NCBI GenBank assembly: GCA_030645475.1
Contig: JAUSMA010000071.1
Span: 1 to 64,000, forward strand
DNA length: 64,000 bases
From: Nitrospirota bacterium
Lineage (GTDB): Bacteria; Nitrospirota; Nitrospiria; Nitrospirales; Nitrospiraceae
Direction of reading: 5' to 3'
The notes below the pieces were generated by a model. The model was not told the DNA's origin. It made no database searches and saw only the letters and a list, made by a program, of their open reading frames with translations. Made by a program: the position numbers and the translations under genes. This document shows, one piece after another, positions 1 to 64,000 of this stretch (within the stretch, counting starts at the first letter, position 1; each line of letters starts with the position of its first letter).

Positions 1-1823
1 CCGCGGAAAAGAAACGCACCCCGAAGGAACATGCAGACATCATGGTGGACAATTTCAGAAATCTCTGGAAAAGGCTGAACATATCCAATGACGCATTTAT
101 CCGGACAACCGACGACGCACACATCAAGAGTGTGCAGGGACTTCTTCAGATGCTCTGGGACAGGGGAGAGATTGAAAAAAGGGAATACTCCGGCTGGTAC
201 TGCACTCCTGATGAGCGTTTCTGGACTGAAAAGGACATAGTGGAAGGCAACTGTCCCGACTGCGGCAGGCCTGTTGACCGGATACATGAAGAGAACTATT
301 TTTTCCTCATGTCGAAATATCAGGAAAGGCTCATCAAATATATCGAAGAGACCCCCTCCTACATACTCCCGGACACAAGGAGAAATGAGGTTCTCGGATT
401 TCTGAGGAACAACACTCTCGGAGACCTCTGCATCTCAAGGCCCAAAAACAGGCTTTCATGGGGAATTCCATTACCGTTCGATGAAAACTTCGTCACCTAT
501 GTCTGGTTCGACGCCTTGGTCAATTATGTCTCCGGATTAGAATATCTTCCTCCGGCTCCGTCGCAGAGTCGATATTGGCCTGCCTCGGTTCATCTCGTCG
601 GGAAAGACATTCTCACCACCCACGCCGTCTATTGGTCCACGATGCTCATGGCGCTAAACCTCCCCCTACCGGAGACGATCTTTGCGCATGGCTGGTGGAC
701 GGTCGATGGCGAAAAGATGTCGAAGAGCCGCGGCAACGTCGTCGATCCCAACAAGATGATCGATGAGTTCGGCGCCGACGCGTTCCGTTACTTCTTATTT
801 AAAGAGGTACCGTTCGGACAGGATGGCGATTTTTCGCAATCTGCGATGGTGACCAACATCAACAGTGACCTGGCTAATGGAATCGGCAATCTGTTGAGCC
901 GGACATTGACGATGATTGAACGGTTCGCCCACGGAACCATTCCCGCGATTGGGACGCCGGCCCTTCCAGAGCTTGAAGCCAGAATCGCCGCCACAGCGAC
1001 GGGCCTTCCCGAACGAATCGATCAGGGGTATCGCACGCTCGCCTTTCGCGAAAACCTCCAGGCCATCTGGGAGCTCATCGGCCTCTGCGACGAATACATC
1101 GATAAGGCTGCACCCTGGAAACTCGCAAAGAATCCTGAGGACCAACCACGCATCAACACCGTGCTGAATACGACATCGAAAGCGCTACGCTTGCTCTCTG
1201 TACTCATGTATCCCTACATGCCCCACACGGCGGGACAACTTGCCCAACAACTCGGCCTGTCATTCGATTTCTCAAAACCGATACTACCTACAGCCTATGA
1301 ATGGGACACGCCTCTTGCGGAGGTCAACATCTACAAAGGCCCCGGCCTCTTCCCCCGTATCGAATCAAAACCACAAGGAGCCAAAACCGTGAGCGACACA
1401 GCGATTCCCCCGCAGCCAACAGTAGCGGCGCCTGCCTCGGCCACTGCAGCAGCACAAGTCGCGCCCCTAGCAGCCGCCGCTTCAGCCCCGGCTGCACCGG
1501 CTCAGATCACCATCGATGACTTCATGAAGATTCAGCTCAAGACCGCGAAGGTCATCAGTGCAGAGCGTGTCCCGAAGTCGGAAAAGCTGCTGAAGCTTCA
1601 AGTGTCTGTCGGCAGCGAACAGCGGCAGATCGTCGCTGGCATCGGAAAGAAATACGAGCCCGAAGCCCTGATCGGGAAAATGATCATCATCGTCGCCAAC
1701 CTCAAGCCGGCGAAGCTCATGGGCATCGAATCGCAAGGCATGGTCCTGGCCGCAGGCGACAGCGAAGTCCGTGGCTTGGCCACCATCCTTGAGGAAGTTG
1801 ATCCCGGCACCAAGGTGAAATGA
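1..1823 (+). CDS. metG: Methionyl-tRNA synthetase, 5'-truncated by window edge
   Basis: Charges tRNA-Met with methionine in the cytoplasm. The frame is open from base 3, before the first in-window ATG at 42, and the upstream codons read like MetG, so the true start lies outside the window. Counting from that ATG, Cys pairs of the connective-peptide zinc region lie near residues 54-75. The KMSKS signature is exact at 225-229 (GEKMSKSRG). An Ala/Pro-rich linker follows at about 450-487, then a C-terminal Trbp111/EMAP-II-like tRNA-binding domain (ITIDDFMKIQLKTAKV to the end), as in dimeric bacterial MetG. The downstream gene overlaps by 4 nt (ATGA). Odd: Arg codons are mostly AGA/AGG in the first ~140 residues and almost entirely CGN afterwards, which suggests a mosaic gene. 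The assignment itself is secure. Confidence 0.96.
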   Translation, partial: AEKKRTPKEHADIMVDNFRNLWKRLNISNDAFIRTTDDAHIKSVQGLLQMLWDRGEIEKREYSGWYCTPDERFWTEKDIVEGNCPDCGRPVDRIHEENYFFLMSKYQERLIKYIEETPSYILPDTRRNEVLGFLRNNTLGDLCISRPKNRLSWGIPLPFDENFVTYVWFDALVNYVSGLEYLPPAPSQSRYWPASVHLVGKDILTTHAVYWSTMLMALNLPLPETIFAHGWWTVDGEKMSKSRGNVVDPNKMIDEFGADAFRYFLFKEVPFGQDGDFSQSAMVTNINSDLANGIGNLLSRTLTMIERFAHGTIPAIGTPALPELEARIAATATGLPERIDQGYRTLAFRENLQAIWELIGLCDEYIDKAAPWKLAKNPEDQPRINTVLNTTSKALRLLSVLMYPYMPHTAGQLAQQLGLSFDFSKPILPTAYEWDTPLAEVNIYKGPGLFPRIESKPQGAKTVSDTAIPPQPTVAAPASATAAAQVAPLAAAASAPAAPAQITIDDFMKIQLKTAKVISAERVPKSEKLLKLQVSVGSEQRQIVAGIGKKYEPEALIGKMIIIVANLKPAKLMGIESQGMVLAAGDSEVRGLATILEEVDPGTKVK

Positions 1824-2686
1824 CCCCGGCAGTTGCCACAATCAGATTGCTGTTTCTCTGCAGTGCTGTGCTGATGCCCCTCCCCTGCACGGCGATTTCG
1901 GCTAAAAGCGACCCGCCCCCCGACCTCCGTCTGAACGAACCACAATCGACGACCATCCTGGTCCGCGTGGTGAGCCGTGGATCGATGGTTCTCGGCCGCG
2001 AAGTTGGAAACGCCCGGGTTACGATCACCGACGTGGCCACCAAACAGATCCTGGCCACCGGCATTCAGCAGGGCGATGCCGGCGACCAGAATCAAATCAT
2101 GCGAACGCCACGCCTCATGGAGGAGCCCCACTATAGCTCTAGGCCGGCCGCAGCCTTCACCGCGACCTTCGACCTGCTCCGTCCCACGCTGGTTGAGGTG
2201 ACCGCGGAAGGCCCCCTCGCCTACCCCGCATCGTCCCAGCGCGCGTCGACGACCGTATGGCTCGTGCCCGGGCAAGACATGACCAACGACGGGATCGTCC
2301 TCCACCTCTACGGCTACATCGTCCAAATCGAACATCCTCAACCAGGTGAGTCGTTGATCGCGAGAAACGATGTGATCCTGCGCGCCTCAGTCCGGACCCT
2401 GTCCGGAGCGCTCGTTCGTCCGCATGGAGACTGGGACTCGCGAAAGGTCCACATCTACGGCGAGCTGATGATCGGAGAGCGGGTCCTCGAACGGCTCCAG
2501 TTGTTCTACAACAGCGATCGGGCGCGCTTCGAAGCCCCGTTTTTCGTCCCCCTCCCGAACGACGCCCCGGACGGGATCACCCTGCGCGTCGTAGCGGCTG
2601 ATCCCGCGAACGGAAATTTCGGTATCGGCCAAGCAAAATTTCCCGTGCTCAGCGAACGTGTGCCACCGAGGAGCCGGCAACCATGA
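1820..2686 (+). CDS. Exported hypothetical protein with Ig-like/regulatory-like fold
   Basis: Unrecognised 288-residue protein. Residues 1-28 form a signal peptide (hydrophobic LLFLCSAVLMPLPC, then a polar junction), so it is probably periplasmic or a lipoprotein-like secreted protein. The Cys at about residue 23 is not in a clean lipobox. The body is rich in beta-type stretches; a segment around 45-75 (VRVVSRGSMVLGREVGNARV) resembles carboxypeptidase-regulatory or Ig-like repeats. The start overlaps the metG stop (ATGA) and its own stop overlaps the next gene, so the three are translationally coupled. Function unknown. Confidence 0.75.
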   Translation: MTPAVATIRLLFLCSAVLMPLPCTAISAKSDPPPDLRLNEPQSTTILVRVVSRGSMVLGREVGNARVTITDVATKQILATGIQQGDAGDQNQIMRTPRLMEEPHYSSRPAAAFTATFDLLRPTLVEVTAEGPLAYPASSQRASTTVWLVPGQDMTNDGIVLHLYGYIVQIEHPQPGESLIARNDVILRASVRTLSGALVRPHGDWDSRKVHIYGELMIGERVLERLQLFYNSDRARFEAPFFVPLPNDAPDGITLRVVAADPANGNFGIGQAKFPVLSERVPPRSRQP

Positions 2687-3354
2687 ACAAGAACGTCATC
2701 CTCCTGGTCGGCCTCTACGTGCTCCTTGCCGGGCCAGCGCTGGCCCAAGACCAGCACCGTCGCCCCGACGATATCAAACAATACCTGGAGCACCTCGATA
2801 GTACCGAGCGCGATCGCGACCAGAAACCGGCCCAGGTGATCGAGGCGCTCAGGCTGAAACCCGGCATGGCAGTCGCCGATCTTGGCTCAGGGTCAGGTTA
2901 CTTCACACGACGCTTCATCGAAGCGGTCACCGAAACCGGAATGGTCTATGCCGTCGATGTCGAGCCGGAGATGCTGGCCTATGCCAAAGAGAACGTCATC
3001 CACATGCACACCGCCTACACCGCGGAGTTCATCCTCGCGCAGCCGGATAATCCCAAGCTGCCGTTCGAATCCGTCGATCTCCTCTTCGTCTGCAACACCA
3101 TCCATCATCTTGAGGACCGCTCCAAATATTTCCACAACCTCGCATCGTCGCTCAAGCCAGGAGCCCGCATCAGCATTATCGATTTCTACCCCGATGACCG
3201 ATCAGGCGAGCTTGGATTCCCCAAACATCACCTCGTCTCTCGTGAGACCATCGTCAAAGAACTGACCGACGCAGGATATCGGCTCGACCGGGAGCATAAT
3301 TTCCTGCCACGCCAATATTTCCTGGAGTTCACCGCAGCTCAATCGACAAAGTAG
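2683..3354 (+). CDS. Exported class I SAM-dependent methyltransferase
   Basis: A 223-residue protein with an N-terminal signal peptide (LLVGLYVLLAGPALAQD, cleavage after ALA near residue 21) followed by a class I SAM methyltransferase fold. Motif I is VADLGSGSGYFTRRF (about residues 65-80), then an acidic end of strand 2 (VYAVDVEPEM) and motif IV-like LLFVCNTIHHLED. The substrate cannot be told. A signal peptide on a SAM-dependent enzyme is unusual because SAM is cytoplasmic, although such annotated proteins recur in environmental bacteria; the segment may instead act as a membrane anchor. It overlaps the preceding gene by ATGA and ends the metG-led operon. Confidence 0.82.
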   Translation: MNKNVILLVGLYVLLAGPALAQDQHRRPDDIKQYLEHLDSTERDRDQKPAQVIEALRLKPGMAVADLGSGSGYFTRRFIEAVTETGMVYAVDVEPEMLAYAKENVIHMHTAYTAEFILAQPDNPKLPFESVDLLFVCNTIHHLEDRSKYFHNLASSLKPGARISIIDFYPDDRSGELGFPKHHLVSRETIVKELTDAGYRLDREHNFLPRQYFLEFTAAQSTK

Positions 3355-3418
3355 TGCACCACCATTTCCAACTCGCCCGGATGCTTGCCCTGTCTCATGG
3401 GCCATGCGACACTAGTCC

Positions 3419-4363
3419 ATGAGTTCTCTCGTCTCCTTCGAACATCTGCGCTCGCGTCTGTATCTCTCGCTCGGGCTGAATGCCCTGGTCATCACCGCCG
3501 AGTTCATCGGCGGCTTCCTGCTCGACAGCGTCGGTCTCATGAGCGACGCGGGACACAATCTCGTCGATCAGGGCTCGCTCTTTCTGGCGCTGTATGCCCA
3601 CATCCTCACCAGGCAGCCGGCCAGCGAAACGCGCACGTTCGGCTATCACCGCGCCGGCGTGATTGCCGCATTTCTCAACTCGTTTATCCTGCTGCTGACG
3701 GCGATCGGCATTACCCTCGTAGGACTCAAGCGGTTACTGCATCCGGTCCCCGTCGATGGCGGGTGGATCATGAGCATTGCTGCCATGAGCTTTGTGGCCA
3801 ATCTCAGCATCGCCTTGCTGCTCCAGCATGGCGCGAAAGACGACCTAAACATCCGCAGCGCCTTTTGGCACATGCTGGGCGATGCCTGGGTCTCGCTCGG
3901 TGTCGTACTGAGCGGCGGCGCAATCATGCTGACGGGCTGGACGGTGCTCGATCCGCTCATCAGTCTCCTCGTGGTCGGCGCCATTCTCCATGGAGCCTGG
4001 CCGCTGTTCAAAGAATCCCTCGATGTGCTCCTGGAATCCACGCCGCCCACGATCAGTGCGTCCCACGTCGCCACGACGATCGAGTCCCTGCCCGGCGTGA
4101 AGAATGTGCATGATCTCCATATCTGGGCCGTAGAGCCCCGCCTCATCATGCTCACCTGCCATGTGCTGACCGACGGCGATGATTCCACCCTGACGAACGC
4201 GCTCCTGCGATCGATCCACGACCGGATTACCTCCGATTTCGGGATCAAACACATGACGATTCAATTGGAAACGCATTGCTGCGATCCCGACGACGTCCAT
4301 TGCGACCTAACCAAACTCGCCGCGCAGCATCCTGAGCTCGAAGCCCTCACCCACCAGCATTGA
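3419..4363 (+). CDS. Cation diffusion facilitator (CDF) metal exporter, ZitB/CzcD-like
   Basis: Inner-membrane proton-coupled exporter of Zn2+ or a related divalent cation. About six transmembrane segments are visible in residues 12-210. The two metal-site motifs are HNLVD (H46, D50) in TM2 and HMLGD (H151, D155) in TM5. A cytoplasmic ferredoxin-like domain follows (VHDLHIWAVEPRLIMLTCHV), and the C-terminus is rich in His/Cys/Asp (HCCDPDDVHCD, ending HQH), a likely metal-sensing tail. Length 314 is typical. It sits before a CobW-type GTPase and near a TonB-dependent receptor, which fits metal homeostasis. The exact metal is not resolved. Confidence 0.93.
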   Translation: MSSLVSFEHLRSRLYLSLGLNALVITAEFIGGFLLDSVGLMSDAGHNLVDQGSLFLALYAHILTRQPASETRTFGYHRAGVIAAFLNSFILLLTAIGITLVGLKRLLHPVPVDGGWIMSIAAMSFVANLSIALLLQHGAKDDLNIRSAFWHMLGDAWVSLGVVLSGGAIMLTGWTVLDPLISLLVVGAILHGAWPLFKESLDVLLESTPPTISASHVATTIESLPGVKNVHDLHIWAVEPRLIMLTCHVLTDGDDSTLTNALLRSIHDRITSDFGIKHMTIQLETHCCDPDDVHCDLTKLAAQHPELEALTHQH

Positions 4364-4438
4364 GTTGTTCAGAATCCTTGTGACCGGTAGAATGCAAACC
4401 ACGATGTCCGTGGGGCCGTTCGATAACCAGGAATGAAT

Positions 4439-5404
4439 ATGTCCATCCCCTTCTATATCCTCTGCGGCTCTCTCGGCGCGGGAAAAACCACGCTCTTGAT
4501 GAGGCTCCTTGAACATTGGAAAAGCCAAGGCAAGCGAGCCGGCGTCTTGATGAACGAAGCCGGCGAGGTGAGCATCGACGGCCCTCGCGCAGGCACCATC
4601 GCCGAACAAGTCATGAACCTCGCCGGCGGCTGCGTCTGCTGCGACACGAAAGAAGACTTGTCCTGGGGGATCGCCCAACTGGTGCGGGAATATGAATCGG
4701 ATGTGATCATCCTCGAATGCTCCGGCATGGCCGACCCAGCCGAAGTCATCGATGGCGTCACCGATCTCTACACCGCGAGGCTCGCACATTTGGAAAGAGT
4801 CATCGCCCTCCTGCATCCCATCCCCACCGATCGGGAAAGTATGGGAGCCTTCGTCACCTCCCAGGCAATCCGCTGCGCAGACGAACTGATCCTCAACAAA
4901 AAAGATCTCTACGTCGCCGGCCATTGGGAGAATTTCAAGGCCGCAATCGTCAACCAGAACCCCTACGCGCGGGTCTGGGAAACCAGCCATGCCCGAGTCG
5001 ATCCCTCAGCGCTGCTCGAACCGATCACGCGGATATCCCCAGCCCCGACAGTGAATGTGGAGTTTGGCGTACCGCGATCATCCGCGACGAACAAGCGGGC
5101 CTCGTATCATCCCATCGCCACGACTGTTCGACTGCCAGGCCCGTTGAACCTTGTACGATTCCTGAGCTGGATGAAGACCCTCCCCCCTGAACTTGAACGG
5201 GCGAAAGGCTTCTTCCGCTTTGCCAAGGGGCCTGAGCTCCAAGAGTTTCAATATGCTCCGCCAGGCAACGCTACCATTGCGCCGATCACCCTACTCGACG
5301 AACCGAACCATGCGATTGTGTTGATTGGACGAGGGTACGATCAGGAACGCTGCCAAGCAGAACTCTTGCGCTGTCTGGAAAACCAGAAGAACACAGGAGA
5401 TTAG
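4439..5404 (+). CDS. CobW/COG0523-type G3E GTPase, putative metallochaperone
   Basis: G3E GTPase that by family resemblance hands a metal (often zinc or cobalt) to target proteins in the cytoplasm. Walker A GSLGAGKTT lies at residues 10-18, the metal-binding CxCC (GGCVCC, C65-C68) in the switch region, a Walker B-like ILECSGMADP near 91-100, and the base-specificity motif NKKD at 154-157. A C-terminal CobW_C-like beta domain follows (AKGFFRFAKGPELQEFQ). The ATG at 4439 is preferred over 4433 because AGGA lies 7 nt upstream of it. Its 3' end overlaps the convergent PAP2 gene by 4 nt. The CDF exporter lies immediately upstream. Confidence 0.92.
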   Translation: MSIPFYILCGSLGAGKTTLLMRLLEHWKSQGKRAGVLMNEAGEVSIDGPRAGTIAEQVMNLAGGCVCCDTKEDLSWGIAQLVREYESDVIILECSGMADPAEVIDGVTDLYTARLAHLERVIALLHPIPTDRESMGAFVTSQAIRCADELILNKKDLYVAGHWENFKAAIVNQNPYARVWETSHARVDPSALLEPITRISPAPTVNVEFGVPRSSATNKRASYHPIATTVRLPGPLNLVRFLSWMKTLPPELERAKGFFRFAKGPELQEFQYAPPGNATIAPITLLDEPNHAIVLIGRGYDQERCQAELLRCLENQKNTGD

Positions 5405-5955
5405 ACGGCAGGTTTTTCCCGTGAAGAACGAAGAGGGGAGTAGAGAAGAAGCAGCCAGGCGACACCGGCCCCGAGCGATCCCCCGATTACCCAGCCTCCC
5501 AGCACATCCGTCACGTAGTGGGCGCCGATATACACACGCGACAGACCGATCAGCCCGACCAACGGCCAACTGACCCAGCCTGAACGAGGATAGAGGACCT
5601 GCAAGAACGCCGCGGCGACCGCGGTATTGATCGCGTGGTTCGAGGGGAAGCTGAACACTTTTCCGCAAGCGGCTTCCACATGCTGAATGTCCAGCAGCGA
5701 CATACAGGGGCGAGGCCGCGCCACCAGATGCTTCAGGCGGGCACCGAGAAAATCGGCGATCCCAATCGTCGCAGCCAGGACCGGCGCACCCAGGACCACC
5801 TCGCGCCAGGACAGCCACAACCAATAACAGACCAACAGGATGCAGGGAGCCCACAACAGACTTGAGTTGGAAAGAGAGAGTGCGACTTGGTCGACCCAGG
5901 CAGACTGACCGGCGAGGCCATTGATGGCGCGGAAGAAAGATTCGTCCCAGCTCAT
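5401..5955 (-). CDS. PAP2-family membrane phosphatase (undecaprenyl-PP phosphatase-like)
   Basis: A 184-residue membrane phosphatase of the type-2 phosphatidic acid phosphatase family. All three active-site motifs are seen: K76-x(3)-RPRP (KHLVARPRP), PSNH at 104-107, and SR(139-140)-x(5)-H146-x(3)-D150 (SRVYIGAHYVTD). Four to five hydrophobic segments place it in the inner membrane. Likely substrates are undecaprenyl pyrophosphate or another lipid phosphate. Convergent with the GTPase gene (4-nt overlap); upstream is a TonB-C-like gene on the same strand, about 100 bp away. Confidence 0.9.
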   Translation of the reverse strand: MSWDESFFRAINGLAGQSAWVDQVALSLSNSSLLWAPCILLVCYWLWLSWREVVLGAPVLAATIGIADFLGARLKHLVARPRPCMSLLDIQHVEAACGKVFSFPSNHAINTAVAAAFLQVLYPRSGWVSWPLVGLIGLSRVYIGAHYVTDVLGGWVIGGSLGAGVAWLLLLYSPLRSSREKPAV

Positions 5956-6057
5956 AGGGTACCGGCGGCCAGAGGCATGAGGCGAGAGGCGAGAGGGATT
6001 GCCTGCTTCACTTGATTTCCTTTCGCCACATGCCTCATGCCCCTAGCCTTCCAGCAC

Positions 6058-6489
6058 TTATCTCGTTCGAAAGTGAATACGCACGGTCAGTTCCCCATCA
6101 ACCGGCTCATCACCTTTCATCTGGGGATCGAAAGTCCACTTCTTCAGCGCAGCCATCCCGGCGATGGTCAGTTCCCGATGTTTGGCCGGCTCCAACACTA
6201 CGACTGTCACCGTCGCATCTTTGGAGACCAACATGCGGGCCTTCATCCAATCGTCGAGTTCTTTTCCGTCCAAGGCCGGCGGAATAGCCGGCCATGGGGT
6301 GGCTTTCGGAACCGGTCCAAGCTGCTGGTCCTTGTTGAGCGGAAGACCATGCACATGGACCTCAGGCAGCTCCAGCACATCTTCATGATGGTCGTCCGCA
6401 TGCGTCGCCTCGTCACCGGCCACCGCAAACGCAGCGACAGGCCAGGCCAAAATTACCGCGAAGGATATCGCAAGAAATAGTTTCATCAT
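6058..6489 (-). CDS. Small TonB C-terminal-domain-like periplasmic protein
   Basis: A 143-residue protein. Residues 1-24 are a signal peptide or anchor (LFLAISFAVILAWPVAAFAVA), followed by a His/Asp-rich patch (HADDHHED, VHVHG). The last ~85 residues resemble a TonB C-terminal domain: MAALKKWTFDPQMK then GELTVRIHF matches the helix-WxF and final beta-strand pattern. It lacks the long Pro-rich linker of a canonical TonB and is very short, so periplasm-spanning energy transduction is doubtful. It is co-oriented with and just downstream of a TonB-dependent receptor, separated by a palindromic repeat. A partner role in metal uptake is an inference. Confidence 0.7.
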   Translation of the reverse strand: MMKLFLAISFAVILAWPVAAFAVAGDEATHADDHHEDVLELPEVHVHGLPLNKDQQLGPVPKATPWPAIPPALDGKELDDWMKARMLVSKDATVTVVVLEPAKHRELTIAGMAALKKWTFDPQMKGDEPVDGELTVRIHFRTR

Positions 6490-6512
6490 GTGCGCATCCT
6501 ACCCTATTGAAT

Positions 6513-6640
6513 GCCGGATGCTCAAACGGGCCAGGCAACAAGGCCGCAGGCGACGCACGAATCCTCAACGTACCCTTTGGGGTACGTTGAGGATTCGTGC
6601 GAGACGAGAACGCAGTTGATGGCCCGTTTCAGCATCCGGC
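6513..6640. repeat. Palindromic dispersed element, copy A
   Basis: The outer ends form a 21-bp inverted repeat (6513-6533 against 6620-6640) with one mismatch. The centre is a perfect 22-bp inverted repeat (6554-6575 against 6580-6601) around a 4-nt loop. Shared landmarks with the other copies are GGATGCTCAAA at the left end, CAAGGCC(g/a)CAGGCGA, and TTTCAGCATCC at the right end. The right end overlaps the stop codon of the TonB-dependent receptor gene. In RNA it would fold into a long hairpin and may stop transcription or protect the 3' end. Confidence 0.88.
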
Positions 6641-9060
6641 TAGAAGAACCACTGGCCGCGGAAAAAGAACGACCTCGGCATCCCAGCATGCGAGACACCC
6701 AGTCCGATATTCCCCTCCCCCTGATTGATGAAATACTTCTGATCCAACAAATTCACCACATCGAACCCGACGAGAAACTTCTGCCCATCCCAGGGAAGCG
6801 GAATCACGTGCGTCAGGGACATGTTATAGGTCGTGTACGAGGGGCTATGGGTCGAATTGGTCTTGCCGCCTTCTTCCGATGTCCGCAACCCCGACGAAAA
6901 CAACATCTGGCCCGTAAGAGTCGTCCGCTCCAAGAAGCGATAGGCGACCACGGCCGAACTCGTCAGGGTCTGTTGGTGATCGCAATTTATCCCGCCCTTT
7001 GAATTGATGTCGTGAATCTCGGCCGCTTCGAGCAGGAAATGTCCTGATTGCAGTCCATACCCTTTACATTGCCCCCAAGCCACATTGCCTCGGGCCGTCA
7101 CATTGTCCATGAGTTGAAGCTTCAAGGCTCCATCGATGCCTCTGGTCCAGCCCCGTTCGAAGGCGAAGTAATTCAACAAGGGCGTAGTGCCGAACTGGCC
7201 CGCATCCGCCAGAAAATTGGCAAGCTTGTAGTACCCGGTCAATTCCAGCGTCGCCCAACGAGAGAGACCGTGGTAGCTGCCGACCTCGAAGTAATGGGCC
7301 CGTTCTGCTCGAACCGTATTATTCGTCGTATCTTCCGGCGCCGCCTTCGTGCCGGTCGTATTGAGTTTCGCAAAGGAAATGGCTTCGAGGTTCGGAGGCG
7401 TAAACTGACGTCCGTAAAAGGCATGGAACACGTTGGCCCGATCGGCCTTGTAGGTGACTCCGACCCGCGGACTGACCTGCCCTTCGTTTCGAAGATATTG
7501 CACGGCATCTCCTCGTACGCCGAGATTGAACGTCCAGCGATCGTTCGGGCTCCACTGATCTTGAATCCAGAATTCCTGGCGCCAGCCAATAAGCCGATTG
7601 TCCGCGTTCAGACTCAGCACATCTCCAGTCGGATTGCCCGCCCCGTCATCCGCAAAGGTGAAGAGTCTCGTCTTATTCACAGCCTGCGTCCGATCGACCT
7701 GAAATCCGGCTTTGACCACATGCTCCTTGCTTGAAATGTAGGTGTGATCCAGCCGAACTCCGCTCGAATAGGCATTCCGATCCTGGCTCCCGGCAGAAAA
7801 CGATGCAGTTGGATCGGCTGTATAGGAGAGTACGTTGTAGGGATCCGTCCGAAAGGTCGCTCTCGTATGGCGAACATATCCGGAGAGGCTGAAGAAGTTG
7901 CTGCTATTCACATCGTGCCGCCACACCATGTGGCCATATTGATTATGTTCGGTCTGATTTTCGTCGATGGCCTGAGAGGCCACCGGGGTGAATCCTGGCC
8001 GGCTCGCTTGGAGGAGCGGCACGATCGTCCCGCTGGGATCGAGTGCTCCGTTCGGGGACGTGGGAATTTGATATTTCGCGACGGAGTTCAAAAATACCCA
8101 CGAGAAGTTGTTCGAGTTGCTCTGCTGATAATCACCGCGAATGAATGTCTGATTCCGCTCGCTTTGCCCGTGAAAAATGGAATGGCCCAGCGTCGGCGGC
8201 TCGATCCCGCGATTCGTCGACGTATAACTATTCAACACATAGAACCGGAACTTCTCACCGATCGTGCCTCCATATTCGAACGACGGATTGACCGTGTTGT
8301 TCGACCCGCCGAACATTTGCGCGGATCCGAACCCGGGCTTGGTGCCGCTCTTCGTGGTAATGTCCAGGACCGCAGCCGTCCTGTTCCCATACTGCGCCTC
8401 CATGCCGCCGAGAATGATGTCGGCCCGTTCCCAGGCCCGCGGCGAAATCACATCGGAGAAGGCGCTGGACACGGTATCAGGAATCGGCACGCCATCGATT
8501 CGGAGCTGAATATTGGCATGCTCCTGCCTGATATGGACCTGCTTAAGCGCGCCATAGGCGGCACTCGGGATCGTGGCCAGCACATCGTGCAACTCGACAT
8601 TGTTGCCGCGCGGCAATTCTTCGATGTCCTTTCGGCTGATCGAATAGGTCTCGCTCGACGCCTTATATTGAATCGGAGCCAGAGATGACCGCACTTCAAG
8701 TGCGATCTCCCTCGTCTTGGACAGGGTTAAGGTAATGGGGCTGGGAACCTCGGTCCCGATCTTCAGGACGATATATTCGCTGCGATAGGTATCTTGCACG
8801 GCGCTAAGCGAATAGGTGCCATCGGCAGGAACGGGAATGCTGAACTCACCGGCATCGTTCGACAGGCCGGTCGTCACCAACGATCCTTCTTGATCCTTCA
8901 CCTCGACGAGCACCTGCCCCACTCGCCGAAGATCCTGATTCTGGACAGATCCGGTGATCACATTGGGCTCAGCCGCGACGACATGACCCTGATGAACAAA
9001 CGTGAGACAAGCACAGAGACAGACCGCACGAGTAATGAAATGCCAACCGATAGGTCGCAT
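6640..9060 (-). CDS. TonB-dependent outer-membrane receptor with N-terminal regulatory-like domain
   Basis: Outer-membrane active importer of 806 residues. A signal peptide (about 1-30, ending HVVAAEP) is followed by a carboxypeptidase-regulatory-like beta domain (NVITGSVQNQDLRRVGQV to about residue 110). Then comes a plug domain (YSISRKDIEELPRGNNVELHDVL, RIDGVPIPD, ILGGMEAQYGNRTAAVLDI) and a long beta-barrel ending in aromatic GQWFF, as outer-membrane barrels do. The ATG at 9060 is chosen over the TTG at 9075 because GGAGGA sits just upstream. The ligand is unknown. A His-rich exported protein upstream, and CDF/CobW genes nearby, point to a metal or metal-chelate. Confidence 0.93.
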   Translation of the reverse strand: MRPIGWHFITRAVCLCACLTFVHQGHVVAAEPNVITGSVQNQDLRRVGQVLVEVKDQEGSLVTTGLSNDAGEFSIPVPADGTYSLSAVQDTYRSEYIVLKIGTEVPSPITLTLSKTREIALEVRSSLAPIQYKASSETYSISRKDIEELPRGNNVELHDVLATIPSAAYGALKQVHIRQEHANIQLRIDGVPIPDTVSSAFSDVISPRAWERADIILGGMEAQYGNRTAAVLDITTKSGTKPGFGSAQMFGGSNNTVNPSFEYGGTIGEKFRFYVLNSYTSTNRGIEPPTLGHSIFHGQSERNQTFIRGDYQQSNSNNFSWVFLNSVAKYQIPTSPNGALDPSGTIVPLLQASRPGFTPVASQAIDENQTEHNQYGHMVWRHDVNSSNFFSLSGYVRHTRATFRTDPYNVLSYTADPTASFSAGSQDRNAYSSGVRLDHTYISSKEHVVKAGFQVDRTQAVNKTRLFTFADDGAGNPTGDVLSLNADNRLIGWRQEFWIQDQWSPNDRWTFNLGVRGDAVQYLRNEGQVSPRVGVTYKADRANVFHAFYGRQFTPPNLEAISFAKLNTTGTKAAPEDTTNNTVRAERAHYFEVGSYHGLSRWATLELTGYYKLANFLADAGQFGTTPLLNYFAFERGWTRGIDGALKLQLMDNVTARGNVAWGQCKGYGLQSGHFLLEAAEIHDINSKGGINCDHQQTLTSSAVVAYRFLERTTLTGQMLFSSGLRTSEEGGKTNSTHSPSYTTYNMSLTHVIPLPWDGQKFLVGFDVVNLLDQKYFINQGEGNIGLGVSHAGMPRSFFFRGQWFF

Positions 9061-9160
9061 GAAGTCCTCCAGCAATCACATGAAAATAAGACGCCCCACC
9101 CCCTGAACGGGCTAATAGACGACAGCCGTCGAAGGATGGTGCAGAGTGAATCGACTGTGA

Positions 9161-9493
9161 TTAGCTGCAGGGAGGAGCGCGAGAAGGACCGGGAGTGGAT
9201 AGTTCGAAAGAAAGAAGAACTGAGTCAGCCGGAAACTCGAATGTCTTAACGAGTTCACAGGCTGTGAGGAGCGGGGCGCCGACATCGAGAGAGCCTGATG
9301 TGTGATGCTGCACCCACTGACAGAGGTCGGTATCGGAGTGCTCGTGCCCATCGTGGTCGGCCGCCGCCAACTCGTGATGAACGTCCTGCGCCACGGCAAA
9401 GGGAGCAATCGCCAGCAAAAGCAGGACAAGGCCGATCGCCACAGTACCCCGTAGGATGCTAGGCAAACGTAGTATGGACGTAGGGATAGTCAT
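9161..9493 (-). CDS. Small His-rich exported protein upstream of TonB receptor
   Basis: A 110-residue protein. Its signal peptide (about residues 1-36, AIGLVLLLLAIAPFAVAQ) is followed by a His/Asp-rich patch (HHELAAADHDGHEHSD) and LCQWVQHHTSG, with a second Cys in LLTACELV. The two Cys and the His cluster suggest metal binding or a disulfide in the periplasm. Similar small Cys/His proteins are often encoded directly before TonB-dependent receptors for metals; this is family-pattern knowledge, not a proven match. It is the first gene of the minus-strand set, about 100 bp before the receptor. Confidence 0.72.
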   Translation of the reverse strand: MTIPTSILRLPSILRGTVAIGLVLLLLAIAPFAVAQDVHHELAAADHDGHEHSDTDLCQWVQHHTSGSLDVGAPLLTACELVKTFEFPADSVLLSFELSTPGPSRAPPCS

Positions 9494-9693
9494 CGGGGCG
9501 AGCTAAGTATCATAGGCATTCGCAGCTTGTCAAACGACGGACTTCAGGCACCTTTCCAGGTTCGACTGCGTCAAATGCCTCATCCTGTGGATATTTTGTT
9601 GAATATTCGCTATATTTACCTCTTCCAACGCTCATACTTCTACCCCTTGGACTCCGGGCCATAGAGATGCCTCCCAGGTGAAAAGGCGGAACC

Positions 9694-10752
9694 ATGCAGA
9701 GACCTCTCGATAACCAACATATCATTGAAATCAAACCGCTGCCTTCCCCGCGCGAGATCAAAGCCAAGCTCCCGATTACCGATCAGGCCGCTGCACTCGT
9801 GGTGGAGACCAGAAAGGCCATCCGGAATATCTTGCATGGACAAGACCGTGAGCGCCTGCTCGTCATTGTCGGTCCCTGCTCGATCCATGACCCGGAAGCC
9901 GCCTATGAATATGCCGCCAAGCTGAAACCTGTCGCCAACGCTCTGCGCGATCAACTCCTGATCGTGATGCGCACCTACTTCGAGAAACCTCGAACGACGG
10001 TCGGCTGGAAAGGTCTCATCAACGACCCTCACCTGGACGGCACCTGCGATATTGCGACCGGCATGGAACTCGCCAGAACGATTTTGCTGAAGATCAATCA
10101 AGCCGGCATGCCCTGCGCGACCGAATTGCTCGACCCCATCAGCCCCCAATACATCGCCGATCTGATCAGCTGGACCGCCATCGGGGCCCGCACCACGGAA
10201 AGTCAAACCCATCGGGAAATCGCCAGTGGCGTATCGATGCCGGTCGGTTTTAAAAATGGTACGGAAGGCAGCTTGCAAGTCGCGGTCAATGCCATGACAT
10301 CAGCGCGCGCGCCACACCACTTCCTCGGCATTAATGCCGAGGGACAAACGTCGATTATCAAGACGGCGGGCAACCCAGACCGGCACATCGTCCTCCGCGG
10401 CGGTGGAGGAAAAACCAATTACGACGCCGAGCATGTGGCCAAAGCCGAAGCGGCCGTGGCAGGGGAAGGCATCGCCCGCCCCGTTATGATTGACTGCTCG
10501 CACGACAACTCCAGCAAAGATCATCAGCGCCAAGCCCTCGTCGCCCGAGATGTGATCAAGCAATTCCGGGAAGGCCGCCAATCCATCATGGGGCTGATGC
10601 TGGAAAGCAATCTGAATCCAGGCAAACAAACCTGGAAGCAGGGCATTGCCCTGACCCACGGAGTTTCCATTACCGATGCCTGCCTCGGCTGGGACGAAAC
10701 AGAGTCCCTGCTGAACGAACTGGCTGACATGATCGTGACCAAATCCGCGTAA
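9694..10752 (+). CDS. aroG: 3-deoxy-7-phosphoheptulonate (DAHP) synthase, type I
   Basis: Condenses phosphoenolpyruvate and erythrose 4-phosphate in the first step of the shikimate pathway. The 352-residue protein has the AroF/G/H-type layout: N-terminal IKPLPSPREIKAKLP, VGPCSIHDPEAA, YFEKPRTTVGWKG, the DPISPQYIADLISWTAIGAR region, RTTESQTHREIASG, VGFKNGTEGS and the metal-site stretch IDCSHDNSSKDH. An AAGGCGG ribosome-binding site precedes the ATG. Which allosteric class (Phe, Tyr or Trp) applies cannot be decided, so the symbol is generic. Stands alone between two intergenic stretches. Confidence 0.95.
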   Translation: MQRPLDNQHIIEIKPLPSPREIKAKLPITDQAAALVVETRKAIRNILHGQDRERLLVIVGPCSIHDPEAAYEYAAKLKPVANALRDQLLIVMRTYFEKPRTTVGWKGLINDPHLDGTCDIATGMELARTILLKINQAGMPCATELLDPISPQYIADLISWTAIGARTTESQTHREIASGVSMPVGFKNGTEGSLQVAVNAMTSARAPHHFLGINAEGQTSIIKTAGNPDRHIVLRGGGGKTNYDAEHVAKAEAAVAGEGIARPVMIDCSHDNSSKDHQRQALVARDVIKQFREGRQSIMGLMLESNLNPGKQTWKQGIALTHGVSITDACLGWDETESLLNELADMIVTKSA

Positions 10753-10861
10753 CGCGACTTCAGTCTTCAGCCTAATCCCCCACTAGCAGGTTGCGAGTAA
10801 ACTCGGTGCGCACGAAACATATGCGAGAATATTTCGTACAGTATTGATGCCACAGTAACCA

Positions 10862-10986
10862 CAGGATGCTCAAAAAGGCTGTCCAGCAAGGCCCCAGGCG
10901 AGTCAAAACCGGAGGCGTACCCTCAGGGGTACGTTGGGGATTTCGATGAGCCGAGAACGAAGCTGGCGGTCTTTTTCAGCATCCTG
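10862..10986. repeat. Palindromic dispersed element, copy B
   Basis: Begins CAGGATGCTCAAAAAGG and ends CTTTTTCAGCATCCTG, an imperfect terminal inverted repeat of about 25 bp. The centre is GTACCC-TCAG-GGGTAC with longer imperfect flanks. It is nearly the same as copy D at 22792-22916 along its full length. It ends 12 bp before the tatD start codon, so unlike the other copies it lies upstream of a gene rather than at a stop codon. Confidence 0.9.
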
Positions 10987-10998
10987 ATAAAGACCCAC

Positions 10999-11778
10999 AT
11001 GCTCTTCGATACCCATACCCATCTGGACGATGCCCGCTACAATGATGATCGTGAGGCGATGATCGCCCGCGCCAGGGAAGCCGGCGTCGAGGCCTTCGTC
11101 ACCATCGGCTGCGATCTGGCGACCAGCCAGGCTGCCGTGACGCTGGCCGAACAACACCTCTCCGTCTATGCCTCCATCGGCGTCCATCCGCATGAAGTGA
11201 AGCATATTCTCGATGGTTGGTATGACGAGTTTCGTCGACTGGCTCAGAGCAACAAAGTGGTTGCCTATGGCGAGATCGGCCTCGACTACCACTACAATCA
11301 CTCCTCACCTGAAGAACAGCGCACGCGATTCCGCGAACAGATCCAGCTCGCACGCGAGCTGAAACTCCCGGTGATCATTCACACCAGAGAGGCCCAGGAC
11401 GATACGGTTACAATTTTGAAAGAAGAGAAAGCGTCAGAGATCGGCGGGGTATTTCACTGTTTCTCAGGGGATGCCTGGCTGGCGAAGGATGCGCTGGATT
11501 TAGGATTCTACCTCTCGTTCTCCGGCATTCTCACATTTCAGAGCGCGACAATGCTCCGAGACATCGCAAAGACGGCCCCATTGGACCGGCTGCTCATTGA
11601 AACCGACTGCCCTTACCTGACACCGATCCCGCACCGAGGGAAACGAAACGAACCGGCCTATGTGTCCTTCATTGCGCACAAGCTGGCGGAGCTGCATGCC
11701 GATGTGCCGGGCATGTCGGTCGACACCATCGGGCGCATCACGACCGACAACGCGAAACGCCTGTTCAAAATCGCTTGA
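10999..11778 (+). CDS. tatD: TatD-family metal-dependent DNase/hydrolase
   Basis: TIM-barrel metallohydrolase of 259 residues. Metal ligands of the TatD family are in place: HTHLDD at the N-terminus (H6, H8), YGEIGLDYHY, VIIHTREAQDD, the HCFSGD motif and IETDCPYLTPIPHRG. Family members act as 3'-5' DNA/RNA exonucleases in quality control. The C-terminal end overlaps the convergent YacP-like gene by 14 nt. A palindromic element lies directly upstream, leaving only about 12 bp for a ribosome-binding site; no strong Shine-Dalgarno sequence is visible there. Confidence 0.95.
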   Translation: MLFDTHTHLDDARYNDDREAMIARAREAGVEAFVTIGCDLATSQAAVTLAEQHLSVYASIGVHPHEVKHILDGWYDEFRRLAQSNKVVAYGEIGLDYHYNHSSPEEQRTRFREQIQLARELKLPVIIHTREAQDDTVTILKEEKASEIGGVFHCFSGDAWLAKDALDLGFYLSFSGILTFQSATMLRDIAKTAPLDRLLIETDCPYLTPIPHRGKRNEPAYVSFIAHKLAELHADVPGMSVDTIGRITTDNAKRLFKIA

Positions 11779-12298
11779 GCTGCCGGCTGCGCTGCCGCTG
11801 AGCCTTGGGCAACTTTCGGGGATTCCCTCGCTTTTCCGGACCTCGCTTCGGTCGTAGATCCTCCCCCGTATCCAATTCTTTGTGCAAGGATGCACCGGAT
11901 ACACTCGACGAACTCTGCAGTTTCACGACAAACTCCTGAGCCTTCATCACAAAGGCCCCCTGGGCCCTCGCAAATTCGACGATCTCACGATCAGAACTCA
12001 CCACCGCGCAATCGGACCCGAATTCAGCTGCCAGACGCTGGATCACCTGATCAGCTTTCTCTCCGCGCCGAGAGAAAATAACTTCAAGCCCCAGCCGATG
12101 CTCACGCCGTTCCGTCCCCCAGCCCTGCTGCCACCCATCGAAGACCACGGTAATCGCATGAGACTTCCGTTGGCGATAGGCCGCCAAGTCGCGCAAAAAG
12201 GCCTCGCGAGCCATTTCAGAATGCAAGCTTGCTCCGCCACTGATCCGGCCAGTCTGAGCCAGAAGATTGTAGCCGTCCACGATCAAGTGAAGTGCCAT
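11765..12298 (-). CDS. YacP/Rae1-like NYN-domain ribonuclease
   Basis: A 177-residue protein of the YacP (DUF901) NYN family, related to Rae1, a ribosome-associated mRNA endonuclease of Bacillus. The N-terminal LHLIVDGYNLLAQTG carries the catalytic Asp of NYN/PIN-like folds. Further acidic positions occur in ITVVFDGWQQG and VVSSDREIVEFARAQGA. The C-terminus is strongly basic (RPKRGPEKRGNPRKLPKAQR), consistent with RNA binding. Convergent with tatD (14-nt overlap) and divergent from the amidase gene. Confidence 0.85.
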   Translation of the reverse strand: MALHLIVDGYNLLAQTGRISGGASLHSEMAREAFLRDLAAYRQRKSHAITVVFDGWQQGWGTERREHRLGLEVIFSRRGEKADQVIQRLAAEFGSDCAVVSSDREIVEFARAQGAFVMKAQEFVVKLQSSSSVSGASLHKELDTGEDLRPKRGPEKRGNPRKLPKAQRQRSRQLKRF

Positions 12299-12430
12299 GA
12301 TCTGTGACCCTACTGCTGGTATAGCCGGCTGTCAATCGGCTCCAACACCCGCCTGGATAGCCAATCCCCTTGACAACGACCCACGCATCTGAGAAAAAAC
12401 TCTATATCCCTTCACAAGCAGTAAATACCC

Positions 12431-13714
12431 ATGCGATCAGCCCTGTGGCGCAGCCTCTCTCTCTCCCTCCTGGTTGGACTCTCCGCCCTCCCAAGTCTTG
12501 CCCTCACTCTGTGCCAGCCAGATCATGCCATTGCGGCATCGAGTGAGGCCCAGCATGAATCTCCGTCGAAGGCCAAACGGGCGCAGTCCTCTCAAGTACG
12601 ACTGGCGCCACGCCTCCCCAGTCTGACGACGATTCGCAACCTCCGAACGGCCAGCTCACCGGGATTGACGAGACTTGTCCTCGATCTCGACGCGAAGGCT
12701 CGTCCCAGCAAGCATCCCCTCCTCCAGGCTGAAGGAGTGACCATCACGATTCCAAACTCTACCTTGAGTCCTTCAGCGAAGACGAAGATTGCAACCGGCA
12801 GGCTGGCAAAGCTATTTATCATCACGCAATCATCTCAACGATCGGTTGAAGTCTCTCTCCCGGCAGGCTTATTCCATAGCTATACCGTCACCACGCTCGC
12901 CAATCCTCCACGGCTCGTCATCGATGTCGTGCCGCCCAGAGAAACTCTGCCGACTCAAGCGATCGAGCCACCGATAGAGCAGGCCCCTCCGCTTCCCGCT
13001 CCCATTCAACCGGTTCAGCCACGAACCAAGTCTTTCAAGACCATCGTGATCGATCCCGGACATGGGGGAAAAGACCCTGGCGCCCATGGGCAGCGTGGAA
13101 CGGAAGAAAAAGACATTACCCTCAAAGTCGGGTTGAAACTGCGCGATCTCTTGAGCAAGCATGCAGGAATCCACGTGCTCATGACCCGTGAACGAGACCA
13201 GTTCATTGAATTGGAAGACCGGGCAAAGTTTGCCAATGGTCAGGATGCCGATCTCTTCCTCTCGATACATGTCAATTCGCACCCCCAACGCTCCGTGAAA
13301 GGGATTGAGATCTACCACTTCGGGCAGGCCAAGGATCAACGGGCGCTCGAAGTCGCGGCCCGTGAAAATGGCACCCCGCTGAACAGCACCGGAGTGGGAT
13401 GGGAATATCTCGTGGCCGATCTCTTGACGGCAAAGAAGATCGAAGAATCACTCGAACTCGCCTGGACGGCCAAGGAGGCCATGGTGACGAACCTGAACGG
13501 TCACTATCCCCTCGTCGACCACGGCGTGAAGACGGCACCATTCTACGTGCTCCGCTACACCAGCATGCCCAGCATCCTGGCAGAAATCGCCTTTATCTCG
13601 AATGCGTCTGAAGAGGAGCTGCTCCGATCCAACCTCTTCACCACACGTGTGGCGGAAGCGCTGGAAGTAGGCGTGAAATCGTTCCTCACCTCTGCAAAGC
13701 TGTCCGAACGATGA
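12431..13714 (+). CDS. amiC: N-acetylmuramoyl-L-alanine amidase with AMIN domain
   Basis: Periplasmic zinc amidase that cleaves the amide bond between MurNAc and the stem peptide during cell separation. The 427 residues comprise a signal peptide (about 1-36), an AMIN domain (about 55-165, TRLVLDLDAK to PPRLVIDVV) that targets the enzyme to the septum, a Pro-rich linker and an Amidase_3 domain (about 200-422). Zinc and catalytic signatures are IDPGHGGKDPG, MTRERD-x-FIELEDR, LFLSIHVNSH and PSILAEIAFISN. The AmiC-like architecture is clear; AmiA/B/C specificity is not resolvable. Followed by truA after 28 bp. Confidence 0.94.
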   Translation: MRSALWRSLSLSLLVGLSALPSLALTLCQPDHAIAASSEAQHESPSKAKRAQSSQVRLAPRLPSLTTIRNLRTASSPGLTRLVLDLDAKARPSKHPLLQAEGVTITIPNSTLSPSAKTKIATGRLAKLFIITQSSQRSVEVSLPAGLFHSYTVTTLANPPRLVIDVVPPRETLPTQAIEPPIEQAPPLPAPIQPVQPRTKSFKTIVIDPGHGGKDPGAHGQRGTEEKDITLKVGLKLRDLLSKHAGIHVLMTRERDQFIELEDRAKFANGQDADLFLSIHVNSHPQRSVKGIEIYHFGQAKDQRALEVAARENGTPLNSTGVGWEYLVADLLTAKKIEESLELAWTAKEAMVTNLNGHYPLVDHGVKTAPFYVLRYTSMPSILAEIAFISNASEEELLRSNLFTTRVAEALEVGVKSFLTSAKLSER

Positions 13715-13742
13715 TCTCCGCGCCGCCTTCGCTGCGACCTCC

Positions 13743-14480
13743 ATGCCTACCGTAAAGTTAGTCCTTGAATACGACGGAACCAGCTACGCCGGTTGGCAGC
13801 GCCAGCCAGACCAACCCACGATCCAAGCGGCCATCGAACAGGCCATACAACAAGTTAGTCAAGCCACGGTCTCCGTGATCGGCGCAGGCCGCACCGACTC
13901 CGGCGTCCATGCGATTGGACAGGTCGCCAGTTTTCGTACGGGACTGGAATGGACGGCAACCAACTGGATGCGAGCGCTCAATGCCGTGTTGCCGAAAGAC
14001 ATTGCCGTTCGCTCATCCGCCATCATGGACGACCACTTTCATGCGCAACATAGCGCACGCGGTAAGCTCTATACCTATCGTATCCTCCACCGTTCAGCCA
14101 AACCCACCATCGACCGTGCGTTTGTCTGGCACATCTACCGACCGCTGGATGAGGCAGCCATGCGACAGGCTGCCACCACTCTGATCGGGACACAGGACTT
14201 TTCTTCTTTCGAGGGTAGCCTGACGGACAACACCAACCCCATCTGTCATCTGCAGCGACTCTCAGTCATTCGCCAAGGCGACCAGATTCTGATTGAAGCC
14301 TATGCCGACCGGTTTCTGAAGCACATGGTTCGCGCGATGGTTGGAACGGTCGTCGACGTGGGGCTGGGTAAACGGACCCCCGACAGTCTCCCGGAGGTCC
14401 TGAGGGCCAGAGACCGGTCTGCTGCAGGCCGAACTGCTCCGCCCCATGGTCTCTGTCTCATGCACGTGGATTATGATTAG
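13743..14480 (+). CDS. truA: tRNA pseudouridine(38-40) synthase
   Basis: Converts uridines 38-40 of the tRNA anticodon arm to pseudouridine. 245 residues, the usual length. Seen: the N-terminal LVLEYDGTSYAGWQRQP, the catalytic-Asp motif GAGRTDSGVHAIGQVASF, RILHRSAKPT, FSSFEG and the C-terminal FLKHMVRAMVGTVVDVG. The ATG at 13743 lies 28 bp after the amidase stop, so the two are probably cotranscribed. Confidence 0.96.
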   Translation: MPTVKLVLEYDGTSYAGWQRQPDQPTIQAAIEQAIQQVSQATVSVIGAGRTDSGVHAIGQVASFRTGLEWTATNWMRALNAVLPKDIAVRSSAIMDDHFHAQHSARGKLYTYRILHRSAKPTIDRAFVWHIYRPLDEAAMRQAATTLIGTQDFSSFEGSLTDNTNPICHLQRLSVIRQGDQILIEAYADRFLKHMVRAMVGTVVDVGLGKRTPDSLPEVLRARDRSAAGRTAPPHGLCLMHVDYD

Positions 14481-14663
14481 CCTGGACACCTGGCAAGGGG
14501 CGAGAGGGAAGACATTTCTTCTGTCTGTCTCCTCCCCATCCTCCAGCCCATCCCTTTCGCCTGACCTAGGGAGTATGCCTCATATTCCCGAAGACAGACC
14601 TCTACGCATTTGCTATGCTACCTCAGTTCTTTTCGCCCCCCACTTTCACCAAAGGAGATGCAT

Positions 14664-14984
14664 ATGACGAAGACAGCCAGCCTCATGGTGGTATCCCTCT
14701 TTGTGTCAGGACTGTGCATCGCGCCGTTTGCCTTCGCGGCGCCGGCTCAGCAAAACAAAATGAAAACGTGTAATGCAGAAGCGACGGCCAAGGGATTGGG
14801 AGAAGGGAAAGGCGATGAGCGAAAGGCGTTTATGAAAGAATGCCTCTCGGCAAAACCGGCAAAAGCGGAGAAGGCAGGTGGGACTCAGCAGAATAAGATG
14901 AAGACCTGCAACAAAGAAGCGGGCGAGCAGAACCTCAAGGGCGAAGAGCGAAAGAAGTTTATGAGCACCTGTCTCTCAAACTAA
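14664..14984 (+). CDS. PsiF-repeat periplasmic protein
   Basis: A 106-residue secreted protein. A signal peptide (about 1-26, MVVSLFVSGLCIAPFAFAAP) precedes two tandem PsiF-type repeats. Each begins QQNKMKTCN, continues with a charged helix and ends ER-K-FM-x-CLS; each carries two Cys that could pair. PsiF in E. coli is phosphate-starvation inducible, but its function is unknown. The ATG at 14664 is chosen because AAAGGAG lies about 7 nt upstream, whereas the ATG at 14658 is too close to it. Followed by a strong hairpin. Confidence 0.87.
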   Translation: MTKTASLMVVSLFVSGLCIAPFAFAAPAQQNKMKTCNAEATAKGLGEGKGDERKAFMKECLSAKPAKAEKAGGTQQNKMKTCNKEAGEQNLKGEERKKFMSTCLSN

Positions 14985-15002
14985 CTCGGCATCTCACTAT
15001 CC

Positions 15003-15026
15003 GGCGCGGTCCACCTGGACCGCGCC
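15003..15026 (+). terminator. Putative terminator hairpin after the psiF-like gene
   Basis: A perfect 10-bp GC-rich stem, GGCGCGGTCC-ACCT-GGACCGCGCC, starts 18 bp after the stop codon. No strict T-run follows (ATCGTTCCTC), so intrinsic termination is likely but not canonical. Confidence 0.7.
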
Positions 15027-15123
15027 ATCGTTCCTCAGCAAGCACCATCTCACATAAAAGCACGCCTCGCCGCAGTGATTGACCGAAGCGTACTACATTT
15101 CATTTTGGTGGGGTTTTGGTTTG

Positions 15124-15276
15124 CGGGATCCTCAAACAGTTCGTCCAGCAAGGCCGCAGCGAGTGCACAACTGAACGATGAACGCAGAATGCTGAAGTGC
15201 GAATCGGATGTTATTCATCGCTCATCACTCACCGTTCAGCGTTTCCCTAGTGGCGGCCTGCTTCAGCATTCTGCTA
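15124..15276. repeat. Palindromic dispersed element, divergent copy C
   Basis: The left part (GGATCCTCAAACAGTTCGTCCAGCAAGGCCGCAG, given as positions 15127-15159) matches the left end of the other copies. The right end CTTCAGCATTCTGC mirrors it. The middle differs and contains an extra GCAGAATGCTGAAG, a second inverted copy of the right end. The right end overlaps the cysE stop codon, as in copy A at its neighbour gene. This copy looks degenerate or belongs to a subfamily. Confidence 0.65.
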
Positions 15277-15924
15277 AAACAGGCGGGGGGACTCTTGATT
15301 CTCCAGCTTCGCACGAAGGTCGATCAGCTCTTGTTCGAGTGCTAATAGTCGGTCGCTAATGGGGTCAGGGAGGTTGATGTGGTCCATGGTGGCGTCTGGT
15401 AGCCGCTCGCCTTGCGTTTTAATCACACGGGCCGGCACACCAATAACAGTAGAGTTCGCCGCGACGTTTTTCAGCACAACCGAATTGGCGCCGATCTTCA
15501 CATTGTCGCCGATCGTAATCCCACCGAGAATCTTGGCCCCGGCTCCGACGACGACATGATTCCCCACCGTCGGATGTCGCTTCCCACGCTCCTTGCCCGT
15601 TCCACCGAGTGTCACGCCTTGAAACAGGGTCACGTAGTCTCCGACCTCAGCCGTCTCGCCGATGACGACACCCATCCCATGATCGATGAAAAAGCCAGTA
15701 CCGATCTTGGCCGAGGGGTGAATTTCAATGCCGGTGAGCCAACGTGCCAACTGGGACAAGGCTCGTGGAACAAATGGAACATTATGAACCTTCAGCCAAT
15801 GAGCGATGCGGTAGATGAGGAGCGCATGAAATCCGGCATAGGTAAAAATGACCTCAAGGCGGCTCGTGGCCGCAGGGTCCCGATCGAATACGGCTTGCAG
15901 GTCCTGTCGAATGTCTTTCAGCAT
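15274..15924 (-). CDS. cysE: Serine O-acetyltransferase
   Basis: Acetylates serine with acetyl-CoA to make O-acetylserine for cysteine synthesis. The 216-residue protein is the short form lacking the long N-terminal domain of E. coli CysE, as is common outside enterobacteria. The left-handed beta-helix of hexapeptide repeats spans about residues 65-170, with [32 protein letters not shown] (catalytic His/Asp region) and the exit motif VIGVPARVI. Its stop codon lies inside the end of a palindromic element. Confidence 0.94.
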
Positions 15925-15945
15925 GGCGCGTCTATCCTACGACGA

Positions 15946-16428
15946 TCACAAGGCCTCAATCAAACAGACCGCATGGGCCTGCATGCCCTCCTCGCGCCCC
16001 ACGGCATCGAGACCCTCGCCGCTCTTCACTTTGACGTTCACCAGATCGGGCTCAATTCCCATCACCTGCGCCATCTGCTGTTGCATGGCAGCCAGAAACG
16101 CGCTCAACCGGGGAGCCTGTGCCACAATGATCGTATCGACATTCACCACCCGATAGCCCTTCTTCGCCAGCTTCCCCATCACATCTTCAAGCAGCTTCAG
16201 GCTGGAAATCCCCTTGTACTTCTGATCGGAACTCGGGTAATGTCGGCCCAGATCGCCTTCCCCCATCGCGCCGAGCAGGGCATCGCAGACCGCATGCACG
16301 AGCACGTCGGAATCGGAATGTCCCAATAGGCCTTTCGAATGTGGGACTTCGACCCCGCCCAAGATTAATTTTCGCCCTGCGCCAAGCGGGTGCACATCGT
16401 ACCCGCACCCCACACGAATCTTCGTCAT
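15946..16428 (-). CDS. ispF: 2-C-methyl-D-erythritol 2,4-cyclodiphosphate synthase
   Basis: Cyclises CDP-methylerythritol 2-phosphate to MEcPP in the non-mevalonate isoprenoid pathway. The first in-family Met is at 16428 (MTKIRVGCGYDVHPLG), preceded by GGAGGG; a longer upstream extension of the frame is not family-like. The 160 residues carry the zinc site D-x-H (GYDVHP), GHSDSDVLVHAVCDALLG and the C-terminal KSGEGLDAVGREEG. Lies 14 bp after ispD, a classic pair. Confidence 0.96.
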   Translation of the reverse strand: MTKIRVGCGYDVHPLGAGRKLILGGVEVPHSKGLLGHSDSDVLVHAVCDALLGAMGEGDLGRHYPSSDQKYKGISSLKLLEDVMGKLAKKGYRVVNVDTIIVAQAPRLSAFLAAMQQQMAQVMGIEPDLVNVKVKSGEGLDAVGREEGMQAHAVCLIEAL

Positions 16429-16442
16429 GCCAGCCCTCCAGA

Positions 16443-17144
16443 TCACACGGCAGCTCGGGACAAGAGAATGGCTTCGCCAATCACCATGTCTTCCGGCCGC
16501 GTCACTTTGATATTTTCTCCACTTCCCTCGACGACCACCACTGAGTGGCCCATCCACTCGAACAGAAATGCGTCGTCGGTGGCTGGCACCCCTTCCACCT
16601 TGGCCTTTCGATGCGCCTCTCGCAGCCAATCCATTCGAAAGGCCTGCGGCGTCTGAGCCAGCCAGAGAGGTTGCCGATCAACCGTTCGCTGGATGAGATG
16701 GTCTGACCCGACCTGTTTGACGGTATCCCGCATGGGGAGCGCAATGATGGCCCCCCCATGTTGACGGGCTGCCGCCACGACGGCCTCGATCATTGCCACC
16801 GTGACAAATGGCCGAACCGCATCGTGCACGAGCACGATCTCGGTCTCCTCAGGCACATGCTCCAACCCAAGCCGAACCGAGTCCTGGCGCTCCTTGCCAC
16901 CCGGCACAACCTTGGTGACCTTAGAGAATCCGTACCGAACCACGAGATCGTTGCGGCAATAGTCGAGATCGGCTGACGGCACGGCAAGAATAATGTCGTG
17001 GATACAGGCAGCAGATTGGAGCGCCCGAAGGGAATGCACCACAATGGGCTCACCGCCCAAGGAAAGAAATTGCTTGGGAACGGCGCCACCCATCCGCAGC
17101 CCTTTGCCGGCTGCAGGAACGACCGCCACAACGCGTTTATCCAC
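16443..17144 (-). CDS. ispD: 2-C-methyl-D-erythritol 4-phosphate cytidylyltransferase
   Basis: Transfers CMP to methylerythritol 4-phosphate. 233 residues; the nucleotide-binding loop VPAAGKGLRMGGAVPKQFL is at the N-terminus, followed by LVHDAVRPFV and ATDDAFLFEWMG. The start is GTG at 17144, overlapping the end of the PIN-domain gene by 8 nt; GAGGAG lies about 13 nt upstream. Directly followed by ispF. Confidence 0.95.
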   Translation of the reverse strand: MDKRVVAVVPAAGKGLRMGGAVPKQFLSLGGEPIVVHSLRALQSAACIHDIILAVPSADLDYCRNDLVVRYGFSKVTKVVPGGKERQDSVRLGLEHVPEETEIVLVHDAVRPFVTVAMIEAVVAAARQHGGAIIALPMRDTVKQVGSDHLIQRTVDRQPLWLAQTPQAFRMDWLREAHRKAKVEGVPATDDAFLFEWMGHSVVVVEGSGENIKVTRPEDMVIGEAILLSRAAV

Positions 17145-18162
17145 GAGCGACTTGTAACTCCTCTCGCTCGGTGTCTTCCTTCAGGCGGGTAAAGATCATG
17201 CGTCCTGCGGTCGTTTGCAGCACGCTGGTTACGACGACATCCACATTCCGTCCAATCGAGCGTCGGGCATTATCGACGACGATCATCGTGCCGTCGTCCA
17301 GATAGGCCACTCCCTGGCCGGCTTCCTTCCCTTCCTTCAACACAAACACCCGGATGGTCTCTCCGGGCAAGACGGCAGGACGGAGTGCGTTGCAGAGTTC
17401 GTTGATGTTCAGGACACGCACCCCTTGCAGCTCGGCCACTTTATTCAGATTCAAATCATTGGTGATGATTTTCGCATTCATCTTTTTTGCCAGCACGACC
17501 AACTTTGCATCGACTTCTTTAATATGAGGAAAATCCTCGTCGATGATCCGGACATCGACGCCGACCATCTTTTGAATCTTGTTGAGGATGTCGAGTCCGC
17601 GCCGGCCTCGAGCGCGCTTCAGTGAATCGGACGAGTCGGCAATGTGCTGGAGTTCGTCCAGGATGAAATGCGGCACGAGAAAGGTACCTTCAAGAAATCC
17701 GGTTTCACAGAGGTCCGCCGCCCGCCCATCGATAATTACGCTGGTATCCAGCACTTTGGGACAGACGGTCGAACCCGATAATTCGAAGAACTTCTGCTCT
17801 GAGCTCGGAAACTTCTCCTTCCCGAACCGCGCGCCGAGCACGAGCCCTAAGTAGGGCAGCCCGAGAAGAAACACCAGCCCGCCGATATGAAACAGGAAGG
17901 TTTGAACATCGAAGATCTCACCGCCGACCCATTCGACTAATCCGGTGAGCAACAGCCCGACGGCTAAGCCGCCTGTTCCTCCCACAATAATGCCGAATGA
18001 TAAGTTGCGTAACGCGTACTCTCCGGCGACGATGAGCCCTCCCGTGAGAGCTCCGATGCCGACTCCGTACAACCAATAGGACGCATTGGCCGGCTCGGCT
18101 CTCAGAAACAGCACCATCCCGGCCAAGGCACTGAGAAGGACGAATATGGCTCGCGATACCAT
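17137..18162 (-). CDS. PIN/TRAM-domain integral membrane protein (YacL-like)
   Basis: A 341-residue protein. Four transmembrane segments (about residues 1-120: IFVLLSALAGMVLFL, YGVGIGALTGGLIVAGEYAL, GTGGLAVGLLLTGLVEW, GGLVFLLGLPYLGLVLGARF) are followed by a cytoplasmic PIN nuclease domain (KVLDTSVIIDGR through ITNDLNLNKVAELQGV) and a C-terminal TRAM domain (GKEAGQGVAYLDDGTMIVV). This is the YacL-like architecture, commonly found beside ispD. The ATG at 18162 has GGAGGTGA upstream and is preferred over GTG 18180. RNA cleavage is plausible from the PIN acidic residues but its target is unknown. Confidence 0.92.
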   Translation of the reverse strand: MVSRAIFVLLSALAGMVLFLRAEPANASYWLYGVGIGALTGGLIVAGEYALRNLSFGIIVGGTGGLAVGLLLTGLVEWVGGEIFDVQTFLFHIGGLVFLLGLPYLGLVLGARFGKEKFPSSEQKFFELSGSTVCPKVLDTSVIIDGRAADLCETGFLEGTFLVPHFILDELQHIADSSDSLKRARGRRGLDILNKIQKMVGVDVRIIDEDFPHIKEVDAKLVVLAKKMNAKIITNDLNLNKVAELQGVRVLNINELCNALRPAVLPGETIRVFVLKEGKEAGQGVAYLDDGTMIVVDNARRSIGRNVDVVVTSVLQTTAGRMIFTRLKEDTEREELQVARG

Positions 18163-18184
18163 ACCTTCACCTCCCGGCACATGT

Positions 18185-18204
18185 CCTGCCTCTCACGAGG
18201 CAGG
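18185..18204. terminator. Hairpin between the HtrA and PIN/TRAM genes
   Basis: A perfect 8-bp stem CCTGCCTC-TCAC-GAGGCAGG lies 12 bp after the protease stop and just before the next gene on the minus strand. No T-run follows on the minus strand, so it may attenuate or stabilise RNA rather than terminate. Confidence 0.5.
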
Positions 18205-18216
18205 GTGGAACGGTCC

Positions 18217-19737
18217 TTAAGGCCGAAGCGTGAGATAAAGGGATCGGCCCTGTCGTTTCACTAATAAGAGGACCGCTTGATCTTTGGAAAGGCCTGACAT
18301 GACCCGTTCATACACCTTCACCGAGGTCACAGCCTTTCGATTCACCTCCAGAATCATGTCGCCTTCCCGCACGCCCATTTCTTCTGCCGTACTGCCGGGC
18401 TTCACGCGCGTCACCACGACGCCTCGCTCGGTCGACTTGATCCCGTACCGACTGGTCAACTCCTCTGTCAGTTCATGCACCTCAAGATCCGACAGCACCC
18501 CTGTCGGCGCAATCGACTCCGCATTCTCCTCTGCACCAGCCTGTGACATCGACTTCGGTTGCTCGACGATAGTGACCTCGAGCACCTTGGGCTTCTTGTC
18601 TCGAATCAGCTTGATCGGCACCTTTTTCCCAAGAGGGGTTTGCGCCACGGCATTGCGCAAATGCGTCGGCGAGTCCATCGGCTTCCCGTCAAACTCGACA
18701 ATCACATCGGCCCGTTCAAATCCCGCCTTCTTCGCAGGACTGTCGTCCATCACATCGCTGACGAGCACACCCTTTGTTTCCGTGATGCCGAATTGTGCCG
18801 CCAACTCAGGCGACAGGTCTTGAATGGATACACCCAGCCATCCGCGCACGACTTTTCCGGTTCCGACCAGTTGATCCATGATCGAGCGCGCCAAATTGCT
18901 GGGCACGGCAAACCCGATCCCCATATTCCCGCCGCTCTGGCTGAAGATGGCGGTGTTGATACCGACCAACTCGCCACGGATGTTCACCAACGCCCCGCCT
19001 GAATTGCCGGGATTGATCGCGGCATCGGTCTGGATGAAGTCTTCATATTCGGCAATCCCCATACTGGCTCGCCCAACCGCACTGACAATGCCCATCGTCA
19101 CCGTTTGCGTCAGGCCAAAGGGACTGCCCACCGCCAGTACAAACTCGCCAACTTCCAATTGATCGGAATCAGCCCAAGCGATCGGCGACAGCCCCGTGGC
19201 CTCGATCTTGATCACCGCAATGTCCGTCTTCGAGTCCGTCCCGATTAACTTGGCTTTAAACTCGCGTTTATCGGACAGCACCACGCGAATGTCGTCGGCC
19301 TTGTTCACCACGTGATTGTTGGTAATGATCACGCCGCTGGGATCCACAATAACCCCGGAGCCCTGTCCCCGTTCCTTCCGTTCCTTCGGGATATCGCGTT
19401 TGAGTTCGTCGCCGAAGAACCGCCGAAAGAATGGATCGTCAAATGGTGAGGCTTGAGGGCTCTCTCCGGCTTTTCCCGTTCTCGTTGCCGCAATGTTGAC
19501 GACCGCCGGCTTGACCGATTTTGCGATCTCGACGAAGTTTTTCCCGCTCCCCCCAGACAACGGCAACTGTGGAGCCGTGGCCACCGGACGAACGAGAGGG
19601 GAGGGAATCTGGTCGGGCCCGGCGGTGCTGCTCGGAAGCCATCCCATATCGGACGCCACCACCACTCCAATGATGATCCCAACGGCAATCAAGATGAACG
19701 GAACGAGCCAGGGCCGACGTGACTTCATAGGTACCAT
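18217..19737 (-). CDS. HtrA/DegP-family periplasmic serine protease, Do type
   Basis: Envelope quality-control protease of 506 residues. An N-terminal hydrophobic segment (PFILIAVGIIIGVVVA) anchors or exports it. The trypsin-like domain carries the catalytic triad in VIITNNHVV (His), SKTDIAVIK (Asp) and NPGNSGGAL (Ser). Two PDZ domains follow (about 290-385 and 410-505; GVLVSDVMDDSPAKKAG and GVVVTRVKPGSTAEEMG). AAGGA is 5 nt before the ATG at 19737. DegP, DegQ and DegS cannot be told apart with certainty; two PDZ domains favour DegP/DegQ. Confidence 0.94.
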   Translation of the reverse strand: MVPMKSRRPWLVPFILIAVGIIIGVVVASDMGWLPSSTAGPDQIPSPLVRPVATAPQLPLSGGSGKNFVEIAKSVKPAVVNIAATRTGKAGESPQASPFDDPFFRRFFGDELKRDIPKERKERGQGSGVIVDPSGVIITNNHVVNKADDIRVVLSDKREFKAKLIGTDSKTDIAVIKIEATGLSPIAWADSDQLEVGEFVLAVGSPFGLTQTVTMGIVSAVGRASMGIAEYEDFIQTDAAINPGNSGGALVNIRGELVGINTAIFSQSGGNMGIGFAVPSNLARSIMDQLVGTGKVVRGWLGVSIQDLSPELAAQFGITETKGVLVSDVMDDSPAKKAGFERADVIVEFDGKPMDSPTHLRNAVAQTPLGKKVPIKLIRDKKPKVLEVTIVEQPKSMSQAGAEENAESIAPTGVLSDLEVHELTEELTSRYGIKSTERGVVVTRVKPGSTAEEMGVREGDMILEVNRKAVTSVKVYERVMSGLSKDQAVLLLVKRQGRSLYLTLRP

Positions 19738-19792
19738 GTATCCTTCACCTCAAGCGACAGACTGACGCGGCACGTGAAACCAAGCCGACTCT

Positions 19793-20716
19793 TCACTTAC
19801 CCTCGCCGGAATAAATCCCCATGATGGTATGAAGAAACTTGATCGCCTCCGGCTTGGGACGCTGAAACGAGTTCCGCCCGATAATGGAACCGAACCCACC
19901 GCCATCGCGAATCGCGCGCGCTTCATCAAACACATTCTTGTCCTCGCTCTTGGCCCCTCCGGAGAAAATCACGATCCGGCGGCCATCGAACGCACTCTGC
20001 ACCACATGCTTCACTCGCTCAGCCAGCGTGGTGATCGGAATCTTCACCGACTCGTACACCTTCTTGGCCGCAGCCTGTTCAAGCTGCGCCGAGGGAAGCT
20101 TGACCTTAATGATATGGGCGCCGAGTTGGGCCGCAATCTGCGCCGCATAGGCCACCACATCGATGGCGGTCTCCCCGTCCTTGCTCAGGCCTGACCCCCG
20201 GGGGTACGACCACACAACGACGGCTAACCCACAGTCCTTGGCATCCGCGGCAATCTCGCGCAACTGTTCATACATAGCGTTGCAGTGCGAAGACCCGGGG
20301 TAGATCGTGAACCCCACCGCCACGCAACCCAGACGCAAGGCATCCGAGACGCTTCCGGTGACTGACGGCATCGGATCCTTGTCGTCATGCAACGAATCAT
20401 GGCTATTGAGTTTCAGAATGAGCGGGATTTGCCCCGCGTACTGGCTCGCCCCGGCCTCAAGAAACCCCAACGGCGCAGCGTAGGCATTACAGCCCGCATC
20501 GATCGCCAGCTGAAAGTGATAGAGGGGATTATACCCCCCAGGATTGACCGCGAAGCTCCGGGCCGGGCCATGCTCGAACCCTTGATCCACGGGCAAAATC
20601 ACCAGCTTTCCTGTCCCCGCCAATTTGCCATGACGCAGCAGCCGGGCGATATTGGTTTGCGTTCCCGCGTTGTCGCTGCTGTACCAGCTCAAAATCTCTT
20701 GTACGCGATCAGCCAT
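19793..20716 (-). CDS. fbaB: Class I fructose-bisphosphate aldolase (FbaB/DhnA type)
   Basis: Reversibly joins dihydroxyacetone phosphate and glyceraldehyde 3-phosphate. The 307-residue protein is of the archaeal/DhnA-type class I family: ILPVDQGFEHGP near the N-terminus, GFTIYPGSSHCNAMYEQ, VWSYPRGSGL, the Schiff-base lysine stretch AHIIKVKLPS, and the phosphate-binding IFSGGAKSEDK and GFGSIIGRNSFQRP. GGAGG precedes the ATG. FBPase lies immediately upstream on the same strand, so the two could act together in gluconeogenesis from CO2-fixation products. Confidence 0.94.
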   Translation of the reverse strand: MADRVQEILSWYSSDNAGTQTNIARLLRHGKLAGTGKLVILPVDQGFEHGPARSFAVNPGGYNPLYHFQLAIDAGCNAYAAPLGFLEAGASQYAGQIPLILKLNSHDSLHDDKDPMPSVTGSVSDALRLGCVAVGFTIYPGSSHCNAMYEQLREIAADAKDCGLAVVVWSYPRGSGLSKDGETAIDVVAYAAQIAAQLGAHIIKVKLPSAQLEQAAAKKVYESVKIPITTLAERVKHVVQSAFDGRRIVIFSGGAKSEDKNVFDEARAIRDGGGFGSIIGRNSFQRPKPEAIKFLHTIMGIYSGEGK

Positions 20717-20850
20717 GTCTGTCCTCCGGTGGATTCATGAAACGTGATACGTTCGTGCCTACTCAGGTGTTCAGGCTGACGGCTGACATGTTCGGAACTT
20801 CGAACTCCGACCTTCAGCCTAATCTACCTGAATAGTTACAGTCGGCACGG

Positions 20851-21855
20851 TTACCGTCTACCTTGGATGAATGCCTCTGCGTCGCCCACATCGCTCGGAC
20901 TTCCGATGATCAATGGCACCCGCTGATGCAGTTGCTTGGCCTCGACATCGAGGATGCGCATGGTGCCGGTGCTGGCCTTCCCCCCTGCCTGTTCCACGAC
21001 CCATGCCAACGGATTGGCTTCGTACAATAATCGGAGCTTCCCCTCCGGCTTGTCCAGCTCACCTGGGTAAAGATAGACACCTCCCCCGAGGAGAATCCTG
21101 TGTACGTCGGCCACCAGACAGGCGGAATACCGGACGCTGTAGGGCCGCCCCGTGGCTTTATCCTGAACCTTCACATGGTCCAGATACTTCTTCGTCCCCG
21201 TCGTCCACTTATGATAATTGCCTTCGTTTGCGCCATAGACCTTGCCTCGAGCAGGGATACGAATCTGTTCGTGAGACAAGAGATATTCGCCGATGCCGGG
21301 CTCTAATGTAAACCCGTGAACCCCTTGTCCAACCGTATAGACCAACATGGTGCTTGAGCCGAACATGAGATAACCGGCCGCCACCTGTTCTGTACCCTTA
21401 CGGACGAGGTCATCCTCCGCCGGCATCCGATCTTTGTCTGCACATTTCACGATGGAAAAAATCGCACCCATCGGCATATTGCAGTCTGTGTTGGATGAGC
21501 CATCAAGCGGATCGAACAGCACCATGTACTGGGCCTGCGGCCAATTTTGAGGGAGCAGGACTGGTTTTTCCATCTCCTCAGACGCCAACGCACAGACAAG
21601 ATCGCTCTGGCGAAAGGCCTGCAGAAATGTCTCGTTCGCAATTTCATCCAGTTTTTTGACCGTCTCCCCTTGCACATTCACTTCGCCGGTCGTTCCCAAG
21701 ATATTGATCAGCCCTGCACGTCGAAGATCTCGGGCTATCAGTTTACCGACCAGGCCGATCTGGCCCAGGAGACAGGCGAAATCTCCGGTTTCCCCAGAAG
21801 GCCCGCCCGGTTGCTGACTGATAAAGCTGCTTAAAGTAAGAGGAAACTGTCCCAT
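20851..21855 (-). CDS. fbp: Class I fructose-1,6-bisphosphatase
   Basis: Hydrolyses fructose 1,6-bisphosphate to fructose 6-phosphate. The start at 21855 (MGQFPLTLSSFI) is chosen because upstream residues of the open frame do not look like the family and overlap the neighbouring gene. 334 residues. Metal-binding motifs are seen: ALASEEME, FDPLDGSSNTDCNMPMG, the substrate site YSVRYSACLVADVHRIL, and GGVYLYPGELDKPEGKLRLLYEANP. Followed after 134 bp by the aldolase. Confidence 0.95.
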   Translation of the reverse strand: MGQFPLTLSSFISQQPGGPSGETGDFACLLGQIGLVGKLIARDLRRAGLINILGTTGEVNVQGETVKKLDEIANETFLQAFRQSDLVCALASEEMEKPVLLPQNWPQAQYMVLFDPLDGSSNTDCNMPMGAIFSIVKCADKDRMPAEDDLVRKGTEQVAAGYLMFGSSTMLVYTVGQGVHGFTLEPGIGEYLLSHEQIRIPARGKVYGANEGNYHKWTTGTKKYLDHVKVQDKATGRPYSVRYSACLVADVHRILLGGGVYLYPGELDKPEGKLRLLYEANPLAWVVEQAGGKASTGTMRILDVEAKQLHQRVPLIIGSPSDVGDAEAFIQGRR

Positions 21856-21910
21856 AGTAGAGGCGAGTATAACCGTTTTGAAGAGGGCGGGCAACGAAAG
21901 GCTGGTTCTC

Positions 21911-22750
21911 TTATGGGGTCGCTGTTGAGGACTGCCATCCACTGACGAGATCGGCCACAATCGACCCGATGACGACTTTGGCCTTCATTCGAACCGGAAT
22001 GCGCCGTTCATCGTTGGTCAACCAAACCCGTATGTTGCCCTGGTTGAGAAAGAGGCCTTGGAACGGCATGACGACCAACAAGCGGGCCGTTTCAACCGTA
22101 CCCCAGGGTCCGCTGATTGTTTCGATCTCCTCAACCCGCACGTCCAACTTCCGGTTCTTCTTATCGTGATAGACATTCATCGTCAGCGATGCACCAGGCT
22201 GGAGCGACAATGCGCTACGCGCATAGTAGAGGCAAGAGATGACGTCTTGAGTGCCCGGAGGCATCTCCAACCGTTCGGTCGCCCCGCCCTTGACGACGGT
22301 GACCGCTCCCTCTTTCTGGTGAAAGGTGTACTCGATATCTTCTTTCTTTTTCCCTTCGCGTCGTTTAAACGTCAGATGCTCCGGCAGTAGCGTGGCAGGG
22401 TCCAGTAATGACTCCACCCGATTGTCTACCGGAAAGAACTTGGTGATCGCCGGCCTCGACTGCGCCGTGGTGACCAGTTTCACCAGCGATTGATCCCCTT
22501 CCGTGCCGGCACCACTGACTGCCATCACGGCTGTGCCTGCTGTAATATTCAGCCAAGAAATATCGAAGGTGAGCTGTTCTCCGACTTGGAAGGGTCGTGC
22601 TGTGGGCAGATCGCCAGCCCCAGCCCATGAGACTGAACTGCTCAAAGCACCCAGGATCAGGCAGGCAAGAAAAATCCAGATACGCAAGAAAGTAGCTTGG
22701 AGCAGCAAATCACCCCGCTGATGAGCCCGTGGAGGTTGATACGAAGTCAT
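21911..22750 (-). CDS. DUF3108-family exported protein
   Basis: A 279-residue protein with an N-terminal hydrophobic export segment (TFLRIWIFLACLILGALSSSVSWAGAG, about residues 20-46), then a DUF3108-type beta-rich domain starting RPFQVGEQLTFDISWLNITAG. Family features are the opening GE-x-L-x-FDIS pattern, LLPEHLTFKRREGKKKEDIEY, DVISCLYYAR and LVSGWQS at the end. DUF3108 proteins are periplasmic or outer-membrane-associated, with no firm function. The ATG at 22750 is used because the frame upstream runs into a palindromic repeat. Confidence 0.82.
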   Translation of the reverse strand: MTSYQPPRAHQRGDLLLQATFLRIWIFLACLILGALSSSVSWAGAGDLPTARPFQVGEQLTFDISWLNITAGTAVMAVSGAGTEGDQSLVKLVTTAQSRPAITKFFPVDNRVESLLDPATLLPEHLTFKRREGKKKEDIEYTFHQKEGAVTVVKGGATERLEMPPGTQDVISCLYYARSALSLQPGASLTMNVYHDKKNRKLDVRVEEIETISGPWGTVETARLLVVMPFQGLFLNQGNIRVWLTNDERRIPVRMKAKVVIGSIVADLVSGWQSSTATP

Positions 22751-22791
22751 TACGTCTCGGGGTAGATACGCTGCAGGAAGGAAACGCCCTC

Positions 22792-22916
22792 CAGGATGCT
22801 CAAAAAGTCCGTTCAGCAAGGCCACAGGCGAATTGAAACCGGAAGCGTACCCTCAGGGGTACGTTGAGGATTTCGATGAGCCGAGAACGAAGCTGGCGGG
22901 CTTTTTCAGCATCCTG
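22792..22916. repeat. Palindromic dispersed element, copy D
   Basis: Starts CAGGATGCTCAAAAAG and ends CTTTTTCAGCATCCTG (imperfect terminal inverted repeat), with centre GTACCC-TCAG-GGGTAC. It closely matches copy B over the full length. Its last base abuts the TAA of the phosphomannomutase gene, so it forms the first transcribed sequence after that gene and is a good candidate for transcript-end structure at the close of the 41-kb glycan locus. Confidence 0.92.
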
Positions 22917-24317
22917 TTAACAGCCAAGAGCTTGCTTGGCCGCCTTGAGTTCGCCTTCGATGACGGCGCGGATCGTGGCCAACCGCTCCGGCGAGGTAGC
23001 CTCGAAACGTAACACGAGGGCCGGCTGGGTATTCGACGCTCTGATCAGCCCCCATCCATCGTCGAATATGGCGCGAACCCCATCGATGGTGACCACATCG
23101 CGCATCACCAACTTGGCAGGTCCAAGCGGCTCACGGCTCTTCATACAGGCTGCCAAGCGATCTTGCACATGTTTGACCAACTGGAACTTGATGGAGTCGG
23201 ACACATCATCTCGAATCTCTGGCGTGACCGACGTCTTCGGAAGATCCGCAACCAAGGCAGAGAGTGGCTGAGTCGTCTTGGCCAGAATCTCCACCAGTCG
23301 GCAGGAGGCGTATATCGCGTCGTCATAGCCAAAATATCGATCGGCAAAAAACATGTGCCCGGACATTTCACCGGCCAATACCGCCTGTTCGCTTTTCATC
23401 TTCGCTTTGATCAGGGAGTGACCGGTTTTCCACATGATCGGGCGTCCCCCCCGTTTCGCGATATCGTCATAGAGGCTCTGCGATGATTTAACCTCGGAGA
23501 TGATAGTACTCCCGGGTTTTTCAGCCAGAATATCGCGCGAGTAGACCACCATCAGGCGATCGCCCCATAACACATTCCCCTGCTCATCGATGGTCCCAAT
23601 ACGATCGGCATCCCCGTCGTAACCGATCCCGACATCGGCCTGGTGTTGTTTGACCGCCTGAATCAGATCGTCAAGATTCTCTAAGACTGTGGGATCGGGA
23701 TGATGATTCGGGAATCTCCCATCAAGATCGCAATAGAGCCCGGTGACGCGGCAGCCCAAGAGCTCCAGCGCCTCCTTGGCCACTAACGCGGCAACACCAT
23801 TTCCGCAGTCGATGACGACATGCAGGCGCTTGGCATTGACGTGAGCGAAACTCTTCTTGAGATAGGCCAGATAGTCAGGAATGATGGCATGTTCTGACAA
23901 CGTTCCAGCGCCTGAGACAAACGCGCCGGCCTCCATCACTGCTCGCAGCGCCTGGATCTCTTCTCCATGAATCGCTTCTTTCCCGACGCAGATCTTAAAT
24001 CCGTTATATTCAGCCGCATTGTGGCTCCCGGTGATCATGATACCGCCGTCGACCGGCAGCTGAAACAGCGAGAAATACACCAGAGGCGAGGGGCAAATAC
24101 CAATATCTATGACGTTCAGGCCACCGGCGAGGAGCCCACGCACAAGGGACGCGAAGAGACCCGGCGAACTGAGTCGACCATCGCGCCCGACTGAAATCGT
24201 CTTGACCCCACGGTCTTTGACATAGGTGCAGTAGGCGCGCCCCACTTGTTCCGCAATCGAATCGGTGAGCTCCTGCCCCACGATGCCGCGCAAATCATAT
24301 TCGCGAAAGAGTCCCAT
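22917..24317 (-). CDS. Phosphomannomutase/phosphoglucomutase
   Basis: Interconverts hexose 6- and 1-phosphates (mannose and/or glucose), feeding GDP-mannose and other nucleotide sugars. 466 residues. The phosphoserine loop TGSHNAAEYNG has catalytic S98, the metal loop reads GYDGDADRIG, the sugar-specificity loop is GEMSGHMFF, and the phosphate-binding C-terminal domain contains GLIRASNTQPALVLRFE. The architecture matches AlgC/ManB dual-specificity enzymes. It is the last gene of the glycan locus, next to ManC. Confidence 0.94.
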   Translation of the reverse strand: MGLFREYDLRGIVGQELTDSIAEQVGRAYCTYVKDRGVKTISVGRDGRLSSPGLFASLVRGLLAGGLNVIDIGICPSPLVYFSLFQLPVDGGIMITGSHNAAEYNGFKICVGKEAIHGEEIQALRAVMEAGAFVSGAGTLSEHAIIPDYLAYLKKSFAHVNAKRLHVVIDCGNGVAALVAKEALELLGCRVTGLYCDLDGRFPNHHPDPTVLENLDDLIQAVKQHQADVGIGYDGDADRIGTIDEQGNVLWGDRLMVVYSRDILAEKPGSTIISEVKSSQSLYDDIAKRGGRPIMWKTGHSLIKAKMKSEQAVLAGEMSGHMFFADRYFGYDDAIYASCRLVEILAKTTQPLSALVADLPKTSVTPEIRDDVSDSIKFQLVKHVQDRLAACMKSREPLGPAKLVMRDVVTIDGVRAIFDDGWGLIRASNTQPALVLRFEATSPERLATIRAVIEGELKAAKQALGC

Positions 24318-24390
24318 AGATACCCCTGTGATGTGTGATCAGTGATGGGTGATGAGCATGAAGAGATCCCCGACACTGGCTCTCCACGCA

Positions 24391-25872
24391 TCACTGTTTT
24401 GGCGTCCGCCCATAATCATCCTGAAACCGGACAATGTCGTCTTCTCCAAGGTAGGGCCCGTTCTGCACTTCAATGATATGCAGGGTCTCTTGACCGGGAT
24501 TTTCCAAGCGATGACGGGTTTCGACAGGGATTTCTGTACTATGTCCAACTTTGAGATCGAACACCTCGTCACCCCTCGTCACACGCGCCGTCCCGGTAAT
24601 CACCACCCAATGTTCGCTCCGTTGATGGTGCATCTGTAATGACAGCCGTCCTCCCGGCTTCACCGTCACCCGCTTCACTTTGTACCCCGGTCCCTCTTCC
24701 AGGATCGTATAGGATCCCCAGGGCCGATGCACGGTGAGATGCTCCAGATGCTCCGGCGCTTTCTGCTTCTTGAGAATCTCGACCAACTGCTTCACATCTT
24801 GCGCGCGGGATTTTGGACAGACTAATGTGGCGTCCGGCGTATCCACCACCACCATGTCGGTGAGCCCGATCGTTGCCACAAGACGGCGATCCCCATACAC
24901 AATCGACCGATGGCTATCGATGTCGACGACACGACCGACCAGGACATTGCCGGCCTTATCCTTCGACGCCACTTCATCCAAACTTCCCCAACTCCCGACG
25001 TCAGACCATTGAAAAGCCACTGGCACGATCGCAGCTTTCTTCGACTGCTCCATCACACCGTTATCGATTGAGACCGGCTTGAGCACCCGGTAGGCATCGT
25101 CGATCGCCTGCCTCGATGCCCCTGTCTGGATCAATTGGCCAATCCGCTCGATCCCACGATAGAGGGCCGGTTGGTGGCGCTTAATCTCGTCAAGAATCAC
25201 CGCGGCACGCCAAATGAACATGCCGCTATTCCAATAATAGTCCCCCGCGTTGAGATATTGTGCCGCCTTGGTGACATTCGGCTTTTCGACGAATCGGCTG
25301 ACCGGGTGCCCCTTAAGCGTGCCCTGTTTTTCCAATATTACGTTCCGGTTGGGCTTGATATAGCCGTAACCAGTCTCGGGACGAATCGGCTTGATACCGA
25401 ATGTCACCAAATAGTCCTGCTTCGCCAGCGTCGCCGCCAACGATACCGCCGCATCGAATGCTCGCTGGCCTTTGACGATGTGATCGGCCGGAACCACTAA
25501 CATAATCGCGTCTGGATCCCGACGAACCAGCTCTAACGCAACTAAGGCGATCGCCGGAGCGGTATTGCGCCCTTCCGGCTCAAGCACGAAATTATCTGCA
25601 AGCGCATCTTTCCATTCACCCAACTGGCCGCGAATGGACTCTGCTTGAGCCGGATTCGTGGAGATCATCACCCGGTCAGGTGCCGACGCACAGACCACCC
25701 GGCGCATGGTCTGCTGAATCAGCGTTTCATCTCCCATAATTCGCAGCAGCTGCTTGGGAAATAATTGTCGGCTGAGCGGCCAAAACCTGGTGCCGCTTCC
25801 ACCAGCCATGATCACGGGATAGAGATGGTTATCCTGTTGGAAGTTCGATGTTCGCCGTTTAAGAGAAGCCAT
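24391..25872 (-). CDS. manC: Mannose-1-phosphate guanylyltransferase/mannose-6-phosphate isomerase, bifunctional
   Basis: Makes GDP-mannose and probably isomerises fructose 6-phosphate to mannose 6-phosphate. 493 residues. The nucleotidyltransferase domain (about 15-300) has IMAGGSGTRFWPLSRQLFPKQ and FVEKPN. The C-terminal cupin/type II PMI domain (about 370-485) has RPWGSYTILEEGPGYKVKR, QMHHQRSEHWVV and HRLENPG. A good Shine-Dalgarno sequence (CAGGAG) precedes the ATG. Sits between PMM and kdsC. Confidence 0.95.
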   Translation of the reverse strand: MASLKRRTSNFQQDNHLYPVIMAGGSGTRFWPLSRQLFPKQLLRIMGDETLIQQTMRRVVCASAPDRVMISTNPAQAESIRGQLGEWKDALADNFVLEPEGRNTAPAIALVALELVRRDPDAIMLVVPADHIVKGQRAFDAAVSLAATLAKQDYLVTFGIKPIRPETGYGYIKPNRNVILEKQGTLKGHPVSRFVEKPNVTKAAQYLNAGDYYWNSGMFIWRAAVILDEIKRHQPALYRGIERIGQLIQTGASRQAIDDAYRVLKPVSIDNGVMEQSKKAAIVPVAFQWSDVGSWGSLDEVASKDKAGNVLVGRVVDIDSHRSIVYGDRRLVATIGLTDMVVVDTPDATLVCPKSRAQDVKQLVEILKKQKAPEHLEHLTVHRPWGSYTILEEGPGYKVKRVTVKPGGRLSLQMHHQRSEHWVVITGTARVTRGDEVFDLKVGHSTEIPVETRHRLENPGQETLHIIEVQNGPYLGEDDIVRFQDDYGRTPKQ

Positions 25873-25889
25873 ACCCTGAATCTCCTGCC

Positions 25890-26456
25890 CTATGTGCGCT
25901 TTCCTAATCCTATAGCTTTGGACGTTGAGCCTTGAGCTTCCAAAATCATCTCAATGATTTCACGAACCGCCCCCTCCCCACCCTTCTTCTGACATATGTA
26001 GTCGACCGCTGCAGCAACCTGAGGCATTCCATCGGCCGGTGTGGCAGAAAATCCCACAGCCTTGAGCGTCTCAAGATCGTTGATATCGTCCCCGATGTAG
26101 GCAACCTGGCTGAGCGGGAGCCCATAGCGGGACGCCATCTCACGGACGAGCGACAACTTATCCAGCACCCCTTGGTGCAGCTCGGGGATCGTGAGCTTCT
26201 CAGCACGCCGTGCCACCAGCTTCGTCCGCTCCTGCGTGACAATAGCGGTGATTATCCCTGCCTTCTGCAACAGCTTGATCCCCATGCCGTCACGCGTATT
26301 GAACTTCTTCCACTCGTCACCAGACTCAGCATAGTACATGCCTGCATCCGTCAACACGCCATCGACATCGGTGGCAAAGAGACGGATCTGACTGAGCAAC
26401 GTGCGTGAGACTTTCCTAGGCCGAGTTGTTTTTTTCGTTGATGTCCGTTGCACCAT
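25890..26456 (-). CDS. kdsC: 3-deoxy-D-manno-octulosonate 8-phosphate phosphatase
   Basis: HAD-superfamily phosphatase that releases Kdo from Kdo 8-phosphate for lipopolysaccharide. 188 residues, including a basic N-terminal extension of about 25 residues (STKKTTRPRKVSR). Motif I is FATDVDGVLTDAGMYY; the typical FNTRDGMGIKLL follows; motif III/IV is VAYIGDDINDLETL. The YrbI-type C0 length and motifs fit KdsC. A nonulosonate-phosphate role is the alternative, because the locus also makes nonulosonates and legI-type synthases yield unphosphorylated product only with certain substrates. Confidence 0.88.
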   Translation of the reverse strand: MVQRTSTKKTTRPRKVSRTLLSQIRLFATDVDGVLTDAGMYYAESGDEWKKFNTRDGMGIKLLQKAGIITAIVTQERTKLVARRAEKLTIPELHQGVLDKLSLVREMASRYGLPLSQVAYIGDDINDLETLKAVGFSATPADGMPQVAAAVDYICQKKGGEGAVREIIEMILEAQGSTSKAIGLGKRT

Positions 26457-26651
26457 CGTATGAGTCCTATCTATTGGCCTGTGCCATCTTACTAACCTTA
26501 CCTAACGCTGCACACCAAAAACCGAGATGAGAAAAAGCAAATGAGTCAGCAAATATGACCGCCGCCCTCATCCTGGAGTAACGTAAGGGTGAACCGCACC
26601 TCATACATCCGCCCCCAAACCGAAAAAACTCGAGAGACAGGGCAGCGCAGA

Positions 26652-28559
26652 TCAATGAATATGTACAGCGTTGCGAGCCGACATTGGAGTATAGGTTGGG
26701 ACCGCCTCATTGAGTCGGCGAATCAATTCGTCATCATCGCCATGACTCAGGGCAGTCTCGAGATGAGCAATCGCTCGATCTAGACGATCAGATTGAATCG
26801 ACGGAGGACTGATTGCGCGCCGGATTTTTGCGTGCGCGGTGGGTTCGACTTGCTCAGCTGCTTCAAAGAGCTCTTCGTACAATTTTTCCCCTGGACGTAA
26901 CCCGCTAAACTCAATCTGAATATCCTGGTCTGGCACAAGACCGGACAACACAATCATGTTCCTGGCTAAATCAACCACTTTGACCTGCTCCCCCATATCC
27001 AACACAAACACTTCGCCGCCCCGTCCCAACAGGCTAGCCTGTAGCACCAATTGCACCGCCTCAGGAATCGTCATGAAAAACCGTTTGATCTCAGGATGGG
27101 TCACCGTAACCGGCCCACCCCTTCGGATTTGATCCGTAAACAGGGGGACGACACTGCCATTGCTGCCCAGCACATTCCCAAATCTGACCACCGTAAATTT
27201 TGTCTGTCCGCTATAACTCAGTCTCTGCAGCAGGTCTTCGGCTACCCGTTTTGTGGCGCCCATGACACTTGTCGGATTCACCGCCTTGTCGGTGGAAATC
27301 AGCACGAATCGATCCACGCCACAAGCCAAAGCCGCCTCAGCTACGACTTTTGTTCCAAACACGTTATTGCGAACAGCCTCCTTCGGATTCAGCTCCATCA
27401 AGGGCACATGCTTGTGCGCGGCAGCATGAAAGACAAGCTCCGGGTCCGTCTGCCGCAACACCTCGATTACCCGGTCAGGTACGGTGACATCTCCCACCGC
27501 CGGAACGATCGTCACGTCAGGAAACTGCCTCCGCAACTCAAGATCTAATGCGTACAGTCCATTCTCATAGCGCTCAAAGAGGATCAATGTGGATGGATGA
27601 TATCGAGCGATCTGCCTGCAGAGCTCAGACCCGATCGACCCCCCAGCGCCGGTCACAAGCACTCGCTTCCCTTCGAGCAAGGGATGCAACTCCTGCCGAT
27701 CCATCTGAATAGGTTCACGCTGCAGAAGATCCTCCAAGCTCATCGGCCTGACCTGTCTCAGCGCCTCAGGATTCGCTAGCAGTTGCTTCACGCTCGGCAA
27801 GAGCTTGATAGGAACCTTGCATCCCTCAGACGCGGCAAGGATTCGCTGCTTCAACGCGGTCGACGCCGAGGGAATCGCCACAATGATCTCGTGGGCCGCG
27901 AGGCCACGCGTCAGCGCGGCAATGTCCTCAATCGACCCCACCACCGATACACCATGAATCTTCATCTTCCGCTTAATCGGATCATCGTCCACTAAACCGA
28001 CCGGCCGGTAGTGCGAGTTCCCATCGCTCAACATATCCCGCACCAATAACTCGCCGGCATGGCCCGCTCCAACAATCAAGACTCTTCTAGCTGAGGGGCT
28101 TAAGACCCGAAGCCATTCACGGAACCAGCGAACAGCCAGCCTAATACCAGCAAGAAACAGTCCGCTGAGCACACCCGTGAGAATAATGACTGAGCGGGGA
28201 TAGGCGTCCCACCCGAGTAAACCATGCACTACTCCGAAGAACACGGCAGAACTAATAACGGTAGCCCAGAGGATACGACCTAAATCATGGAGGCCGACAT
28301 AGCGCCACAGCCCTTGCTGAATGCCAAACACAGCAAGACAAACCGAATATATGGCCAATACGATGGGAAGGCCTCTTAAGAACAATCCAAATTGGTCGTG
28401 GGGAATATCCCCTTCGAATCGAAGAGCAAAGGCTGCCATATTCGCCACCGCAATAAGCCCGAGCTGTGTGCAGACCACAAGAACTGATCGATACTGCTGC
28501 ATGAATTGACCATAGCGACCGACGAGACAATGGAACAGGGAGATTAGAACTTTTTGCAT
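26652..28559 (-). CDS. Membrane NDP-sugar 4,6-dehydratase, WbpM/PglF/CapD family
   Basis: Dehydrates UDP-GlcNAc-type sugars to 4-keto-6-deoxy intermediates. About 635 residues. Four N-terminal transmembrane helices (about 5-120) precede a nucleotide-binding domain (RVLIVGAGHAGELLVRDML), then a catalytic extended-SDR domain (VLVTGAGGSIGSELCRQI) with STDKAVNPTSVMGATKR. There the usual Tyr of YxxxK is replaced by Met (SVMGATK), as is normal for this subgroup. The ATG at 28559 is used; GTG at 28568 is possible. A 195-bp gap without recognised genes separates it from kdsC. Confidence 0.93.
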   Translation of the reverse strand: MQKVLISLFHCLVGRYGQFMQQYRSVLVVCTQLGLIAVANMAAFALRFEGDIPHDQFGLFLRGLPIVLAIYSVCLAVFGIQQGLWRYVGLHDLGRILWATVISSAVFFGVVHGLLGWDAYPRSVIILTGVLSGLFLAGIRLAVRWFREWLRVLSPSARRVLIVGAGHAGELLVRDMLSDGNSHYRPVGLVDDDPIKRKMKIHGVSVVGSIEDIAALTRGLAAHEIIVAIPSASTALKQRILAASEGCKVPIKLLPSVKQLLANPEALRQVRPMSLEDLLQREPIQMDRQELHPLLEGKRVLVTGAGGSIGSELCRQIARYHPSTLILFERYENGLYALDLELRRQFPDVTIVPAVGDVTVPDRVIEVLRQTDPELVFHAAAHKHVPLMELNPKEAVRNNVFGTKVVAEAALACGVDRFVLISTDKAVNPTSVMGATKRVAEDLLQRLSYSGQTKFTVVRFGNVLGSNGSVVPLFTDQIRRGGPVTVTHPEIKRFFMTIPEAVQLVLQASLLGRGGEVFVLDMGEQVKVVDLARNMIVLSGLVPDQDIQIEFSGLRPGEKLYEELFEAAEQVEPTAHAKIRRAISPPSIQSDRLDRAIAHLETALSHGDDDELIRRLNEAVPTYTPMSARNAVHIH

Positions 28560-28568
28560 AAATGCCAC

Positions 28569-29870
28569 TTACGCTTTCGTTAACGCTCCAAACCTTCCAG
28601 CTCGAACTTCCTTAACTGCTTGATTGTATGACGAGTAGCTCAAAACCGCCATTGCCAAAAACACCCAGAAAAGCATCGCCAACGATCCGACCAGCATTTG
28701 GTCGAATTGCAGACGTAGAATTAATCCCGCAACACTTCCTATTGTCCCCACAAGCACAATTCTTGACAGCCAATCGTGAGCCTGTCGGTATTCTTCAGCA
28801 GTTCGCCACACAATCAAAATAAAAAGCCACCCAAACAGCAACATCCCCGGGATCCCAACATGGAGCGCCATATAGAGAAAAATATTATGTGTCCCTGCAT
28901 GCGTAATGGAACCATGTCCAGGCCTAACGAATTCTGGTTCCTGGCCATACAGAAGCAAATAGCTTTGGCTTCCATATCCGATTCCAACTAACCAATGTTT
29001 GCCGATCTCAGACAGGGTAAACAGCCAAATTTCAAACCTGTGAACCACAGAGGAAAATCCTTTTTTGAGAGGAATCGAATTCGTGATGTCGGCTCCGGCT
29101 CCGGTTCCCGCTCCCGCTCCAAAGATGACATTTTCATTAAAAACCAGCAGAACAGCAGCGACCACACATACTGTTGTGACCCCAGCGACAATTCTTGAGG
29201 AGGCCGAACGGATGAACCAAGCAATCACCCAACTCTCCGCAACAAGGGCAAGGAGCCCTGCGCGCGACTGAGTCGCAAGCAGGCAGACCATCATCATCCC
29301 TACGACAAGCGCACCACCACTTCTTACTTCTAGAGGCCCCTCCCCTAATGCCACAGCCAACCCAAAGGGGATGACCATGACTAGAAATGTTGTCAGCCAT
29401 ACCTCAGCAGGCAGAAACGAGACCACAGCCTGAGGATTTTCGAGATTGAACTGTGTGAGCCCATAAGCAGTGACAATGATGGCTGTAATCCCCATCAACC
29501 CCAAAAGAACCTGCCGATAGAGCAGTCCTTTGAAAAAATGGAGTACCGCGTAGAAAACCACCATGTGCTGAAGTAACTTGCCATATTCCTTCGCACTATA
29601 GGACGGAGCCACAGAGAATGGGATCGTGAGTCCCACCCAGACGACAAAGGCCAGCAAGGGCAGATCGTACGGTGTCCGAGAATAGAAAAAACACCGGTTG
29701 CGAACAGACCATATAACCAGCAATCCCAATAACACCAAAAACCCGTTTCGTTCCACAATAAGCAGCGATTTGAAAGGAAGAGCTGCGATATACACAGCCA
29801 GCACCACGCGGATGATGGTGTCGAAGTAGGCCACTTGCTCGGATGGCTGCCTAGCGATGGAGTAAGTCAT
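28569..29870 (-). CDS. O-antigen ligase/polymerase family membrane protein
   Basis: A 433-residue protein with about 10-12 transmembrane segments and a long periplasmic loop. The Wzy_C/WaaL-type region includes TQSRAGLLALVAESW, GYGSQSYLLLYGQEPEF and THAGTHNIFLYMALHVGIPG, where the conserved H-N-x-x-L is typical of O-antigen ligases and polymerases. It would join or extend lipid-linked glycan on the periplasmic side. The ATG at 29870 is preferred; the frame extends to a TTG at 29954, but no Shine-Dalgarno sequence supports it. Ligase and polymerase cannot be told apart by sequence reading. Confidence 0.86.
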   Translation of the reverse strand: MTYSIARQPSEQVAYFDTIIRVVLAVYIAALPFKSLLIVERNGFLVLLGLLVIWSVRNRCFFYSRTPYDLPLLAFVVWVGLTIPFSVAPSYSAKEYGKLLQHMVVFYAVLHFFKGLLYRQVLLGLMGITAIIVTAYGLTQFNLENPQAVVSFLPAEVWLTTFLVMVIPFGLAVALGEGPLEVRSGGALVVGMMMVCLLATQSRAGLLALVAESWVIAWFIRSASSRIVAGVTTVCVVAAVLLVFNENVIFGAGAGTGAGADITNSIPLKKGFSSVVHRFEIWLFTLSEIGKHWLVGIGYGSQSYLLLYGQEPEFVRPGHGSITHAGTHNIFLYMALHVGIPGMLLFGWLFILIVWRTAEEYRQAHDWLSRIVLVGTIGSVAGLILRLQFDQMLVGSLAMLFWVFLAMAVLSYSSYNQAVKEVRAGRFGALTKA

Positions 29871-30258
29871 TGGCACCACGATCCTCTCAAGAACTGGCAG
29901 GTCGTATCCGTTGCTCCAAGCCCCTCTTGACCGAAGATGCTTCAACGCACACAACTATTTACAGGGGCTCAGAAGTGAGATCTTAAGATACCGGCTCGGA
30001 TGGACGGTGCCCAAATCGGACGCCTCAAACGAATCAATTCATGAACGAGGCCAAGCGGCTAAAGTTGCCGATCAATGAAATCCCTCGAATTGATGACAAG
30101 AGTCTCATCAAGCAACTGCAAGTCCCCTGTTTGAGTTCAACACGTGCCGTTGCAATATGCTGGGTGAGAACCCGTTGAATTCATATCACTACAGTTTCTT
30201 AATACCCCTAATCCTAGTTAGGCACTTTGCGATACGTAACATGAGCCACCATTAGGAT
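29871..30258. other. 388-bp intergenic stretch without recognised gene
   Basis: AT-richer than the flanks. No open frame with protein-like character was found on either strand beyond a possible upstream extension of the ligase gene (to 29954). It holds a 7-bp inverted repeat (30090-30111) and several near-palindromic AGGATTAGG-type strings around 30200-30255. The latter could help end the upstream transcript. The largest gap in the glycan locus, it may contain a promoter for the ligase and genes below it. Confidence 0.5.
30090..30111. repeat. Short inverted repeat, possible operator or hairpin
   Basis: TTGATGA-CAAGAGTC-TCATCAA: perfect 7-bp arms around 8 nt, about 220 bp before the ligase ATG. 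The AT-rich arms look more like a protein-binding site than a terminator. No regulator is recognised in the window. Confidence 0.3.
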
Positions 30259-30819
30259 TCAATGCGTTACGCCATCCCGACGAAGAACTTTCACGAAAGT
30301 CAGCCACAGAATCCAGAGATCGAACCTGAACGACTGTCGGCGCAGGTATTCCGCATCCAGGTTGACTTTCTCAGGGATGGGCAACTCATCACGACCGTTA
30401 ACCTGAGCCCAGCCGGTTAGTCCAGGCACCAACTCGTGCACACCTTGATTAGTACGCAAGGCAATGAGGTCATGCTGATTGAACAAAGCAGGACGAGGCC
30501 CAACAAAACTCATGTCTCCCTTCAGGATACTCCAGAGCTGCGGCAGTTCATCCAAACTCGCCTTGCGTAAAAAGGAGCCGATCGGCGTCACATACATGGA
30601 CGGATCTATGAGCAGATGCGTCGCAACGGCCGGCGCATCTACCCGCATGCTCCGGAACTTGGGCATTTTGAATAGACGATTCTGGCGACCAACCCGGTCG
30701 CTCCAGTACAACACCGGACCAGGTGACGTGACGAGAACGGCAAGCCCGACAACGCCCACCGGAATCAACAACAGCATACTTAGGACCAGAGCAGCGCAAA
30801 AATCAAACAACCGCTTCAT
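30259..30819 (-). CDS. Initiating sugar-1-phosphate transferase (WcaJ/PglC-type)
   Basis: A 186-residue membrane phosphoglycosyl transferase that places the first sugar-phosphate on undecaprenyl phosphate. The start MKRLFDFCAALVLSMLLLIP is the usual opening of the short PglC-like form: one re-entrant hydrophobic helix, then the catalytic domain with KFRSMRVDA, RKASLDELPQLWSILKGDM, SFVGPRPALFNQH and PGLTGWAQVNGRD. The start at 30819 overlaps the flippase gene by 17 nt; an ATG at 30840 is possible. Starts lipid-linked assembly for this locus. Confidence 0.93.
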   Translation of the reverse strand: MKRLFDFCAALVLSMLLLIPVGVVGLAVLVTSPGPVLYWSDRVGRQNRLFKMPKFRSMRVDAPAVATHLLIDPSMYVTPIGSFLRKASLDELPQLWSILKGDMSFVGPRPALFNQHDLIALRTNQGVHELVPGLTGWAQVNGRDELPIPEKVNLDAEYLRRQSFRFDLWILWLTFVKVLRRDGVTH

Positions 30820-33766
30820 TAATCGCAAGTTCCTGGCCATCCCGACAAATGGTGAGCTGTGCCCAAGCCATCCCCAGAATGGCGAGGGCGGCGTATACAA
30901 TTGCCGCTGTGCTGTGCGAGTCAACAGCAACACATACACTTGCCCAAACTAACCAACTTACAAACAAAGTCAGCAACTCTCGTGTTGAGAGCCCGACTTG
31001 TCGATGCGCAGCCACGGCCAGACTTAGAGTCGAAACCGCTGTCGCCGTCAATGTTCCGATCGCCACCCCCATGACACCCAAACGCGCGACGAGCAGCATG
31101 TTCACCAACAGGTTGCAGAGAAAGCCCAGCGTTGCAGCAAACAACACACGTGACGACGCGCCTGAAACAATGGCCATCTTCACCATAAGCGCTCCGGAAA
31201 TAGCGAGGGGCAGCTGTAACACACCTATCTTGACGATATTAGCTAAGTTGGTGACCTGCGCCTGAGACAAGCTCCCGGACAGAGCCGCACCGACTAACGG
31301 CTCGGCAAACAGCACCGCCCCAACGGCCAACGATCCGCCTATCCAGCCACCCATTACAAGCAGGAAGTACGCGTCGTCCCGCATACCCTTCTTCGCCCCA
31401 TGCGACAGAAGATGCGCGAGATGCGGCAATACAACAGCAGACGCCCCCACGCTAGCCAGCCCTGAGAGCAACGCCACAATCTTGCTTGCTAGTGCCCATG
31501 CCGAAACCGCCCCTGAAGCGACCGAAGCTGCAAACGTGTAGTTCATCGGAATCAGCACCGCAGTCAGCACAGCTGCGCCTACCAGACGCCGGTATGACAA
31601 AGTTACCGATCGAAGAACCGGCAAGGCAGGTATGGTAGGAACCAACTGGATACCACAGGCGCGAAGACAGAGCAGTACCCACGCTATATTCAGAATTGTT
31701 CCAAACAACATGCCCGCGATCGCCATAACCGCGGCGTTACCAGAGGAAGCGAAGATCAAGGCGGCAATGGTTACTACCGGCACAACTAGCTGCCCAAGCG
31801 CCGCCTCTCGTGATCGGCCCAGCGCATTCAGAGCCGCGTTCCCGACGACCGTCCAAGCGGACAGCAGGATGATTGGGGCAAACCAACGCAGTATTGCCGT
31901 AGCCATGTCCGCCTGTTCCGATCCGTTGGCGCCAAGAACAAGCCAAACAATCTGTGGCGCAGCGACAACCACCAGCGCTGCCACCGTCCCCAAAAGCATG
32001 ATGGCGAAACCCAGCATGTGGCGAATCAGCAAATCACGCTGTCCCGCAGACTCGGCCCCCTTAGCCGAGAGGAAGGGCAACGTCAGGGCATCCGCCATTG
32101 GCATCGCCAGAAACGTCACGAAAAACATCGGGATCATCACAGCAGTAAAGAATGCGTCGAGCCCCTCGCTCATCCCTAACTGCTTCACCAGCAGCAAATC
32201 CCTGGCAAGGAACCCGAGGTAGCACAGCAATGTAACCATGATGACCACCGCGCCGGACGCAGCGAGCCGATCAACTCCGAAAGATAGCCCTCCGCCTTGA
32301 GCAGCCTTATCAGCGAACACCTCCACCCGGTCCTCTCCCTCCCTGGCCGTTGTTCGCCGATCAAGGGTTCCGAGAATCAGACTGGCCCAGCCGACGGAGC
32401 CACAGAGTAAAAAGAACTGCCAAACCCCAAAACGCTGTCTGTAGAGCGTCCCCACGTTGGGATGAATGTAAGTGAGCATCAGAAGCAAGGTCGTGCAAAA
32501 TATTATCCCCGCGAGTAGTTGCCGACTTGGCATGCGCAGCACGGTAATCATGATACCGAGGGCAAACACATACCAAATCGCGGTCTCCACGGCTCCTATC
32601 AACCTCGGCGCAGACACACGCACGACCCAAGTTTCTGGGAACGGCGCAAACAACCCTACCACTAACGCTCGCGGCATATAGGCCAGAGTGCCCCCTGCAT
32701 CGTTTGGTAGGCGCTCACCATCAACCTCCGACCCGACGCCGACTGAGCGACCAAATACCACGAAGTGGACCCGTAGCTCGGAAGCTCGTCTAAAGGCCTT
32801 ATCGATCTCAGACGGCACAATGTCCGTCGTTTTCCATTGCCACTTTTCGCCAGTTTCTGGGTCTAAAAAGGTGCGTAGCGCCACTTTCCCCGAGTCGCCT
32901 ACAACGTAAGAACCAACGCCTACGTCCAAATCTTTATCAGTGAGCAGAGAAGTGAACACAAGAGCGATTATTGACACAGAAACTATTAGCATCAATTGCT
33001 TCGCCAGCGAATGCGCAGTCACCCGCAGCCGTCCAATCACGCCAGGAGCTGTGGCGATCGCGGACGAAACCACCAAGGCACAAACCAGGATAACAGGGAA
33101 GTACGGACGAACTAGCCCTACTAACAACGCACCCAAAGCAGCCCGTACGACCAGCGGCATCATGCCTCTAAATGCAATGTCCTGCCTTGAATGCAGATCA
33201 AGCCACGCGTCCAGCACAAGCAACGTCCCCGCAATAGCAAAGGCATCCTTATGATTCTGCCCATACCACTGCAGTGCGGAAGGAAACGCCAAGAATGCGA
33301 TCCCTGCAATGAGGCCACCGAGCATACCGGCATTGCCGGGGCACAAGCGTCCGCCCATTCTATAAATGAGCACGGCACCGGTAGCATGAGCCGCCGCATT
33401 GACCGGAATGAACCATGCCGGGTCCGGCCCCACCAATGCGTATATCGCCGCAAGCACCCCAACATTCCCAGCAGCTCCAGGAAATAGCCTCCACTCAGAC
33501 CAACCGTTTGCACGAATTCGTTCCGCAACCTCGGCAGCAATGTTGTGAAAAATGATGGCATCGTTTGGCAATAAACCATGTCCGGCATGCATTTCCGGGA
33601 TCAATGGCAACACCACTTTCTGCAGCAGCAACGCCATGAACGAGGCATAAACAAATCCCAAGCACCAGAACAACCGCACTGAAGGATAGCGATAGGAAAG
33701 ATCACGCATCCCTATATTGAGATCGGTCAGGCCAACCACGCGTTTTATCTGATCAGACTGTTTCAC
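30803..33766 (-). CDS. Fusion of a multispanning membrane protein with a MurJ/Wzx-like flippase
   Basis: 987 residues, about twice a normal flippase. The N-terminal half (about 1-470) is a polytopic protein resembling GT-C glycosyltransferases or glycan polymerases: IIFHNIAAEVAERIRANGW, ALQWYGQNHKDAFAIAG, LVGLVRPYFPVILV, a soluble loop with LDPETGEKWQWKTTDIVPSEI and NVGTLYRQRFGVWQ. The C-terminal half (about 500-975) has the MurJ/MVF pattern: LLVKQLGMSEGLDAFFTAVMIP, LTLPFLSAK and about 12 further helices. GTG at 33766 overlaps the previous stop (GTGA) with GAGCGGG upstream and is preferred; ATGs at 33793 and 33709 are alternatives. It would flip lipid-linked glycan and may also polymerise or glycosylate it. 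No frame break is seen between the halves. Confidence 0.85.
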   Translation of the reverse strand: MKQSDQIKRVVGLTDLNIGMRDLSYRYPSVRLFWCLGFVYASFMALLLQKVVLPLIPEMHAGHGLLPNDAIIFHNIAAEVAERIRANGWSEWRLFPGAAGNVGVLAAIYALVGPDPAWFIPVNAAAHATGAVLIYRMGGRLCPGNAGMLGGLIAGIAFLAFPSALQWYGQNHKDAFAIAGTLLVLDAWLDLHSRQDIAFRGMMPLVVRAALGALLVGLVRPYFPVILVCALVVSSAIATAPGVIGRLRVTAHSLAKQLMLIVSVSIIALVFTSLLTDKDLDVGVGSYVVGDSGKVALRTFLDPETGEKWQWKTTDIVPSEIDKAFRRASELRVHFVVFGRSVGVGSEVDGERLPNDAGGTLAYMPRALVVGLFAPFPETWVVRVSAPRLIGAVETAIWYVFALGIMITVLRMPSRQLLAGIIFCTTLLLMLTYIHPNVGTLYRQRFGVWQFFLLCGSVGWASLILGTLDRRTTAREGEDRVEVFADKAAQGGGLSFGVDRLAASGAVVIMVTLLCYLGFLARDLLLVKQLGMSEGLDAFFTAVMIPMFFVTFLAMPMADALTLPFLSAKGAESAGQRDLLIRHMLGFAIMLLGTVAALVVVAAPQIVWLVLGANGSEQADMATAILRWFAPIILLSAWTVVGNAALNALGRSREAALGQLVVPVVTIAALIFASSGNAAVMAIAGMLFGTILNIAWVLLCLRACGIQLVPTIPALPVLRSVTLSYRRLVGAAVLTAVLIPMNYTFAASVASGAVSAWALASKIVALLSGLASVGASAVVLPHLAHLLSHGAKKGMRDDAYFLLVMGGWIGGSLAVGAVLFAEPLVGAALSGSLSQAQVTNLANIVKIGVLQLPLAISGALMVKMAIVSGASSRVLFAATLGFLCNLLVNMLLVARLGVMGVAIGTLTATAVSTLSLAVAAHRQVGLSTRELLTLFVSWLVWASVCVAVDSHSTAAIVYAALAILGMAWAQLTICRDGQELAINEAVV

Positions 33767-34902
33767 AAAACCCGCTCGTAAAAGGCCCGCCATTCCGCCG
33801 TCACAACCGCACTGGAAAATTCCTTCGATACGCGATCCAATGCCTGACTGCCCAATCTTTGCCGCCCAGCACAATCCAAGGAAACACGGAGCATTGCTGC
33901 TGCGAGCGCTTCGACGTTGCCAATCTCTACCAATAATCCGGTACGATCCTCGACCACCGCATCGATGACACCATCGATACGGTAGGCAACGGTTGGAATT
34001 GCACAGGCCGCCGCCTCAATGACCACGGAACCGAATCCTTCCCGATAACTCGGTAACACGAGAACATCGGCGCTCGCCATATAGCGCTCAGGGCGAAACG
34101 TCTGCCCAAGCCACCGCATGCGGCCGGGGCCATGCTCTTTCTGTTTCTCCATCTGATCAAATAGGCACTCCTCATCCGGCCCAACGAGCCACAGTTCCAC
34201 GCATGGATTTATACCCGCTACAGTCGTGAATGCCTCGACCAAATCGAAGACGCCTTTGTCTCTGGTCAGGCGTCCGACCGAGAGAAACACACACACGTCT
34301 CCGGCCGTGCCTAGCTCAGCACGCACCTGATGACACACCTCCGTCTCTGGCCGAAAGCGGCTCAAATCGACACCTGAAATCGAGCCCGGCCCCAATATAG
34401 AGATCCCGCCAGACCCGACCACCCTCTCATTATCGAGAAATCGGCACTGTGACGGGCTATCTGCAAACACTTGCGAGGCAGAATGAACAATCATTCGATC
34501 GAACGTTTTCAGTACGTACCGAGCAATCCCGCTTCTATTGGCCCAGACCTGGCCGGTGAACGTGTGATGCCGCAGTCGAACACCGGCGAGGCGAGCGGCA
34601 AGCATCGCCAGCAGCCCGGCCTTGGGAGTGATGCTGTGCACTGCTGAAAATTTTTCGGCTCGAAAAAATAACACAAGAAAAAGAAACGCCCGCAGGTCCA
34701 TAAAAACAGAAACTTCTCTCGCAATCTTGAAATCAACCACTCGAATGCGTGAATCGATTTGTTCAGAAAGCGGGTAGAGAGAACGATTCACACACAATGT
34801 GACCGAGCAACAATCTGCCAATGCCTTCAAATGCGTCAGCAAGAACGCATTAACCGCAAAAGGCGTAGTCACAACGAAACAAATGGATTTCAACACTTGC
34901 AC
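33763..34902 (-). CDS. Glycosyltransferase family 4 (GT-B)
   Basis: A 379-residue retaining GT-B enzyme. The N-terminal half contains VVTTPFAVNAFLLTHLKAL and an HSITPKAGLLAMLAARLAGV acceptor-side helix; the C-terminal half has LSVGRLTRDKGVFDLVEAF, LVGPDEEC and the EX7E region PSYREGFGSVVIEAAACAIPTVA. It would add one sugar to the growing cytoplasmic lipid-linked glycan; donor unknown. It starts at GTG (34902) with no strong Shine-Dalgarno sequence; the 3' end overlaps the fusion gene by 4 nt. Confidence 0.9.
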   Translation of the reverse strand: MQVLKSICFVVTTPFAVNAFLLTHLKALADCCSVTLCVNRSLYPLSEQIDSRIRVVDFKIAREVSVFMDLRAFLFLVLFFRAEKFSAVHSITPKAGLLAMLAARLAGVRLRHHTFTGQVWANRSGIARYVLKTFDRMIVHSASQVFADSPSQCRFLDNERVVGSGGISILGPGSISGVDLSRFRPETEVCHQVRAELGTAGDVCVFLSVGRLTRDKGVFDLVEAFTTVAGINPCVELWLVGPDEECLFDQMEKQKEHGPGRMRWLGQTFRPERYMASADVLVLPSYREGFGSVVIEAAACAIPTVAYRIDGVIDAVVEDRTGLLVEIGNVEALAAAMLRVSLDCAGRQRLGSQALDRVSKEFSSAVVTAEWRAFYERVL

Positions 34903-34929
34903 TCGACGACAATATGCACGTCCATACGA

Positions 34930-35919
34930 CTATGAACTAGCACCGCCCCTTTGCTTTAGTGCCCAATTGAACGCCCAGCACATGCCCGGGAGAGATGCCC
35001 ATTCCCATTCACCGAGACACTCGACTAGCCGAGCACCAGTCCCCTGCTTGAAATCGTACACACCTTTGTTGCCAATCGGGTCAACGCCACTAAGGTCATA
35101 GTGCGACAAACCTCGCTGGCGACAATGCTCAAACAGCGCCCAGAGGGTGGCGTGCGACGCATACACTTTTCGCGCGCTTGCGCCTGCTGCCGCCAAGAGA
35201 TCCCATGCAGTATCACCAAACAGTCCTGCCCCGCGTACCGCAAGCAATCTACCTTCAGCATCAAGACATCGGTACAGCACGAGTCGATCGCCAAGGTTCA
35301 CCAACATAGCCTCAAGCTCTGCCTCGGAATGCTGGACAGGAATCGACTTCAACTCTTCCATTTCCCGATAAAGTGCTGATATTTCTGTCAGATTCGGACG
35401 ATTCCACCGTTCAATAAGAAGACCGTGAGAATCAGACCTCTTCAGATTGTGTCGCCAGTTTCGGCTTGTCCGACTCAAGCGTTCAAACTCCTCCTCTTTG
35501 AGAGAGTAGAGCATCGTGAGACCGCTGCTCATGTTCACGGAAGGGCGCTTCCAGCCAGTCCTTACTAGGCCCTCCTTTTCCTCCTGCAGGCTTTCCCGAA
35601 GCAGACTCATTCGGCAATAGAAAATGCGGCAACCCAATAATTTCCCTAGAACATCTCGAAAGCCACTTTCAAAATGAACAGCGGGCCCAACTGGACCACC
35701 CGGGATCCAGCAAACCTGAATTCCCGCACGGCGCTGGGTCAACACGCTTGCCGCCGCCACCACTTGTCCGCGCGAAGTGGCTAGGAGCCGTACCGGCAGC
35801 CAACCCGCAACACAGCGAACTTTCCCCCAGCCATGACTTTGATAAAAACCACCACCAAGAGTCTCCAGTTGCTTGTCCCAACCGTCGGCATGTCCCTCGT
35901 ATTGAATCCAGTTCACCAT
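34930..35919 (-). CDS. FemAB/GNAT-like acyltransferase
   Basis: A 329-residue protein of the FemAB-like double-GNAT group (BioF2/CelD/FemX type). Seen: GGGFYQSHGWGKVRCV at the start, RNWRHNLKRSDSHGLLIE, a second GNAT-like half with AVRGAGLFGDTAWDLLAAAG, and the closing SHYDLSGVDPIGNKGVYDFKQGTGA, which matches the FemAB C-terminal signature (Y-D-x-x-G ... K-x-G). Such proteins transfer aminoacyl or acyl groups. In polysaccharide loci they are thought to decorate sugars; donor and acceptor are unknown. Overlaps the DegT-like gene by 7 nt. Confidence 0.83.
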   Translation of the reverse strand: MVNWIQYEGHADGWDKQLETLGGGFYQSHGWGKVRCVAGWLPVRLLATSRGQVVAAASVLTQRRAGIQVCWIPGGPVGPAVHFESGFRDVLGKLLGCRIFYCRMSLLRESLQEEKEGLVRTGWKRPSVNMSSGLTMLYSLKEEEFERLSRTSRNWRHNLKRSDSHGLLIERWNRPNLTEISALYREMEELKSIPVQHSEAELEAMLVNLGDRLVLYRCLDAEGRLLAVRGAGLFGDTAWDLLAAAGASARKVYASHATLWALFEHCRQRGLSHYDLSGVDPIGNKGVYDFKQGTGARLVECLGEWEWASLPGMCWAFNWALKQRGGASS

Positions 35920-36923
35920 AGAAAATTGATCAACTGAACATCTTGATAGTACAAGGGGGCCGTCTCCCTAACTGCTCCAGGCAGATCCGGCCACGTGACA
36001 AGATCAAATCCCAGCCTATCGGCCATGCGCTGCATAGCACCACGCCCTACAATATTGCTCCTAAATGGATACCCATAAGGCGCACAATAGTCCGGCAACG
36101 TGGGGAAAACAGGCATAACGCCAACACGCTCTCCCTCCATAGCACACTGAATATAGGCCTTACGGCGGCGAGCGATTTCTGCGTTACCATCGAACCGCGC
36201 CACAGCACCGAGTAGACCAGTCCACGGGTTTGGCGCAGCAGGAATTTCAGATTCAGAAAACGGGTTTGAGAATGGTATCGCACTCCCAGTCTTTTGCTTC
36301 CTGATAGTTCTTGCAACGACCGTAGCGGTGCGAAGAAGCCTAGAGCCAACCAGTGGGATTTGACGCATTCTCGACTTCAATGTTTGTGCCGTGTGTATCC
36401 CTCCCCCATCAAATAGGAGTTGCTCTGGCAGGCTCGGCATCAGTGAGGCGTCACTAACTAATAAAGCCGCACCATCAGGAACTCTAATGGTTTTTCGAAA
36501 ACTAAACAACCCCAATTGAGCCCGAGATCCCAGCCAGCAGCCCTTAGGGTCTCGACTCAAATAACCGTGTGCATTATCTTCGATAATCCTCGCGCCCGTC
36601 CTTTGTGAGTAGGCGATGAAGGGGGCTAAATCCTGTGCAAAACCGAAGTAGTTAACCGCCAATACGGCCTCTGCCTTGGGCCAATTATTCGGTGAACCAA
36701 CAGGCAACAGCCCTGAGTCAACCTCATACCAACAAGGCTTTGCACCCAGCATGGCAATTGGCGCGAGCAAGTCTCGGCATATCAACGCGGGCAAAAGTAC
36801 GCGCTGGCCTGGGCTAACACCGAGCAATGTCAGCGCATCCCGCAATGCATATCGTGCCAGGCTATAGTAGCGAGCTGTATCATTCCCGCCTTGGCGAAAG
36901 GGAAAGCCGCTATGTGCCGGCAC
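35913..36923 (-). CDS. DegT/DnrJ-like PLP-dependent protein
   Basis: A 336-residue protein with the fold signs of DegT/DnrJ/EryC1 sugar aminotransferases: ALRDALTLLGVSPGQRVLLPALI, CWYEVDSG, a PLP-face Asp in RIIEDNAHGYLS and a lysine in LFSFRKTIRVPDGAALL, where K would hold PLP. The sequence is divergent: the usual SFH(P/A)TK context is SFRKT, and the region around it is short, so it may be an amino-acid-acting or atypical member. GTG start with GGGAGGGG upstream. Tightly packed between a methyltransferase (14-nt overlap) and the FemAB-like gene, suggesting a joint decoration step. Confidence 0.8.
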   Translation of the reverse strand: MPAHSGFPFRQGGNDTARYYSLARYALRDALTLLGVSPGQRVLLPALICRDLLAPIAMLGAKPCWYEVDSGLLPVGSPNNWPKAEAVLAVNYFGFAQDLAPFIAYSQRTGARIIEDNAHGYLSRDPKGCWLGSRAQLGLFSFRKTIRVPDGAALLVSDASLMPSLPEQLLFDGGGIHTAQTLKSRMRQIPLVGSRLLRTATVVARTIRKQKTGSAIPFSNPFSESEIPAAPNPWTGLLGAVARFDGNAEIARRRKAYIQCAMEGERVGVMPVFPTLPDYCAPYGYPFRSNIVGRGAMQRMADRLGFDLVTWPDLPGAVRETAPLYYQDVQLINFLW

Positions 36924-37911
36924 TTACCCCTCCCGATGGCAAAGACTTCTCAAGAACGATCACCATATCATTACCCCAACCAGCCTGATCAAATGGCGCC
37001 AATGTACGCAACATCTCCTTCGCGGCGGAAACTCCCAGACGAGAAGAAAACACCGATGGCAACAAGCCGACCTCAGCTGCAGCACGAAACATTTCAGGAT
37101 AGGAAAAAGTCACTTGTCTAACGACAAGTAACCCATGGCGCGCAGCATAAGCTAGGACATCTTTTGGTCTGAAGTGATACAGATGAACCGGCAACTCCAC
37201 ACAGTCAGGCGCCAGCCGATAAATCAGGCCGTCATAGTTTGGCACAGCTATCACAGCCCGCCCGCCCGCCTGAAGATGCGCAGCGATAAAAGTGAAATAA
37301 TCGGTCGGGGAATGAACATGCTCTAAGGACCAGTTCATCCTGATCAGCCCGAAAAATTCCGAATCAGGAACCTCCGTAATGTGTGCCCAACATCGTACTC
37401 CTGCCTCGGCCAATGACCTTCTCGCCACATCGGAAACCTCGATGCCTGCCACCTCTGTCCATCCCCGACACGCCAGTAAAGAGCTTTGTCCTCCCCAGTA
37501 ATGTGCGTGCCACCCAGAGCCACATCCGATATCCAGAAAGGCTCCGCCATTCCCAGCACGATAATGATCCAACACCGGGTCGCTGATCCTGGGTCTAATA
37601 CGGGCGGCGATCCGTCGAGCCACCGGAGGCAGTATCGATACGACGATCGCCAACGGGGAGTTGGCCAACAGATCCAAGGCTCTATCCAGCCACCGGCGCC
37701 ACGCAGAAGGGGAAACATGAAATGCATAGCCTGCAGCGTAGTAGCGCCCGATCTCATCTTGACCGGGCCTAGGGTTGGTATACTGCAGTCCGCAACATAG
37801 GCAGCGGACAATGAAAAACACTTCATCGGTTGTCCGGTGCAAGAGATCCGTTTGACGAGTCACAACCTCGGATTCAGCACTACCGCAAAAGTCACAATTA
37901 ACAAAGTCCAT
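36910..37911 (-). CDS. Class I methyltransferase with N-terminal zinc ribbon
   Basis: 333 residues. The N-terminal zinc-binding knuckles CDFCGS and CLCCGLQYTNPRP are typical of the sugar C/O-methyltransferase and polysaccharide methyltransferase group. The SAM-binding domain shows FLDIGCGSGWHAHY, VAGIEVSDVAR, LIRMNWSLEHVHSPTDYF and GGRAVIAVPNYDGLIYR. It probably methylates a sugar or an attached group of the surface glycan. Its ATG follows directly on a small 43-codon open frame. Confidence 0.88.
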   Translation of the reverse strand: MDFVNCDFCGSAESEVVTRQTDLLHRTTDEVFFIVRCLCCGLQYTNPRPGQDEIGRYYAAGYAFHVSPSAWRRWLDRALDLLANSPLAIVVSILPPVARRIAARIRPRISDPVLDHYRAGNGGAFLDIGCGSGWHAHYWGGQSSLLACRGWTEVAGIEVSDVARRSLAEAGVRCWAHITEVPDSEFFGLIRMNWSLEHVHSPTDYFTFIAAHLQAGGRAVIAVPNYDGLIYRLAPDCVELPVHLYHFRPKDVLAYAARHGLLVVRQVTFSYPEMFRAAAEVGLLPSVFSSRLGVSAAKEMLRTLAPFDQAGWGNDMVIVLEKSLPSGGVSAGT

Positions 37912-38057
37912 TCAAACTGAGGTCCAAGTAGATAGGTGCTTCTCGCAGAAAAAACATTCCCCCACCCTCTTCGCAAGCTGCCTGAACCAGAATCGACAGC
38001 ACACGCACAACATCGGGAACCGTTCCGTCTTGTGCTGTTTCATAGTTTGCAATTCGC

Positions 38058-39026
38058 TCAACTACCTTGGTTGAGCTTCATTACTTCTATCGTGTCGAAA
38101 CGCTTAGAAACGAGCCCCTGCACAATACCTGCAAGTTTCGCCAGATCGAGTGCAACAGCCAACCCAGGGGCAATTACTAGCGTCTCAGGGTTTTGTCCCC
38201 ACCAAGGACGATCCTTACTGCGGCGCACAGGATCAATCACGCCCCGAAACGTCACATATACGAGAAATGCCCAGGCCCCGACTGCAGTCCCTGAAAATAG
38301 CGCGCTGTACACCAATGGAAGCCCCAGGAGACACAACATCTGCTGACGTAACCGAACTCCTGCCACGACGCTACTATACTCAGCCATTTTCCACTTACGG
38401 AGAGCCTGTCCCCAGCTCGATGTAAAATGTGTGTAATGCACGATTGCATCCGGGCAAATATCCCTTTCTCCGTAGCGGTCAAACAAGCGATTGCCCCACA
38501 CGAGATCTTCGGCCGCCCTTAGATGCTCGGGGAAAAACCCAATCTCATCGAACACCCGGCGATGAAACAGTGATGCCGGAATCACGGAATGGACTGAACC
38601 TTGGCCATACGACAATGCACAGACTGCCCGTTCAAATCTTGCTTCGGCTGAGAAGTGACAGACCCCGAAGACAGCCAAGGAATGGTGATCCTGTGCCTGA
38701 CAACATAGTCTTTCGAGCCACGCCGGCTCCGGCTCAATCCCTGCATCGATAAATGCGATCCATTCGCTGCTCGCAGCACGAACTCCCGCGTTCCGCCCCG
38801 CACCAGGCATGGCGCCAGGAACTGCCAACACCTGACAAGCCCCGCCCTCCCACCGTTCCTCCCGCCACCACTGTTCAATGAGGGCCGCGCTTCCGTCCGT
38901 CGACCCGGCATCGGAAAAAATCAATTCCTTCGGACGATGCGTCTGCGCCTTAAGCGCGGCAAGCAATTGCGGCAGCGAGTCCGCTTCGTTGAGAATAGGA
39001 ACAACGACCGTCACGTCACAGCTCAT
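38058..39026 (-). CDS. Glycosyltransferase family 2
   Basis: A 322-residue inverting GT-A enzyme: VTVVVPILNEADSLPQLLAAL at the N-terminus, FSDAGSTDGSAALIE, AFIDAGIEPEPAWLERL (a DxD-like DAG), and an EDLVWGNRLF acceptor motif. A hydrophobic C-terminal part (MLCLLGLPLVYSALFSGTAVGAWAFLVYV) anchors it in the membrane. The start at 39026 overlaps the deacetylase stop by 4 nt; the longer upstream frame is not family-like. Confidence 0.9.
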   Translation of the reverse strand: MSCDVTVVVPILNEADSLPQLLAALKAQTHRPKELIFSDAGSTDGSAALIEQWWREERWEGGACQVLAVPGAMPGAGRNAGVRAASSEWIAFIDAGIEPEPAWLERLCCQAQDHHSLAVFGVCHFSAEARFERAVCALSYGQGSVHSVIPASLFHRRVFDEIGFFPEHLRAAEDLVWGNRLFDRYGERDICPDAIVHYTHFTSSWGQALRKWKMAEYSSVVAGVRLRQQMLCLLGLPLVYSALFSGTAVGAWAFLVYVTFRGVIDPVRRSKDRPWWGQNPETLVIAPGLAVALDLAKLAGIVQGLVSKRFDTIEVMKLNQGS

Positions 39027-39796
39027 AGACAGGCGGGATCCTTTGTGAGCCAGCGACGCCAATCCCAGTCGCCATGCAATTTTTGACGAAACACCCGCAG
39101 GGAATCGCCTCCCAGCACTTCCGTTCTTCCAAGCATGAGGCGATCTCTCTTGGCATCGTTGACGTATGCATAGCTGGACGCCGCCAACCGGTACCCTGCC
39201 GCCGCGACGGCATCGCGAACGCAATGATTCGCCGCTCCGTAGGGGAAGGCCATCGTGCAGACTTCGCGGCCAATCGTATCTTCGAGATAGCGTTTACTTG
39301 AATGCAATTCGTCCCGAAGTTGCGCGTCATCGCATTCCGATAGCGCCACATGGGTGGCGCCATGCGCACCGATCCGTACTCTCGGCACAGCCGCAAGCTC
39401 GCGCAGTCCAGATGGCGTCAGAAAGCCGGGACGGCTATTCCTAATAAAGTCCGCCGTCACAAAAACCGTAAATGGCAATCCTCTCGCTGCGAGTATCGGG
39501 GCTGCGACATCAAGGTTGTCTGCATACCCGTCATCGAAGGTGATGGCGATCTGAAGCTCCGATTCAATGCGCAGATCGGGATCAAGCCCGACGACACGCC
39601 CGACATACAGCTCTGACAGATGATTCATCTGCTGCTCAAACAAATCCGGGCGGATGGAGAACAGCCCGCGCCCATCGCCCAACGCGGGAGACCCGATCGC
39701 ATGGTAGAGAAGGATACGCAAGCCGAGCCGTGACGCGAGACAACAGCGGCCGCAGGCGACCATCTCGGAAACGGCACACGCGATGGCCCTGCGCAT
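39023..39796 (-). CDS. Polysaccharide deacetylase, NodB-homology
   Basis: A 257-residue carbohydrate esterase family 4-like protein. Metal and catalytic signatures are ILLYHAIGSP, the first motif QIAITFDDGYADNLDVAAPIL, second motif RIGAHGATHVALSECD, and FPYGAANHCV. It would remove acetyl groups from N-acetylated sugars or act as a partner in surface-glycan editing. No clear signal peptide, so it is cytoplasmic or membrane-associated. ATG at 39796; a GTG two codons upstream is possible. Confidence 0.9.
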   Translation of the reverse strand: MRRAIACAVSEMVACGRCCLASRLGLRILLYHAIGSPALGDGRGLFSIRPDLFEQQMNHLSELYVGRVVGLDPDLRIESELQIAITFDDGYADNLDVAAPILAARGLPFTVFVTADFIRNSRPGFLTPSGLRELAAVPRVRIGAHGATHVALSECDDAQLRDELHSSKRYLEDTIGREVCTMAFPYGAANHCVRDAVAAAGYRLAASSYAYVNDAKRDRLMLGRTEVLGGDSLRVFRQKLHGDWDWRRWLTKDPACL

Positions 39797-39818
39797 GCTC
39801 ACAGCAAATCACCACCCG

Positions 39819-40724
39819 TCATGGTTGGCGACCGCAGGCATTCAACAACATTGCGACATAAAATTTCGGCACAAGCGGATACGTCGCTACGGCCTTGAGA
39901 AAATACGGCCAGGCAGCAAAGAACTGACCACAATCTTGTAGACCACGCGCACCGCTGTAATAGATCAGCGCCAAGCGACGACGGGTACGCAATACGCTCG
40001 CCCCGCTTCCGCCCGCTTGGCCGGCCAGGTGATGTTGAACGACCGCCATGACGGCCTCCATGTTGCGCAGTGCGACGCGACTCTGATTGCCCTCATGAAT
40101 CAGGTATTCGCCAAGAATATCGGTCACAAAACCAATCTTCGCACCGGCTCCTGCCAGCTTAAGCCACAACTCATAATCCTCAGCGGTAATGAAGGCGGCG
40201 TCTTCGCTGAAGCGGCCGACTCGTTCCACGAACTCGCGCTTGACGACGACCGCGGATGTGGAAATACAGTTCCCCTCGTACAGTAGCGCACTATATGTGG
40301 CGCGCGCTTCCGGGCCATACGCGACGATGCGCGTCCGGTCGGCGGGGCCGATCCACTTTTCGGCATGACAGACCATATCAAATCCTTCCTCCAGACGCCG
40401 CAGGCATCGGTCAAGCTTCTCCCGATACCAGATGTCGTCGGAATCGAGGAATGCGATGTAGGGGGCGGTTGTCAGGGAGATGCCATAATTGCGTGACGCC
40501 GCGATAACTCCCTGATTGGCGAAATTGACAAAGCGAATTCGGGGGTCGCGGTAAGACTCAATCACCGAGACCGTGTCGTCCTGAGAATAATTGTTGACGA
40601 CGATAGCCTCCCACCTGGTGAAGGTTTGTGCGATGACGGAATTCAACGCTCCGCGCAGAAACTTTGCGTGATTGTAGGTCGGAATGACGATGGAAACGAC
40701 TGGCGCCTGCATGACCCCAGTCAT
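39819..40724 (-). CDS. Glycosyltransferase family 2
   Basis: 301 residues with the full GT-A pattern: VSIVIPTYNHAKFLRGALNSV, IVVNNYSQDDTV, IAFLDSDDIWYREKLDRCL (DxD-like) and AFITAEDYELWLKLAG (acceptor-binding ED). It adds a sugar on the cytoplasmic face; linkage unknown. It overlaps the upstream epimerase by ATGA and continues to the deacetylase after a 22-bp gap. Confidence 0.92.
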   Translation of the reverse strand: MTGVMQAPVVSIVIPTYNHAKFLRGALNSVIAQTFTRWEAIVVNNYSQDDTVSVIESYRDPRIRFVNFANQGVIAASRNYGISLTTAPYIAFLDSDDIWYREKLDRCLRRLEEGFDMVCHAEKWIGPADRTRIVAYGPEARATYSALLYEGNCISTSAVVVKREFVERVGRFSEDAAFITAEDYELWLKLAGAGAKIGFVTDILGEYLIHEGNQSRVALRNMEAVMAVVQHHLAGQAGGSGASVLRTRRRLALIYYSGARGLQDCGQFFAAWPYFLKAVATYPLVPKFYVAMLLNACGRQP

Positions 40725-41662
40725 CTGCCGAACGCACCCATACAGAAACTCAAGGTCGCGTCGATCTCCTGATGTGCCCGTGAAGTCAGCGAAAACCCGC
40801 TTGACTGAAGCTTCTTGGAGGAATAGTTCAACGGCTCTGGCAACGGACCGGAGGGGTCCGGCCGAATGATCGGCAGATCCTTGCCGGTCAACGCGTTCCA
40901 GCGAGCCGCCACCGCCTCCGTCATCGAAAAGACTGATTCAACAGCATCCCCGCCGAGGTTGAAGAGGCCGTCGCCGAGTCGAGTGGGTTCGACTTGCAAT
41001 ACATGCAGCACCGCGCGGGCCACGTCTTCCAGGGTGATGAAATCTCTCAATTGCGTTCCTGCCGTGTGGAGCTTCAGCTCTCCCGTCTCAGCTGCCTGCC
41101 GGCACAGATCATTCACCAGCAACATCCAACAATTGGCCTCTTTTGACACCGGTGCGCCAAATGCGTTCGAGAGTCGCAGGACGATGCCCTGGATTTGCCC
41201 GCGCTGACCGGCAGCCAACACGGCATACTCCCCCGCAAGGTGCGACGTCGCATAGGGATGCAGATTCCGAGGACAGGTGTTCTCCGTGATTGTGCCCACC
41301 AGAGAACTGGCATACACATGGGCCGTAGAGAGATAAATAAACCGCTGCACGCCCGTTCGAATTGCTGCGGCCAACAACCGGGCGGTGGCCAAGCCGTTAA
41401 ACTCCAGTGCCGACACCGGATCCGCCGCACAATCTTGAGCATTCATGCCTGCCGCATGAATCACCACATCCACGCCACGGCAGCCGCGTTCCAATGCGGC
41501 AGCATCATGCCAGTGCAGTTGCACCACTTCCGCCTGGGGCAACCACTCGGGGGAGCTGTACGCTTGTCGAGTTCCGAGAACGATTGAATAGCCAGCTCGA
41601 TGCAAATGCTTGGCAACCCGCCCGCCCACAAAACCGAATCCTCCTAGAACAAGTATACGCAT
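40721..41662 (-). CDS. NAD-dependent nucleotide-sugar epimerase/reductase
   Basis: A 313-residue extended SDR. The N-terminal MRILVLGGFGFVGGRVAKHL is the GxxGxxG dinucleotide site; VDVVIHAAGMN, YLSTAHVYASS and HPYATSHLAGEY follow, the last supplying the Y-x3-H position where Lys is expected (here Y-A-T-S-H), a replacement at a key catalytic position. It lies next to CDP-glucose genes, so a CDP-4-keto-6-deoxyhexose epimerase or 4-reductase role is likely. The missing Lys leaves its activity uncertain. Confidence 0.85.
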   Translation of the reverse strand: MRILVLGGFGFVGGRVAKHLHRAGYSIVLGTRQAYSSPEWLPQAEVVQLHWHDAAALERGCRGVDVVIHAAGMNAQDCAADPVSALEFNGLATARLLAAAIRTGVQRFIYLSTAHVYASSLVGTITENTCPRNLHPYATSHLAGEYAVLAAGQRGQIQGIVLRLSNAFGAPVSKEANCWMLLVNDLCRQAAETGELKLHTAGTQLRDFITLEDVARAVLHVLQVEPTRLGDGLFNLGGDAVESVFSMTEAVAARWNALTGKDLPIIRPDPSGPLPEPLNYSSKKLQSSGFSLTSRAHQEIDATLSFCMGAFGR

Positions 41663-41671
41663 GGATTCAAT

Positions 41672-42433
41672 CTACACAGCCCAGGGCGCGCCTTTAGCCC
41701 ACAGCGATTCCAGCAACTCGTGGTCTCGCTTGGTATCCATGCAATGCCAGAAGCCGTCATGGCGATACGCCATCAACTCACCGGCTTGGGCGGCTTGCTC
41801 CAACGGCTCACGCTCTAACAAGGTGCTATCCCCGGCGATCAGATCAAAAAATGCCGGCTCGATCACAAAATATCCTCCGTTGATCCAGCCCTCGTGCAAC
41901 TGCGGCTTCTCCTTGAAACTCGACACCCGCGCGCCATCCAGCTCCAACTCCCCGAATCGGGCCGCCGGGCGTACGGCAGACACCGTGACCATCTTGCCAT
42001 GGCTTCGATGAAAGGCCAGCAGCGCCTGCAGATCAATGTCGGCGACACCATCCCCGTAGGTCAACATGAAGGTCTCATTACCGATAAACGATTTCATGCG
42101 CTTGACGCGACCGCCAGTCATGGTGGCGTCGCCCGTGTTGACCAAGGTCACCCGCCAATCGACAGAGTCGGTCTGATGCGGCCTGACGGTACCCGAGACA
42201 AGATCGATCGTAAAATCCGCATTCAGCGCCCGATAGTTGAGAAAATACTCCTTGATCACCTCGGCCTTGTAACCCAGCGCCACATAGAAATCCTTGTGCC
42301 CGAAGTGAGCATACGTCTGCATGATGTGCCAAAGAATCGGTTTGCCGCCGATCGGCACCATAGGCTTGGGAATCACGTCAGTGTATTCGGCCAGGCGCGT
42401 GCCAAAGCCGCCAGCGAGAAGGATGACTTTCAT
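41672..42433 (-). CDS. rfbF: Glucose-1-phosphate cytidylyltransferase
   Basis: Makes CDP-glucose from CTP and glucose 1-phosphate. 253 residues with KVILLAGGFGTRLAEYTDVIPKPM, PIGGKPILWHIMQ, MLTYGDGVADID and EKPQLHEGWINGGYFV. All are hallmarks of RfbF/DdhA, including its length. It is 9 bp from the epimerase and 3 bp after the cupin-like gene, in a CDP-deoxysugar operon. Confidence 0.96.
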   Translation of the reverse strand: MKVILLAGGFGTRLAEYTDVIPKPMVPIGGKPILWHIMQTYAHFGHKDFYVALGYKAEVIKEYFLNYRALNADFTIDLVSGTVRPHQTDSVDWRVTLVNTGDATMTGGRVKRMKSFIGNETFMLTYGDGVADIDLQALLAFHRSHGKMVTVSAVRPAARFGELELDGARVSSFKEKPQLHEGWINGGYFVIEPAFFDLIAGDSTLLEREPLEQAAQAGELMAYRHDGFWHCMDTKRDHELLESLWAKGAPWAV

Positions 42434-42436
42434 AAA

Positions 42437-42856
42437 TTAATTCCAACCATAGGGGATCTCTGTCACCGCACGACGCTCGACTTCATTGGGATCATGGGGG
42501 ATGCTTGCAATGTTTAACACCAGGCTTTTGGGCGCGGCCAGTCCCTGAAAACCAAACCAGATGCCAGGAGGAACAGTGATTCTCGCGTAGCCATCTACCC
42601 CGATCTCTTCCACCCGAAACTCATTCCCGCCATCCAAATGAAACACAAACCGCACCTTCCCCAAAGGAACGATCAGATTCATCGTCATTCGCGCATGGCG
42701 CTTCCAAGCCTTCACTGCCCCCCCTGCCACCCAGGAAAAGTAGGCTTCCCCGAACCCCGCATAGCCGGCATCGCTCTGCTTCATGGCGTGGAGCACATCC
42801 CCGCCGGCTGTCTCAATCCTCGCCAGGGGTGTCAGCACCACGTCGTCGAGGGTCAT
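42437..42856 (-). CDS. RfbC-like cupin, putative CDP-sugar 3,5-epimerase
   Basis: A 139-residue cupin of the dTDP-4-dehydrorhamnose 3,5-epimerase-related group: VLHAMKQSDAGYAGFGEAYFS, KAWKRHARMTMNLIVPLGKVRFVF, RITVPPGIWFGFQGL. The usual catalytic His of RfbC corresponds to KRHARM. Its placement between rfbG and rfbF means the substrate is probably CDP-4-keto-6-deoxy-glucose, not a dTDP sugar. The ATG at 42856 overlaps the rfbG stop (ATGA). Confidence 0.85.
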   Translation of the reverse strand: MTLDDVVLTPLARIETAGGDVLHAMKQSDAGYAGFGEAYFSWVAGGAVKAWKRHARMTMNLIVPLGKVRFVFHLDGGNEFRVEEIGVDGYARITVPPGIWFGFQGLAAPKSLVLNIASIPHDPNEVERRAVTEIPYGWN

Positions 42857-43950
42857 TGCGCCCACGCCAATCCTCTTTGTTTCGCCATCGCGCTATAGGC
42901 CGCGATGTGCGCATTCGTGGTAGCTGCAATCTGCCGCGGCTCTTGGTAATACACACGGTACCATTCTGCCGTCATCCGTACCGTATCCTCAAAACCCATC
43001 ACGGCATGCCAGCGCAAGTGGTGCAGGGCCTTGTCGCAATTGAGCTTCAGCAACCCGGACTCATAGGGCCCCGCCGATGCTTGCGACGCATCCCGCCAGC
43101 GTACCTGATCCCAGTGCACCGCCATCCGCTGCACCAGTTCCAACACGCTGTGATTCTGCTCCGCGGGAGGGCCGAAGTTGAACGGCTCACCATGCAAGTC
43201 TTGCCGTTGCGTTAGCGCCATGGCAAGATTCAAATATCCGCTCAGCGGTTCAAGGACATGCTGCCATGGCCGCGTTGCCTTGGGGTTCCGTAACTCGACC
43301 TCTTGATTGACCGACCATGCCCTCACGCAATCCGGCACGATACGATCTGCAGCCCAATCCCCCCCGCCGATCACATTCCCCGCTCGGGCTGAGGCAATGC
43401 GCACTTGGCTAGTGGCCTTGGAGAAGTACGACTTAATATAGGAGCGAATCGCCAGCTCGGCAGCCCCTTTGGATGCGCTGTAGGGATCCGGCCCGCCCAT
43501 CGCGTCAGTTTCGCGATAGCCCCAGACCCACTCCACATTGTCGTAACACTTGTCGCTGGTGACGATCACAGCAGCACAAGGCTTATCCAACGCCCGTAAG
43601 GCTTCAAGCACATTCAGCGTACCCAGAACATTGGTCTGCCAGGTTTCAATCGGCTCAGCATAGGAGCGCCGGACCAAAGATTGCGCCGCGAGGTGGAACA
43701 GAAAATCCGGCTGAGCGGACACGATGGCACTCTGTAACGCGGATCGCTCGCGAATATCGATCCGCAAATCGGTCATGCCATCCCCCAGGCGAGCGGCGGA
43801 AAAATGCGATGGATCGCTTGGCGGATCGAGGGCTATGCCGACAACCTTCGCTCCAAGCGACTTAAGCCATGCGGCAAGCCAGGAACCTTTAAAGCCGGTG
43901 TGGCCGGTGACAACAACATTTTTACCGTTAAAAACTCTTGCGGGTGTCAT
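42853..43950 (-). CDS. rfbG: CDP-glucose 4,6-dehydratase
   Basis: Converts CDP-glucose to CDP-4-keto-6-deoxyglucose. The start at 43950 gives 365 residues: NVVVTGHTGFKGSWLAAWL (NAD site), HLAAQSLVRRSYAEPIETW, TSDKCYDNVEWVWGYRETD, DPYSASKGAAELAIRSY (YxxxK) and GNVIGGGDWAADRIVPD. All are typical of RfbG/DdhB. It heads the CDP module, 67 bp below the large surface-carbohydrate gene. Confidence 0.96.
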   Translation of the reverse strand: MTPARVFNGKNVVVTGHTGFKGSWLAAWLKSLGAKVVGIALDPPSDPSHFSAARLGDGMTDLRIDIRERSALQSAIVSAQPDFLFHLAAQSLVRRSYAEPIETWQTNVLGTLNVLEALRALDKPCAAVIVTSDKCYDNVEWVWGYRETDAMGGPDPYSASKGAAELAIRSYIKSYFSKATSQVRIASARAGNVIGGGDWAADRIVPDCVRAWSVNQEVELRNPKATRPWQHVLEPLSGYLNLAMALTQRQDLHGEPFNFGPPAEQNHSVLELVQRMAVHWDQVRWRDASQASAGPYESGLLKLNCDKALHHLRWHAVMGFEDTVRMTAEWYRVYYQEPRQIAATTNAHIAAYSAMAKQRGLAWAQ

Positions 43951-44017
43951 AAATACAAATCCTGATCGAAACAAGTTTGACGTACGCCAGCAGCCTGACA
44001 CCGTCGAATAAATATAT

Positions 44018-45916
44018 TCATTCGACGGTCTCGAGTATGAGTTTCTTCCAACGGGGCAGGCGGGCGTCGAGAGTAAAGAAATCTTGCTTCTTTCGCCTCA
44101 AACATGAGGTGGCTGCAGCAGAAATAAGAGCACTAGCCAAATCCTCTGGGGTACTGGCGAACGAAACGCCCTCTCGTCCACGCAGGGGACTCAGGTTGAA
44201 GGTATTCGGGTCCCGGACCGAAATCACAGGTATGCCGGCACAATAGGCCTCGACGGCGGCCGAGGTCATCTCACTGGTATACGCCACATCACATTCGGAT
44301 AGCAGTGTAACCATAGGGGCCATCGTCACCGTCATGCGAACACCGGGATAGTCCTCTGGCTTGATCGGACAGGCTGGGTGAGGCTTTACCGTAATGACCG
44401 TCCCCGCTGGCAAGGAGGGCACTGCCAGCTTCAGCAAACACATTTGTACCTGTGTACTGCTCAACAGGTAATCGCCAAGCACAAGCAGGCGAAGTACTCC
44501 CTTCATCGGCGTTGAATCGGTTCTTGGCGCGGCACTGAACCCATCAAGATACAGATAGCGCAGGGCCTCTACCTCATTCAATTCATCCGCCGGATAACCA
44601 CCGGCAAGATAAGCCTGCATGGCAGCGGCTCCATTGAGCGCGACCTGATCTGGCAACGGCATGGGGTGATCGGCCTGTCGCTTGTAACTCCTCGGGTCGA
44701 AAAAATACCGTAAGTCCCAGAAACGTACAGTGGAATGGGGGCATCCAACAAGCTGTCCCTGACCCGACGCCGTCCATGCCTGTCTCAAGCCACATTCCCA
44801 ACCTTGATTTTCCTGAAGATACACCCCGATCCGCTGCCTGGGCAAAGACTTCATTGCAGACTCAAACAAGTTCAGGTTCAGGCAATTACTGATAGCGGTT
44901 GGGCCAACCATCGATTGCCGCCAATCATCTGCAAGCAAAGGCCAAAGCGCAAGCCCCCCGCTGGTCGTTACAGAAACCGGTTTCGGCAACTGCCTGCAAG
45001 CCCAGGCAATCTTGAACCAATCCCGGAGCGTCTTCAAGACAACGCGTACCGTCAAAAATGCATCAAGAGTGATATGGACCTGCGCGCCTAATGCCGCTTT
45101 GTTGAATTCGCGAATAGTGGACGCCGCTTTACCGGCACTAGGCAGTACACTATCCTTCACAAACAGATGCAGCCAGTTGGTTTTGCAGCCTTCACGCTGT
45201 AGGGTATCTGGGAGATGCGCCCAATACCGGCTCTCGTATCGTCCCTCTGTTACGGCACTCGGCGCCAAATTAAACAGGTAGGAGAAAAAGGTCACCTGTC
45301 CTTCCGTCTGCTGCCATCCCTTAAGACCGACACCCCGTAAAGGCCAACGAATAACCACGTAACGAACCAACCAAGCCCAAGCCTGCAGAGCAAGCGGCAG
45401 AGAATTGTATATACGTCGCATCCACGACAACTGCGCGACTGGCTTCGGCAGATATTGCCACGTGAATGCCACACCAGCCTTTGCACACCACAATCGCATA
45501 CACTCGGCCAGAGGTTGATTGGCGCTCGCAAGTGTAACGCGGCCCAGGGCTCGATCAGTCGCCCAATCGTCAAAAGTCATCATACGAATGGCATCATCAA
45601 TCTCTGGAGACCCTCCGTAGTTGCACTTTCCCGAAAGCAAAGTCATCCACCAGTAACTGAACCCGGGGCGTAACTCCAGATGATCGAGCAGTCGCCTGCC
45701 ACTGATTGATGTTTCTCCTAGCTCATAAATCCAAGCCAGAAACCTACTTCGAAGAACCTCCGCATTGGCTTCGACCAGCTTTGGGATTGAGGAGGCATGT
45801 GGCGTAGCGGCATCGCCGAAACTTCGCCAAAGCACTATCATCCAATCACCAACTGGCGGTGCCCCTTGACCATCCCACACAACTACGCTAGACAAGCTAT
45901 CACCGATCTTCTGCAA
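44018..45916 (-). CDS. Large surface-carbohydrate biosynthesis protein (TIGR04326-like)
   Basis: A 632-residue cytoplasmic protein that resembles the TIGR04326-type surface-carbohydrate family from memory. Seen: ATPHASSIPKLVEANAEVLRSRF, LAPSAVTEGRYESRYWAHLP, GVYLQENQGWECGLRQAW, GCPHSTVRFWDLRYF, and a C-terminal part with TVITVKPHPACPIKPEDYPG and DVAYTSEMTSAAVEAYCAGIPVI. The last two look like the nucleotide-binding half of capsule/GT-B-type transferases, so a glycosyltransferase role is likely. Start uncertain: the ORF begins at TTG 45916, and no ATG exists near. The gap upstream holds a cytidylyltransferase remnant. Confidence 0.75.
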   Translation of the reverse strand: MQKIGDSLSSVVVWDGQGAPPVGDWMIVLWRSFGDAATPHASSIPKLVEANAEVLRSRFLAWIYELGETSISGRRLLDHLELRPGFSYWWMTLLSGKCNYGGSPEIDDAIRMMTFDDWATDRALGRVTLASANQPLAECMRLWCAKAGVAFTWQYLPKPVAQLSWMRRIYNSLPLALQAWAWLVRYVVIRWPLRGVGLKGWQQTEGQVTFFSYLFNLAPSAVTEGRYESRYWAHLPDTLQREGCKTNWLHLFVKDSVLPSAGKAASTIREFNKAALGAQVHITLDAFLTVRVVLKTLRDWFKIAWACRQLPKPVSVTTSGGLALWPLLADDWRQSMVGPTAISNCLNLNLFESAMKSLPRQRIGVYLQENQGWECGLRQAWTASGQGQLVGCPHSTVRFWDLRYFFDPRSYKRQADHPMPLPDQVALNGAAAMQAYLAGGYPADELNEVEALRYLYLDGFSAAPRTDSTPMKGVLRLLVLGDYLLSSTQVQMCLLKLAVPSLPAGTVITVKPHPACPIKPEDYPGVRMTVTMAPMVTLLSECDVAYTSEMTSAAVEAYCAGIPVISVRDPNTFNLSPLRGREGVSFASTPEDLASALISAAATSCLRRKKQDFFTLDARLPRWKKLILETVE

Positions 45917-45943
45917 GCTGTACTCAGGCCTTCAAGGCCTGCA

Positions 45944-46180
45944 TCAAGCATTCGACCTTCTTGAAGTCATTTTGAATTTTGCCAATTTGCAGCGAACCGG
46001 AATTGGCTCGCGTGAGAAATACATTGCATCAGAGTGAAGACCGCTCACGACCTGGGTGCAGTTGCGGGCTTCAACTTCAGCAGCATCCTTGATCTCGATT
46101 GCCAGATTAACCACTTGAATAGCCGAATTGGCCAGCATCGCTTGTAGTGCTGCCCGGTAATAGTGACCACGCTCTAGTCT
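45944..46180 (-). pseudogene. Remnant of a KdsB/SpsF-like cytidylyltransferase
   Basis: Read on the minus strand from about 46180, an open frame gives RLERGHYYRAALQAMLANSA, then IKDAAEVEARNCTQVV and DAMYFSREPIP before running into unrelated sequence and a stop at 45944. YFSR(x)PIP is a hallmark of Kdo cytidylyltransferases and their relatives, whose full length is about 230-250 residues. Only ~60-70 family-like codons remain, and both ends are missing: the 5' part overlaps the SDR gene end and the 3' part is lost after PIP. No start codon with a Shine-Dalgarno sequence is apparent. Deletion debris of an activation gene is the simplest reading. Confidence 0.7.
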
Positions 46181-46926
46181 CCACCGGCAACGGTAACAAT
46201 TTCACCAGTTATGTAGCTGGCATCTATTGAGAGGAGGAAACCCATGGCGGCTGCGACTTCCTCCGGTTTTCCAGGTCGATGCATCGGAATCTTTTGAATC
46301 CGATCGGCGATTTCCTGAGCTGAGCGACCAGATTGCTGCTGCGGGCTATGGACGAACCCGGACCGCACTCCATTAATACATAGGCCTGACTTTGCAACAT
46401 CCCTCGAAAGACCACGCATTGACGTCTCCAAGGCTCCTTTAGCTGCAGCGTAATGGAGGCTACGCGGCGAACCACCGTACTTAGCCGCGATCGAGCTGAG
46501 ATACACTATGCGGCCTTCACCACGTTCCTGCATCTCGGGAATTACCAATCTGGTCAAGACGAACGGGACTACACAGTGCTCAAATACTGCCTGTTGCCAG
46601 TCCAACACTGAGGTTTCTTGCCATGCCTGCCAAGGAACACGCCCTCCGCACAAAGCCATACCATGAAGGGTGCCCATTTCAGAACGAACGCGGTCCAGCA
46701 ACTGAACACACGACTCTTCGGAATCGAGCGGCGATTGAAGACAAACACCACGGGCACCACCCTGCTCAAGGCTTTCTTGCAGATGTTCTACCGCCAACCG
46801 GTTTTTACAATACTGCAATCCAATCACCACACCAGGCCTTATCAGTCTACGAACAAGAGCAGAGCCGATAGTCCCCGACGCACCGACGACGAGATACGTT
46901 TCTGGATTTGCAGTTTGCTGAGTCAC
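46174..46926 (-). CDS. Short-chain dehydrogenase/reductase
   Basis: A 250-residue classical SDR with VVGASGTIGSALVRRLI (NAD(P) site), YLSSIAAKYGGSPRSLHYAAAKGALE (Ser, Tyr and Lys in YAAAK), RSGFVHSP and the C-terminal ITGEIVTVAGGD. It resembles 3-oxoacyl-ACP reductases, but in this setting a sugar or sugar-acid substrate is more likely. GTG start at 46926, 5 bp after the radical SAM gene. It lies against the cytidylyltransferase remnant. Confidence 0.88.
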   Translation of the reverse strand: MTQQTANPETYLVVGASGTIGSALVRRLIRPGVVIGLQYCKNRLAVEHLQESLEQGGARGVCLQSPLDSEESCVQLLDRVRSEMGTLHGMALCGGRVPWQAWQETSVLDWQQAVFEHCVVPFVLTRLVIPEMQERGEGRIVYLSSIAAKYGGSPRSLHYAAAKGALETSMRGLSRDVAKSGLCINGVRSGFVHSPQQQSGRSAQEIADRIQKIPMHRPGKPEEVAAAMGFLLSIDASYITGEIVTVAGGD

Positions 46927-46931
46927 AGTGG

Positions 46932-48095
46932 TCAGACTACGGCACAGCGGTTACAAGGACCAACCCCGTCGCGCCTGCCAGTAAGATGCGCATCACGCAA
47001 ACTGGAATAGCCAGAAGAACGCCACATCGCCGATAACGTATGCCCTGGGAATGTTCCTACCGACAACGTTGACTTATAGTCAACATCGCAGGGGTTTACC
47101 TTTCCATCCCACCAGACGAACATCCGGCGCCACAAGTCTGAACAGGGCTCGCCAAGATCCGTAATCGAGCGGCTGTAAACATTCTCCCAAGGATTGTATT
47201 GAACAAATGCAACCTGATCCACCAGACTACCCCATACACGCTGCATGGAGTCGAGGCTTTGGTCGTCAGAGAATTGCACCCCTGATACTCGAGTTATGAC
47301 AGGCAGACTCGAGTACTGGGTTTGGCGTATCTTCTGGAATCGTTCGATATTACTGAGCACCGTCGCAAGATTGCCGTTCACCCGCAACTTGCTATACAGC
47401 GGTTCCTCTGCGGCATCAGCAGAAAACACCACCGTCTTCACACCACCTGAAAGTATCGCGTGACATTTGGCCTCATCCAACAAAGAGGCATTCGTATTAA
47501 GTTTCAGGTTAAGAAACTTCCCCTGCGTGTAGCTCAACATTGGAATAATATCCTTGCAGAGCAACGGCTCACCACGTGATGCGAGCGAAATAAATTCGAC
47601 GTTGCCCTGAGCCTGATCAACAATCTGCCGAAACAACTCGAAGGACATCTGTCCCATATATCCCGCAGATTTTGCCGTAAACGTCGGATCGGTTTCAAAA
47701 CAGAACACACAGCGAAAATTGCAAACCGACGCGGGCTCAATCTGTAAATATGGCGGGTACTCGTCGAGCACTTTCAGCTGAGGAAAGACTTCATACCGGT
47801 AACGATGCACCAAATACCGCGGCAGCACGATATCGTCGTACGTTGCGATCTCTTGCACAACATTCGGAGCCAGAGAAAACCTCGGCTCACGTTCTGGCCC
47901 GGCCGGATCAAATAAATCCTTATACACCTGCGCCAAAATTTTCCTGTGCGCGTCTGAAAGACCATTGGCAAGATCATCTCTGCCCCTCAAGGCCGCAACT
48001 CGAATCATGACCGCCGCAAGCGCATTGTCATGGCCATGTCGGATCTCGACAAAACTGTTGTGCTTCTTATAGATGGGACCGCTTCCCGTTTCCAT
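46932..48095 (-). CDS. Radical SAM protein with SPASM-like C-terminus
   Basis: A 387-residue radical SAM enzyme. The cluster motif is CNFRCVFC (CxxxCxxC) after PPYLQIEPASV. Further signs are LASRGEPLLCKDIIPML and LNLKLNTNASLLDEAKCHAIL, and C-terminal cysteines in PCSDLWRRMFVWWDGKVNPC and GPCNRCAVV suggest an auxiliary iron-sulfur cluster (SPASM-like). Such proteins in glycan loci may remodel sugars or modify peptides; the substrate is unknown. The start at 48095 (METGSGPIYKK) fits the gap after the cytidylyltransferase gene. Confidence 0.87.
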   Translation of the reverse strand: METGSGPIYKKHNSFVEIRHGHDNALAAVMIRVAALRGRDDLANGLSDAHRKILAQVYKDLFDPAGPEREPRFSLAPNVVQEIATYDDIVLPRYLVHRYRYEVFPQLKVLDEYPPYLQIEPASVCNFRCVFCFETDPTFTAKSAGYMGQMSFELFRQIVDQAQGNVEFISLASRGEPLLCKDIIPMLSYTQGKFLNLKLNTNASLLDEAKCHAILSGGVKTVVFSADAAEEPLYSKLRVNGNLATVLSNIERFQKIRQTQYSSLPVITRVSGVQFSDDQSLDSMQRVWGSLVDQVAFVQYNPWENVYSRSITDLGEPCSDLWRRMFVWWDGKVNPCDVDYKSTLSVGTFPGHTLSAMWRSSGYSSLRDAHLTGRRDGVGPCNRCAVV

Positions 48096-48103
48096 GGCTA
48101 GAT

Positions 48104-48859
48104 TTACGCCTCCTGAATGCCGTGTTTCCGAAGCCAAAACTCTACCATCGGCACTTGCCATTCATAGTCCACATCGCATCCTCCCCATGATGGGATAGGT
48201 GCAATCCGTTGCCCCATCCACTTCTGCGGTAACAGGCCTTCACTCATCTGCTCCAAGCACTTTGGCCGAACTACTGAAACCGACATATCGGCAAAATGCA
48301 CATCCCCCTGCGAATCCCGATCACAGTTGAGCGTACGAGGATCTCCGAAAGTTTCGAACGGCACAAAAGGCCTTAGGCAACCGTCCGAATGGAGTTTCCG
48401 AGCCCGCAAGGGACTCCACATGTTGTACACCGATGTCGTCACGGCTGAATCAAAATGTGCATCCCTACGGAGAGTCTCAATCCCTTGGTCCATCAATTGA
48501 CTCGTGATCGTTGCGGCGTTGGCGAACAATAGGATCATCAACTCTACCTCTAGTCCCTGCGACGCCAACCTTCTTTGTATTTCCCGATAGCCGTGCACGA
48601 ACACGTCTTCGCCTAAGGCCTGCTTCGTCGCCAACTCAGCTGGCCGCTCGATGAGCTCTGCGCCATATCCCTTGGCGATGTCCATGATCTCAGGAGAATC
48701 CGTGGAGACAAAGATCCGTTCCACATAGCGCGAACCTTTCGCTGCCAGGAGCGGATACGCTGCAAGAGGCCGCCCGAGAACCGGATATACGTTCTTCCCG
48801 GGAAACCCAATACTGCCTTTCCGTCCGATCATTAATGCGCAAACCACGGATTTACTCAT
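48104..48859 (-). CDS. Acylneuraminate cytidylyltransferase-like protein
   Basis: A 251-residue nucleotidyltransferase of the NeuA family. Seen: VCALMIGRKGSIGFPGKNVYPVLG (the expected Arg/Lys-rich CTP-binding loop), RIFVSTDSPEIMDIAKGYGAELIERP and MNLLFANA-type NAAT region (ILLFANAATITSQLMD). It probably makes a CMP-sugar acid, giving the locus a second activation step beside the gene at 53550. Overlaps the HAD gene by ATGA and is followed by the radical SAM gene. Confidence 0.86.
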   Translation of the reverse strand: MSKSVVCALMIGRKGSIGFPGKNVYPVLGRPLAAYPLLAAKGSRYVERIFVSTDSPEIMDIAKGYGAELIERPAELATKQALGEDVFVHGYREIQRRLASQGLEVELMILLFANAATITSQLMDQGIETLRRDAHFDSAVTTSVYNMWSPLRARKLHSDGCLRPFVPFETFGDPRTLNCDRDSQGDVHFADMSVSVVRPKCLEQMSEGLLPQKWMGQRIAPIPSWGGCDVDYEWQVPMVEFWLRKHGIQEA

Positions 48860-49542
48860 ACCCCTCCCAATCCCTCAGAATATTCGAGGCCATCAAAACT
48901 CGCCCCTTGGTATCGGCTTTGCAAATCATGAGTTAACGGGGTCCGCCGAAGCAGAAAGGGCACCTGATTTGCGGAAGCGGCATTAAAGTCCGCCTCTGAA
49001 TCTCCGACCACTAACACTTGGTCACGAGCATACTGAAATCGCCGCAGCACATCCCCTATTGCCGAAGCTTTTGGTCTCGGAGCGCCGTGCACCTCCCGGA
49101 AACAGTGGCCGATCTCCAGCACGTTCAATATTTGCAGAATTTCTTCCTGGGGCGTTGCAGTCAGGAGCACAAAGTACTGCCGGGAATACTGCTCTTGCAA
49201 ATACTCACGCACACCCGGGACCCATGCCGCATCGATAACAGACTGCCACACCTGTCGCGCAAATCGGTCACAGAATTCATTGACCTGCTCTACTGTCCCT
49301 GGCTCGCCGGCCCAGCGAAGATAGATGGGAATCTTTTCAAAGCGCGAAACACCTGCATGGGCTTCATGATGTTCCCGCACACGATCGGCAAGATCCCTGC
49401 CGTAGGACAAAAATAGTTGCTCGAACGCAACAGACTTGGCGATCACAGAGTCCTTGATGACCCCGTCGAAATCCCAAAACACCAGCCGTTTGCTGCGGAT
49501 TAGGTTCCTGGCGTTTGCGCTCTGACCCAAATCTGATTCCAA
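48856..49542 (-). CDS. HAD-family hydrolase
   Basis: A 228-residue HAD phosphatase of the phosphoglycolate/beta-phosphoglucomutase type: FWDFDGVIKDSVIAKSVAFEQ (motif I with a cap insert), FVLLTATPQEEILQILNVL (motif II), GDVLRRFQYARDQVLVVGDSEADFNAA (motif III/IV). It may remove phosphate from a sugar-acid phosphate before CMP activation by the overlapping cytidylyltransferase gene, as KdsC-like or NeuA-coupled phosphatases do. The ORF starts at TTG 49542 and overlaps the FkbM gene by 43 nt; a GTG at about codon 21 is an alternative. Confidence 0.85.
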   Translation of the reverse strand: MESDLGQSANARNLIRSKRLVFWDFDGVIKDSVIAKSVAFEQLFLSYGRDLADRVREHHEAHAGVSRFEKIPIYLRWAGEPGTVEQVNEFCDRFARQVWQSVIDAAWVPGVREYLQEQYSRQYFVLLTATPQEEILQILNVLEIGHCFREVHGAPRPKASAIGDVLRRFQYARDQVLVVGDSEADFNAASANQVPFLLRRTPLTHDLQSRYQGASFDGLEYSEGLGGV

Positions 49543-50366
49543 ACCTTTCCCCCGCCAAATGATTCTGCACTGTCGAACAGCGCCGAATGGCGCTTCTCTT
49601 TCAACACAAGCCCCGCCTCAAGAAGCAATTTCTGACACTGCTCCGCTTGTTCATGAAAGCTGTCATTGACCTCGATCAATACACCATCCACTTTCTTCAA
49701 TACAGCCATCGCTCCTCGCAATACGAGATGCTCAATCCCGTCCACATCAATTTTGATGAAGTTCGGTTGTGGCACTCGTAGAAGCTGCACAGCATCCGAA
49801 CCGGAAACGCCTATGGTCTGGAACTTGAACACCGGTTGCATCCTCTGACCATCCCAGCCGTAGTCTTGTCCGAAGGTCGATAACGCGCCTCCCCAATCAG
49901 TCGTTGTCATATTCAATGTGTTTATTGCCATCGAATCGAAAAGCGGTAAGGGAACGATGACAATTTTACCCGTGAGTCCATTGAGACAAATATTCCTGGC
50001 AAGCAATTCCAAGTTAAAAACAGAAGGTTCGAACGCAAACACCTGACAGTCCCTAGCCTTGGCAGAGTAACAAGAATATAGACCTACATTTGCGCCAATA
50101 TCCCATACGACTGCCCCACGGGGGATCGCATCGATCCATTCGAGCGTTTCAGGCTCTTTAGTCGAGAAGCTCTCCACACGAAAACGGTTCAGATTATTGG
50201 GCACGGCAAAGGTAAGTGTCGTCTTCTGATGGGTTAAAGTCTGCGTTGCCTGCATTGCCGTATTCACGATGATTTCAAATGCATAGGCACCCGGCCGTGT
50301 CTTCCTAAGCCAACGACTACTTGTGCTAAGGGATGCTTTAATAAACTTCTTGCTTGTACTGAACAT
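49500..50366 (-). CDS. FkbM-family methyltransferase
   Basis: A 288-residue SAM-dependent methyltransferase of the FkbM type: PRGAVVWDIGANVGLYSCYSAK (motif I), VFAFEPSVFNLELLARN, NFIKIDVDGIEHLVLRGA (the diagnostic KIDVDGxE) and VDGVLIEVNDSF. It likely O-methylates a sugar or sugar substituent. Encoded right before the HAD/cytidylyltransferase pair. Confidence 0.92.
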   Translation of the reverse strand: MFSTSKKFIKASLSTSSRWLRKTRPGAYAFEIIVNTAMQATQTLTHQKTTLTFAVPNNLNRFRVESFSTKEPETLEWIDAIPRGAVVWDIGANVGLYSCYSAKARDCQVFAFEPSVFNLELLARNICLNGLTGKIVIVPLPLFDSMAINTLNMTTTDWGGALSTFGQDYGWDGQRMQPVFKFQTIGVSGSDAVQLLRVPQPNFIKIDVDGIEHLVLRGAMAVLKKVDGVLIEVNDSFHEQAEQCQKLLLEAGLVLKEKRHSALFDSAESFGGGKVWNQIWVRAQTPGT

Positions 50367-50419
50367 GGTGTTGGGAGGGCTTCTTTAGCTATCAGTAATC
50401 CGACGGACCTGGAGAAGAA

Positions 50420-51310
50420 CTACAGCTGCGAGCGATCAGCGGACTTTCTACTACGCACATCTTCGATCAATTGGATCAACCCCTGCCCTAGGTCCACATG
50501 CATCGGTGGTACATATTTCCGCCCAAGTTTTGGCTGGTAGGCATAGGGTGTACGCACATAGTGACCGGGCTGATCGTTGGCAACAAACTCAACGGGCTTG
50601 TTCAAGCCTAATATCTCAGCCAGCATTTCAAGCAGATCGAGCACTCGCATGGGTTCCTGCCCAGTAAGGATGACACTTTGGTTGCGAAACTCCTCGCCGA
50701 GTGCCGCGACACTGGCACGCGCCGCATCCTCCACATGAATATACTCGCGCAGTGCATCGGCACTGCCCTCGTATCGTACGATGCCGGTCTCCAATGCATT
50801 CTTCACAATGCGATACAACCCGTTGCTCAGATCAGCGCGCGGGCCATAGAGCGAGCCATATCGCAGAATCGTGTAGTCGAGTCCGTACGCTCGCTGGTAT
50901 TCGTCTACATACTGCTCGGCCGCCTGTTTACTGCAACGATAAAAGCCTCCTTGACGGCTATAGACATACACCGTACTGGCATAGACAAAACGCTTTACCC
51001 CATGTCGCCGACAGGCTTCCATAACGTACGTGTTACCGAGGACGTTTATTCGCACTGTTTCAACGGGCTTATCGAGGGCTTCGTTCAGATCCGCCAACGC
51101 GGCAAAGTTATAAACAACGTCAGAACCAGCAACAGCCGCCGCAACGCCGTCGGCGTCCATGAGATCACCGATCACCATTTCCTGATCTGGCCGCAACCAC
51201 GAGGACGGATTACGATCGTAAATGCGGACACCATGCCCCTCGTCACTCAGCGCATCGGCGACATGGCTTCCCAGAAATCCTGAACCACCGATCACACAGA
51301 CTTTTCTCAT
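50420..51310 (-). CDS. NAD-dependent epimerase/dehydratase
   Basis: A 296-residue extended SDR: RKVCVIGGSGFLGSHVADAL, VVYNFAALADLNEALDKP, FVYASTVYVYSRQGGFYRCSKQAAEQY (YRCSK supplies the catalytic pair), LRYGSLYGPRADLSNG. It acts on a nucleotide sugar, probably in the nonulosonate or neutral-sugar branch. The start at 51310 follows the previous stop by 1 nt; an upstream in-frame ATG inside the previous gene is less likely. Confidence 0.9.
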   Translation of the reverse strand: MRKVCVIGGSGFLGSHVADALSDEGHGVRIYDRNPSSWLRPDQEMVIGDLMDADGVAAAVAGSDVVYNFAALADLNEALDKPVETVRINVLGNTYVMEACRRHGVKRFVYASTVYVYSRQGGFYRCSKQAAEQYVDEYQRAYGLDYTILRYGSLYGPRADLSNGLYRIVKNALETGIVRYEGSADALREYIHVEDAARASVAALGEEFRNQSVILTGQEPMRVLDLLEMLAEILGLNKPVEFVANDQPGHYVRTPYAYQPKLGRKYVPPMHVDLGQGLIQLIEDVRSRKSADRSQL

Positions 51311-51311
51311 A

Positions 51312-52295
51312 TCACAAGCCCTGCCGCTGGACATCATATTCACCTGGCGGGACCAAACCCATCAGGGGTTGACCGGTGAGGAATCGCACAGCCTCCTCCG
51401 TCGCCTCAATCTCCATACGTATTCTACAGTCTATCGACATGGACCCCATATGCGATGTCAACAAGCATCGCTCACTACTCCCCAACTCGCCCAGATAGGG
51501 CTCCTGCTCAAAAACATCGATTGCCGCGCCTGATAAATGCCCTTCTGACAAAACTCTCACTAGATCGTGCTCGTTGATAATACCGCCGCGTGAGGTATTA
51601 ATCACCGCCGCATCGGCCTTCATACTCTTGAGCTGCTCGTAGCGAATCATATTTTTTGTCTGCCCCGTGAGCGGTAAATGCAAACTGATGACATCGGCCT
51701 CTCGGAAAATGGCTTCTTTATCCATCCACTCAAGCTTGAGGGCCGGAGCAACATTTAAAACCGGGTGTAAGTCATTGACCAGCACCCTCGGCGTCCCGAA
51801 AGCTGCCAAACGCCGCAATACACGCCCACCAATGCGACCGACACCAAGGATGCCAATGGTGATTTCTGGAATGCGGCGTCCAAAATGGCGATGCCACTCA
51901 CCGCGATGCATTTGTGAATTCGCGACATGAACGTGGCGCAATAAGGTCAGCATGAGGCCGATCGTAAATTCCGCCACCGCAGGCGCCGGTGCGTCAGGAG
52001 TATAACTCACCTGTATCCCGCGTCGCTCCGCTGCTAACAGATCAACATTATCCAGGCCGATGCCCACCCGGGAAATCAGCCTCAAGTTCTTGGCGCGGCT
52101 CATGACCATGTCGGTAATCGGCTCAGTCCCTGCGATGAGCACATCAAAGTCTGCCACCATATCAGCTAACTCGTCTTCTTTCAGCTTCCGGCCAATGGGA
52201 TTGATGACATAGTGAATCCCTGCGCTTTCTAATAGCTCGATAGGTAACCGGTTTTTGTCTGCAAAGGGAACTGTCGTGATCAGGGCCTTAGGCAT
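51312..52295 (-). CDS. D-2-hydroxyacid dehydrogenase, phosphoglycerate-dehydrogenase-like
   Basis: 327 residues. NAD site TIGILGVGRIGGRVLRRL; catalytic Arg in ISRVGIGLDNVD, Glu in VINTSRGGIINEHDL and His in LLTSHMGSM. It converts a 2-keto acid to a D-2-hydroxy acid or the reverse. GGGGGAG lies about 5 nt before the ATG at 52295, which is preferred over 52322. One of three such genes in the locus, between an epimerase and a putative polysaccharide protein. Confidence 0.9.
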   Translation of the reverse strand: MPKALITTVPFADKNRLPIELLESAGIHYVINPIGRKLKEDELADMVADFDVLIAGTEPITDMVMSRAKNLRLISRVGIGLDNVDLLAAERRGIQVSYTPDAPAPAVAEFTIGLMLTLLRHVHVANSQMHRGEWHRHFGRRIPEITIGILGVGRIGGRVLRRLAAFGTPRVLVNDLHPVLNVAPALKLEWMDKEAIFREADVISLHLPLTGQTKNMIRYEQLKSMKADAAVINTSRGGIINEHDLVRVLSEGHLSGAAIDVFEQEPYLGELGSSERCLLTSHMGSMSIDCRIRMEIEATEEAVRFLTGQPLMGLVPPGEYDVQRQGL

Positions 52296-52318
52296 GGGCT
52301 CCCCCTTAAATCTCACCC

Positions 52319-53548
52319 TCATACATTGCGGTCAGGCGTTGGGGCAATCTTTCGCCCAACCATTAAATCTTCGGCCCCGAGTTTCAACGCGTCTGAAAAT
52401 ATTTCCCAAAGCGGCAACTCCAAAGAGCCTTGAGATTTAATATACTTATCTTTAAACGAAGCATAGTTGTGGACGGAGACCTGCGTCCATGCCTTCAGGT
52501 CGATATCGCCCAAACGATAGTTGTCCACGTTGAGCAGGGGGGCAGCAAGACTGGCCTGAAAGCCCTCGATATATGGCTGATACCTGGATACCTGAAGTTC
52601 GTCCGTGGTGAGAAAGACCACTGGTTTCCCCCACAGAACCGAGAACGAAAGCGCTGTGGAATAATGGGTAAATACGAGGGAGGCACCTTGTATTAGTCGT
52701 GCTGTTTCACCGGCGACAAATTTCCTGCCACCAAAAGGAGATGTTTCGTTGGTGTAGGGAGTCTTCGGATGGGCTGCAATCACAACCGGAATCCCCGTTC
52801 GCTCTTCAAACTCAGTAAAGAACTGCTGGAGAGCAGGGAAATATTTCAGTGCACTGACATATGCGGGGGTTCCAGAAATCAAGAAATCATGGCGCTCAAC
52901 GAGGTTTTGGTCGAGAAACACCGCGTAAGGAGACACCGGCTCAGGCGAGCAGTCACGCAGAGCCAAAAATCTGTCGTAATCGAAGCTGTGCGCCCAAATT
53001 TGATACGGCGTTTGCGCGTCGGGACTACCTAAGGTATGAGTCCCCGAAAGAACCGTAATTTCAGCCATATCACTCGTCAGCCCCAGCATCGGATAAAGAG
53101 CACACCTGAGTTTTCGATATCTGCCAGATATCATGTCGCGCAAGCGCTTAATTAGCGCTCGAGGCCGTTGCTTCCATTGGCGCATCATGGGTGCAGGCAT
53201 CACACCCGCAAAAACACGTGAGCGGAGAATGCCAAAACTGCGAAGGGTTTCTCGTATACATCTATGCTGTCCCCTACCAGGTAACAGGTAGTCAATGGCG
53301 ACAGCCTGATTGCACAAAGGAGCGATAATTCGTTTTATTTCATCGATCGTATGTACCGGAACATACTCAGGGCATTCGTATCTATGGTGTCCGAATGTCG
53401 CCCACAATTCAGACCTGAGGAGTGGGGTACAGTCGAGAATATGGACCTGAAAGTGACGGGAAAGAATGTCTATGCCAAAACGCTCATGGTCACGCTTTCG
53501 AAAAGGGGTCTCAGTCAAGACAAGAATGTGTCGAATGCTTCCAGCCAT
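52319..53548 (-). CDS. Putative glycan biosynthesis protein, GT-B-like
   Basis: A 409-residue protein not matched to a named family with confidence. Seen: ILVLTETPFRKRDHERFGIDILSRHF at the N-terminus, and a C-terminal domain reading IPVVIAAHPKTPYTNE, LIQGASLVFTHYSTALSFSVLWGKPVVFLT and YIEGFQASL. The S-x-x-F-SVLWGKPV pattern resembles donor-binding halves of GT-B and capsule-type transferases. A surface glycan transferase or assembly role is an inference from the fold-like cues and neighbours. Confidence 0.65.
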   Translation of the reverse strand: MAGSIRHILVLTETPFRKRDHERFGIDILSRHFQVHILDCTPLLRSELWATFGHHRYECPEYVPVHTIDEIKRIIAPLCNQAVAIDYLLPGRGQHRCIRETLRSFGILRSRVFAGVMPAPMMRQWKQRPRALIKRLRDMISGRYRKLRCALYPMLGLTSDMAEITVLSGTHTLGSPDAQTPYQIWAHSFDYDRFLALRDCSPEPVSPYAVFLDQNLVERHDFLISGTPAYVSALKYFPALQQFFTEFEERTGIPVVIAAHPKTPYTNETSPFGGRKFVAGETARLIQGASLVFTHYSTALSFSVLWGKPVVFLTTDELQVSRYQPYIEGFQASLAAPLLNVDNYRLGDIDLKAWTQVSVHNYASFKDKYIKSQGSLELPLWEIFSDALKLGAEDLMVGRKIAPTPDRNV

Positions 53549-53549
53549 A

Positions 53550-54236
53550 TCAATATGAACGTTTCCCTAACAAGAACTCCAAGAACAGGAAATCGAACTC
53601 GGTATCGATGTCCAAAGACTCTTCTCTTGACATGAGATAGCCGACGGTTTGACTGGCGACAAATCGTCTTTCCTTTTTGAGCCACGGGATTTCAGCAACA
53701 TAGACGACGCCGTTCAGAGCATACAGCACCGGCAAATCCTGGCGACGACCAGAAACACTGACATTCATCAACCGGCTGAGATGGTGTTGCTCGTCGAGCT
53801 GAAAAACACTGAACGGTGAAGTTTCGGCCTCGCAGATTGAAACGCAAGCCGGCGCCGTACAGTTCAAGCAAAATTCCATTGCTCCGTCAATATGTGCGGC
53901 TGTACGCAGCGGAGAGGTTGGTTGCAGCAAAACGACATAGTCAAAACCCTGGTAGCTTTCGATGGCGTGCAGGACCGGTTCGGTGCCTGGGGTTTCATCG
54001 CTGGCAAGATGTGCTGGGCGCTGGAGGAGACTCACACCATAGCTAGCCGCGACCTTCAGGATTTCGTCGTCCTCACTACTGACCACAATTTCGTCAAGAT
54101 ACCTGCTGTGCTTTGCCGCCTCAATGGTGTACCAGAGGAGAGGCTTTCCAGAGACGACCCGAAGGTTCTTACGGGGCACGCCTTTGGAGCCTCCGCGTGC
54201 AGGGATAACGGCCAGAACACGTTTTCCTTGGATCAC
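53550..54236 (-). CDS. neuA: Acylneuraminate/legionaminate cytidylyltransferase
   Basis: A 228-residue enzyme that activates a nonulosonate with CTP. It has VLAVIPARGGSKGVPRKNLR, the full NeuA signature, then IVVSSEDDEILKVAASYG, VLLQPTSPLRTAAHIDGAM and FLDIDTE-like SLDIDTEFDF. GTG at 54236 overlaps the preceding stop (GTGA). It follows ptmE-like and legI-like genes, so CMP-legionaminate synthetase (LegF/PtmB type) is the most likely role; sialate cannot be excluded. Confidence 0.9.
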   Translation of the reverse strand: MIQGKRVLAVIPARGGSKGVPRKNLRVVSGKPLLWYTIEAAKHSRYLDEIVVSSEDDEILKVAASYGVSLLQRPAHLASDETPGTEPVLHAIESYQGFDYVVLLQPTSPLRTAAHIDGAMEFCLNCTAPACVSICEAETSPFSVFQLDEQHHLSRLMNVSVSGRRQDLPVLYALNGVVYVAEIPWLKKERRFVASQTVGYLMSREESLDIDTEFDFLFLEFLLGKRSY

Positions 54237-55276
54237 TCGAAAAGCTCCGGGTAGTCGATCAGGGCCTGTTGCAAGTCCTCGCGGCGACCAATGTCGAGCC
54301 AATAGTCTTCAACATGGTGACACCGTACGGATTGGCCATCCTCAATTAGGCTCGCAAAATGTTCCGGCATATCCAAAAATGTCTGTTTGGGGATACGTGC
54401 TACTGCAGGTGGGGAAAGCACGTAGATGCCGGCGTTGACGATGACGCGATGGATGGGTTTTTCCTCCAGAGAGCCAATGCGATCATCCTTGGCGTGCACC
54501 ACACCGAAAGGAATGCGATATTCGTGCTCACGCACAGCCATTGTGGCCACGGCACTTGTCTCAATATGTCGGTCAAGCAACTGCGAGTAATCTACTTTGG
54601 TTAGCAAATCGGCATTGCTCACGAGAATAGGTTTTTCGGGAGGAGGCAGCAGGCTTAGCGCGCCAGCGGTGCCCATGCGCATTGTTTCGCGCAGGTAACG
54701 GATGTTGGCACCGAATTTGGCTCCATTGCCGAAATACGCCTCAATCTGGTCGGCGTGATAATTGACCGCCAGCCAGATGTTGCGGTAACCCTGTTCGGCA
54801 AAACGGTCGATGATGGTTTCAAGCAACGGTTTATTTCCTACTGGCAGCATTGGCTTCGGGGTGTTGCGTGTGAGCTCCTTGAGCCGAGTTCCGAGCCCGC
54901 CAGCCATGATGATCACCCAGTTTTCGTGGGGTTCAGCCTGCAGCAAGTCATCAATGCGCTTTAGGCCGACAACCTTGCCGTCATCATCGACTAGTGGAAG
55001 CTGGTGAAGCATATGCTGTCGCATCTTGGACAGCATGACTTCGCGCGAATCGCCGAGGGTTGTCGTAGTTGGGGTGCGGCACATGCACCGCTCAACGGGG
55101 TCTGTGAGCGTCATCCCCGCCAGTAACGCGCGGCGAACGTCACCGTCGGAGAGCGTGCCGAGAAGATACCGCTCCTGGTCGACAACGAGCGCCAATTGTG
55201 TTGCGGCAGAGTTAATACAAGCCAGCGCTTCCTGGATTGAGGCATGTGGGCCGATCAGGGCTTGCTCCCATTTCAT
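54233..55276 (-). CDS. ptmE: CBS-domain nucleotidyltransferase, PtmE/LegE-like
   Basis: 347 residues. A pair of CBS domains (about 1-115; LLGTLSDGDVRRALLAG, LPLVDDDGKVVGLKRIDDLL) precedes a nucleotidyltransferase domain (IIMAGGLGTRLKELTRNTPKPML, ILVSNADLL, VNAGIYVLSP). This two-part architecture is that of PtmE, the glucosamine-1-phosphate guanylyltransferase of the legionaminic acid route. Its position between legI and neuA agrees with that assignment. Overlaps legI by 4 nt. Confidence 0.85.
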   Translation of the reverse strand: MKWEQALIGPHASIQEALACINSAATQLALVVDQERYLLGTLSDGDVRRALLAGMTLTDPVERCMCRTPTTTTLGDSREVMLSKMRQHMLHQLPLVDDDGKVVGLKRIDDLLQAEPHENWVIIMAGGLGTRLKELTRNTPKPMLPVGNKPLLETIIDRFAEQGYRNIWLAVNYHADQIEAYFGNGAKFGANIRYLRETMRMGTAGALSLLPPPEKPILVSNADLLTKVDYSQLLDRHIETSAVATMAVREHEYRIPFGVVHAKDDRIGSLEEKPIHRVIVNAGIYVLSPPAVARIPKQTFLDMPEHFASLIEDGQSVRCHHVEDYWLDIGRREDLQQALIDYPELFE

Positions 55277-56292
55277 AAGACAATTCCTTCGATGTCGCCA
55301 AGGTGGATGACGCGATCTGCTGCCAGATCCCTGCGCGCAGTGGTGCCAATCACGCGGTCGCGCAGCAATGGCGATAGGCCGGTTCCTGGACGCTTGAAGA
55401 CCAAATCCGCCTTTTCGATGCGTGCTCCGGCAGGAATGTCGCGAGCCGTAACAATGCTCTTACGCGCCATGCGCCGAATTCCTTCTTCTGTTGCCGAAAA
55501 GGTCTTTTGAGCATTACCCAGGGCAGCTTCGACGCGTCGGATGGAAGCGACCATGCTGTAGAATTCCTCAATGGTGGCAGATGCATTATGGTCCGGCCCT
55601 GGCATGTTCTTGTCGAGGGTGACGTGTTTTTCGATGACCTGTGCTCCAAGGGCCACGGCGGCCAGGCAGGATTCAGCACCGAGGCTGTGATCAGAAAAAC
55701 CGACTTTGCAGCGGAACTGCTTAGCCAGTTCTGGCATGGCCAGCAGATTCATATCAGCGTGAGGGGACGGGTAGTTGCTAACACAGTGAAGAAGGGTGAT
55801 GTCTTTCAGTCCTTCGCTGGTAAGGACCACCAAGGAGCTGGCAATTTCGTCAAAATTCGCCATGCCAGTGGAGAGGATGACCGGCTTTTGGCGATGCGCC
55901 ATATATTCGAGCATGTCGATGGTCAGTAGTTCACCCGACCCCACCTTGAAGCGCGGAACATTGAGCGCCTGATCGAGAAACTCAAGCGAGCCCAGATCGA
56001 AAGCCGTGCAGAGATAAAGGATGTCCATCTTTACACAGGCCTGCTGCAACTGCCGGTGAGCATCCTGCGGGAGTTGGAGCCGGCGGGACATTTCAATGAC
56101 CGAGCCGGCGCCATCGTTCTGTTTCTGATACTCGGCCTTGAAGGCGTCGGCCGAGTACACGGCCTCAGGATCCGCCAACTGAAATTTAATTGCATCTGCG
56201 CCGCTGAGCGCAAGGCGTTTTACCATCTCCAGCGCAATCTCGAGCGAACCATTATGGTTGGGGCCGATTTCCGCAATCACAAATGCAGTCAT
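55273..56292 (-). CDS. legI: N-acetylneuraminate/legionaminate synthase
   Basis: Condenses phosphoenolpyruvate with a 6-carbon N-acyl sugar to form a nonulosonate. 339 residues: FVIAEIGPNHNGSLEIALEMV, IKFQLADPEAVYS, FKVGSGELLTIDMLEYMA and VGFSDHSLGAESCLAA in the TIM barrel, then a SAF (antifreeze-like) domain at about 275-335 (RKSIVTARDIPAGARIEKADLVFKRP). The start at 56292 overlaps the ATP-grasp stop (ATGA). NeuB and LegI share these motifs; the ptmE and legC neighbours favour legionaminate. Confidence 0.92.
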   Translation of the reverse strand: MTAFVIAEIGPNHNGSLEIALEMVKRLALSGADAIKFQLADPEAVYSADAFKAEYQKQNDGAGSVIEMSRRLQLPQDAHRQLQQACVKMDILYLCTAFDLGSLEFLDQALNVPRFKVGSGELLTIDMLEYMAHRQKPVILSTGMANFDEIASSLVVLTSEGLKDITLLHCVSNYPSPHADMNLLAMPELAKQFRCKVGFSDHSLGAESCLAAVALGAQVIEKHVTLDKNMPGPDHNASATIEEFYSMVASIRRVEAALGNAQKTFSATEEGIRRMARKSIVTARDIPAGARIEKADLVFKRPGTGLSPLLRDRVIGTTARRDLAADRVIHLGDIEGIVL

Positions 56293-57239
56293 GGCGTATC
56301 GCACCAATGGAGAGAAATGCCTTTCATCACGGTAATCAGTCGTGGAGCAGGAGGCAAACAGGGTTTCTCGCCTCGCACCATGTCAAGAATTGCCTTAAGG
56401 TAGTTAAATCCCGCTAGATGCGTGGCGGGGTAACCACCGCCAAATCTGGGGTTGAAATCGATGCAGTAGATCGCACCGTCCTTCGCACGCAAGACATCGC
56501 AATCGAGATTGCCGATGTGGCCAAACGCCTTCGAGATGCGTCGCCCCAAGTCTTCCAGCGCCTCATCGCGAATAATCTGGGCTTTGTCGGTCTCCCCAGC
56601 CCGCATCAGCAATTTACGTTTGACGCAGACGGCAACGAACTCGCCGTCAAGTGCGTTCAGGACGTCTAGACCGAACTCGTCGCCTGCAATAAACGGCTGC
56701 AGCATGTCGCGGCCCGAGAGGAAGCCAGCCAGCTCCTCTTTGCGTTCAACCTGCCTCAGGCCGCTCGACCCGCTACCCAGTATGTGTTTCTGGATCACCG
56801 GGAAAGGTCCAACATAGGGAGCGGCATCAAACCAAGATTCCGGCGTTGGCAAACCGATGCTACGGCAAAACTTGAAAGTCAGATTCTTGTCGTTACAACG
56901 ACCTATCACTGCCGGTGCCGATACAATCGCCGTGCATCCGAGCAGGTCAAACTTCTCGCGATGCTGCGCCAAAATCATCGGGTCCAGATCGGACAACGGG
57001 AAAATAACTTCGAACCTTTCCCGCCTGACTAGGTCAAGCAACGCAGCCAGGTACGCCTGCGGATTTTCAAGCACCGGCGGCAGCAGATGCGTGCGCTCAG
57101 TTGGCACCACCTGCATCGCCGCGCTCAGCAAACTACAATCAGACACATGAATGTGCACCGGATAGCCCGAATGCTCGAGATCCAGTCCAAACTGGACCAG
57201 ATAGGTACGCCGTCCCGCATTCGTAAACAACACTTTCAT
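56289..57239 (-). CDS. ATP-grasp ligase-like protein
   Basis: A 316-residue ATP-grasp protein: MKVLFTNAGRRTYLVQFGLDLE, VIFPLSDLDPMILAQHRE, an ATP-binding lid GPFPVIQKHILGSGSSGL, MLQPFIAGDEFGLDVL and the metal-site YCIDFNPRFGGGYPATHL. Such enzymes join a carboxylate to an amine via an acyl phosphate. In this setting it could attach a modified acid to the amino group of a nonulosonate precursor. It lies between legI and a 224-bp gap. Confidence 0.9.
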   Translation of the reverse strand: MKVLFTNAGRRTYLVQFGLDLEHSGYPVHIHVSDCSLLSAAMQVVPTERTHLLPPVLENPQAYLAALLDLVRRERFEVIFPLSDLDPMILAQHREKFDLLGCTAIVSAPAVIGRCNDKNLTFKFCRSIGLPTPESWFDAAPYVGPFPVIQKHILGSGSSGLRQVERKEELAGFLSGRDMLQPFIAGDEFGLDVLNALDGEFVAVCVKRKLLMRAGETDKAQIIRDEALEDLGRRISKAFGHIGNLDCDVLRAKDGAIYCIDFNPRFGGGYPATHLAGFNYLKAILDMVRGEKPCLPPAPRLITVMKGISLHWCDTP

Positions 57240-57463
57240 TAATAAACCTGTTGACAGTTAAGCTTTGGAATTAGGCACTTGACTGGAGGCAATCTAGCAA
57301 ATCCTTCGTAACCGCTCGGTGAGCATCACGCACACGTATCGATTCATCTCGATGCATCTTGCTCGTCCCTGGGACTACTCCACTGGATGCCCCAGAGGAA
57401 TAAGATTCTGTTTTCAGGTGTACGACGCAACAAACCAAAGCAAAACCCTAGCATCCTCAGGCC

Positions 57464-58429
57464 CTAATATCCGGCGCTCAAATCAACGATATTCTTCAAC
57501 GGCAATCCTTTGGCAAACGCCACCAGATTTTCCATCACGTCTAGCAGGTTCGGAGAACTCCCGCGCACGGTACCGGCGCGATGCGGTGAAACCAGTGCAT
57601 TGTCAAACCGGGTGAATTCCACCAGGCCCGCCATGCCATCCACGCCGTCATAGGGTACGTCCAGCGCTGCACCGCGAATACGCCGGTGCTCCAACGCCTC
57701 GACCAATGCTACGCGATCGATCACTTCGGCACGGCCGACATTGACGATATACGGCGCGGGGGTTCTCAAACCAAGCTCCGTCACGCCGATCATGCCGCGC
57801 GTACTCTCTGTCAGCGGCACCGAAACGATCACGGCATCGGCCAGCGTCATAATCTCTGTCAAATTGGACATCCTGACTCCGGAACGCGGCTGACGCGCAC
57901 ACACCAGAAGCCTGACGTCAAATCCGGTCAGGAAGCGGGCAACGGTCTGATTGATAGCACCATACCCGATTAGGCCTATCGTCGCACCGCTCAACGCGTC
58001 GCTCTGATAGGCATCGTCCTCAGAATTACCTTGAGGGCGATACCAAACACCCTTGCGCAACATCCTGTCGTGAAGCGCCACCTTGCGCATTAAGGCAAGC
58101 AGCATTGCAATCGCGTGCTCTGCGACTTGCGGGGCATGTGACAGGGAATTGCAGACCGTAATACCGTGCGCCGCCAAAGCCAGCTTGTCCAGCTTCTCTA
58201 GCCCCGCGCCGGGGGTTTGTAGCATTTGCAACCGCATGGCCTCCGCAAGGACCGCAGGTGTTATCGCGGAGCCCAACGCTACGTCCGCGTCTTTCGCGAG
58301 CGAGATCAACGCCATCTCGTCGAATGTCCGGGGCTCAAGAATCTCGTAAAACGGCGCCAGTCCTTCAAACAGCCAATCCCGGTTGGACCGGGAGAACTGG
58401 TGCAACAGCAGCAGATGCGGCTTCGGCAT
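57464..58429 (-). CDS. D-2-hydroxyacid dehydrogenase (divergent)
   Basis: A 321-residue NAD-dependent D-2-hydroxyacid dehydrogenase with TIGLIGYGAINQTVARFL (cofactor site) and His in ALVSPHRAGT. The usual Arg region TPGAGLEKLD and the Glu/Gly region VNVGRAEVIDRVALVEAL are degenerate compared with the RG-x-x-V-D norm. The start MPKPHLLLLHQFSRSNRDWL is noteworthy: a closely similar but broken N-terminus lies at 60215-60355. Part of the inserted module between legG and legI. Confidence 0.86.
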   Translation of the reverse strand: MPKPHLLLLHQFSRSNRDWLFEGLAPFYEILEPRTFDEMALISLAKDADVALGSAITPAVLAEAMRLQMLQTPGAGLEKLDKLALAAHGITVCNSLSHAPQVAEHAIAMLLALMRKVALHDRMLRKGVWYRPQGNSEDDAYQSDALSGATIGLIGYGAINQTVARFLTGFDVRLLVCARQPRSGVRMSNLTEIMTLADAVIVSVPLTESTRGMIGVTELGLRTPAPYIVNVGRAEVIDRVALVEALEHRRIRGAALDVPYDGVDGMAGLVEFTRFDNALVSPHRAGTVRGSSPNLLDVMENLVAFAKGLPLKNIVDLSAGY

Positions 58430-58468
58430 ATAGATCAGAGCGACTCTCCAGATTCGACCATTGCCCTG

Positions 58469-59155
58469 CTAGACCGGTTTGTGGACGCAGGCGATGAATT
58501 CATAACTGTCGTGGTTGCAATATTTGAACGACACATGCCCAAGATCGTCTACCACAAACTGCTTGAACAAAGCGGCAAAACTCTCCGCCGTCTTTGGACA
58601 ATAGCAGCGCAAAAGTTTTTCCTGATCTTTGTGCAATGCATATTCAAATATGTCGTCGGCCACAAATCGTCCCTTGGTGGCAAAGTCACTGGCCGGACCG
58701 TTGATATCAACAATCATCTTTCCGCCCGGCTTGAGAATGCGGTGAAATTCATCCACCAATATTTCAATCCGTTCCTTACTCTCAAGCAGCGACAGCACGC
58801 TCATACAGATCACATAGTCGAATTCGTTGTCTGCAAAAGGTAAGCGGCGATCGTTTGGATCCAGCCGCAGCACATCGGCGCGCGCAGCCAGCTCTGGCCT
58901 GGCGTCCAGTTTACGGCGTACCAGCTTGACCGACTCTTCCGCTGCATCGACGCCGACCGCATGATATCCGCACTCAAGAAGATGGATCATATTCACACCG
59001 GTGCCGCAGGCAAAATCAAGCACCTTGCCAGGCAGTTTCTTGAAATACCAACCTTCCAGGCGTACTAGATCCAGTGTTGGATAACGCTTGTCATAACCTC
59101 CACGGTAAACATTTTCATATTTGTCCACGTTAGCGGGAACTACCAATGTCGTCAT
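58469..59155 (-). CDS. Class I SAM-dependent methyltransferase
   Basis: A 228-residue methyltransferase. YDKRYPTLDLVRLEGWYFKKL precedes motif I VLDFACGTGVNMIHLLECG, then VGVDAAEESVKLVRRK, FDYVICMSVLSLLE and ILKPGGKMIVDING. AAGGAGGG precedes the ATG at 59155, giving a strong start. It sits between the two 2-hydroxyacid dehydrogenases, which suggests O-methylation of a hydroxy acid or of its sugar conjugate; this is inference. Confidence 0.9.
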   Translation of the reverse strand: MTTLVVPANVDKYENVYRGGYDKRYPTLDLVRLEGWYFKKLPGKVLDFACGTGVNMIHLLECGYHAVGVDAAEESVKLVRRKLDARPELAARADVLRLDPNDRRLPFADNEFDYVICMSVLSLLESKERIEILVDEFHRILKPGGKMIVDINGPASDFATKGRFVADDIFEYALHKDQEKLLRCYCPKTAESFAALFKQFVVDDLGHVSFKYCNHDSYEFIACVHKPV

Positions 59156-59165
59156 AATGCCCTCC

Positions 59166-60110
59166 TTAAAATCCAGCGACTTTATCCACAATATTGATCA
59201 ATGGCAGGCCAGCGATGAAACGGCGAATATTCGTTGTAATTAATTCATAATTGCGTTCGCGAAAGCGGTCAGAGCGGCCCGCCAGATGCGGGGTCACAAT
59301 GACGCGTTCAAATCCGCGAATCCGATGATCGGCCGGCAAGGGTTCTGGATTGGTGACATCCAGGCCAACGCCGGCAAACTTACCTGCATCCAGCGCTTCC
59401 ACCAACGCACCGAGATCGACCGTACCACCGCGCGAGACATTCACCAGATAGGCGTCCTGCTTCATGGCATTGAATTGCTCGCGTCCTAGCATATTACGGG
59501 ACCGCGGGGTAAGCGGCGCCACCATGATGACGACGTCGGCATTGGGCAAAGCCACCATAAGTTGATCGCCGAAATATGTCTTGCGCACGCTGCTGACCAA
59601 CGGCATGCCTGTTTCAGTAACAACATCAACCGTCATGCCGAAGGCCGACAATCTTTCCGCCACTAACATGCCGATACCGCCGAAGCCAATGACAACGGCC
59701 GTTTTGCCTCGCAGCTCAATCGGCGCGGGAAGCCTGTCATTCGTCACGCCTTTCAGGATGAGACCAATGCGCCGACTTAGGCAAAGCGTGAGCGCCACCG
59801 CATGTTCCGCCACTTCCGGTCCCTGAATAATCTTCCCGTTGGTCAGCGTGATCGACGAGGTGGCCAGATTGGGAAATAGGTAGAAATCAATCCCTGCGCC
59901 TGGCGCATGCGCCCAACGCACGCTTTTGTTGGTCGCCAGAAAATGCTCGGTAAACACCTTGTCGAAGGGGGCCCGGCTCATGCCGATGAGCGCATCGGCT
60001 TCGGCGATATCGACCTCGGCACCGTCCGTGCGCACAAAATCGACGGTCGGGAACAGTGTCCGAAATGCGCTGAACTGATCGTCGTATGCGCCCGCAAGAA
60101 GTATTTTCAT
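59166..60110 (-). CDS. D-2-hydroxyacid dehydrogenase
   Basis: 314 residues. NAD site TAVVIGFGGIGMLVAERL, catalytic Arg/Gly region IDFYLFPN-type loop (APGAGIDFYLF), Glu region LVNVSRGGTVDLGALVEAL and His in VIVTPHLAGRS. All three catalytic landmarks are better kept here than in the paralog at 57464. The ATG at 60110 gives MKILLAGAYDDQ. It follows a 247-bp stretch that contains a broken relative of such a gene. Confidence 0.9.
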   Translation of the reverse strand: MKILLAGAYDDQFSAFRTLFPTVDFVRTDGAEVDIAEADALIGMSRAPFDKVFTEHFLATNKSVRWAHAPGAGIDFYLFPNLATSSITLTNGKIIQGPEVAEHAVALTLCLSRRIGLILKGVTNDRLPAPIELRGKTAVVIGFGGIGMLVAERLSAFGMTVDVVTETGMPLVSSVRKTYFGDQLMVALPNADVVIMVAPLTPRSRNMLGREQFNAMKQDAYLVNVSRGGTVDLGALVEALDAGKFAGVGLDVTNPEPLPADHRIRGFERVIVTPHLAGRSDRFRERNYELITTNIRRFIAGLPLINIVDKVAGF

Positions 60111-60214
60111 CAATACATGCCTAGCCTGAAGGTTATAAAGAAGCGGCGATGCCGAAGACACAAGCGTCCATGCGCGTCATCCTGACAGCCAAGAATTTTT
60201 GTAGCCCTACCATA

Positions 60215-60355
60215 TTAGCAATCAGCTTTCATGAACGTAGCCTCATCGTTGGTGGGGAACTCAATGATCTCGCATTACGCACCGTGACGCGCCATCAGCC
60301 ACTGGCGGTCACGTGGTGCGAAATGGCGCAGGAGCAGGAGTGTCGGTCGTCGCAT
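60215..60355 (-). pseudogene. Broken N-terminus of a 2-hydroxyacid dehydrogenase gene
   Basis: Starting at an ATG 2 nt after the aminotransferase stop, the minus-strand frame gives MRRPTLLLLRHFAPRDRQWL then MARHGA and a TAA (60275-60277). After that stop the same frame continues CEIIEFPTNDEATFMKADC before a second stop at 60215. This lines up with PKPHLLLLHQFSRSNRDWLFEGLAPFYEILEPRTFDE of the intact gene at 57464 (KPHLLLLHQFSRSNRDWL region). The rest of the gene is gone. A degraded duplicate is the simplest explanation. Confidence 0.66.
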
Positions 60356-60357
60356 GA

Positions 60358-61527
60358 TTAACTGCCAACCACCGTTGTGGTGAACGCATGCAACCGGTTG
60401 ATGCCCTCGGCAAAGGATGAGCAATCGGTTGCTAGCGAGATGCGCACATGATCATCCCAGTGGCTACCAAAACTGATGCCTGGGCTGGCGGCGACAGCGT
60501 GGTTTTGCAGCAGGCCGGCACAGAACGCATCGGAATCCAAGCCGGTGCGCCCAATGTTCAGAAAAGCGAAAAGGCCACCTTCGCTGGCTTGCAATTCCAG
60601 CGCTGGGCTCTGGTCGACAACACCCTGGAGGTAATTGGCATTGCGAGCCAGTTGCGCATTGTATTCGGCTAAAAAATCCATAGGCATGGCCAGTGCAGCC
60701 ACAGCGGCGCATTGAGTAAAGGGCGCCACATTAGTATTCATGTGCTGCTGAAGTTTGCTGATGGTTTTCATGATCGGCCCTTTGGCGGCGAGGTAGCCGA
60801 TACGCCAACCCGTCATGCTGTACGCCTTGGAGAAACCGTTGATGGTGATGGTTCGCTCCGCTAGTGCAGCCACGGCACCAGGCGAAAGATGCCGTTGCCC
60901 TGAAAAATTTAGACGTTCGTAGATTTCGTCAGAAATCAGCCAGCATGAGTGATCTGTCAGGAGTTCGACGAGAACGTCGAGTTCGCGTTGCGTGAGCATC
61001 TTCCCGGTCGGATTGTGTGGGAAGTTGATGATGAGAGCTTTGGTGCGCGGCGACAGTCGATGGCGTAAGGCATCAAAATCCAGCGAGAAATCGGCGTGGC
61101 ACAAATCGATGTTGTGAATGATCGCTTCCGGCTCGGCGATCCGGATCTGCGGAAGATAGCTGGGGTAGCAAGGCAGAATGTTGATGACCTCATCACCCGG
61201 TTGCAACAGGGCCGCCAGTGCCAGCGAGAGCGCCATCTTGGCACCCGGGGTCACCATGATTTCTCCAGGTGAAACGGAGATGCCATTGTCAGCGACCAGC
61301 TTGGCGCAAATCGCTTCGCGTAACTCCGGCAACCCAAATGGGCTGGAATAACGCGTCATTCCATTGCGCATGGCCTCTATCGCCGCCTCGACGACTGCCG
61401 GCGGCGTTGGGAATGCCGGCTCGCCGAGACCGAGGGAAATAATGCGCTCACCCCGTTCGTTCATTTGTCGCGCCACACCGCTGAAGCGCAATTCAAGAGA
61501 GTCCTGGATTTCCGGGGATAGTTTCAT
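60358..61527 (-). CDS. Class I/II PLP-dependent aminotransferase
   Basis: 389 residues of the aspartate-aminotransferase fold: RIISLGLGEPAFPTPPAVVEAA, YSSPFGLPELREAICAKL, LIINFPHNPTGKMLTQREL, SDEIYERLNFSG, and the PLP-lysine motif TITINGFSKAYSMTGWRIGYLA. It converts an amino acid to its 2-keto acid (or reverse). Its position next to two 2-hydroxyacid dehydrogenases suggests it supplies the keto acid they reduce. Overlaps legG by ATGA. Confidence 0.92.
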   Translation of the reverse strand: MKLSPEIQDSLELRFSGVARQMNERGERIISLGLGEPAFPTPPAVVEAAIEAMRNGMTRYSSPFGLPELREAICAKLVADNGISVSPGEIMVTPGAKMALSLALAALLQPGDEVINILPCYPSYLPQIRIAEPEAIIHNIDLCHADFSLDFDALRHRLSPRTKALIINFPHNPTGKMLTQRELDVLVELLTDHSCWLISDEIYERLNFSGQRHLSPGAVAALAERTITINGFSKAYSMTGWRIGYLAAKGPIMKTISKLQQHMNTNVAPFTQCAAVAALAMPMDFLAEYNAQLARNANYLQGVVDQSPALELQASEGGLFAFLNIGRTGLDSDAFCAGLLQNHAVAASPGISFGSHWDDHVRISLATDCSSFAEGINRLHAFTTTVVGS

Positions 61528-62681
61528 AGGTCGATAAACCGTTTGCGGAGCAATTTGGCGTTAAGTGGCAGAGTGGCAAGAATATCCGCGATCCGCTGGC
61601 CGGATCGCCCATCGCCGTATGGATTGATGAGGTCGCGCAGACCGTCACGGAAATCGTTGGAGATTGCGAGTTGTAAGGCCTCGGCAATATCGGCGCGACC
61701 ATAGCCGCAATTGATGATGTTGGCGGCCTTAATTTTTCCATCCTGACGTGTACCGATATTGACTACGGGCAGGCGGAAGGTTGGCGCCTCGACCAAGCCG
61801 CTTGAAGAGTTTCCAATCATGGCCGTGGCGTTCGCCATGAGGCTGGTGTAACGCTCAGAACCTGCATTGGCAAAAACTTTGGTTTTGGCGGGAACCGCCT
61901 GGGCGTAGGCGTTCACCGCAGCGATGATGCTTTGGCTTCCGGGGTCCGCATTTGGATAGGTAATGACGCACGGCAGCGGCGAGTCGGACACAACTTCCAA
62001 GAGGGCGGCAATCTGGGTTTCGACGTCCTCCAATTCGAGCGTGACAGGATGGAAACTCAGCAACAGGAATCCCTTAGTGAGATCCAACCCGGTTTCCGCG
62101 CACAGTGCTCCGCGATCGAAAATGGCCAGTCTGGTCAGTTCGTCAAGACCCGGAGCACCAACGGTCTGCACGCGCCAATCCTCCTCACCCATCTGCCGAA
62201 CGCGTTTGGCGTATTCATCGGTCGATACCAGGTGATAGTGACTCATTTTGGTCAGAGCGTGTCGTACCAACTCGTCGATGGCTCCTTCCGTCACAGCACC
62301 TCCGTGAATGTGGACGACCGGAAGATTGAACCCCAGGGCGGCGTTTGCACCACTCAACATCTCGTAGCGATCCCCGAGCAAGACCAGCAGATCCGGGCGG
62401 TCCCTTGCGAATGACTGTGCCAGCGCTGCAGTCGCCAGCGCAATAGTTTTGCCAACGCCAACGGGAGTGTTACATGCGAGCGTAGCATCCAGGCCCGGCT
62501 CGAACTTGAACCCGGCTGCTTCGATTTCGCGCCAGGTTTCGCCGTAGATCGGCGAAAAATGCCCGCCGGTTGCCAGCAGTCGGAGTACGACGTCCGTGCG
62601 CGTTTGCAGCGCTCGCAGTACCGGGCGATAGCGGCTGAAGTCTGAGCGTCCGACAGTGAGGACGGCAATGGTTCGGGTCAT
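61524..62681 (-). CDS. legG: UDP-sugar hydrolysing 2-epimerase, LegG/NeuC-like
   Basis: Releases the nucleotide and epimerises C2 of a UDP- or GDP-2-acetamido-4-amino sugar to give the 6-carbon substrate for LegI. 385 residues: TRTIAVLTVGRSDFSRYRPVL, VLLGDRYEMLSGANAALG, VVHIHGGAVTEGAIDELVRHALTKMSH, LLLSFHPVTLELEDVETQ and ATAMIGNSSSGLVEAPTFRLPVVNIGTRQ. NeuC-type enzymes share this pattern; the LegC/LegB neighbours favour LegG. Confidence 0.92.
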   Translation of the reverse strand: MTRTIAVLTVGRSDFSRYRPVLRALQTRTDVVLRLLATGGHFSPIYGETWREIEAAGFKFEPGLDATLACNTPVGVGKTIALATAALAQSFARDRPDLLVLLGDRYEMLSGANAALGFNLPVVHIHGGAVTEGAIDELVRHALTKMSHYHLVSTDEYAKRVRQMGEEDWRVQTVGAPGLDELTRLAIFDRGALCAETGLDLTKGFLLLSFHPVTLELEDVETQIAALLEVVSDSPLPCVITYPNADPGSQSIIAAVNAYAQAVPAKTKVFANAGSERYTSLMANATAMIGNSSSGLVEAPTFRLPVVNIGTRQDGKIKAANIINCGYGRADIAEALQLAISNDFRDGLRDLINPYGDGRSGQRIADILATLPLNAKLLRKRFIDL

Positions 62682-62721
62682 GGTCGTGTCCAGGGTCGAT
62701 CGAATAGCACGCTAGCTTGGC

Positions 62722-63894
62722 CTAATTTAAGGTGGCACTGCTGGGCAAATTGAGCAGACATCTTTCGATGGCCTCAGCGATTGGCAGAGGAGCACGGGGA
62801 CACTGTGCATACATCGGTAGTTTGTGCATCAACGTCCAACAAGGACGGGCCATGAAACCGGCCTCGTTGAGTGACTGCAGCACAAAGTCCCGCGCTCCCG
62901 CGCATGACTCGGGCAAGAGAATGGCATTGAGCCAGTAATTACTTTTTGTCTCGGCTGGTTCGCAAACGAATCTGACCACGGGAACGGAAGAAAATGCGTC
63001 TTTGTAGCGGTGTGCAAGGTCGCGTTTCCGAGCCAGAAAGCTTGGCAAGACCTCCATCTGTGCACAGCCGAGCGCTGCGTTGATATTTGGCAATCGATAA
63101 TTGAACCCGATTGAGTCATGCGTAAGTTCCCACCGATGCGCCACGCGTGCTGTAGTAGTCAGGTGTTTCGCCCGACGGCCAAGTTCCGGGTCATTCGTCA
63201 GGATGGCACCGCCCCCACCCGTTGTAATGATCTTGTTGCCATTAAAGCTCAGTGCGGCCACGCGGCCAAAGTTGCCTGTATGAACACCTCGGTAGGTCGA
63301 GCCCAGAGACTCGGCTGCATCTTCGACCATAGCTAAGCCATAACGGTCACACACTTTTTGCAGTCCCTCAACGTTGACCGGGTGTCCGAACGTGTGCATC
63401 GGTACGACCGCGCGTAATCGACGACCGGTAGATCGGTTGATCCAGACATCTCCAGCGCGTTTTGCAATGATTTCCAGATACCCTTCCAACGCGACTGGGT
63501 CTATTCCCAATGTCTCTTCGGCACTATCCACAAAGTGTGGAACCGCACTGCAGTAACTAACGGCATTGGCTGTAGCGACAAAGGTTAATGTCGGAATTAG
63601 GACTTCATCGTTGGGTTGTACATCCGCCAGGAGAAGGGCAACATGCAATGCGGCGGTGCCGTTGCAGGTCGCAATCGCGTGCCTGGCGCCGGTATATTCC
63701 GAAAGCATGACCTCGAAACGGTCGACGTAGGCTCCGACCGAGGAAACCCAGCCCGTGCGCAGACAATCCAAAACGTATTCTTCCTCTCGGCCTTTAAAAC
63801 TGGGTTCGTGCAAGGCGACATTGCCGCGCGCAGATGGAATAGCCGCTCGAACTGCTTGCAGTATCTGATTCGCGATGCCCGATGCTTGGCTCAT
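62722..63894 (-). CDS. legC: LegC-family aminotransferase
   Basis: A 390-residue DegT/DnrJ/EryC1-type PLP enzyme that aminates the 4-keto-6-deoxy sugar made by LegB. NVALHEPSFKGREEEYVLDCLRTGWVSSVG is the LegC opening; GNGTAALHVALL-type ATCNGTAALHVALLLA, VEDAAESLGSTY and the PLP Lys in LSFNGNKIITTGGGG follow. The start at 63894 (MSQASGIANQIL) is used. 14 bp after legB. Confidence 0.92.
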   Translation of the reverse strand: MSQASGIANQILQAVRAAIPSARGNVALHEPSFKGREEEYVLDCLRTGWVSSVGAYVDRFEVMLSEYTGARHAIATCNGTAALHVALLLADVQPNDEVLIPTLTFVATANAVSYCSAVPHFVDSAEETLGIDPVALEGYLEIIAKRAGDVWINRSTGRRLRAVVPMHTFGHPVNVEGLQKVCDRYGLAMVEDAAESLGSTYRGVHTGNFGRVAALSFNGNKIITTGGGGAILTNDPELGRRAKHLTTTARVAHRWELTHDSIGFNYRLPNINAALGCAQMEVLPSFLARKRDLAHRYKDAFSSVPVVRFVCEPAETKSNYWLNAILLPESCAGARDFVLQSLNEAGFMARPCWTLMHKLPMYAQCPRAPLPIAEAIERCLLNLPSSATLN

Positions 63895-63908
63895 ATTCGG
63901 CAACGGCC

Positions 63909-64000
63909 TCAGATGTTGTAGCTGCCCGCCTTGTAGCGGGCGAGATTGGCAGGCTGAACAAACCACTCGATGGTTTCTTGCATACCGCGCTTGAATCCCG
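63909..64000 (-). CDS. legB: C-terminal end of LegB-like NAD-dependent 4,6-dehydratase (partial)
   Basis: Only the last ~30 codons are in the window. They read GFKRGMQETIEWFVQPANLA then RYKAGSYNI and a stop, which is the usual C-terminal signature of LegB-type 4,6-dehydratases (G-(L/M)-x-ETIxWF ... Y-x-YNI). The body of the gene lies beyond the window edge. It is the first step of the legionaminic acid pathway and is followed at once by legC. Confidence 0.8.
   Translation of the reverse strand, partial: GFKRGMQETIEWFVQPANLARYKAGSYNI

Follow-up and report, generated by a model that had tools for sequence, protein, structure and literature searches.

The 64,000-nucleotide stretch of Nitrospirota DNA analyzed here (the window) carries a locus in which a radical SAM enzyme lies beside a NeuA-like cytidylyltransferase, and the question that it raises is what a radical enzyme would contribute to the making of a CMP-activated sugar acid. 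To our knowledge, radical SAM enzymes that act on sugars are known from antibiotic pathways and not from the biosynthesis of bacterial surface-glycan building blocks. Our search of the literature, whose coverage excluded most subscription journals, found no description of this pairing; the accessible parts of PMC5332604 and PMC6309461 are unrelated to it, and the accessible part of PMC3715490, on BlsE, serves as background only.

The original prediction placed five consecutive, co-oriented genes at this position, and their coordinates, strand and order all proved correct: on the minus strand, the order is TIGR04326 protein, SDR, radical SAM enzyme, NeuA-like cytidylyltransferase and HAD phosphatase. 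The word consecutive holds for the order, but a gap of 257 bp separates the SDR gene from the TIGR04326 gene. Moreover, while the five genes are real, the HAD gene is not the start of the unit, as comparison among loci assigns to it three further genes upstream, encoding a 2-hydroxyacid dehydrogenase, an epimerase and an FkbM methyltransferase. The features are as follows, with counts referring to the 37 related loci described below.

55273-56307, NeuB, first module, in the same cluster of the window
53550-54302, NeuA1, first module, in the same cluster of the window
51312..52322, minus strand, D-2-hydroxyacid dehydrogenase, phosphoglycerate-dehydrogenase-like (PF02826/PF00389); on the same strand in 18/37 loci
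50420..51343, minus strand, NAD-dependent epimerase/dehydratase, extended SDR (PF01370); 32/37 loci
49500..50366, minus strand, FkbM-type methyltransferase (TIGR01444 over its cut-off), optional decoration; 13/37 loci
48856..49542, minus strand, HAD phosphatase (HAD_2) with an intact DFDG motif; 18/37 loci
48104..48859, minus strand, NeuA2, cytidylyltransferase of a distinct NeuA-like subfamily (PF02348)
46932..48095, minus strand, BtrN-like radical SAM/twitch enzyme, 387 aa (PF04055 and PF13186)
46174..46926, minus strand, FabG-like SDR (PF13561/PF00106), the reductase alternative for the last step
45995..46093, minus strand, intergenic, non-functional kdsB-like relic, by similarity to the genome's intact KdsB
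44018..45916, minus strand, TIGR04326 surface carbohydrate biosynthesis protein, possible transferase; 514 bits against a curated cut-off of 250

The relic matches the genome's own KdsB at 33% over 33 aa (E 1.4e-4) and has stop codons in all three frames. The DFDG motif of the HAD protein is invariant across 19 aligned sequences. The TIGR04326 protein itself occurs in 3 of the 37 loci and a distant relative in 8 more, and its link to the sugar made by the cassette is uncertain.

Among 84,980 species scanned, 67 loci were found in all, 37 of which have a close radical SAM relative; the other 30 (L057-L087 without L060) have lower identity or coverage. The carriers of the 37 loci span many phyla. 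Cultured organisms with the cassette include Chlorobium phaeovibrioides BrKhr17 and Planktothricoides SR001. A member of the NeuA2 subfamily accompanies the radical SAM gene in 36/37 loci, always on the same strand (36/36) and within 300 bp in 32/37, with both gene orders represented, and since the pair recurs so consistently it is not a chance association. Two cases count against the explanation that we favor: locus L052, the sole one of the 37 that lacks NeuA2, and the SAR11 genome G351, which has NeuA2 and in which no radical SAM relative turned up at E 1e-60. No support was found for plasmids or phages as vehicles of spread: the plasmid search returned one record with a relative at 25%, no relative was found in phages, and six viral contigs carry relatives at 21-24%.

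NeuA2 contains the CTP_transf_3 domain (46.8 bits, cut-off 22.6), and its nearest solved structures, also in fold, are the CMP-sialate, CMP-pseudaminate and CMP-Kdn synthetases. The alignment of 36 rows, from which L033 and L046 (faulty or truncated NeuA2 sequence) and L052 (no NeuA2) were dropped and in which L065, from outside the 37, was included, shows G12, S16, K22, N23, R72, P73, D229 and D231 to be invariant, and R13 and G15 to be present in at least 90% of rows; these positions make up the P-loop GRxGS...KN, the RP motif and the DxD metal motif. NeuA2 has its fold and family, PF02348, in common with NeuA, PseF and KdsB, but differs from them by a conserved block of its own (YNMxSPxRAR and NCDRDxQG) and by a score of 77 bits with the PseF model TIGR03584, below the cut-off of 205.7.

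The radical SAM gene starts at 48095 and not at 48161, given that the protein aligns with its relatives from residue 23 onward. Seven cysteines are invariant in the 37 aligned rows (L056, which is cut, was left out of the alignment and the tree): C125, C129 and C132 form the CX3CX2C radical SAM motif (37/37), and C318, C336, C381 and C384, with no further invariant cysteine, lie in the tail, so that the full patterns read C-x3-C-x2-C, C-x12-G-x4-C (the G at 90% or more) and C-x2-C. Peptide-modifying SPASM enzymes have two auxiliary clusters and seven tail cysteines. The tail, labeled SPASM in the original prediction, has four invariant cysteines rather than seven and is of the one-cluster twitch type.

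By profile, the best match in the PDB is BtrN (E 4.6e-16, with the next family at 2.7e-7), the 2-deoxy-scyllo-inosamine dehydrogenase, an alcohol dehydrogenase of twitch type, from the biosynthesis of the aminoglycoside butirosin, and the alignment reaches part of the twitch tail. BtrN also heads both fold lists, in one of them with Z 19.2 over 225 residues, but there SuiB, DesII and SkfB lie within 1 Z of it, and fold alone fails to separate BtrN from peptide enzymes. The likeness to BtrN resides in the radical SAM domain and the one-cluster, four-cysteine twitch tail; BtrN lacks the N-terminal extension of roughly 100 residues, which the fold search hardly covers, and it acts on a free aminocyclitol destined for an antibiotic, whereas the cassette has a surface polysaccharide setting and a cytidylyltransferase partner. 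In the butirosin pathway the ketone is subsequently aminated. The accessible text of PMC9012708 reports that the auxiliary cluster of BtrN is held by four tail cysteines and proposes such four-cysteine clusters as electron acceptors in net oxidations. The protein does not group with peptide-modifying enzymes while lacking cytidylyltransferase partners elsewhere, the combination that would have told against the original prediction: BtrN is its best match by profile, and the neighborhood check found the linkage in 36/37 loci.

The gene content of the loci bears on what this enzyme might produce. An SDR is present in 22/37 loci and a HisC-like aminotransferase in 9/37, and the two never occur together in the cassette (0/37; hypergeometric P 4e-5, assuming independent loci); in the radical SAM tree, branches with good support force at least six switches between them. 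One locus of the aminotransferase kind is L021, from Nitrosomonadaceae. Such interchange is what a ketone-forming radical SAM enzyme predicts. Six of the 37 loci have neither partner: in four (L030, L032, L040 and L046) the radical SAM gene lies no more than 730 bp from a contig end, L052 has a different aminotransferase match 3.4 kb upstream, and L054 is the remaining one. Extra weak SDR matches 6 to 10 kb away in L021, L029, L044 and L049 were counted as outside the cassette. A search for residues separating SDR loci from aminotransferase loci yielded none that was convincing: no residue of the radical SAM enzyme tracks the label (P 0.9 and 0.59), and NeuA2 gives a signal that is marginal at best (P 0.04 and 0.065). 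Given that no radical SAM residue follows the switch, both branches probably start from one common product; the marginal P of 0.04 for NeuA2 tells against the reading favored below, as NeuA2 may act last.

On balance, we lean towards a horizontally spread cassette whose product, a CMP-activated and modified sugar acid, is destined for a surface polysaccharide and arises by way of a ketone-forming radical SAM enzyme, a view that keeps the CMP-sugar-acid module with a radical SAM enzyme first proposed for this locus while extending it beyond five genes. We infer the substrate and the order of steps as follows. The 2-hydroxyacid dehydrogenase, whose nearest structures are headed by phosphoglycerate dehydrogenase with 2-ketogluconate reductase lower down, may supply a 2-keto acid. 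Phosphate is most likely stripped off by the HAD enzyme ahead of NeuA2, which would join the free ulosonic acid to CMP to give a CMP-ulosonate. The BtrN-like enzyme would then take a hydrogen from one of the sugar's carbinol carbons and pass the second electron to the four-cysteine auxiliary cluster, such that one hydroxyl becomes a ketone. In the window the SDR would reduce this ketone, with net inversion at one carbon, while in other genomes the HisC-like aminotransferase would aminate it.

As for the starting sugar, a Kdo route was rejected, as a search of 53 loci found no KdsA relative. CMP-phosphonates occur in the fosfomycin pathway, and PEP mutase matches are found in 22/31 genomes, a family that includes other lyases; however, PEP mutase is absent from the ten Pfam-annotated neighbor families, and the 18 PDB matches of NeuA2 include ulosonate cytidylyltransferases and no phosphonate enzyme, which rules against a phosphonate route. 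PtmA/PtmB is a known case of a cytidylyltransferase adjoining an SDR in a glycan locus, and PtmA/PtmB-type, legionaminate and pseudaminate sets resemble the cassette in this respect, although we know of no radical SAM enzyme in those routes; the cassette further differs from them in that NeuB is rare (5/37 loci) and KdsA was not found.

A different origin of the substrate is nevertheless only a little less than an even prospect, namely that the module makes no sugar acid of its own and remodels the NeuB-derived nonulosonic acid of the first module, with the two cytidylyltransferases activating two forms. NeuB and NeuA1 are indeed in the same cluster of the window and a NeuB match is found in 27/31 cassette genomes, but NeuB lies within 10 kb in just 5/37 loci as against 18/37 for the 2-hydroxyacid dehydrogenase, and NeuB has no match in four genomes and a weak one in a fifth, these genomes being small and possibly incomplete. 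This proposal concerns the substrate only, and is compatible with the ketone-forming cassette.

It is rather unlikely that the enzyme is instead an AprD4-type diol dehydratase, through which loss of a neighboring hydroxyl would give a deoxy-keto sugar acid that is then reduced or aminated. Such a reaction also leaves a carbonyl and would account equally for the exclusive alternation of SDR and aminotransferase, and DesII, a sugar deaminase, is among the PDB profile matches (E 5e-5). Nonetheless, among solved structures the nearest relative is BtrN, a dehydrogenase, the AprD4 model NF033070 is absent from the best 25 of 31 NCBIfam matches of the window protein, and the role as acceptor in net oxidations proposed for four-cysteine clusters in the accessible text of PMC9012708 argues for a dehydrogenase. 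That the enzyme modifies peptides or proteins, or serves as a maturase, and is encoded in glycan loci by happenstance, is very improbable, for although the best NCBIfam match is a tungsten-enzyme maturase model (81 of 380 bits, far below cut-off) and SuiB and SkfB are close to BtrN in fold, neither the pairing with NeuA2 across many phyla nor the interchange of SDR and aminotransferase would be expected of it.

Returning to the ketone-forming cassette, a bolder version of it, which we hold to be doubtful, is a second route to CMP-ulosonates that dispenses with a PEP-condensing synthase. Here a lactonase, found in some of the loci, together with the 2-hydroxyacid dehydrogenase would convert a phosphorylated aldonate to the 2-keto acid, the HAD enzyme would dephosphorylate it, NeuA2 would activate it, and the radical SAM enzyme would open, on the CMP-sugar, a branch at which keto and amino forms are interchangeable; the products would be surface sugar acids of a new class, ranging from SAR11 to Nitrospirota. 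If the ketone-forming cassette is real, a single radical oxidation step would serve two interchangeable finishing enzymes, giving marine, soil and groundwater bacteria more diverse surface sugars.

All five genes that the original prediction had described as consecutive and co-oriented, encoding a HAD phosphatase, a NeuA-like cytidylyltransferase (here NeuA2), a radical SAM enzyme, an SDR and a TIGR04326-like transferase, were confirmed on the minus strand of a 190 kb contig, in a genome of 3.75 Mb that is 99.9% complete. The start of the radical SAM gene is better placed at 48095, because its product aligns with relatives from the methionine there onward. The gap between the SDR and TIGR04326 genes holds one further feature:

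45995-46093, kdsB-like relic, with stops in all frames of the stretch.

An intact KdsB homologue is encoded elsewhere in the genome, next to a KdsA-like gene on contig C21. The polysaccharide cluster of the window also contains three D-2-hydroxyacid dehydrogenase-like genes (51312-52322, and 57464-58429 and 59166-60161, the latter two called by eye from their translations); a link to the cassette is seen for the first alone.

A scan of one genome per species across 84,980 species yielded 67 loci, and the 37 closest (L021-L056 and L060) formed a core set, many of them cut by contig ends (5 kb on both sides in 21). NeuA2 was found in 36 of the 37, co-oriented with the radical SAM gene in all 36, within 300 bp of it in 32, and in both gene orders. 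Accompanying genes encoded an epimerase (32/37), a 2-hydroxyacid dehydrogenase (18/37), HAD (18/37), a B12-type radical SAM protein (14/37), FkbM methyltransferase (13/37) and CDP-glucose dehydratase (12/37); the unit is conserved but patchy. The B12-binding protein (e.g. L025 12806-14344 and relatives, with BchE/HpnJ-like scores) was not seen in the window's cassette.

Carriers, mostly metagenome-assembled or uncultured, belong to Nitrospirota, Nitrospinota, Pseudomonadota including SAR11 genomes, Cyanobacteriota, Chlorobiota, Omnitrophota, Acidobacteriota, Bdellovibrionota, Elusimicrobiota, Myxococcota and KSB1; no such label stands in the record titles of Planktothricoides sp. SR001 (L027) and Chlorobium phaeovibrioides (L053). 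The cyanobacterial locus (L027 1-21140) has a long gene order almost that of the window: NeuB, NeuA1 (a separate cytidylyltransferase), a relative of 52319-53548, dehydrogenase, epimerase, HAD, NeuA2, radical SAM, SDR and CDP-glucose genes. Radical SAM relatives at E 1e-20 were present in 7 of 148 genomes from the genus, family and order to which the window belongs, its own genome being one of the 7; among the rest, just one had a full-length relative (54%), so the cassette looks acquired rather than ancestral.

In 297 Pelagibacterales genomes, a sample sharing some genomes with the core scan, the radical SAM family occurred in 11 and NeuA2 in 9 (both at E 1e-60); in 6 genomes the two occurred together, as neighbours in 5 and separated by 5.4 kb in the sixth. 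One SAR11 genome (G351; L092/L107) has a close NeuA2 alone among unrelated genes, possibly left over from a cassette that has since disappeared; by eye, it adjoins a fumarase-like gene. In another relative (locus L017, genome G067) the genes still run dehydrogenase, radical SAM, aminotransferase, NeuA2, HAD, despite a radical SAM protein just 30% identical.

Of the seven invariant cysteines in the radical SAM enzyme, three make up the SAM-cluster motif and four a twitch-type auxiliary site. The best PDB profile match was BtrN, the butirosin-pathway dehydrogenase (4.6e-16), followed by the sactipeptide enzyme 5wgg (2.7e-7), DesII (5e-5) and SuiB (7e-5). None of the best 25 of 31 NCBIfam matches passed its cut-off. 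BtrN also ranked first for the predicted structure (mean pLDDT 85.6) in both Foldseek and VIA-align; SuiB, DesII and SkfB lay within 1 Z of it, so that fold alone is not decisive.

The strongest hint to the chemistry came from the gene beside the NeuA2/radical SAM pair, which encodes an SDR in 22 of the 37 core loci, and a HisC-like aminotransferase in 9; no cassette has both. On the radical SAM tree this label is not clustered and changes at least 7 times, 6 of them forced by well-supported branches; the window's SDR locus is sister, with full support, to three aminotransferase loci. Given that two unrelated carbonyl-using enzymes swap at one place, the radical SAM product may be a ketone or aldehyde, and since no column of the radical SAM alignment tracks the switch, it is probably the same in both kinds of locus.

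By profile and fold (model pLDDT 90.6), NeuA2 groups with ulosonate cytidylyltransferases, and its substrate half holds a nearly unchanged block. NeuA2 is almost alike in SDR loci and aminotransferase loci and so probably works ahead of the branch, which would make oxidation on the CMP-sugar likely, tempered by a marginal NeuA2 signal (P 0.04). As to where the sugar acid comes from, the dehydrogenase, together with a lactonase in five loci (the L021 copy scoring above the 6-phosphogluconolactonase cut-off), may point to a 2-keto-aldonate. Of 31 carrier genomes, 27 have NeuB, though it lies in the cassette in only 5 of 37 loci.

The window's genome has five clear NeuB matches. A legionaminate-like NeuB/NeuA module lies inside the window (52319-57239), and two further NeuB genes just past it (L106 2813-7062), one fused to a cytidylyltransferase-like domain and adjoined by a GT2-NeuA-like fusion. 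Two other radical SAM genes of this genome lie near NeuA and NeuB genes (L106 9728-11137; contig C65 135929-140382).

Targeted literature searches, mostly without subscription journals, returned nothing on a radical SAM/cytidylyltransferase pairing. The enzyme types are each known already; what is new is their combination and setting.

Follow-up and report, generated by a model that had tools for sequence, protein, structure and literature searches.

Between the nonulosonate genes legG (neuC) and legI (neuB) of this Nitrospirota contig, five intact open reading frames lie on the minus strand of the 64,000-nucleotide stretch analysed here (the window). The genes lie where the initial annotation had placed them, with Pfam profiles matching the families it had assigned: an aminotransferase (AT), two D-2-hydroxyacid dehydrogenases (DH1 and DH2), a class I methyltransferase (MT), and an ATP-grasp ligase. 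AT (60358..61527) is a class I/II PLP aminotransferase (PF00155, 8e-57) containing the PLP-lysine region SKAYSMTGWR, its closest other copy in the same genome being 36% identical. DH1 (59166..60161, probable start ATG 60110; PF02826, 1e-44) has the NAD-binding domain and, by alignment, an intact Arg-Glu-His triad, with the D-2-hydroxyacid dehydrogenase 5mh5 as its closest solved structure (7.6e-35). DH2 (57464..58429; PF02826, 4e-37) possesses the dehydrogenase domain but not the full triad, with alignments showing Arg and His retained and the catalytic Glu missing, as it is in the Planctomycetota relative described below; the activity of DH2, the dehydrogenase common to both lineages, is therefore uncertain. 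MT (58469..59191, probable start ATG 59155; PF13649, 1.7e-18) matches general class I SAM-dependent methyltransferase profiles only, and close relatives were found neither in 396 genomes of the phylum nor in plasmids. The ATP-grasp ligase (56289..57239) is PRK12767-like, with a PylC-like_N domain (PF02655, 8e-13; PF21360, 1e-9; PF15632; the first and last above cut-off), a C-terminal DFNPRFGG-type motif conserved in the Planctomycetota homologue, and a match to the solved structure 2pn1 (1.5e-34); its AlphaFold model (pLDDT 34) is too low in confidence for fold comparison. Members of this family adjoin sugar aminotransferases in other polysaccharide clusters.

The flanking genes are of the CMP-legionaminate operon type, with LegB, LegC, LegG, LegI, and LegF types all present. 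LegB, the 4,6-dehydratase (TIGR04180, 518.8 bits, cut-off 475), spans the window edge at contig positions 63909-64913, just upstream of a LegC-type aminotransferase that makes the 4-amino sugar (62722..63966, minus strand; TIGR04181, 526.7 bits, cut-off 420); after LegC comes the NeuC/LegG-type NDP-sugar 2-epimerase/hydrolase (61524..62681, minus strand; TIGR03568, 400 bits, cut-off 236). On the other side of the insert, also on the minus strand, lie the NeuB/LegI-type nonulosonate synthase (55273..56307; PF03102, 4e-85), a PtmE-like CBS and nucleotidyltransferase protein for NDP-sugar supply (54233..55276; PF00483 and PF00571), and a CMP-nonulosonate synthetase of LegF/PseF/NeuA type (53550..54302; PF02348, 9e-20). 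Despite strong NeuB and CTP_transf_3 domains, the synthase falls just below the TIGR03569 cut-off (381 bits against 400) and the synthetase below that of TIGR03584 (145 bits against 206), which leaves the precise sugar undecided. Next follows a 409-residue protein with no Pfam family (52319..53548, minus strand), a possible nonulosonate glycosyltransferase that is co-conserved with the block and whose model, of low confidence (pLDDT 56), gives a weak hint of a GT-B fold. A third D-2-hydroxyacid dehydrogenase (DH3) lies at 51312-52322; this gene, LegC and LegB, the missing LegH, and the decayed dehydrogenase fragment described below were all overlooked in the initial annotation. The locus sits in a large glycan region of mosaic make-up, which encodes three NeuB-family synthases as well as another dehydrogenase module, and an Rfam scan of 55-64 kb of the window returned no match.

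Linkage of the cassette genes is not due to chance, as the ATP-grasp and NeuB genes overlap by 19 bases, the gene order is repeated in a different phylum, and three of the genome's five D-2-hydroxyacid dehydrogenases fall within 9 kb at this locus. Directly after AT, on the minus strand, lies what is left of a DH2-type gene (60217..60355), a decayed 5' part of ~46 codons with an internal stop, which gives local alignment scores of 67 to DH2 and 70 to the Planctomycetota dehydrogenase, compared with 25 ± 4 for shuffled sequences; no match was obtained by local alignment to DH1 or DH3. The spot directly after AT is the ancestral position of the DH2-type gene. Outside this locus the genome encodes one dehydrogenase of SerA size and four further homologues of class I aminotransferases, which weakens the objection, raised in the initial annotation, that the dehydrogenases might act only in central metabolism.

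A second instance of the cassette is found in a Planctomycetota MAG (locus L007), where AT, a DH2-type dehydrogenase, the ATP-grasp ligase, NeuB, the PtmE-like protein, and NeuA occur in the same order, with identities of 70%, 39%, 69%, 69%, 64%, and 59% respectively, and the 19-base overlap between the ATP-grasp and NeuB genes is also present. The 409-residue protein is 44% identical, whilst NeuC, outside the conserved block, is only 36% identical. DH1 and MT are absent from this locus, with the best match to MT in that genome a weak one (8.9e-10), and a B12-radical-SAM protein (PF02310 and PF04055) is inserted instead, its weak matches, all below every curated cut-off, including several C- and P-methyltransferase families. 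Comparison of the two loci suggests a conserved core of AT, DH2, ATP-grasp, and NeuB with an exchangeable methyl-transfer part, and DH1-MT looks like a later, lineage-specific insertion. LegB and LegC are present on the Planctomycetota contig, with no LegH seen on inspection; as they lie 16 kb from the cassette, and a second neuA-neuB-neuC set is also present, their link to it is uncertain. The initial annotation had called for a survey of co-occurrence with legI, and AT, a DH2-type gene, and ATP-grasp do stand beside neuB in two phyla, with two instances in total and no further cassettes in a sample of 294 Planctomycetota genomes and 236 genomes of the Nitrospirota bacterium's own order. That survey also gave a single weak match to the ATP-grasp ligase (G755, 1e-32). 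Plasmid searches with AT, DH1, DH2, MT, the ATP-grasp ligase, and the 409-residue protein gave only identities below 60%, none of the three plasmid ATP-grasp neighbourhoods inspected was a NulO cluster, and the cassette was not found in viral contigs.

In the CMP-legionaminate systems of Campylobacter jejuni and Tannerella forsythia UB4 (legBCHGIF with ptmE), the same run of LegB, LegC, LegG, LegI, LegF, and PtmE types is found together with LegH, whereas here LegH is lacking and AT-DH1-MT-DH2-ATP-grasp stands between legG and legI. In the studied pathway LegH carries out N-4 acetylation (PMC6388019). Neither the family profile nor inspection revealed a LegH/PseH N-4 acetyltransferase at the locus, and no NeuD-type or PseH-type acetyltransferase in the whole genome scores above the TIGR03570 or TIGR03585 cut-off. 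Three sets of candidates were rejected: a CysE-like gene adjoining ispD/ispF (window 15274-15924), hexapeptide genes of another polysaccharide region without NulO homologues (C60:339-341 kb), and a gene LpxA-like by context (C71:105 kb). Among 11 well-covered LegC loci from the same order (16-20 kb each), eight carry a NeuD/LegH-type gene above the TIGR03570 cut-off, and none has AT, DH2, or the ATP-grasp gene. One of these loci (L061) has neither a NeuD-type gene nor the ATP-grasp cassette, and FemAB-like proteins were recognised by eye in loci L067 and L068; the LegH step could be the work of an acyltransferase that escaped recognition, of GNAT or FemAB-like type.

Taken with gene content, gene order, conservation in two phyla, and the remnant, the absence of LegH leads us to infer that the cassette substitutes ligation of a purpose-made acid for LegH acetylation in a legionaminate-type pathway, a reading to which we give an even chance. 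AT would convert an amino acid to a 2-keto acid, which DH1, and possibly DH2, would reduce to a 2-hydroxy acid; MT, and perhaps the B12-radical-SAM protein in the Planctomycetota relative, would methylate the keto or hydroxy acid on oxygen or carbon. The ATP-grasp ligase could then activate the carboxylate with ATP and join the acid as an amide to the 4-amino group made by LegB and LegC, with LegG, LegI, and LegF carrying the acylated sugar into the CMP-sugar, where the acid would become the N-7 acyl group. Serine giving D-glycerate is one option for the substrate, and no more than one. The initial annotation had proposed a similar route, from amino acid through keto acid and hydroxy acid to methylation and amide formation. 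Its linked acid-making and ligating set is borne out by AT, a DH2-type gene, and ATP-grasp beside neuB in two phyla, and by a LegB-LegC-LegG-LegI-LegF complement without LegH. O-methylation does not stand as stated, as the Planctomycetota locus has a B12-radical-SAM protein and no MT, leaving C-methylation or another change equally possible. Nor do two equivalent dehydrogenases, as DH2 lacks the catalytic Glu and DH1-MT looks like a later insertion.

Products of the proposed type have precedents. In T. forsythia ATCC 43037, Pse5Am7Gra carries a glyceroyl amide on N-7 of pseudaminate, an N-7 amide of a 2-hydroxy acid as proposed here, for which, according to the literature, no candidate gene could be identified (PMC6120980, PMC6388019). 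The di-O-methylglyceric acid precedent cited in the initial annotation is real, with di-O-methylglyceroyl pseudaminate of C. jejuni NCTC 11168 linked to Cj1295 by mutation and seen as an oxonium ion of m/z 391 compared with 317 (PMC3068675); the difference of +74, by our calculation, corresponds to dimethylglyceroyl replacing acetyl. This is likewise an O-methylated hydroxy acid that by mass replaces an N-acetyl group, but no aminotransferase, D-2-hydroxyacid dehydrogenase, and ATP-grasp cassette is described for it (PMC3068675). The Shewanella oneidensis flagellin-modification operon sfmABCDE, whose nonulosonate bears a nitrogen-free O-methylated group, resembles the present locus, as compared by annotation, in bringing together NeuB, a SAM methyltransferase, and an ATP-grasp protein (PMC3765264). 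However, it has a TPP enzyme and an ACP-reductase-like protein in place of an aminotransferase and D-2-hydroxyacid dehydrogenases, and its ATP-grasp protein belongs, by the annotation of that paper, to a different family (ATP-grasp_4) (PMC3765264). In the open-access literature searched on nonulosonates with D-2-hydroxyacid dehydrogenases or ATP-grasp proteins the set is not described, in agreement with the initial annotation's view of the linked cassette as undescribed.

LegH may likewise be replaced but the acid C-methylated, with MT acting on the β carbon of a 2-keto acid before the dehydrogenase and the B12-radical-SAM protein acting analogously in Planctomycetota, which we consider unlikely. 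Keto-acid C-methyltransferases that act in this way, such as MppJ and GlmT, are known, the protein in place of DH1-MT in Planctomycetota belongs to a class whose members often transfer methyl groups to carbon or phosphorus, and AT and the DH2-type gene stay constant while the methyl-transfer part varies. However, the general class I profiles matched by MT indicate neither target atom, the radical SAM protein, below all curated cut-offs, may not be a methylase, and the known nonulosonate precedents are O-methyl. It is also improbable that the ATP-grasp enzyme uses an amino, keto, or stock acid, or works at a later stage on the CMP-sugar or at N-5, with LegH activity coming from an unrecognised enzyme elsewhere and AT and the dehydrogenases supplying another building block. 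The breadth of this family of carboxylate-amine ligases, whose partners vary, the lack in L061 of both a NeuD-type gene beside LegC and the cassette, and the catalytic residue missing from DH2 would all suit such a role, but the joint occurrence of AT, dehydrogenase, and ATP-grasp in two phyla suggests one product, and the genome has no LegH candidate above cut-off. That AT, DH1, MT, and DH2 are passengers, or serve another surface-polysaccharide component, with ATP-grasp alone nonulosonate-related, is very unlikely, for whilst the mosaic region, with its several synthases and further dehydrogenase module, and the rearrangement shown by the remnant might suggest it, AT is conserved across phyla in the same place and to the same degree as NeuB and ATP-grasp, compared with 36% for the adjoining NeuC, a pattern that fits joint inheritance of the set.

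The chemistry of sialic-acid-like sugars is known to include hydroxyacyl groups, and a flagellar glycan of Treponema denticola reportedly bears a 2-methoxy acyl group on a nonulosonate. The LegH-less operon, with its co-inherited set, offers concrete candidate enzymes for making such an acid and ligating it. The gene signature of LegB and LegC without LegH, plus AT, dehydrogenase, and ATP-grasp beside neuB, could be used to predict unusual acyl groups from genomes. More tentatively, and with somewhat less than even confidence, the two loci may represent a modular acyl system in which an AT/dehydrogenase core that makes a hydroxy acid is combined with an exchangeable methylase to modify it, either class I SAM or B12-radical SAM, and an ATP-grasp enzyme in the LegH step, giving a swappable N-7 side chain. 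If true, nonulosonates with an N-7 hydroxyacyl group, like that of Tannerella, would for the first time have a genetic route.

The five genes that the initial annotation placed between legG and legI are borne out by open reading frames and family assignments at their coordinates. In transcription order, the locus runs from LegB (contig 63909-64913), directly upstream of LegC across the edge of the window, through a series of minus-strand genes encoding a LegC-type aminotransferase (62722-63966), NeuC/LegG (61524-62681), the class I aminotransferase AT (60358-61527), the dehydrogenase DH1 (59166-60161), the class I methyltransferase MT (58469-59191), the dehydrogenase DH2 (57464-58429), an ATP-grasp enzyme (56289-57239), NeuB/LegI (55273-56307), a PtmE-like CBS-nucleotidyltransferase (54233-55276), a CMP-nonulosonate synthetase (53550-54302), a 409-aa protein without a Pfam family (52319-53548), and DH3, a third D-2-hydroxyacid dehydrogenase (51312-52322).

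Scanning the genome collection once with the ATP-grasp protein as query yielded one locus, L007 (JACPHJ010000046), from a Planctomycetota groundwater MAG. Its genes run NeuC, AT, dehydrogenase, 607-aa B12-binding radical SAM protein, ATP-grasp, NeuB, PtmE-like, and NeuA, ending in a homologue of the 409-aa protein. Identity with the window is 70% for AT, 69% for both ATP-grasp and NeuB, 64% for PtmE, 59% for NeuA, 44% for the 409-aa protein, and only 36% for NeuC, with the L007 dehydrogenase 39% identical to DH2 compared with 26% to DH1, and a 19-base ATP-grasp/NeuB overlap common to both loci. The conserved order, identities, and shared overlap show that AT, ATP-grasp, and a DH2-type dehydrogenase belong together with NeuB-PtmE-NeuA in one unit that has moved between phyla, DH1-MT in the window and the radical SAM protein in L007 being variable additions. 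Of the proposed five-gene cassette, AT, a DH2-type dehydrogenase, and ATP-grasp are conserved in L007, and DH1-MT is absent from its order. No copy of the unit was detected in the 236 genomes searched of the window's order, and no close match to the ATP-grasp protein was found in 396 genomes of its phylum or in 294 Planctomycetota genomes.

Between AT and DH1, a short reading frame interrupted by a stop (60355 to about 60217) can be aligned with the N-terminal 45-55 residues of both DH2 (score 67) and the L007 dehydrogenase (score 70), compared with a mean of 25 (sd 4) for shuffled sequence; no alignment to DH1 or DH3 was found, nor was a comparable remnant found in the gap preceding the ATP-grasp gene (57240-57463). 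A DH2-type remnant directly after AT shows that the ancestral order was AT then a DH2-type gene, as in L007, with the present DH1-MT-DH2 arrangement being younger, and retention of an intact DH2 copy suggests that its function matters.

DH1 has an intact Arg-Glu-His triad, with the D-2-hydroxyacid dehydrogenase 5mh5 as its nearest structure. DH2 retains the Arg and His, and loss of the Glu, seen also in the L007 dehydrogenase, renders its activity uncertain. The ATP-grasp enzyme is related to 2pn1 and uncharacterised PRK12767-type proteins; in an E. coli plasmid and a Sphingobium plasmid cluster, similar genes adjoin those for sugar aminotransferases and acetyltransferases. MT matches general profiles only. 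Restriction of the cassette aminotransferase and dehydrogenases to central metabolism is unlikely, as AT shares at most 36% identity with other aminotransferases of the genome, and a separate SerA-sized dehydrogenase ORF (544 aa) lies elsewhere.

In the studied pathway, LegB and LegC are followed by N-4 acetylation by LegH, ahead of LegG, LegI, and LegF (PMC6388019). The locus, LegB across the window edge included, encodes every step save LegH, with no acetyltransferase seen there, and no NeuD-type (TIGR03570) or PseH-type match above cut-off in the genome. As a control, 233 genomes of the window's order were searched for LegC, which 14 of them, the window's own included, carry; surroundings of up to 20 kb were taken for the other 13 loci, 11 of which span 16-20 kb. 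Eight of these 11 have a NeuD/LegH-type gene above cut-off in the cluster, two (L067 and L068) have FemAB-like proteins identified by eye, and L061 lacks any NeuD-type gene, the independent number being smaller as L059 and L060 are near-identical. The L061 cluster contains an N-acetyl-sugar-amidotransferase-like protein with HisH/HisF-like partners (L061:14012-16637, by eye), matching expectation for an acetamidino group. None of the 11 loci carries AT, DH2, or the ATP-grasp gene. LegB and LegC are also present on the L007 contig, each above cut-off, and inspection from 8 to 44 kb revealed no LegH. With two cases only, the association between the cassette and LegH absence is suggestive rather than statistical.

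DH3 probably belongs to a second recurring module (window 44018-52322; L068:9751-15998; L007:15368-20429) rather than to the five-gene cassette. Common to all three are a cytidylyltransferase, a HAD phosphatase, and a protein of 630 aa with no Pfam family (48104-48859, 48856-49542, and 44018-45916 in the window). To these, the window adds a DH3-type dehydrogenase (51312-52322), L007 an HMGL-like aldolase, and L068 both. This module may make another CMP-activated acid. The large proteins of the window (632 aa, no Pfam family) and L007 (629 aa, L007:18540-20429) share only a C-terminal stretch, at 23% identity, and are possible glycosyltransferases. Just past the window, two further NeuB-family synthases (contig 66813-71062; L008:6813-7829 and L008:9254-11062), one of them a fusion with a cytidylyltransferase domain (602 aa), bring the NeuB-type enzymes to three within about 16 kb, and an MBOAT O-acyltransferase with an adjoining DUF1574 protein (contig 71104-73710; L008:11104-13710) may act as a pair in O-acetylation of the same glycan.

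The Campylobacter precedent cited in the initial annotation is confirmed, with di-O-methylglyceric acid reported on pseudaminate and an oxonium ion of 391 compared with 317 (PMC3068675); by our arithmetic, the difference of 74 corresponds to dimethylglyceroyl in place of acetyl. Tannerella forsythia carries glyceroyl at N-7 of pseudaminate, the position proposed here, with no gene candidate (PMC6120980, PMC6388019). The Shewanella sfm operon, like the window locus, combines NeuB with a SAM methyltransferase and an ATP-grasp protein. The group on its nonulosonate, of 236-264 Da, is O-methylated and contains no nitrogen, and the ATP-grasp mutant shows a slightly smaller mass shift than the other mutants (PMC3765264). 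No description of a nonulosonate synthase accompanied by an aminotransferase/D-2-hydroxyacid dehydrogenase/ATP-grasp set was found in the open-access literature searched.

In the proposed pathway, AT and a dehydrogenase would convert an amino acid to a 2-hydroxy acid, which a methylase would modify at O or C, and the ATP-grasp enzyme would ligate the acid to the LegC-made 4-amino group in place of LegH's acetyl, yielding the N-7 acyl group once LegG, LegI, and LegF have acted. The sequences establish gene content, order, conservation, the remnant, and the missing LegH; every reaction is inferred. Linkage of the aminotransferase, dehydrogenase, and ATP-grasp genes with NeuB in two phyla, with no LegH seen at either locus, partly supports the interpretation of the initial annotation and refines it, methylation at O and at C both being candidates. 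AT-DH2-ATP-grasp is the unit with NeuB, and it most likely replaces LegH.
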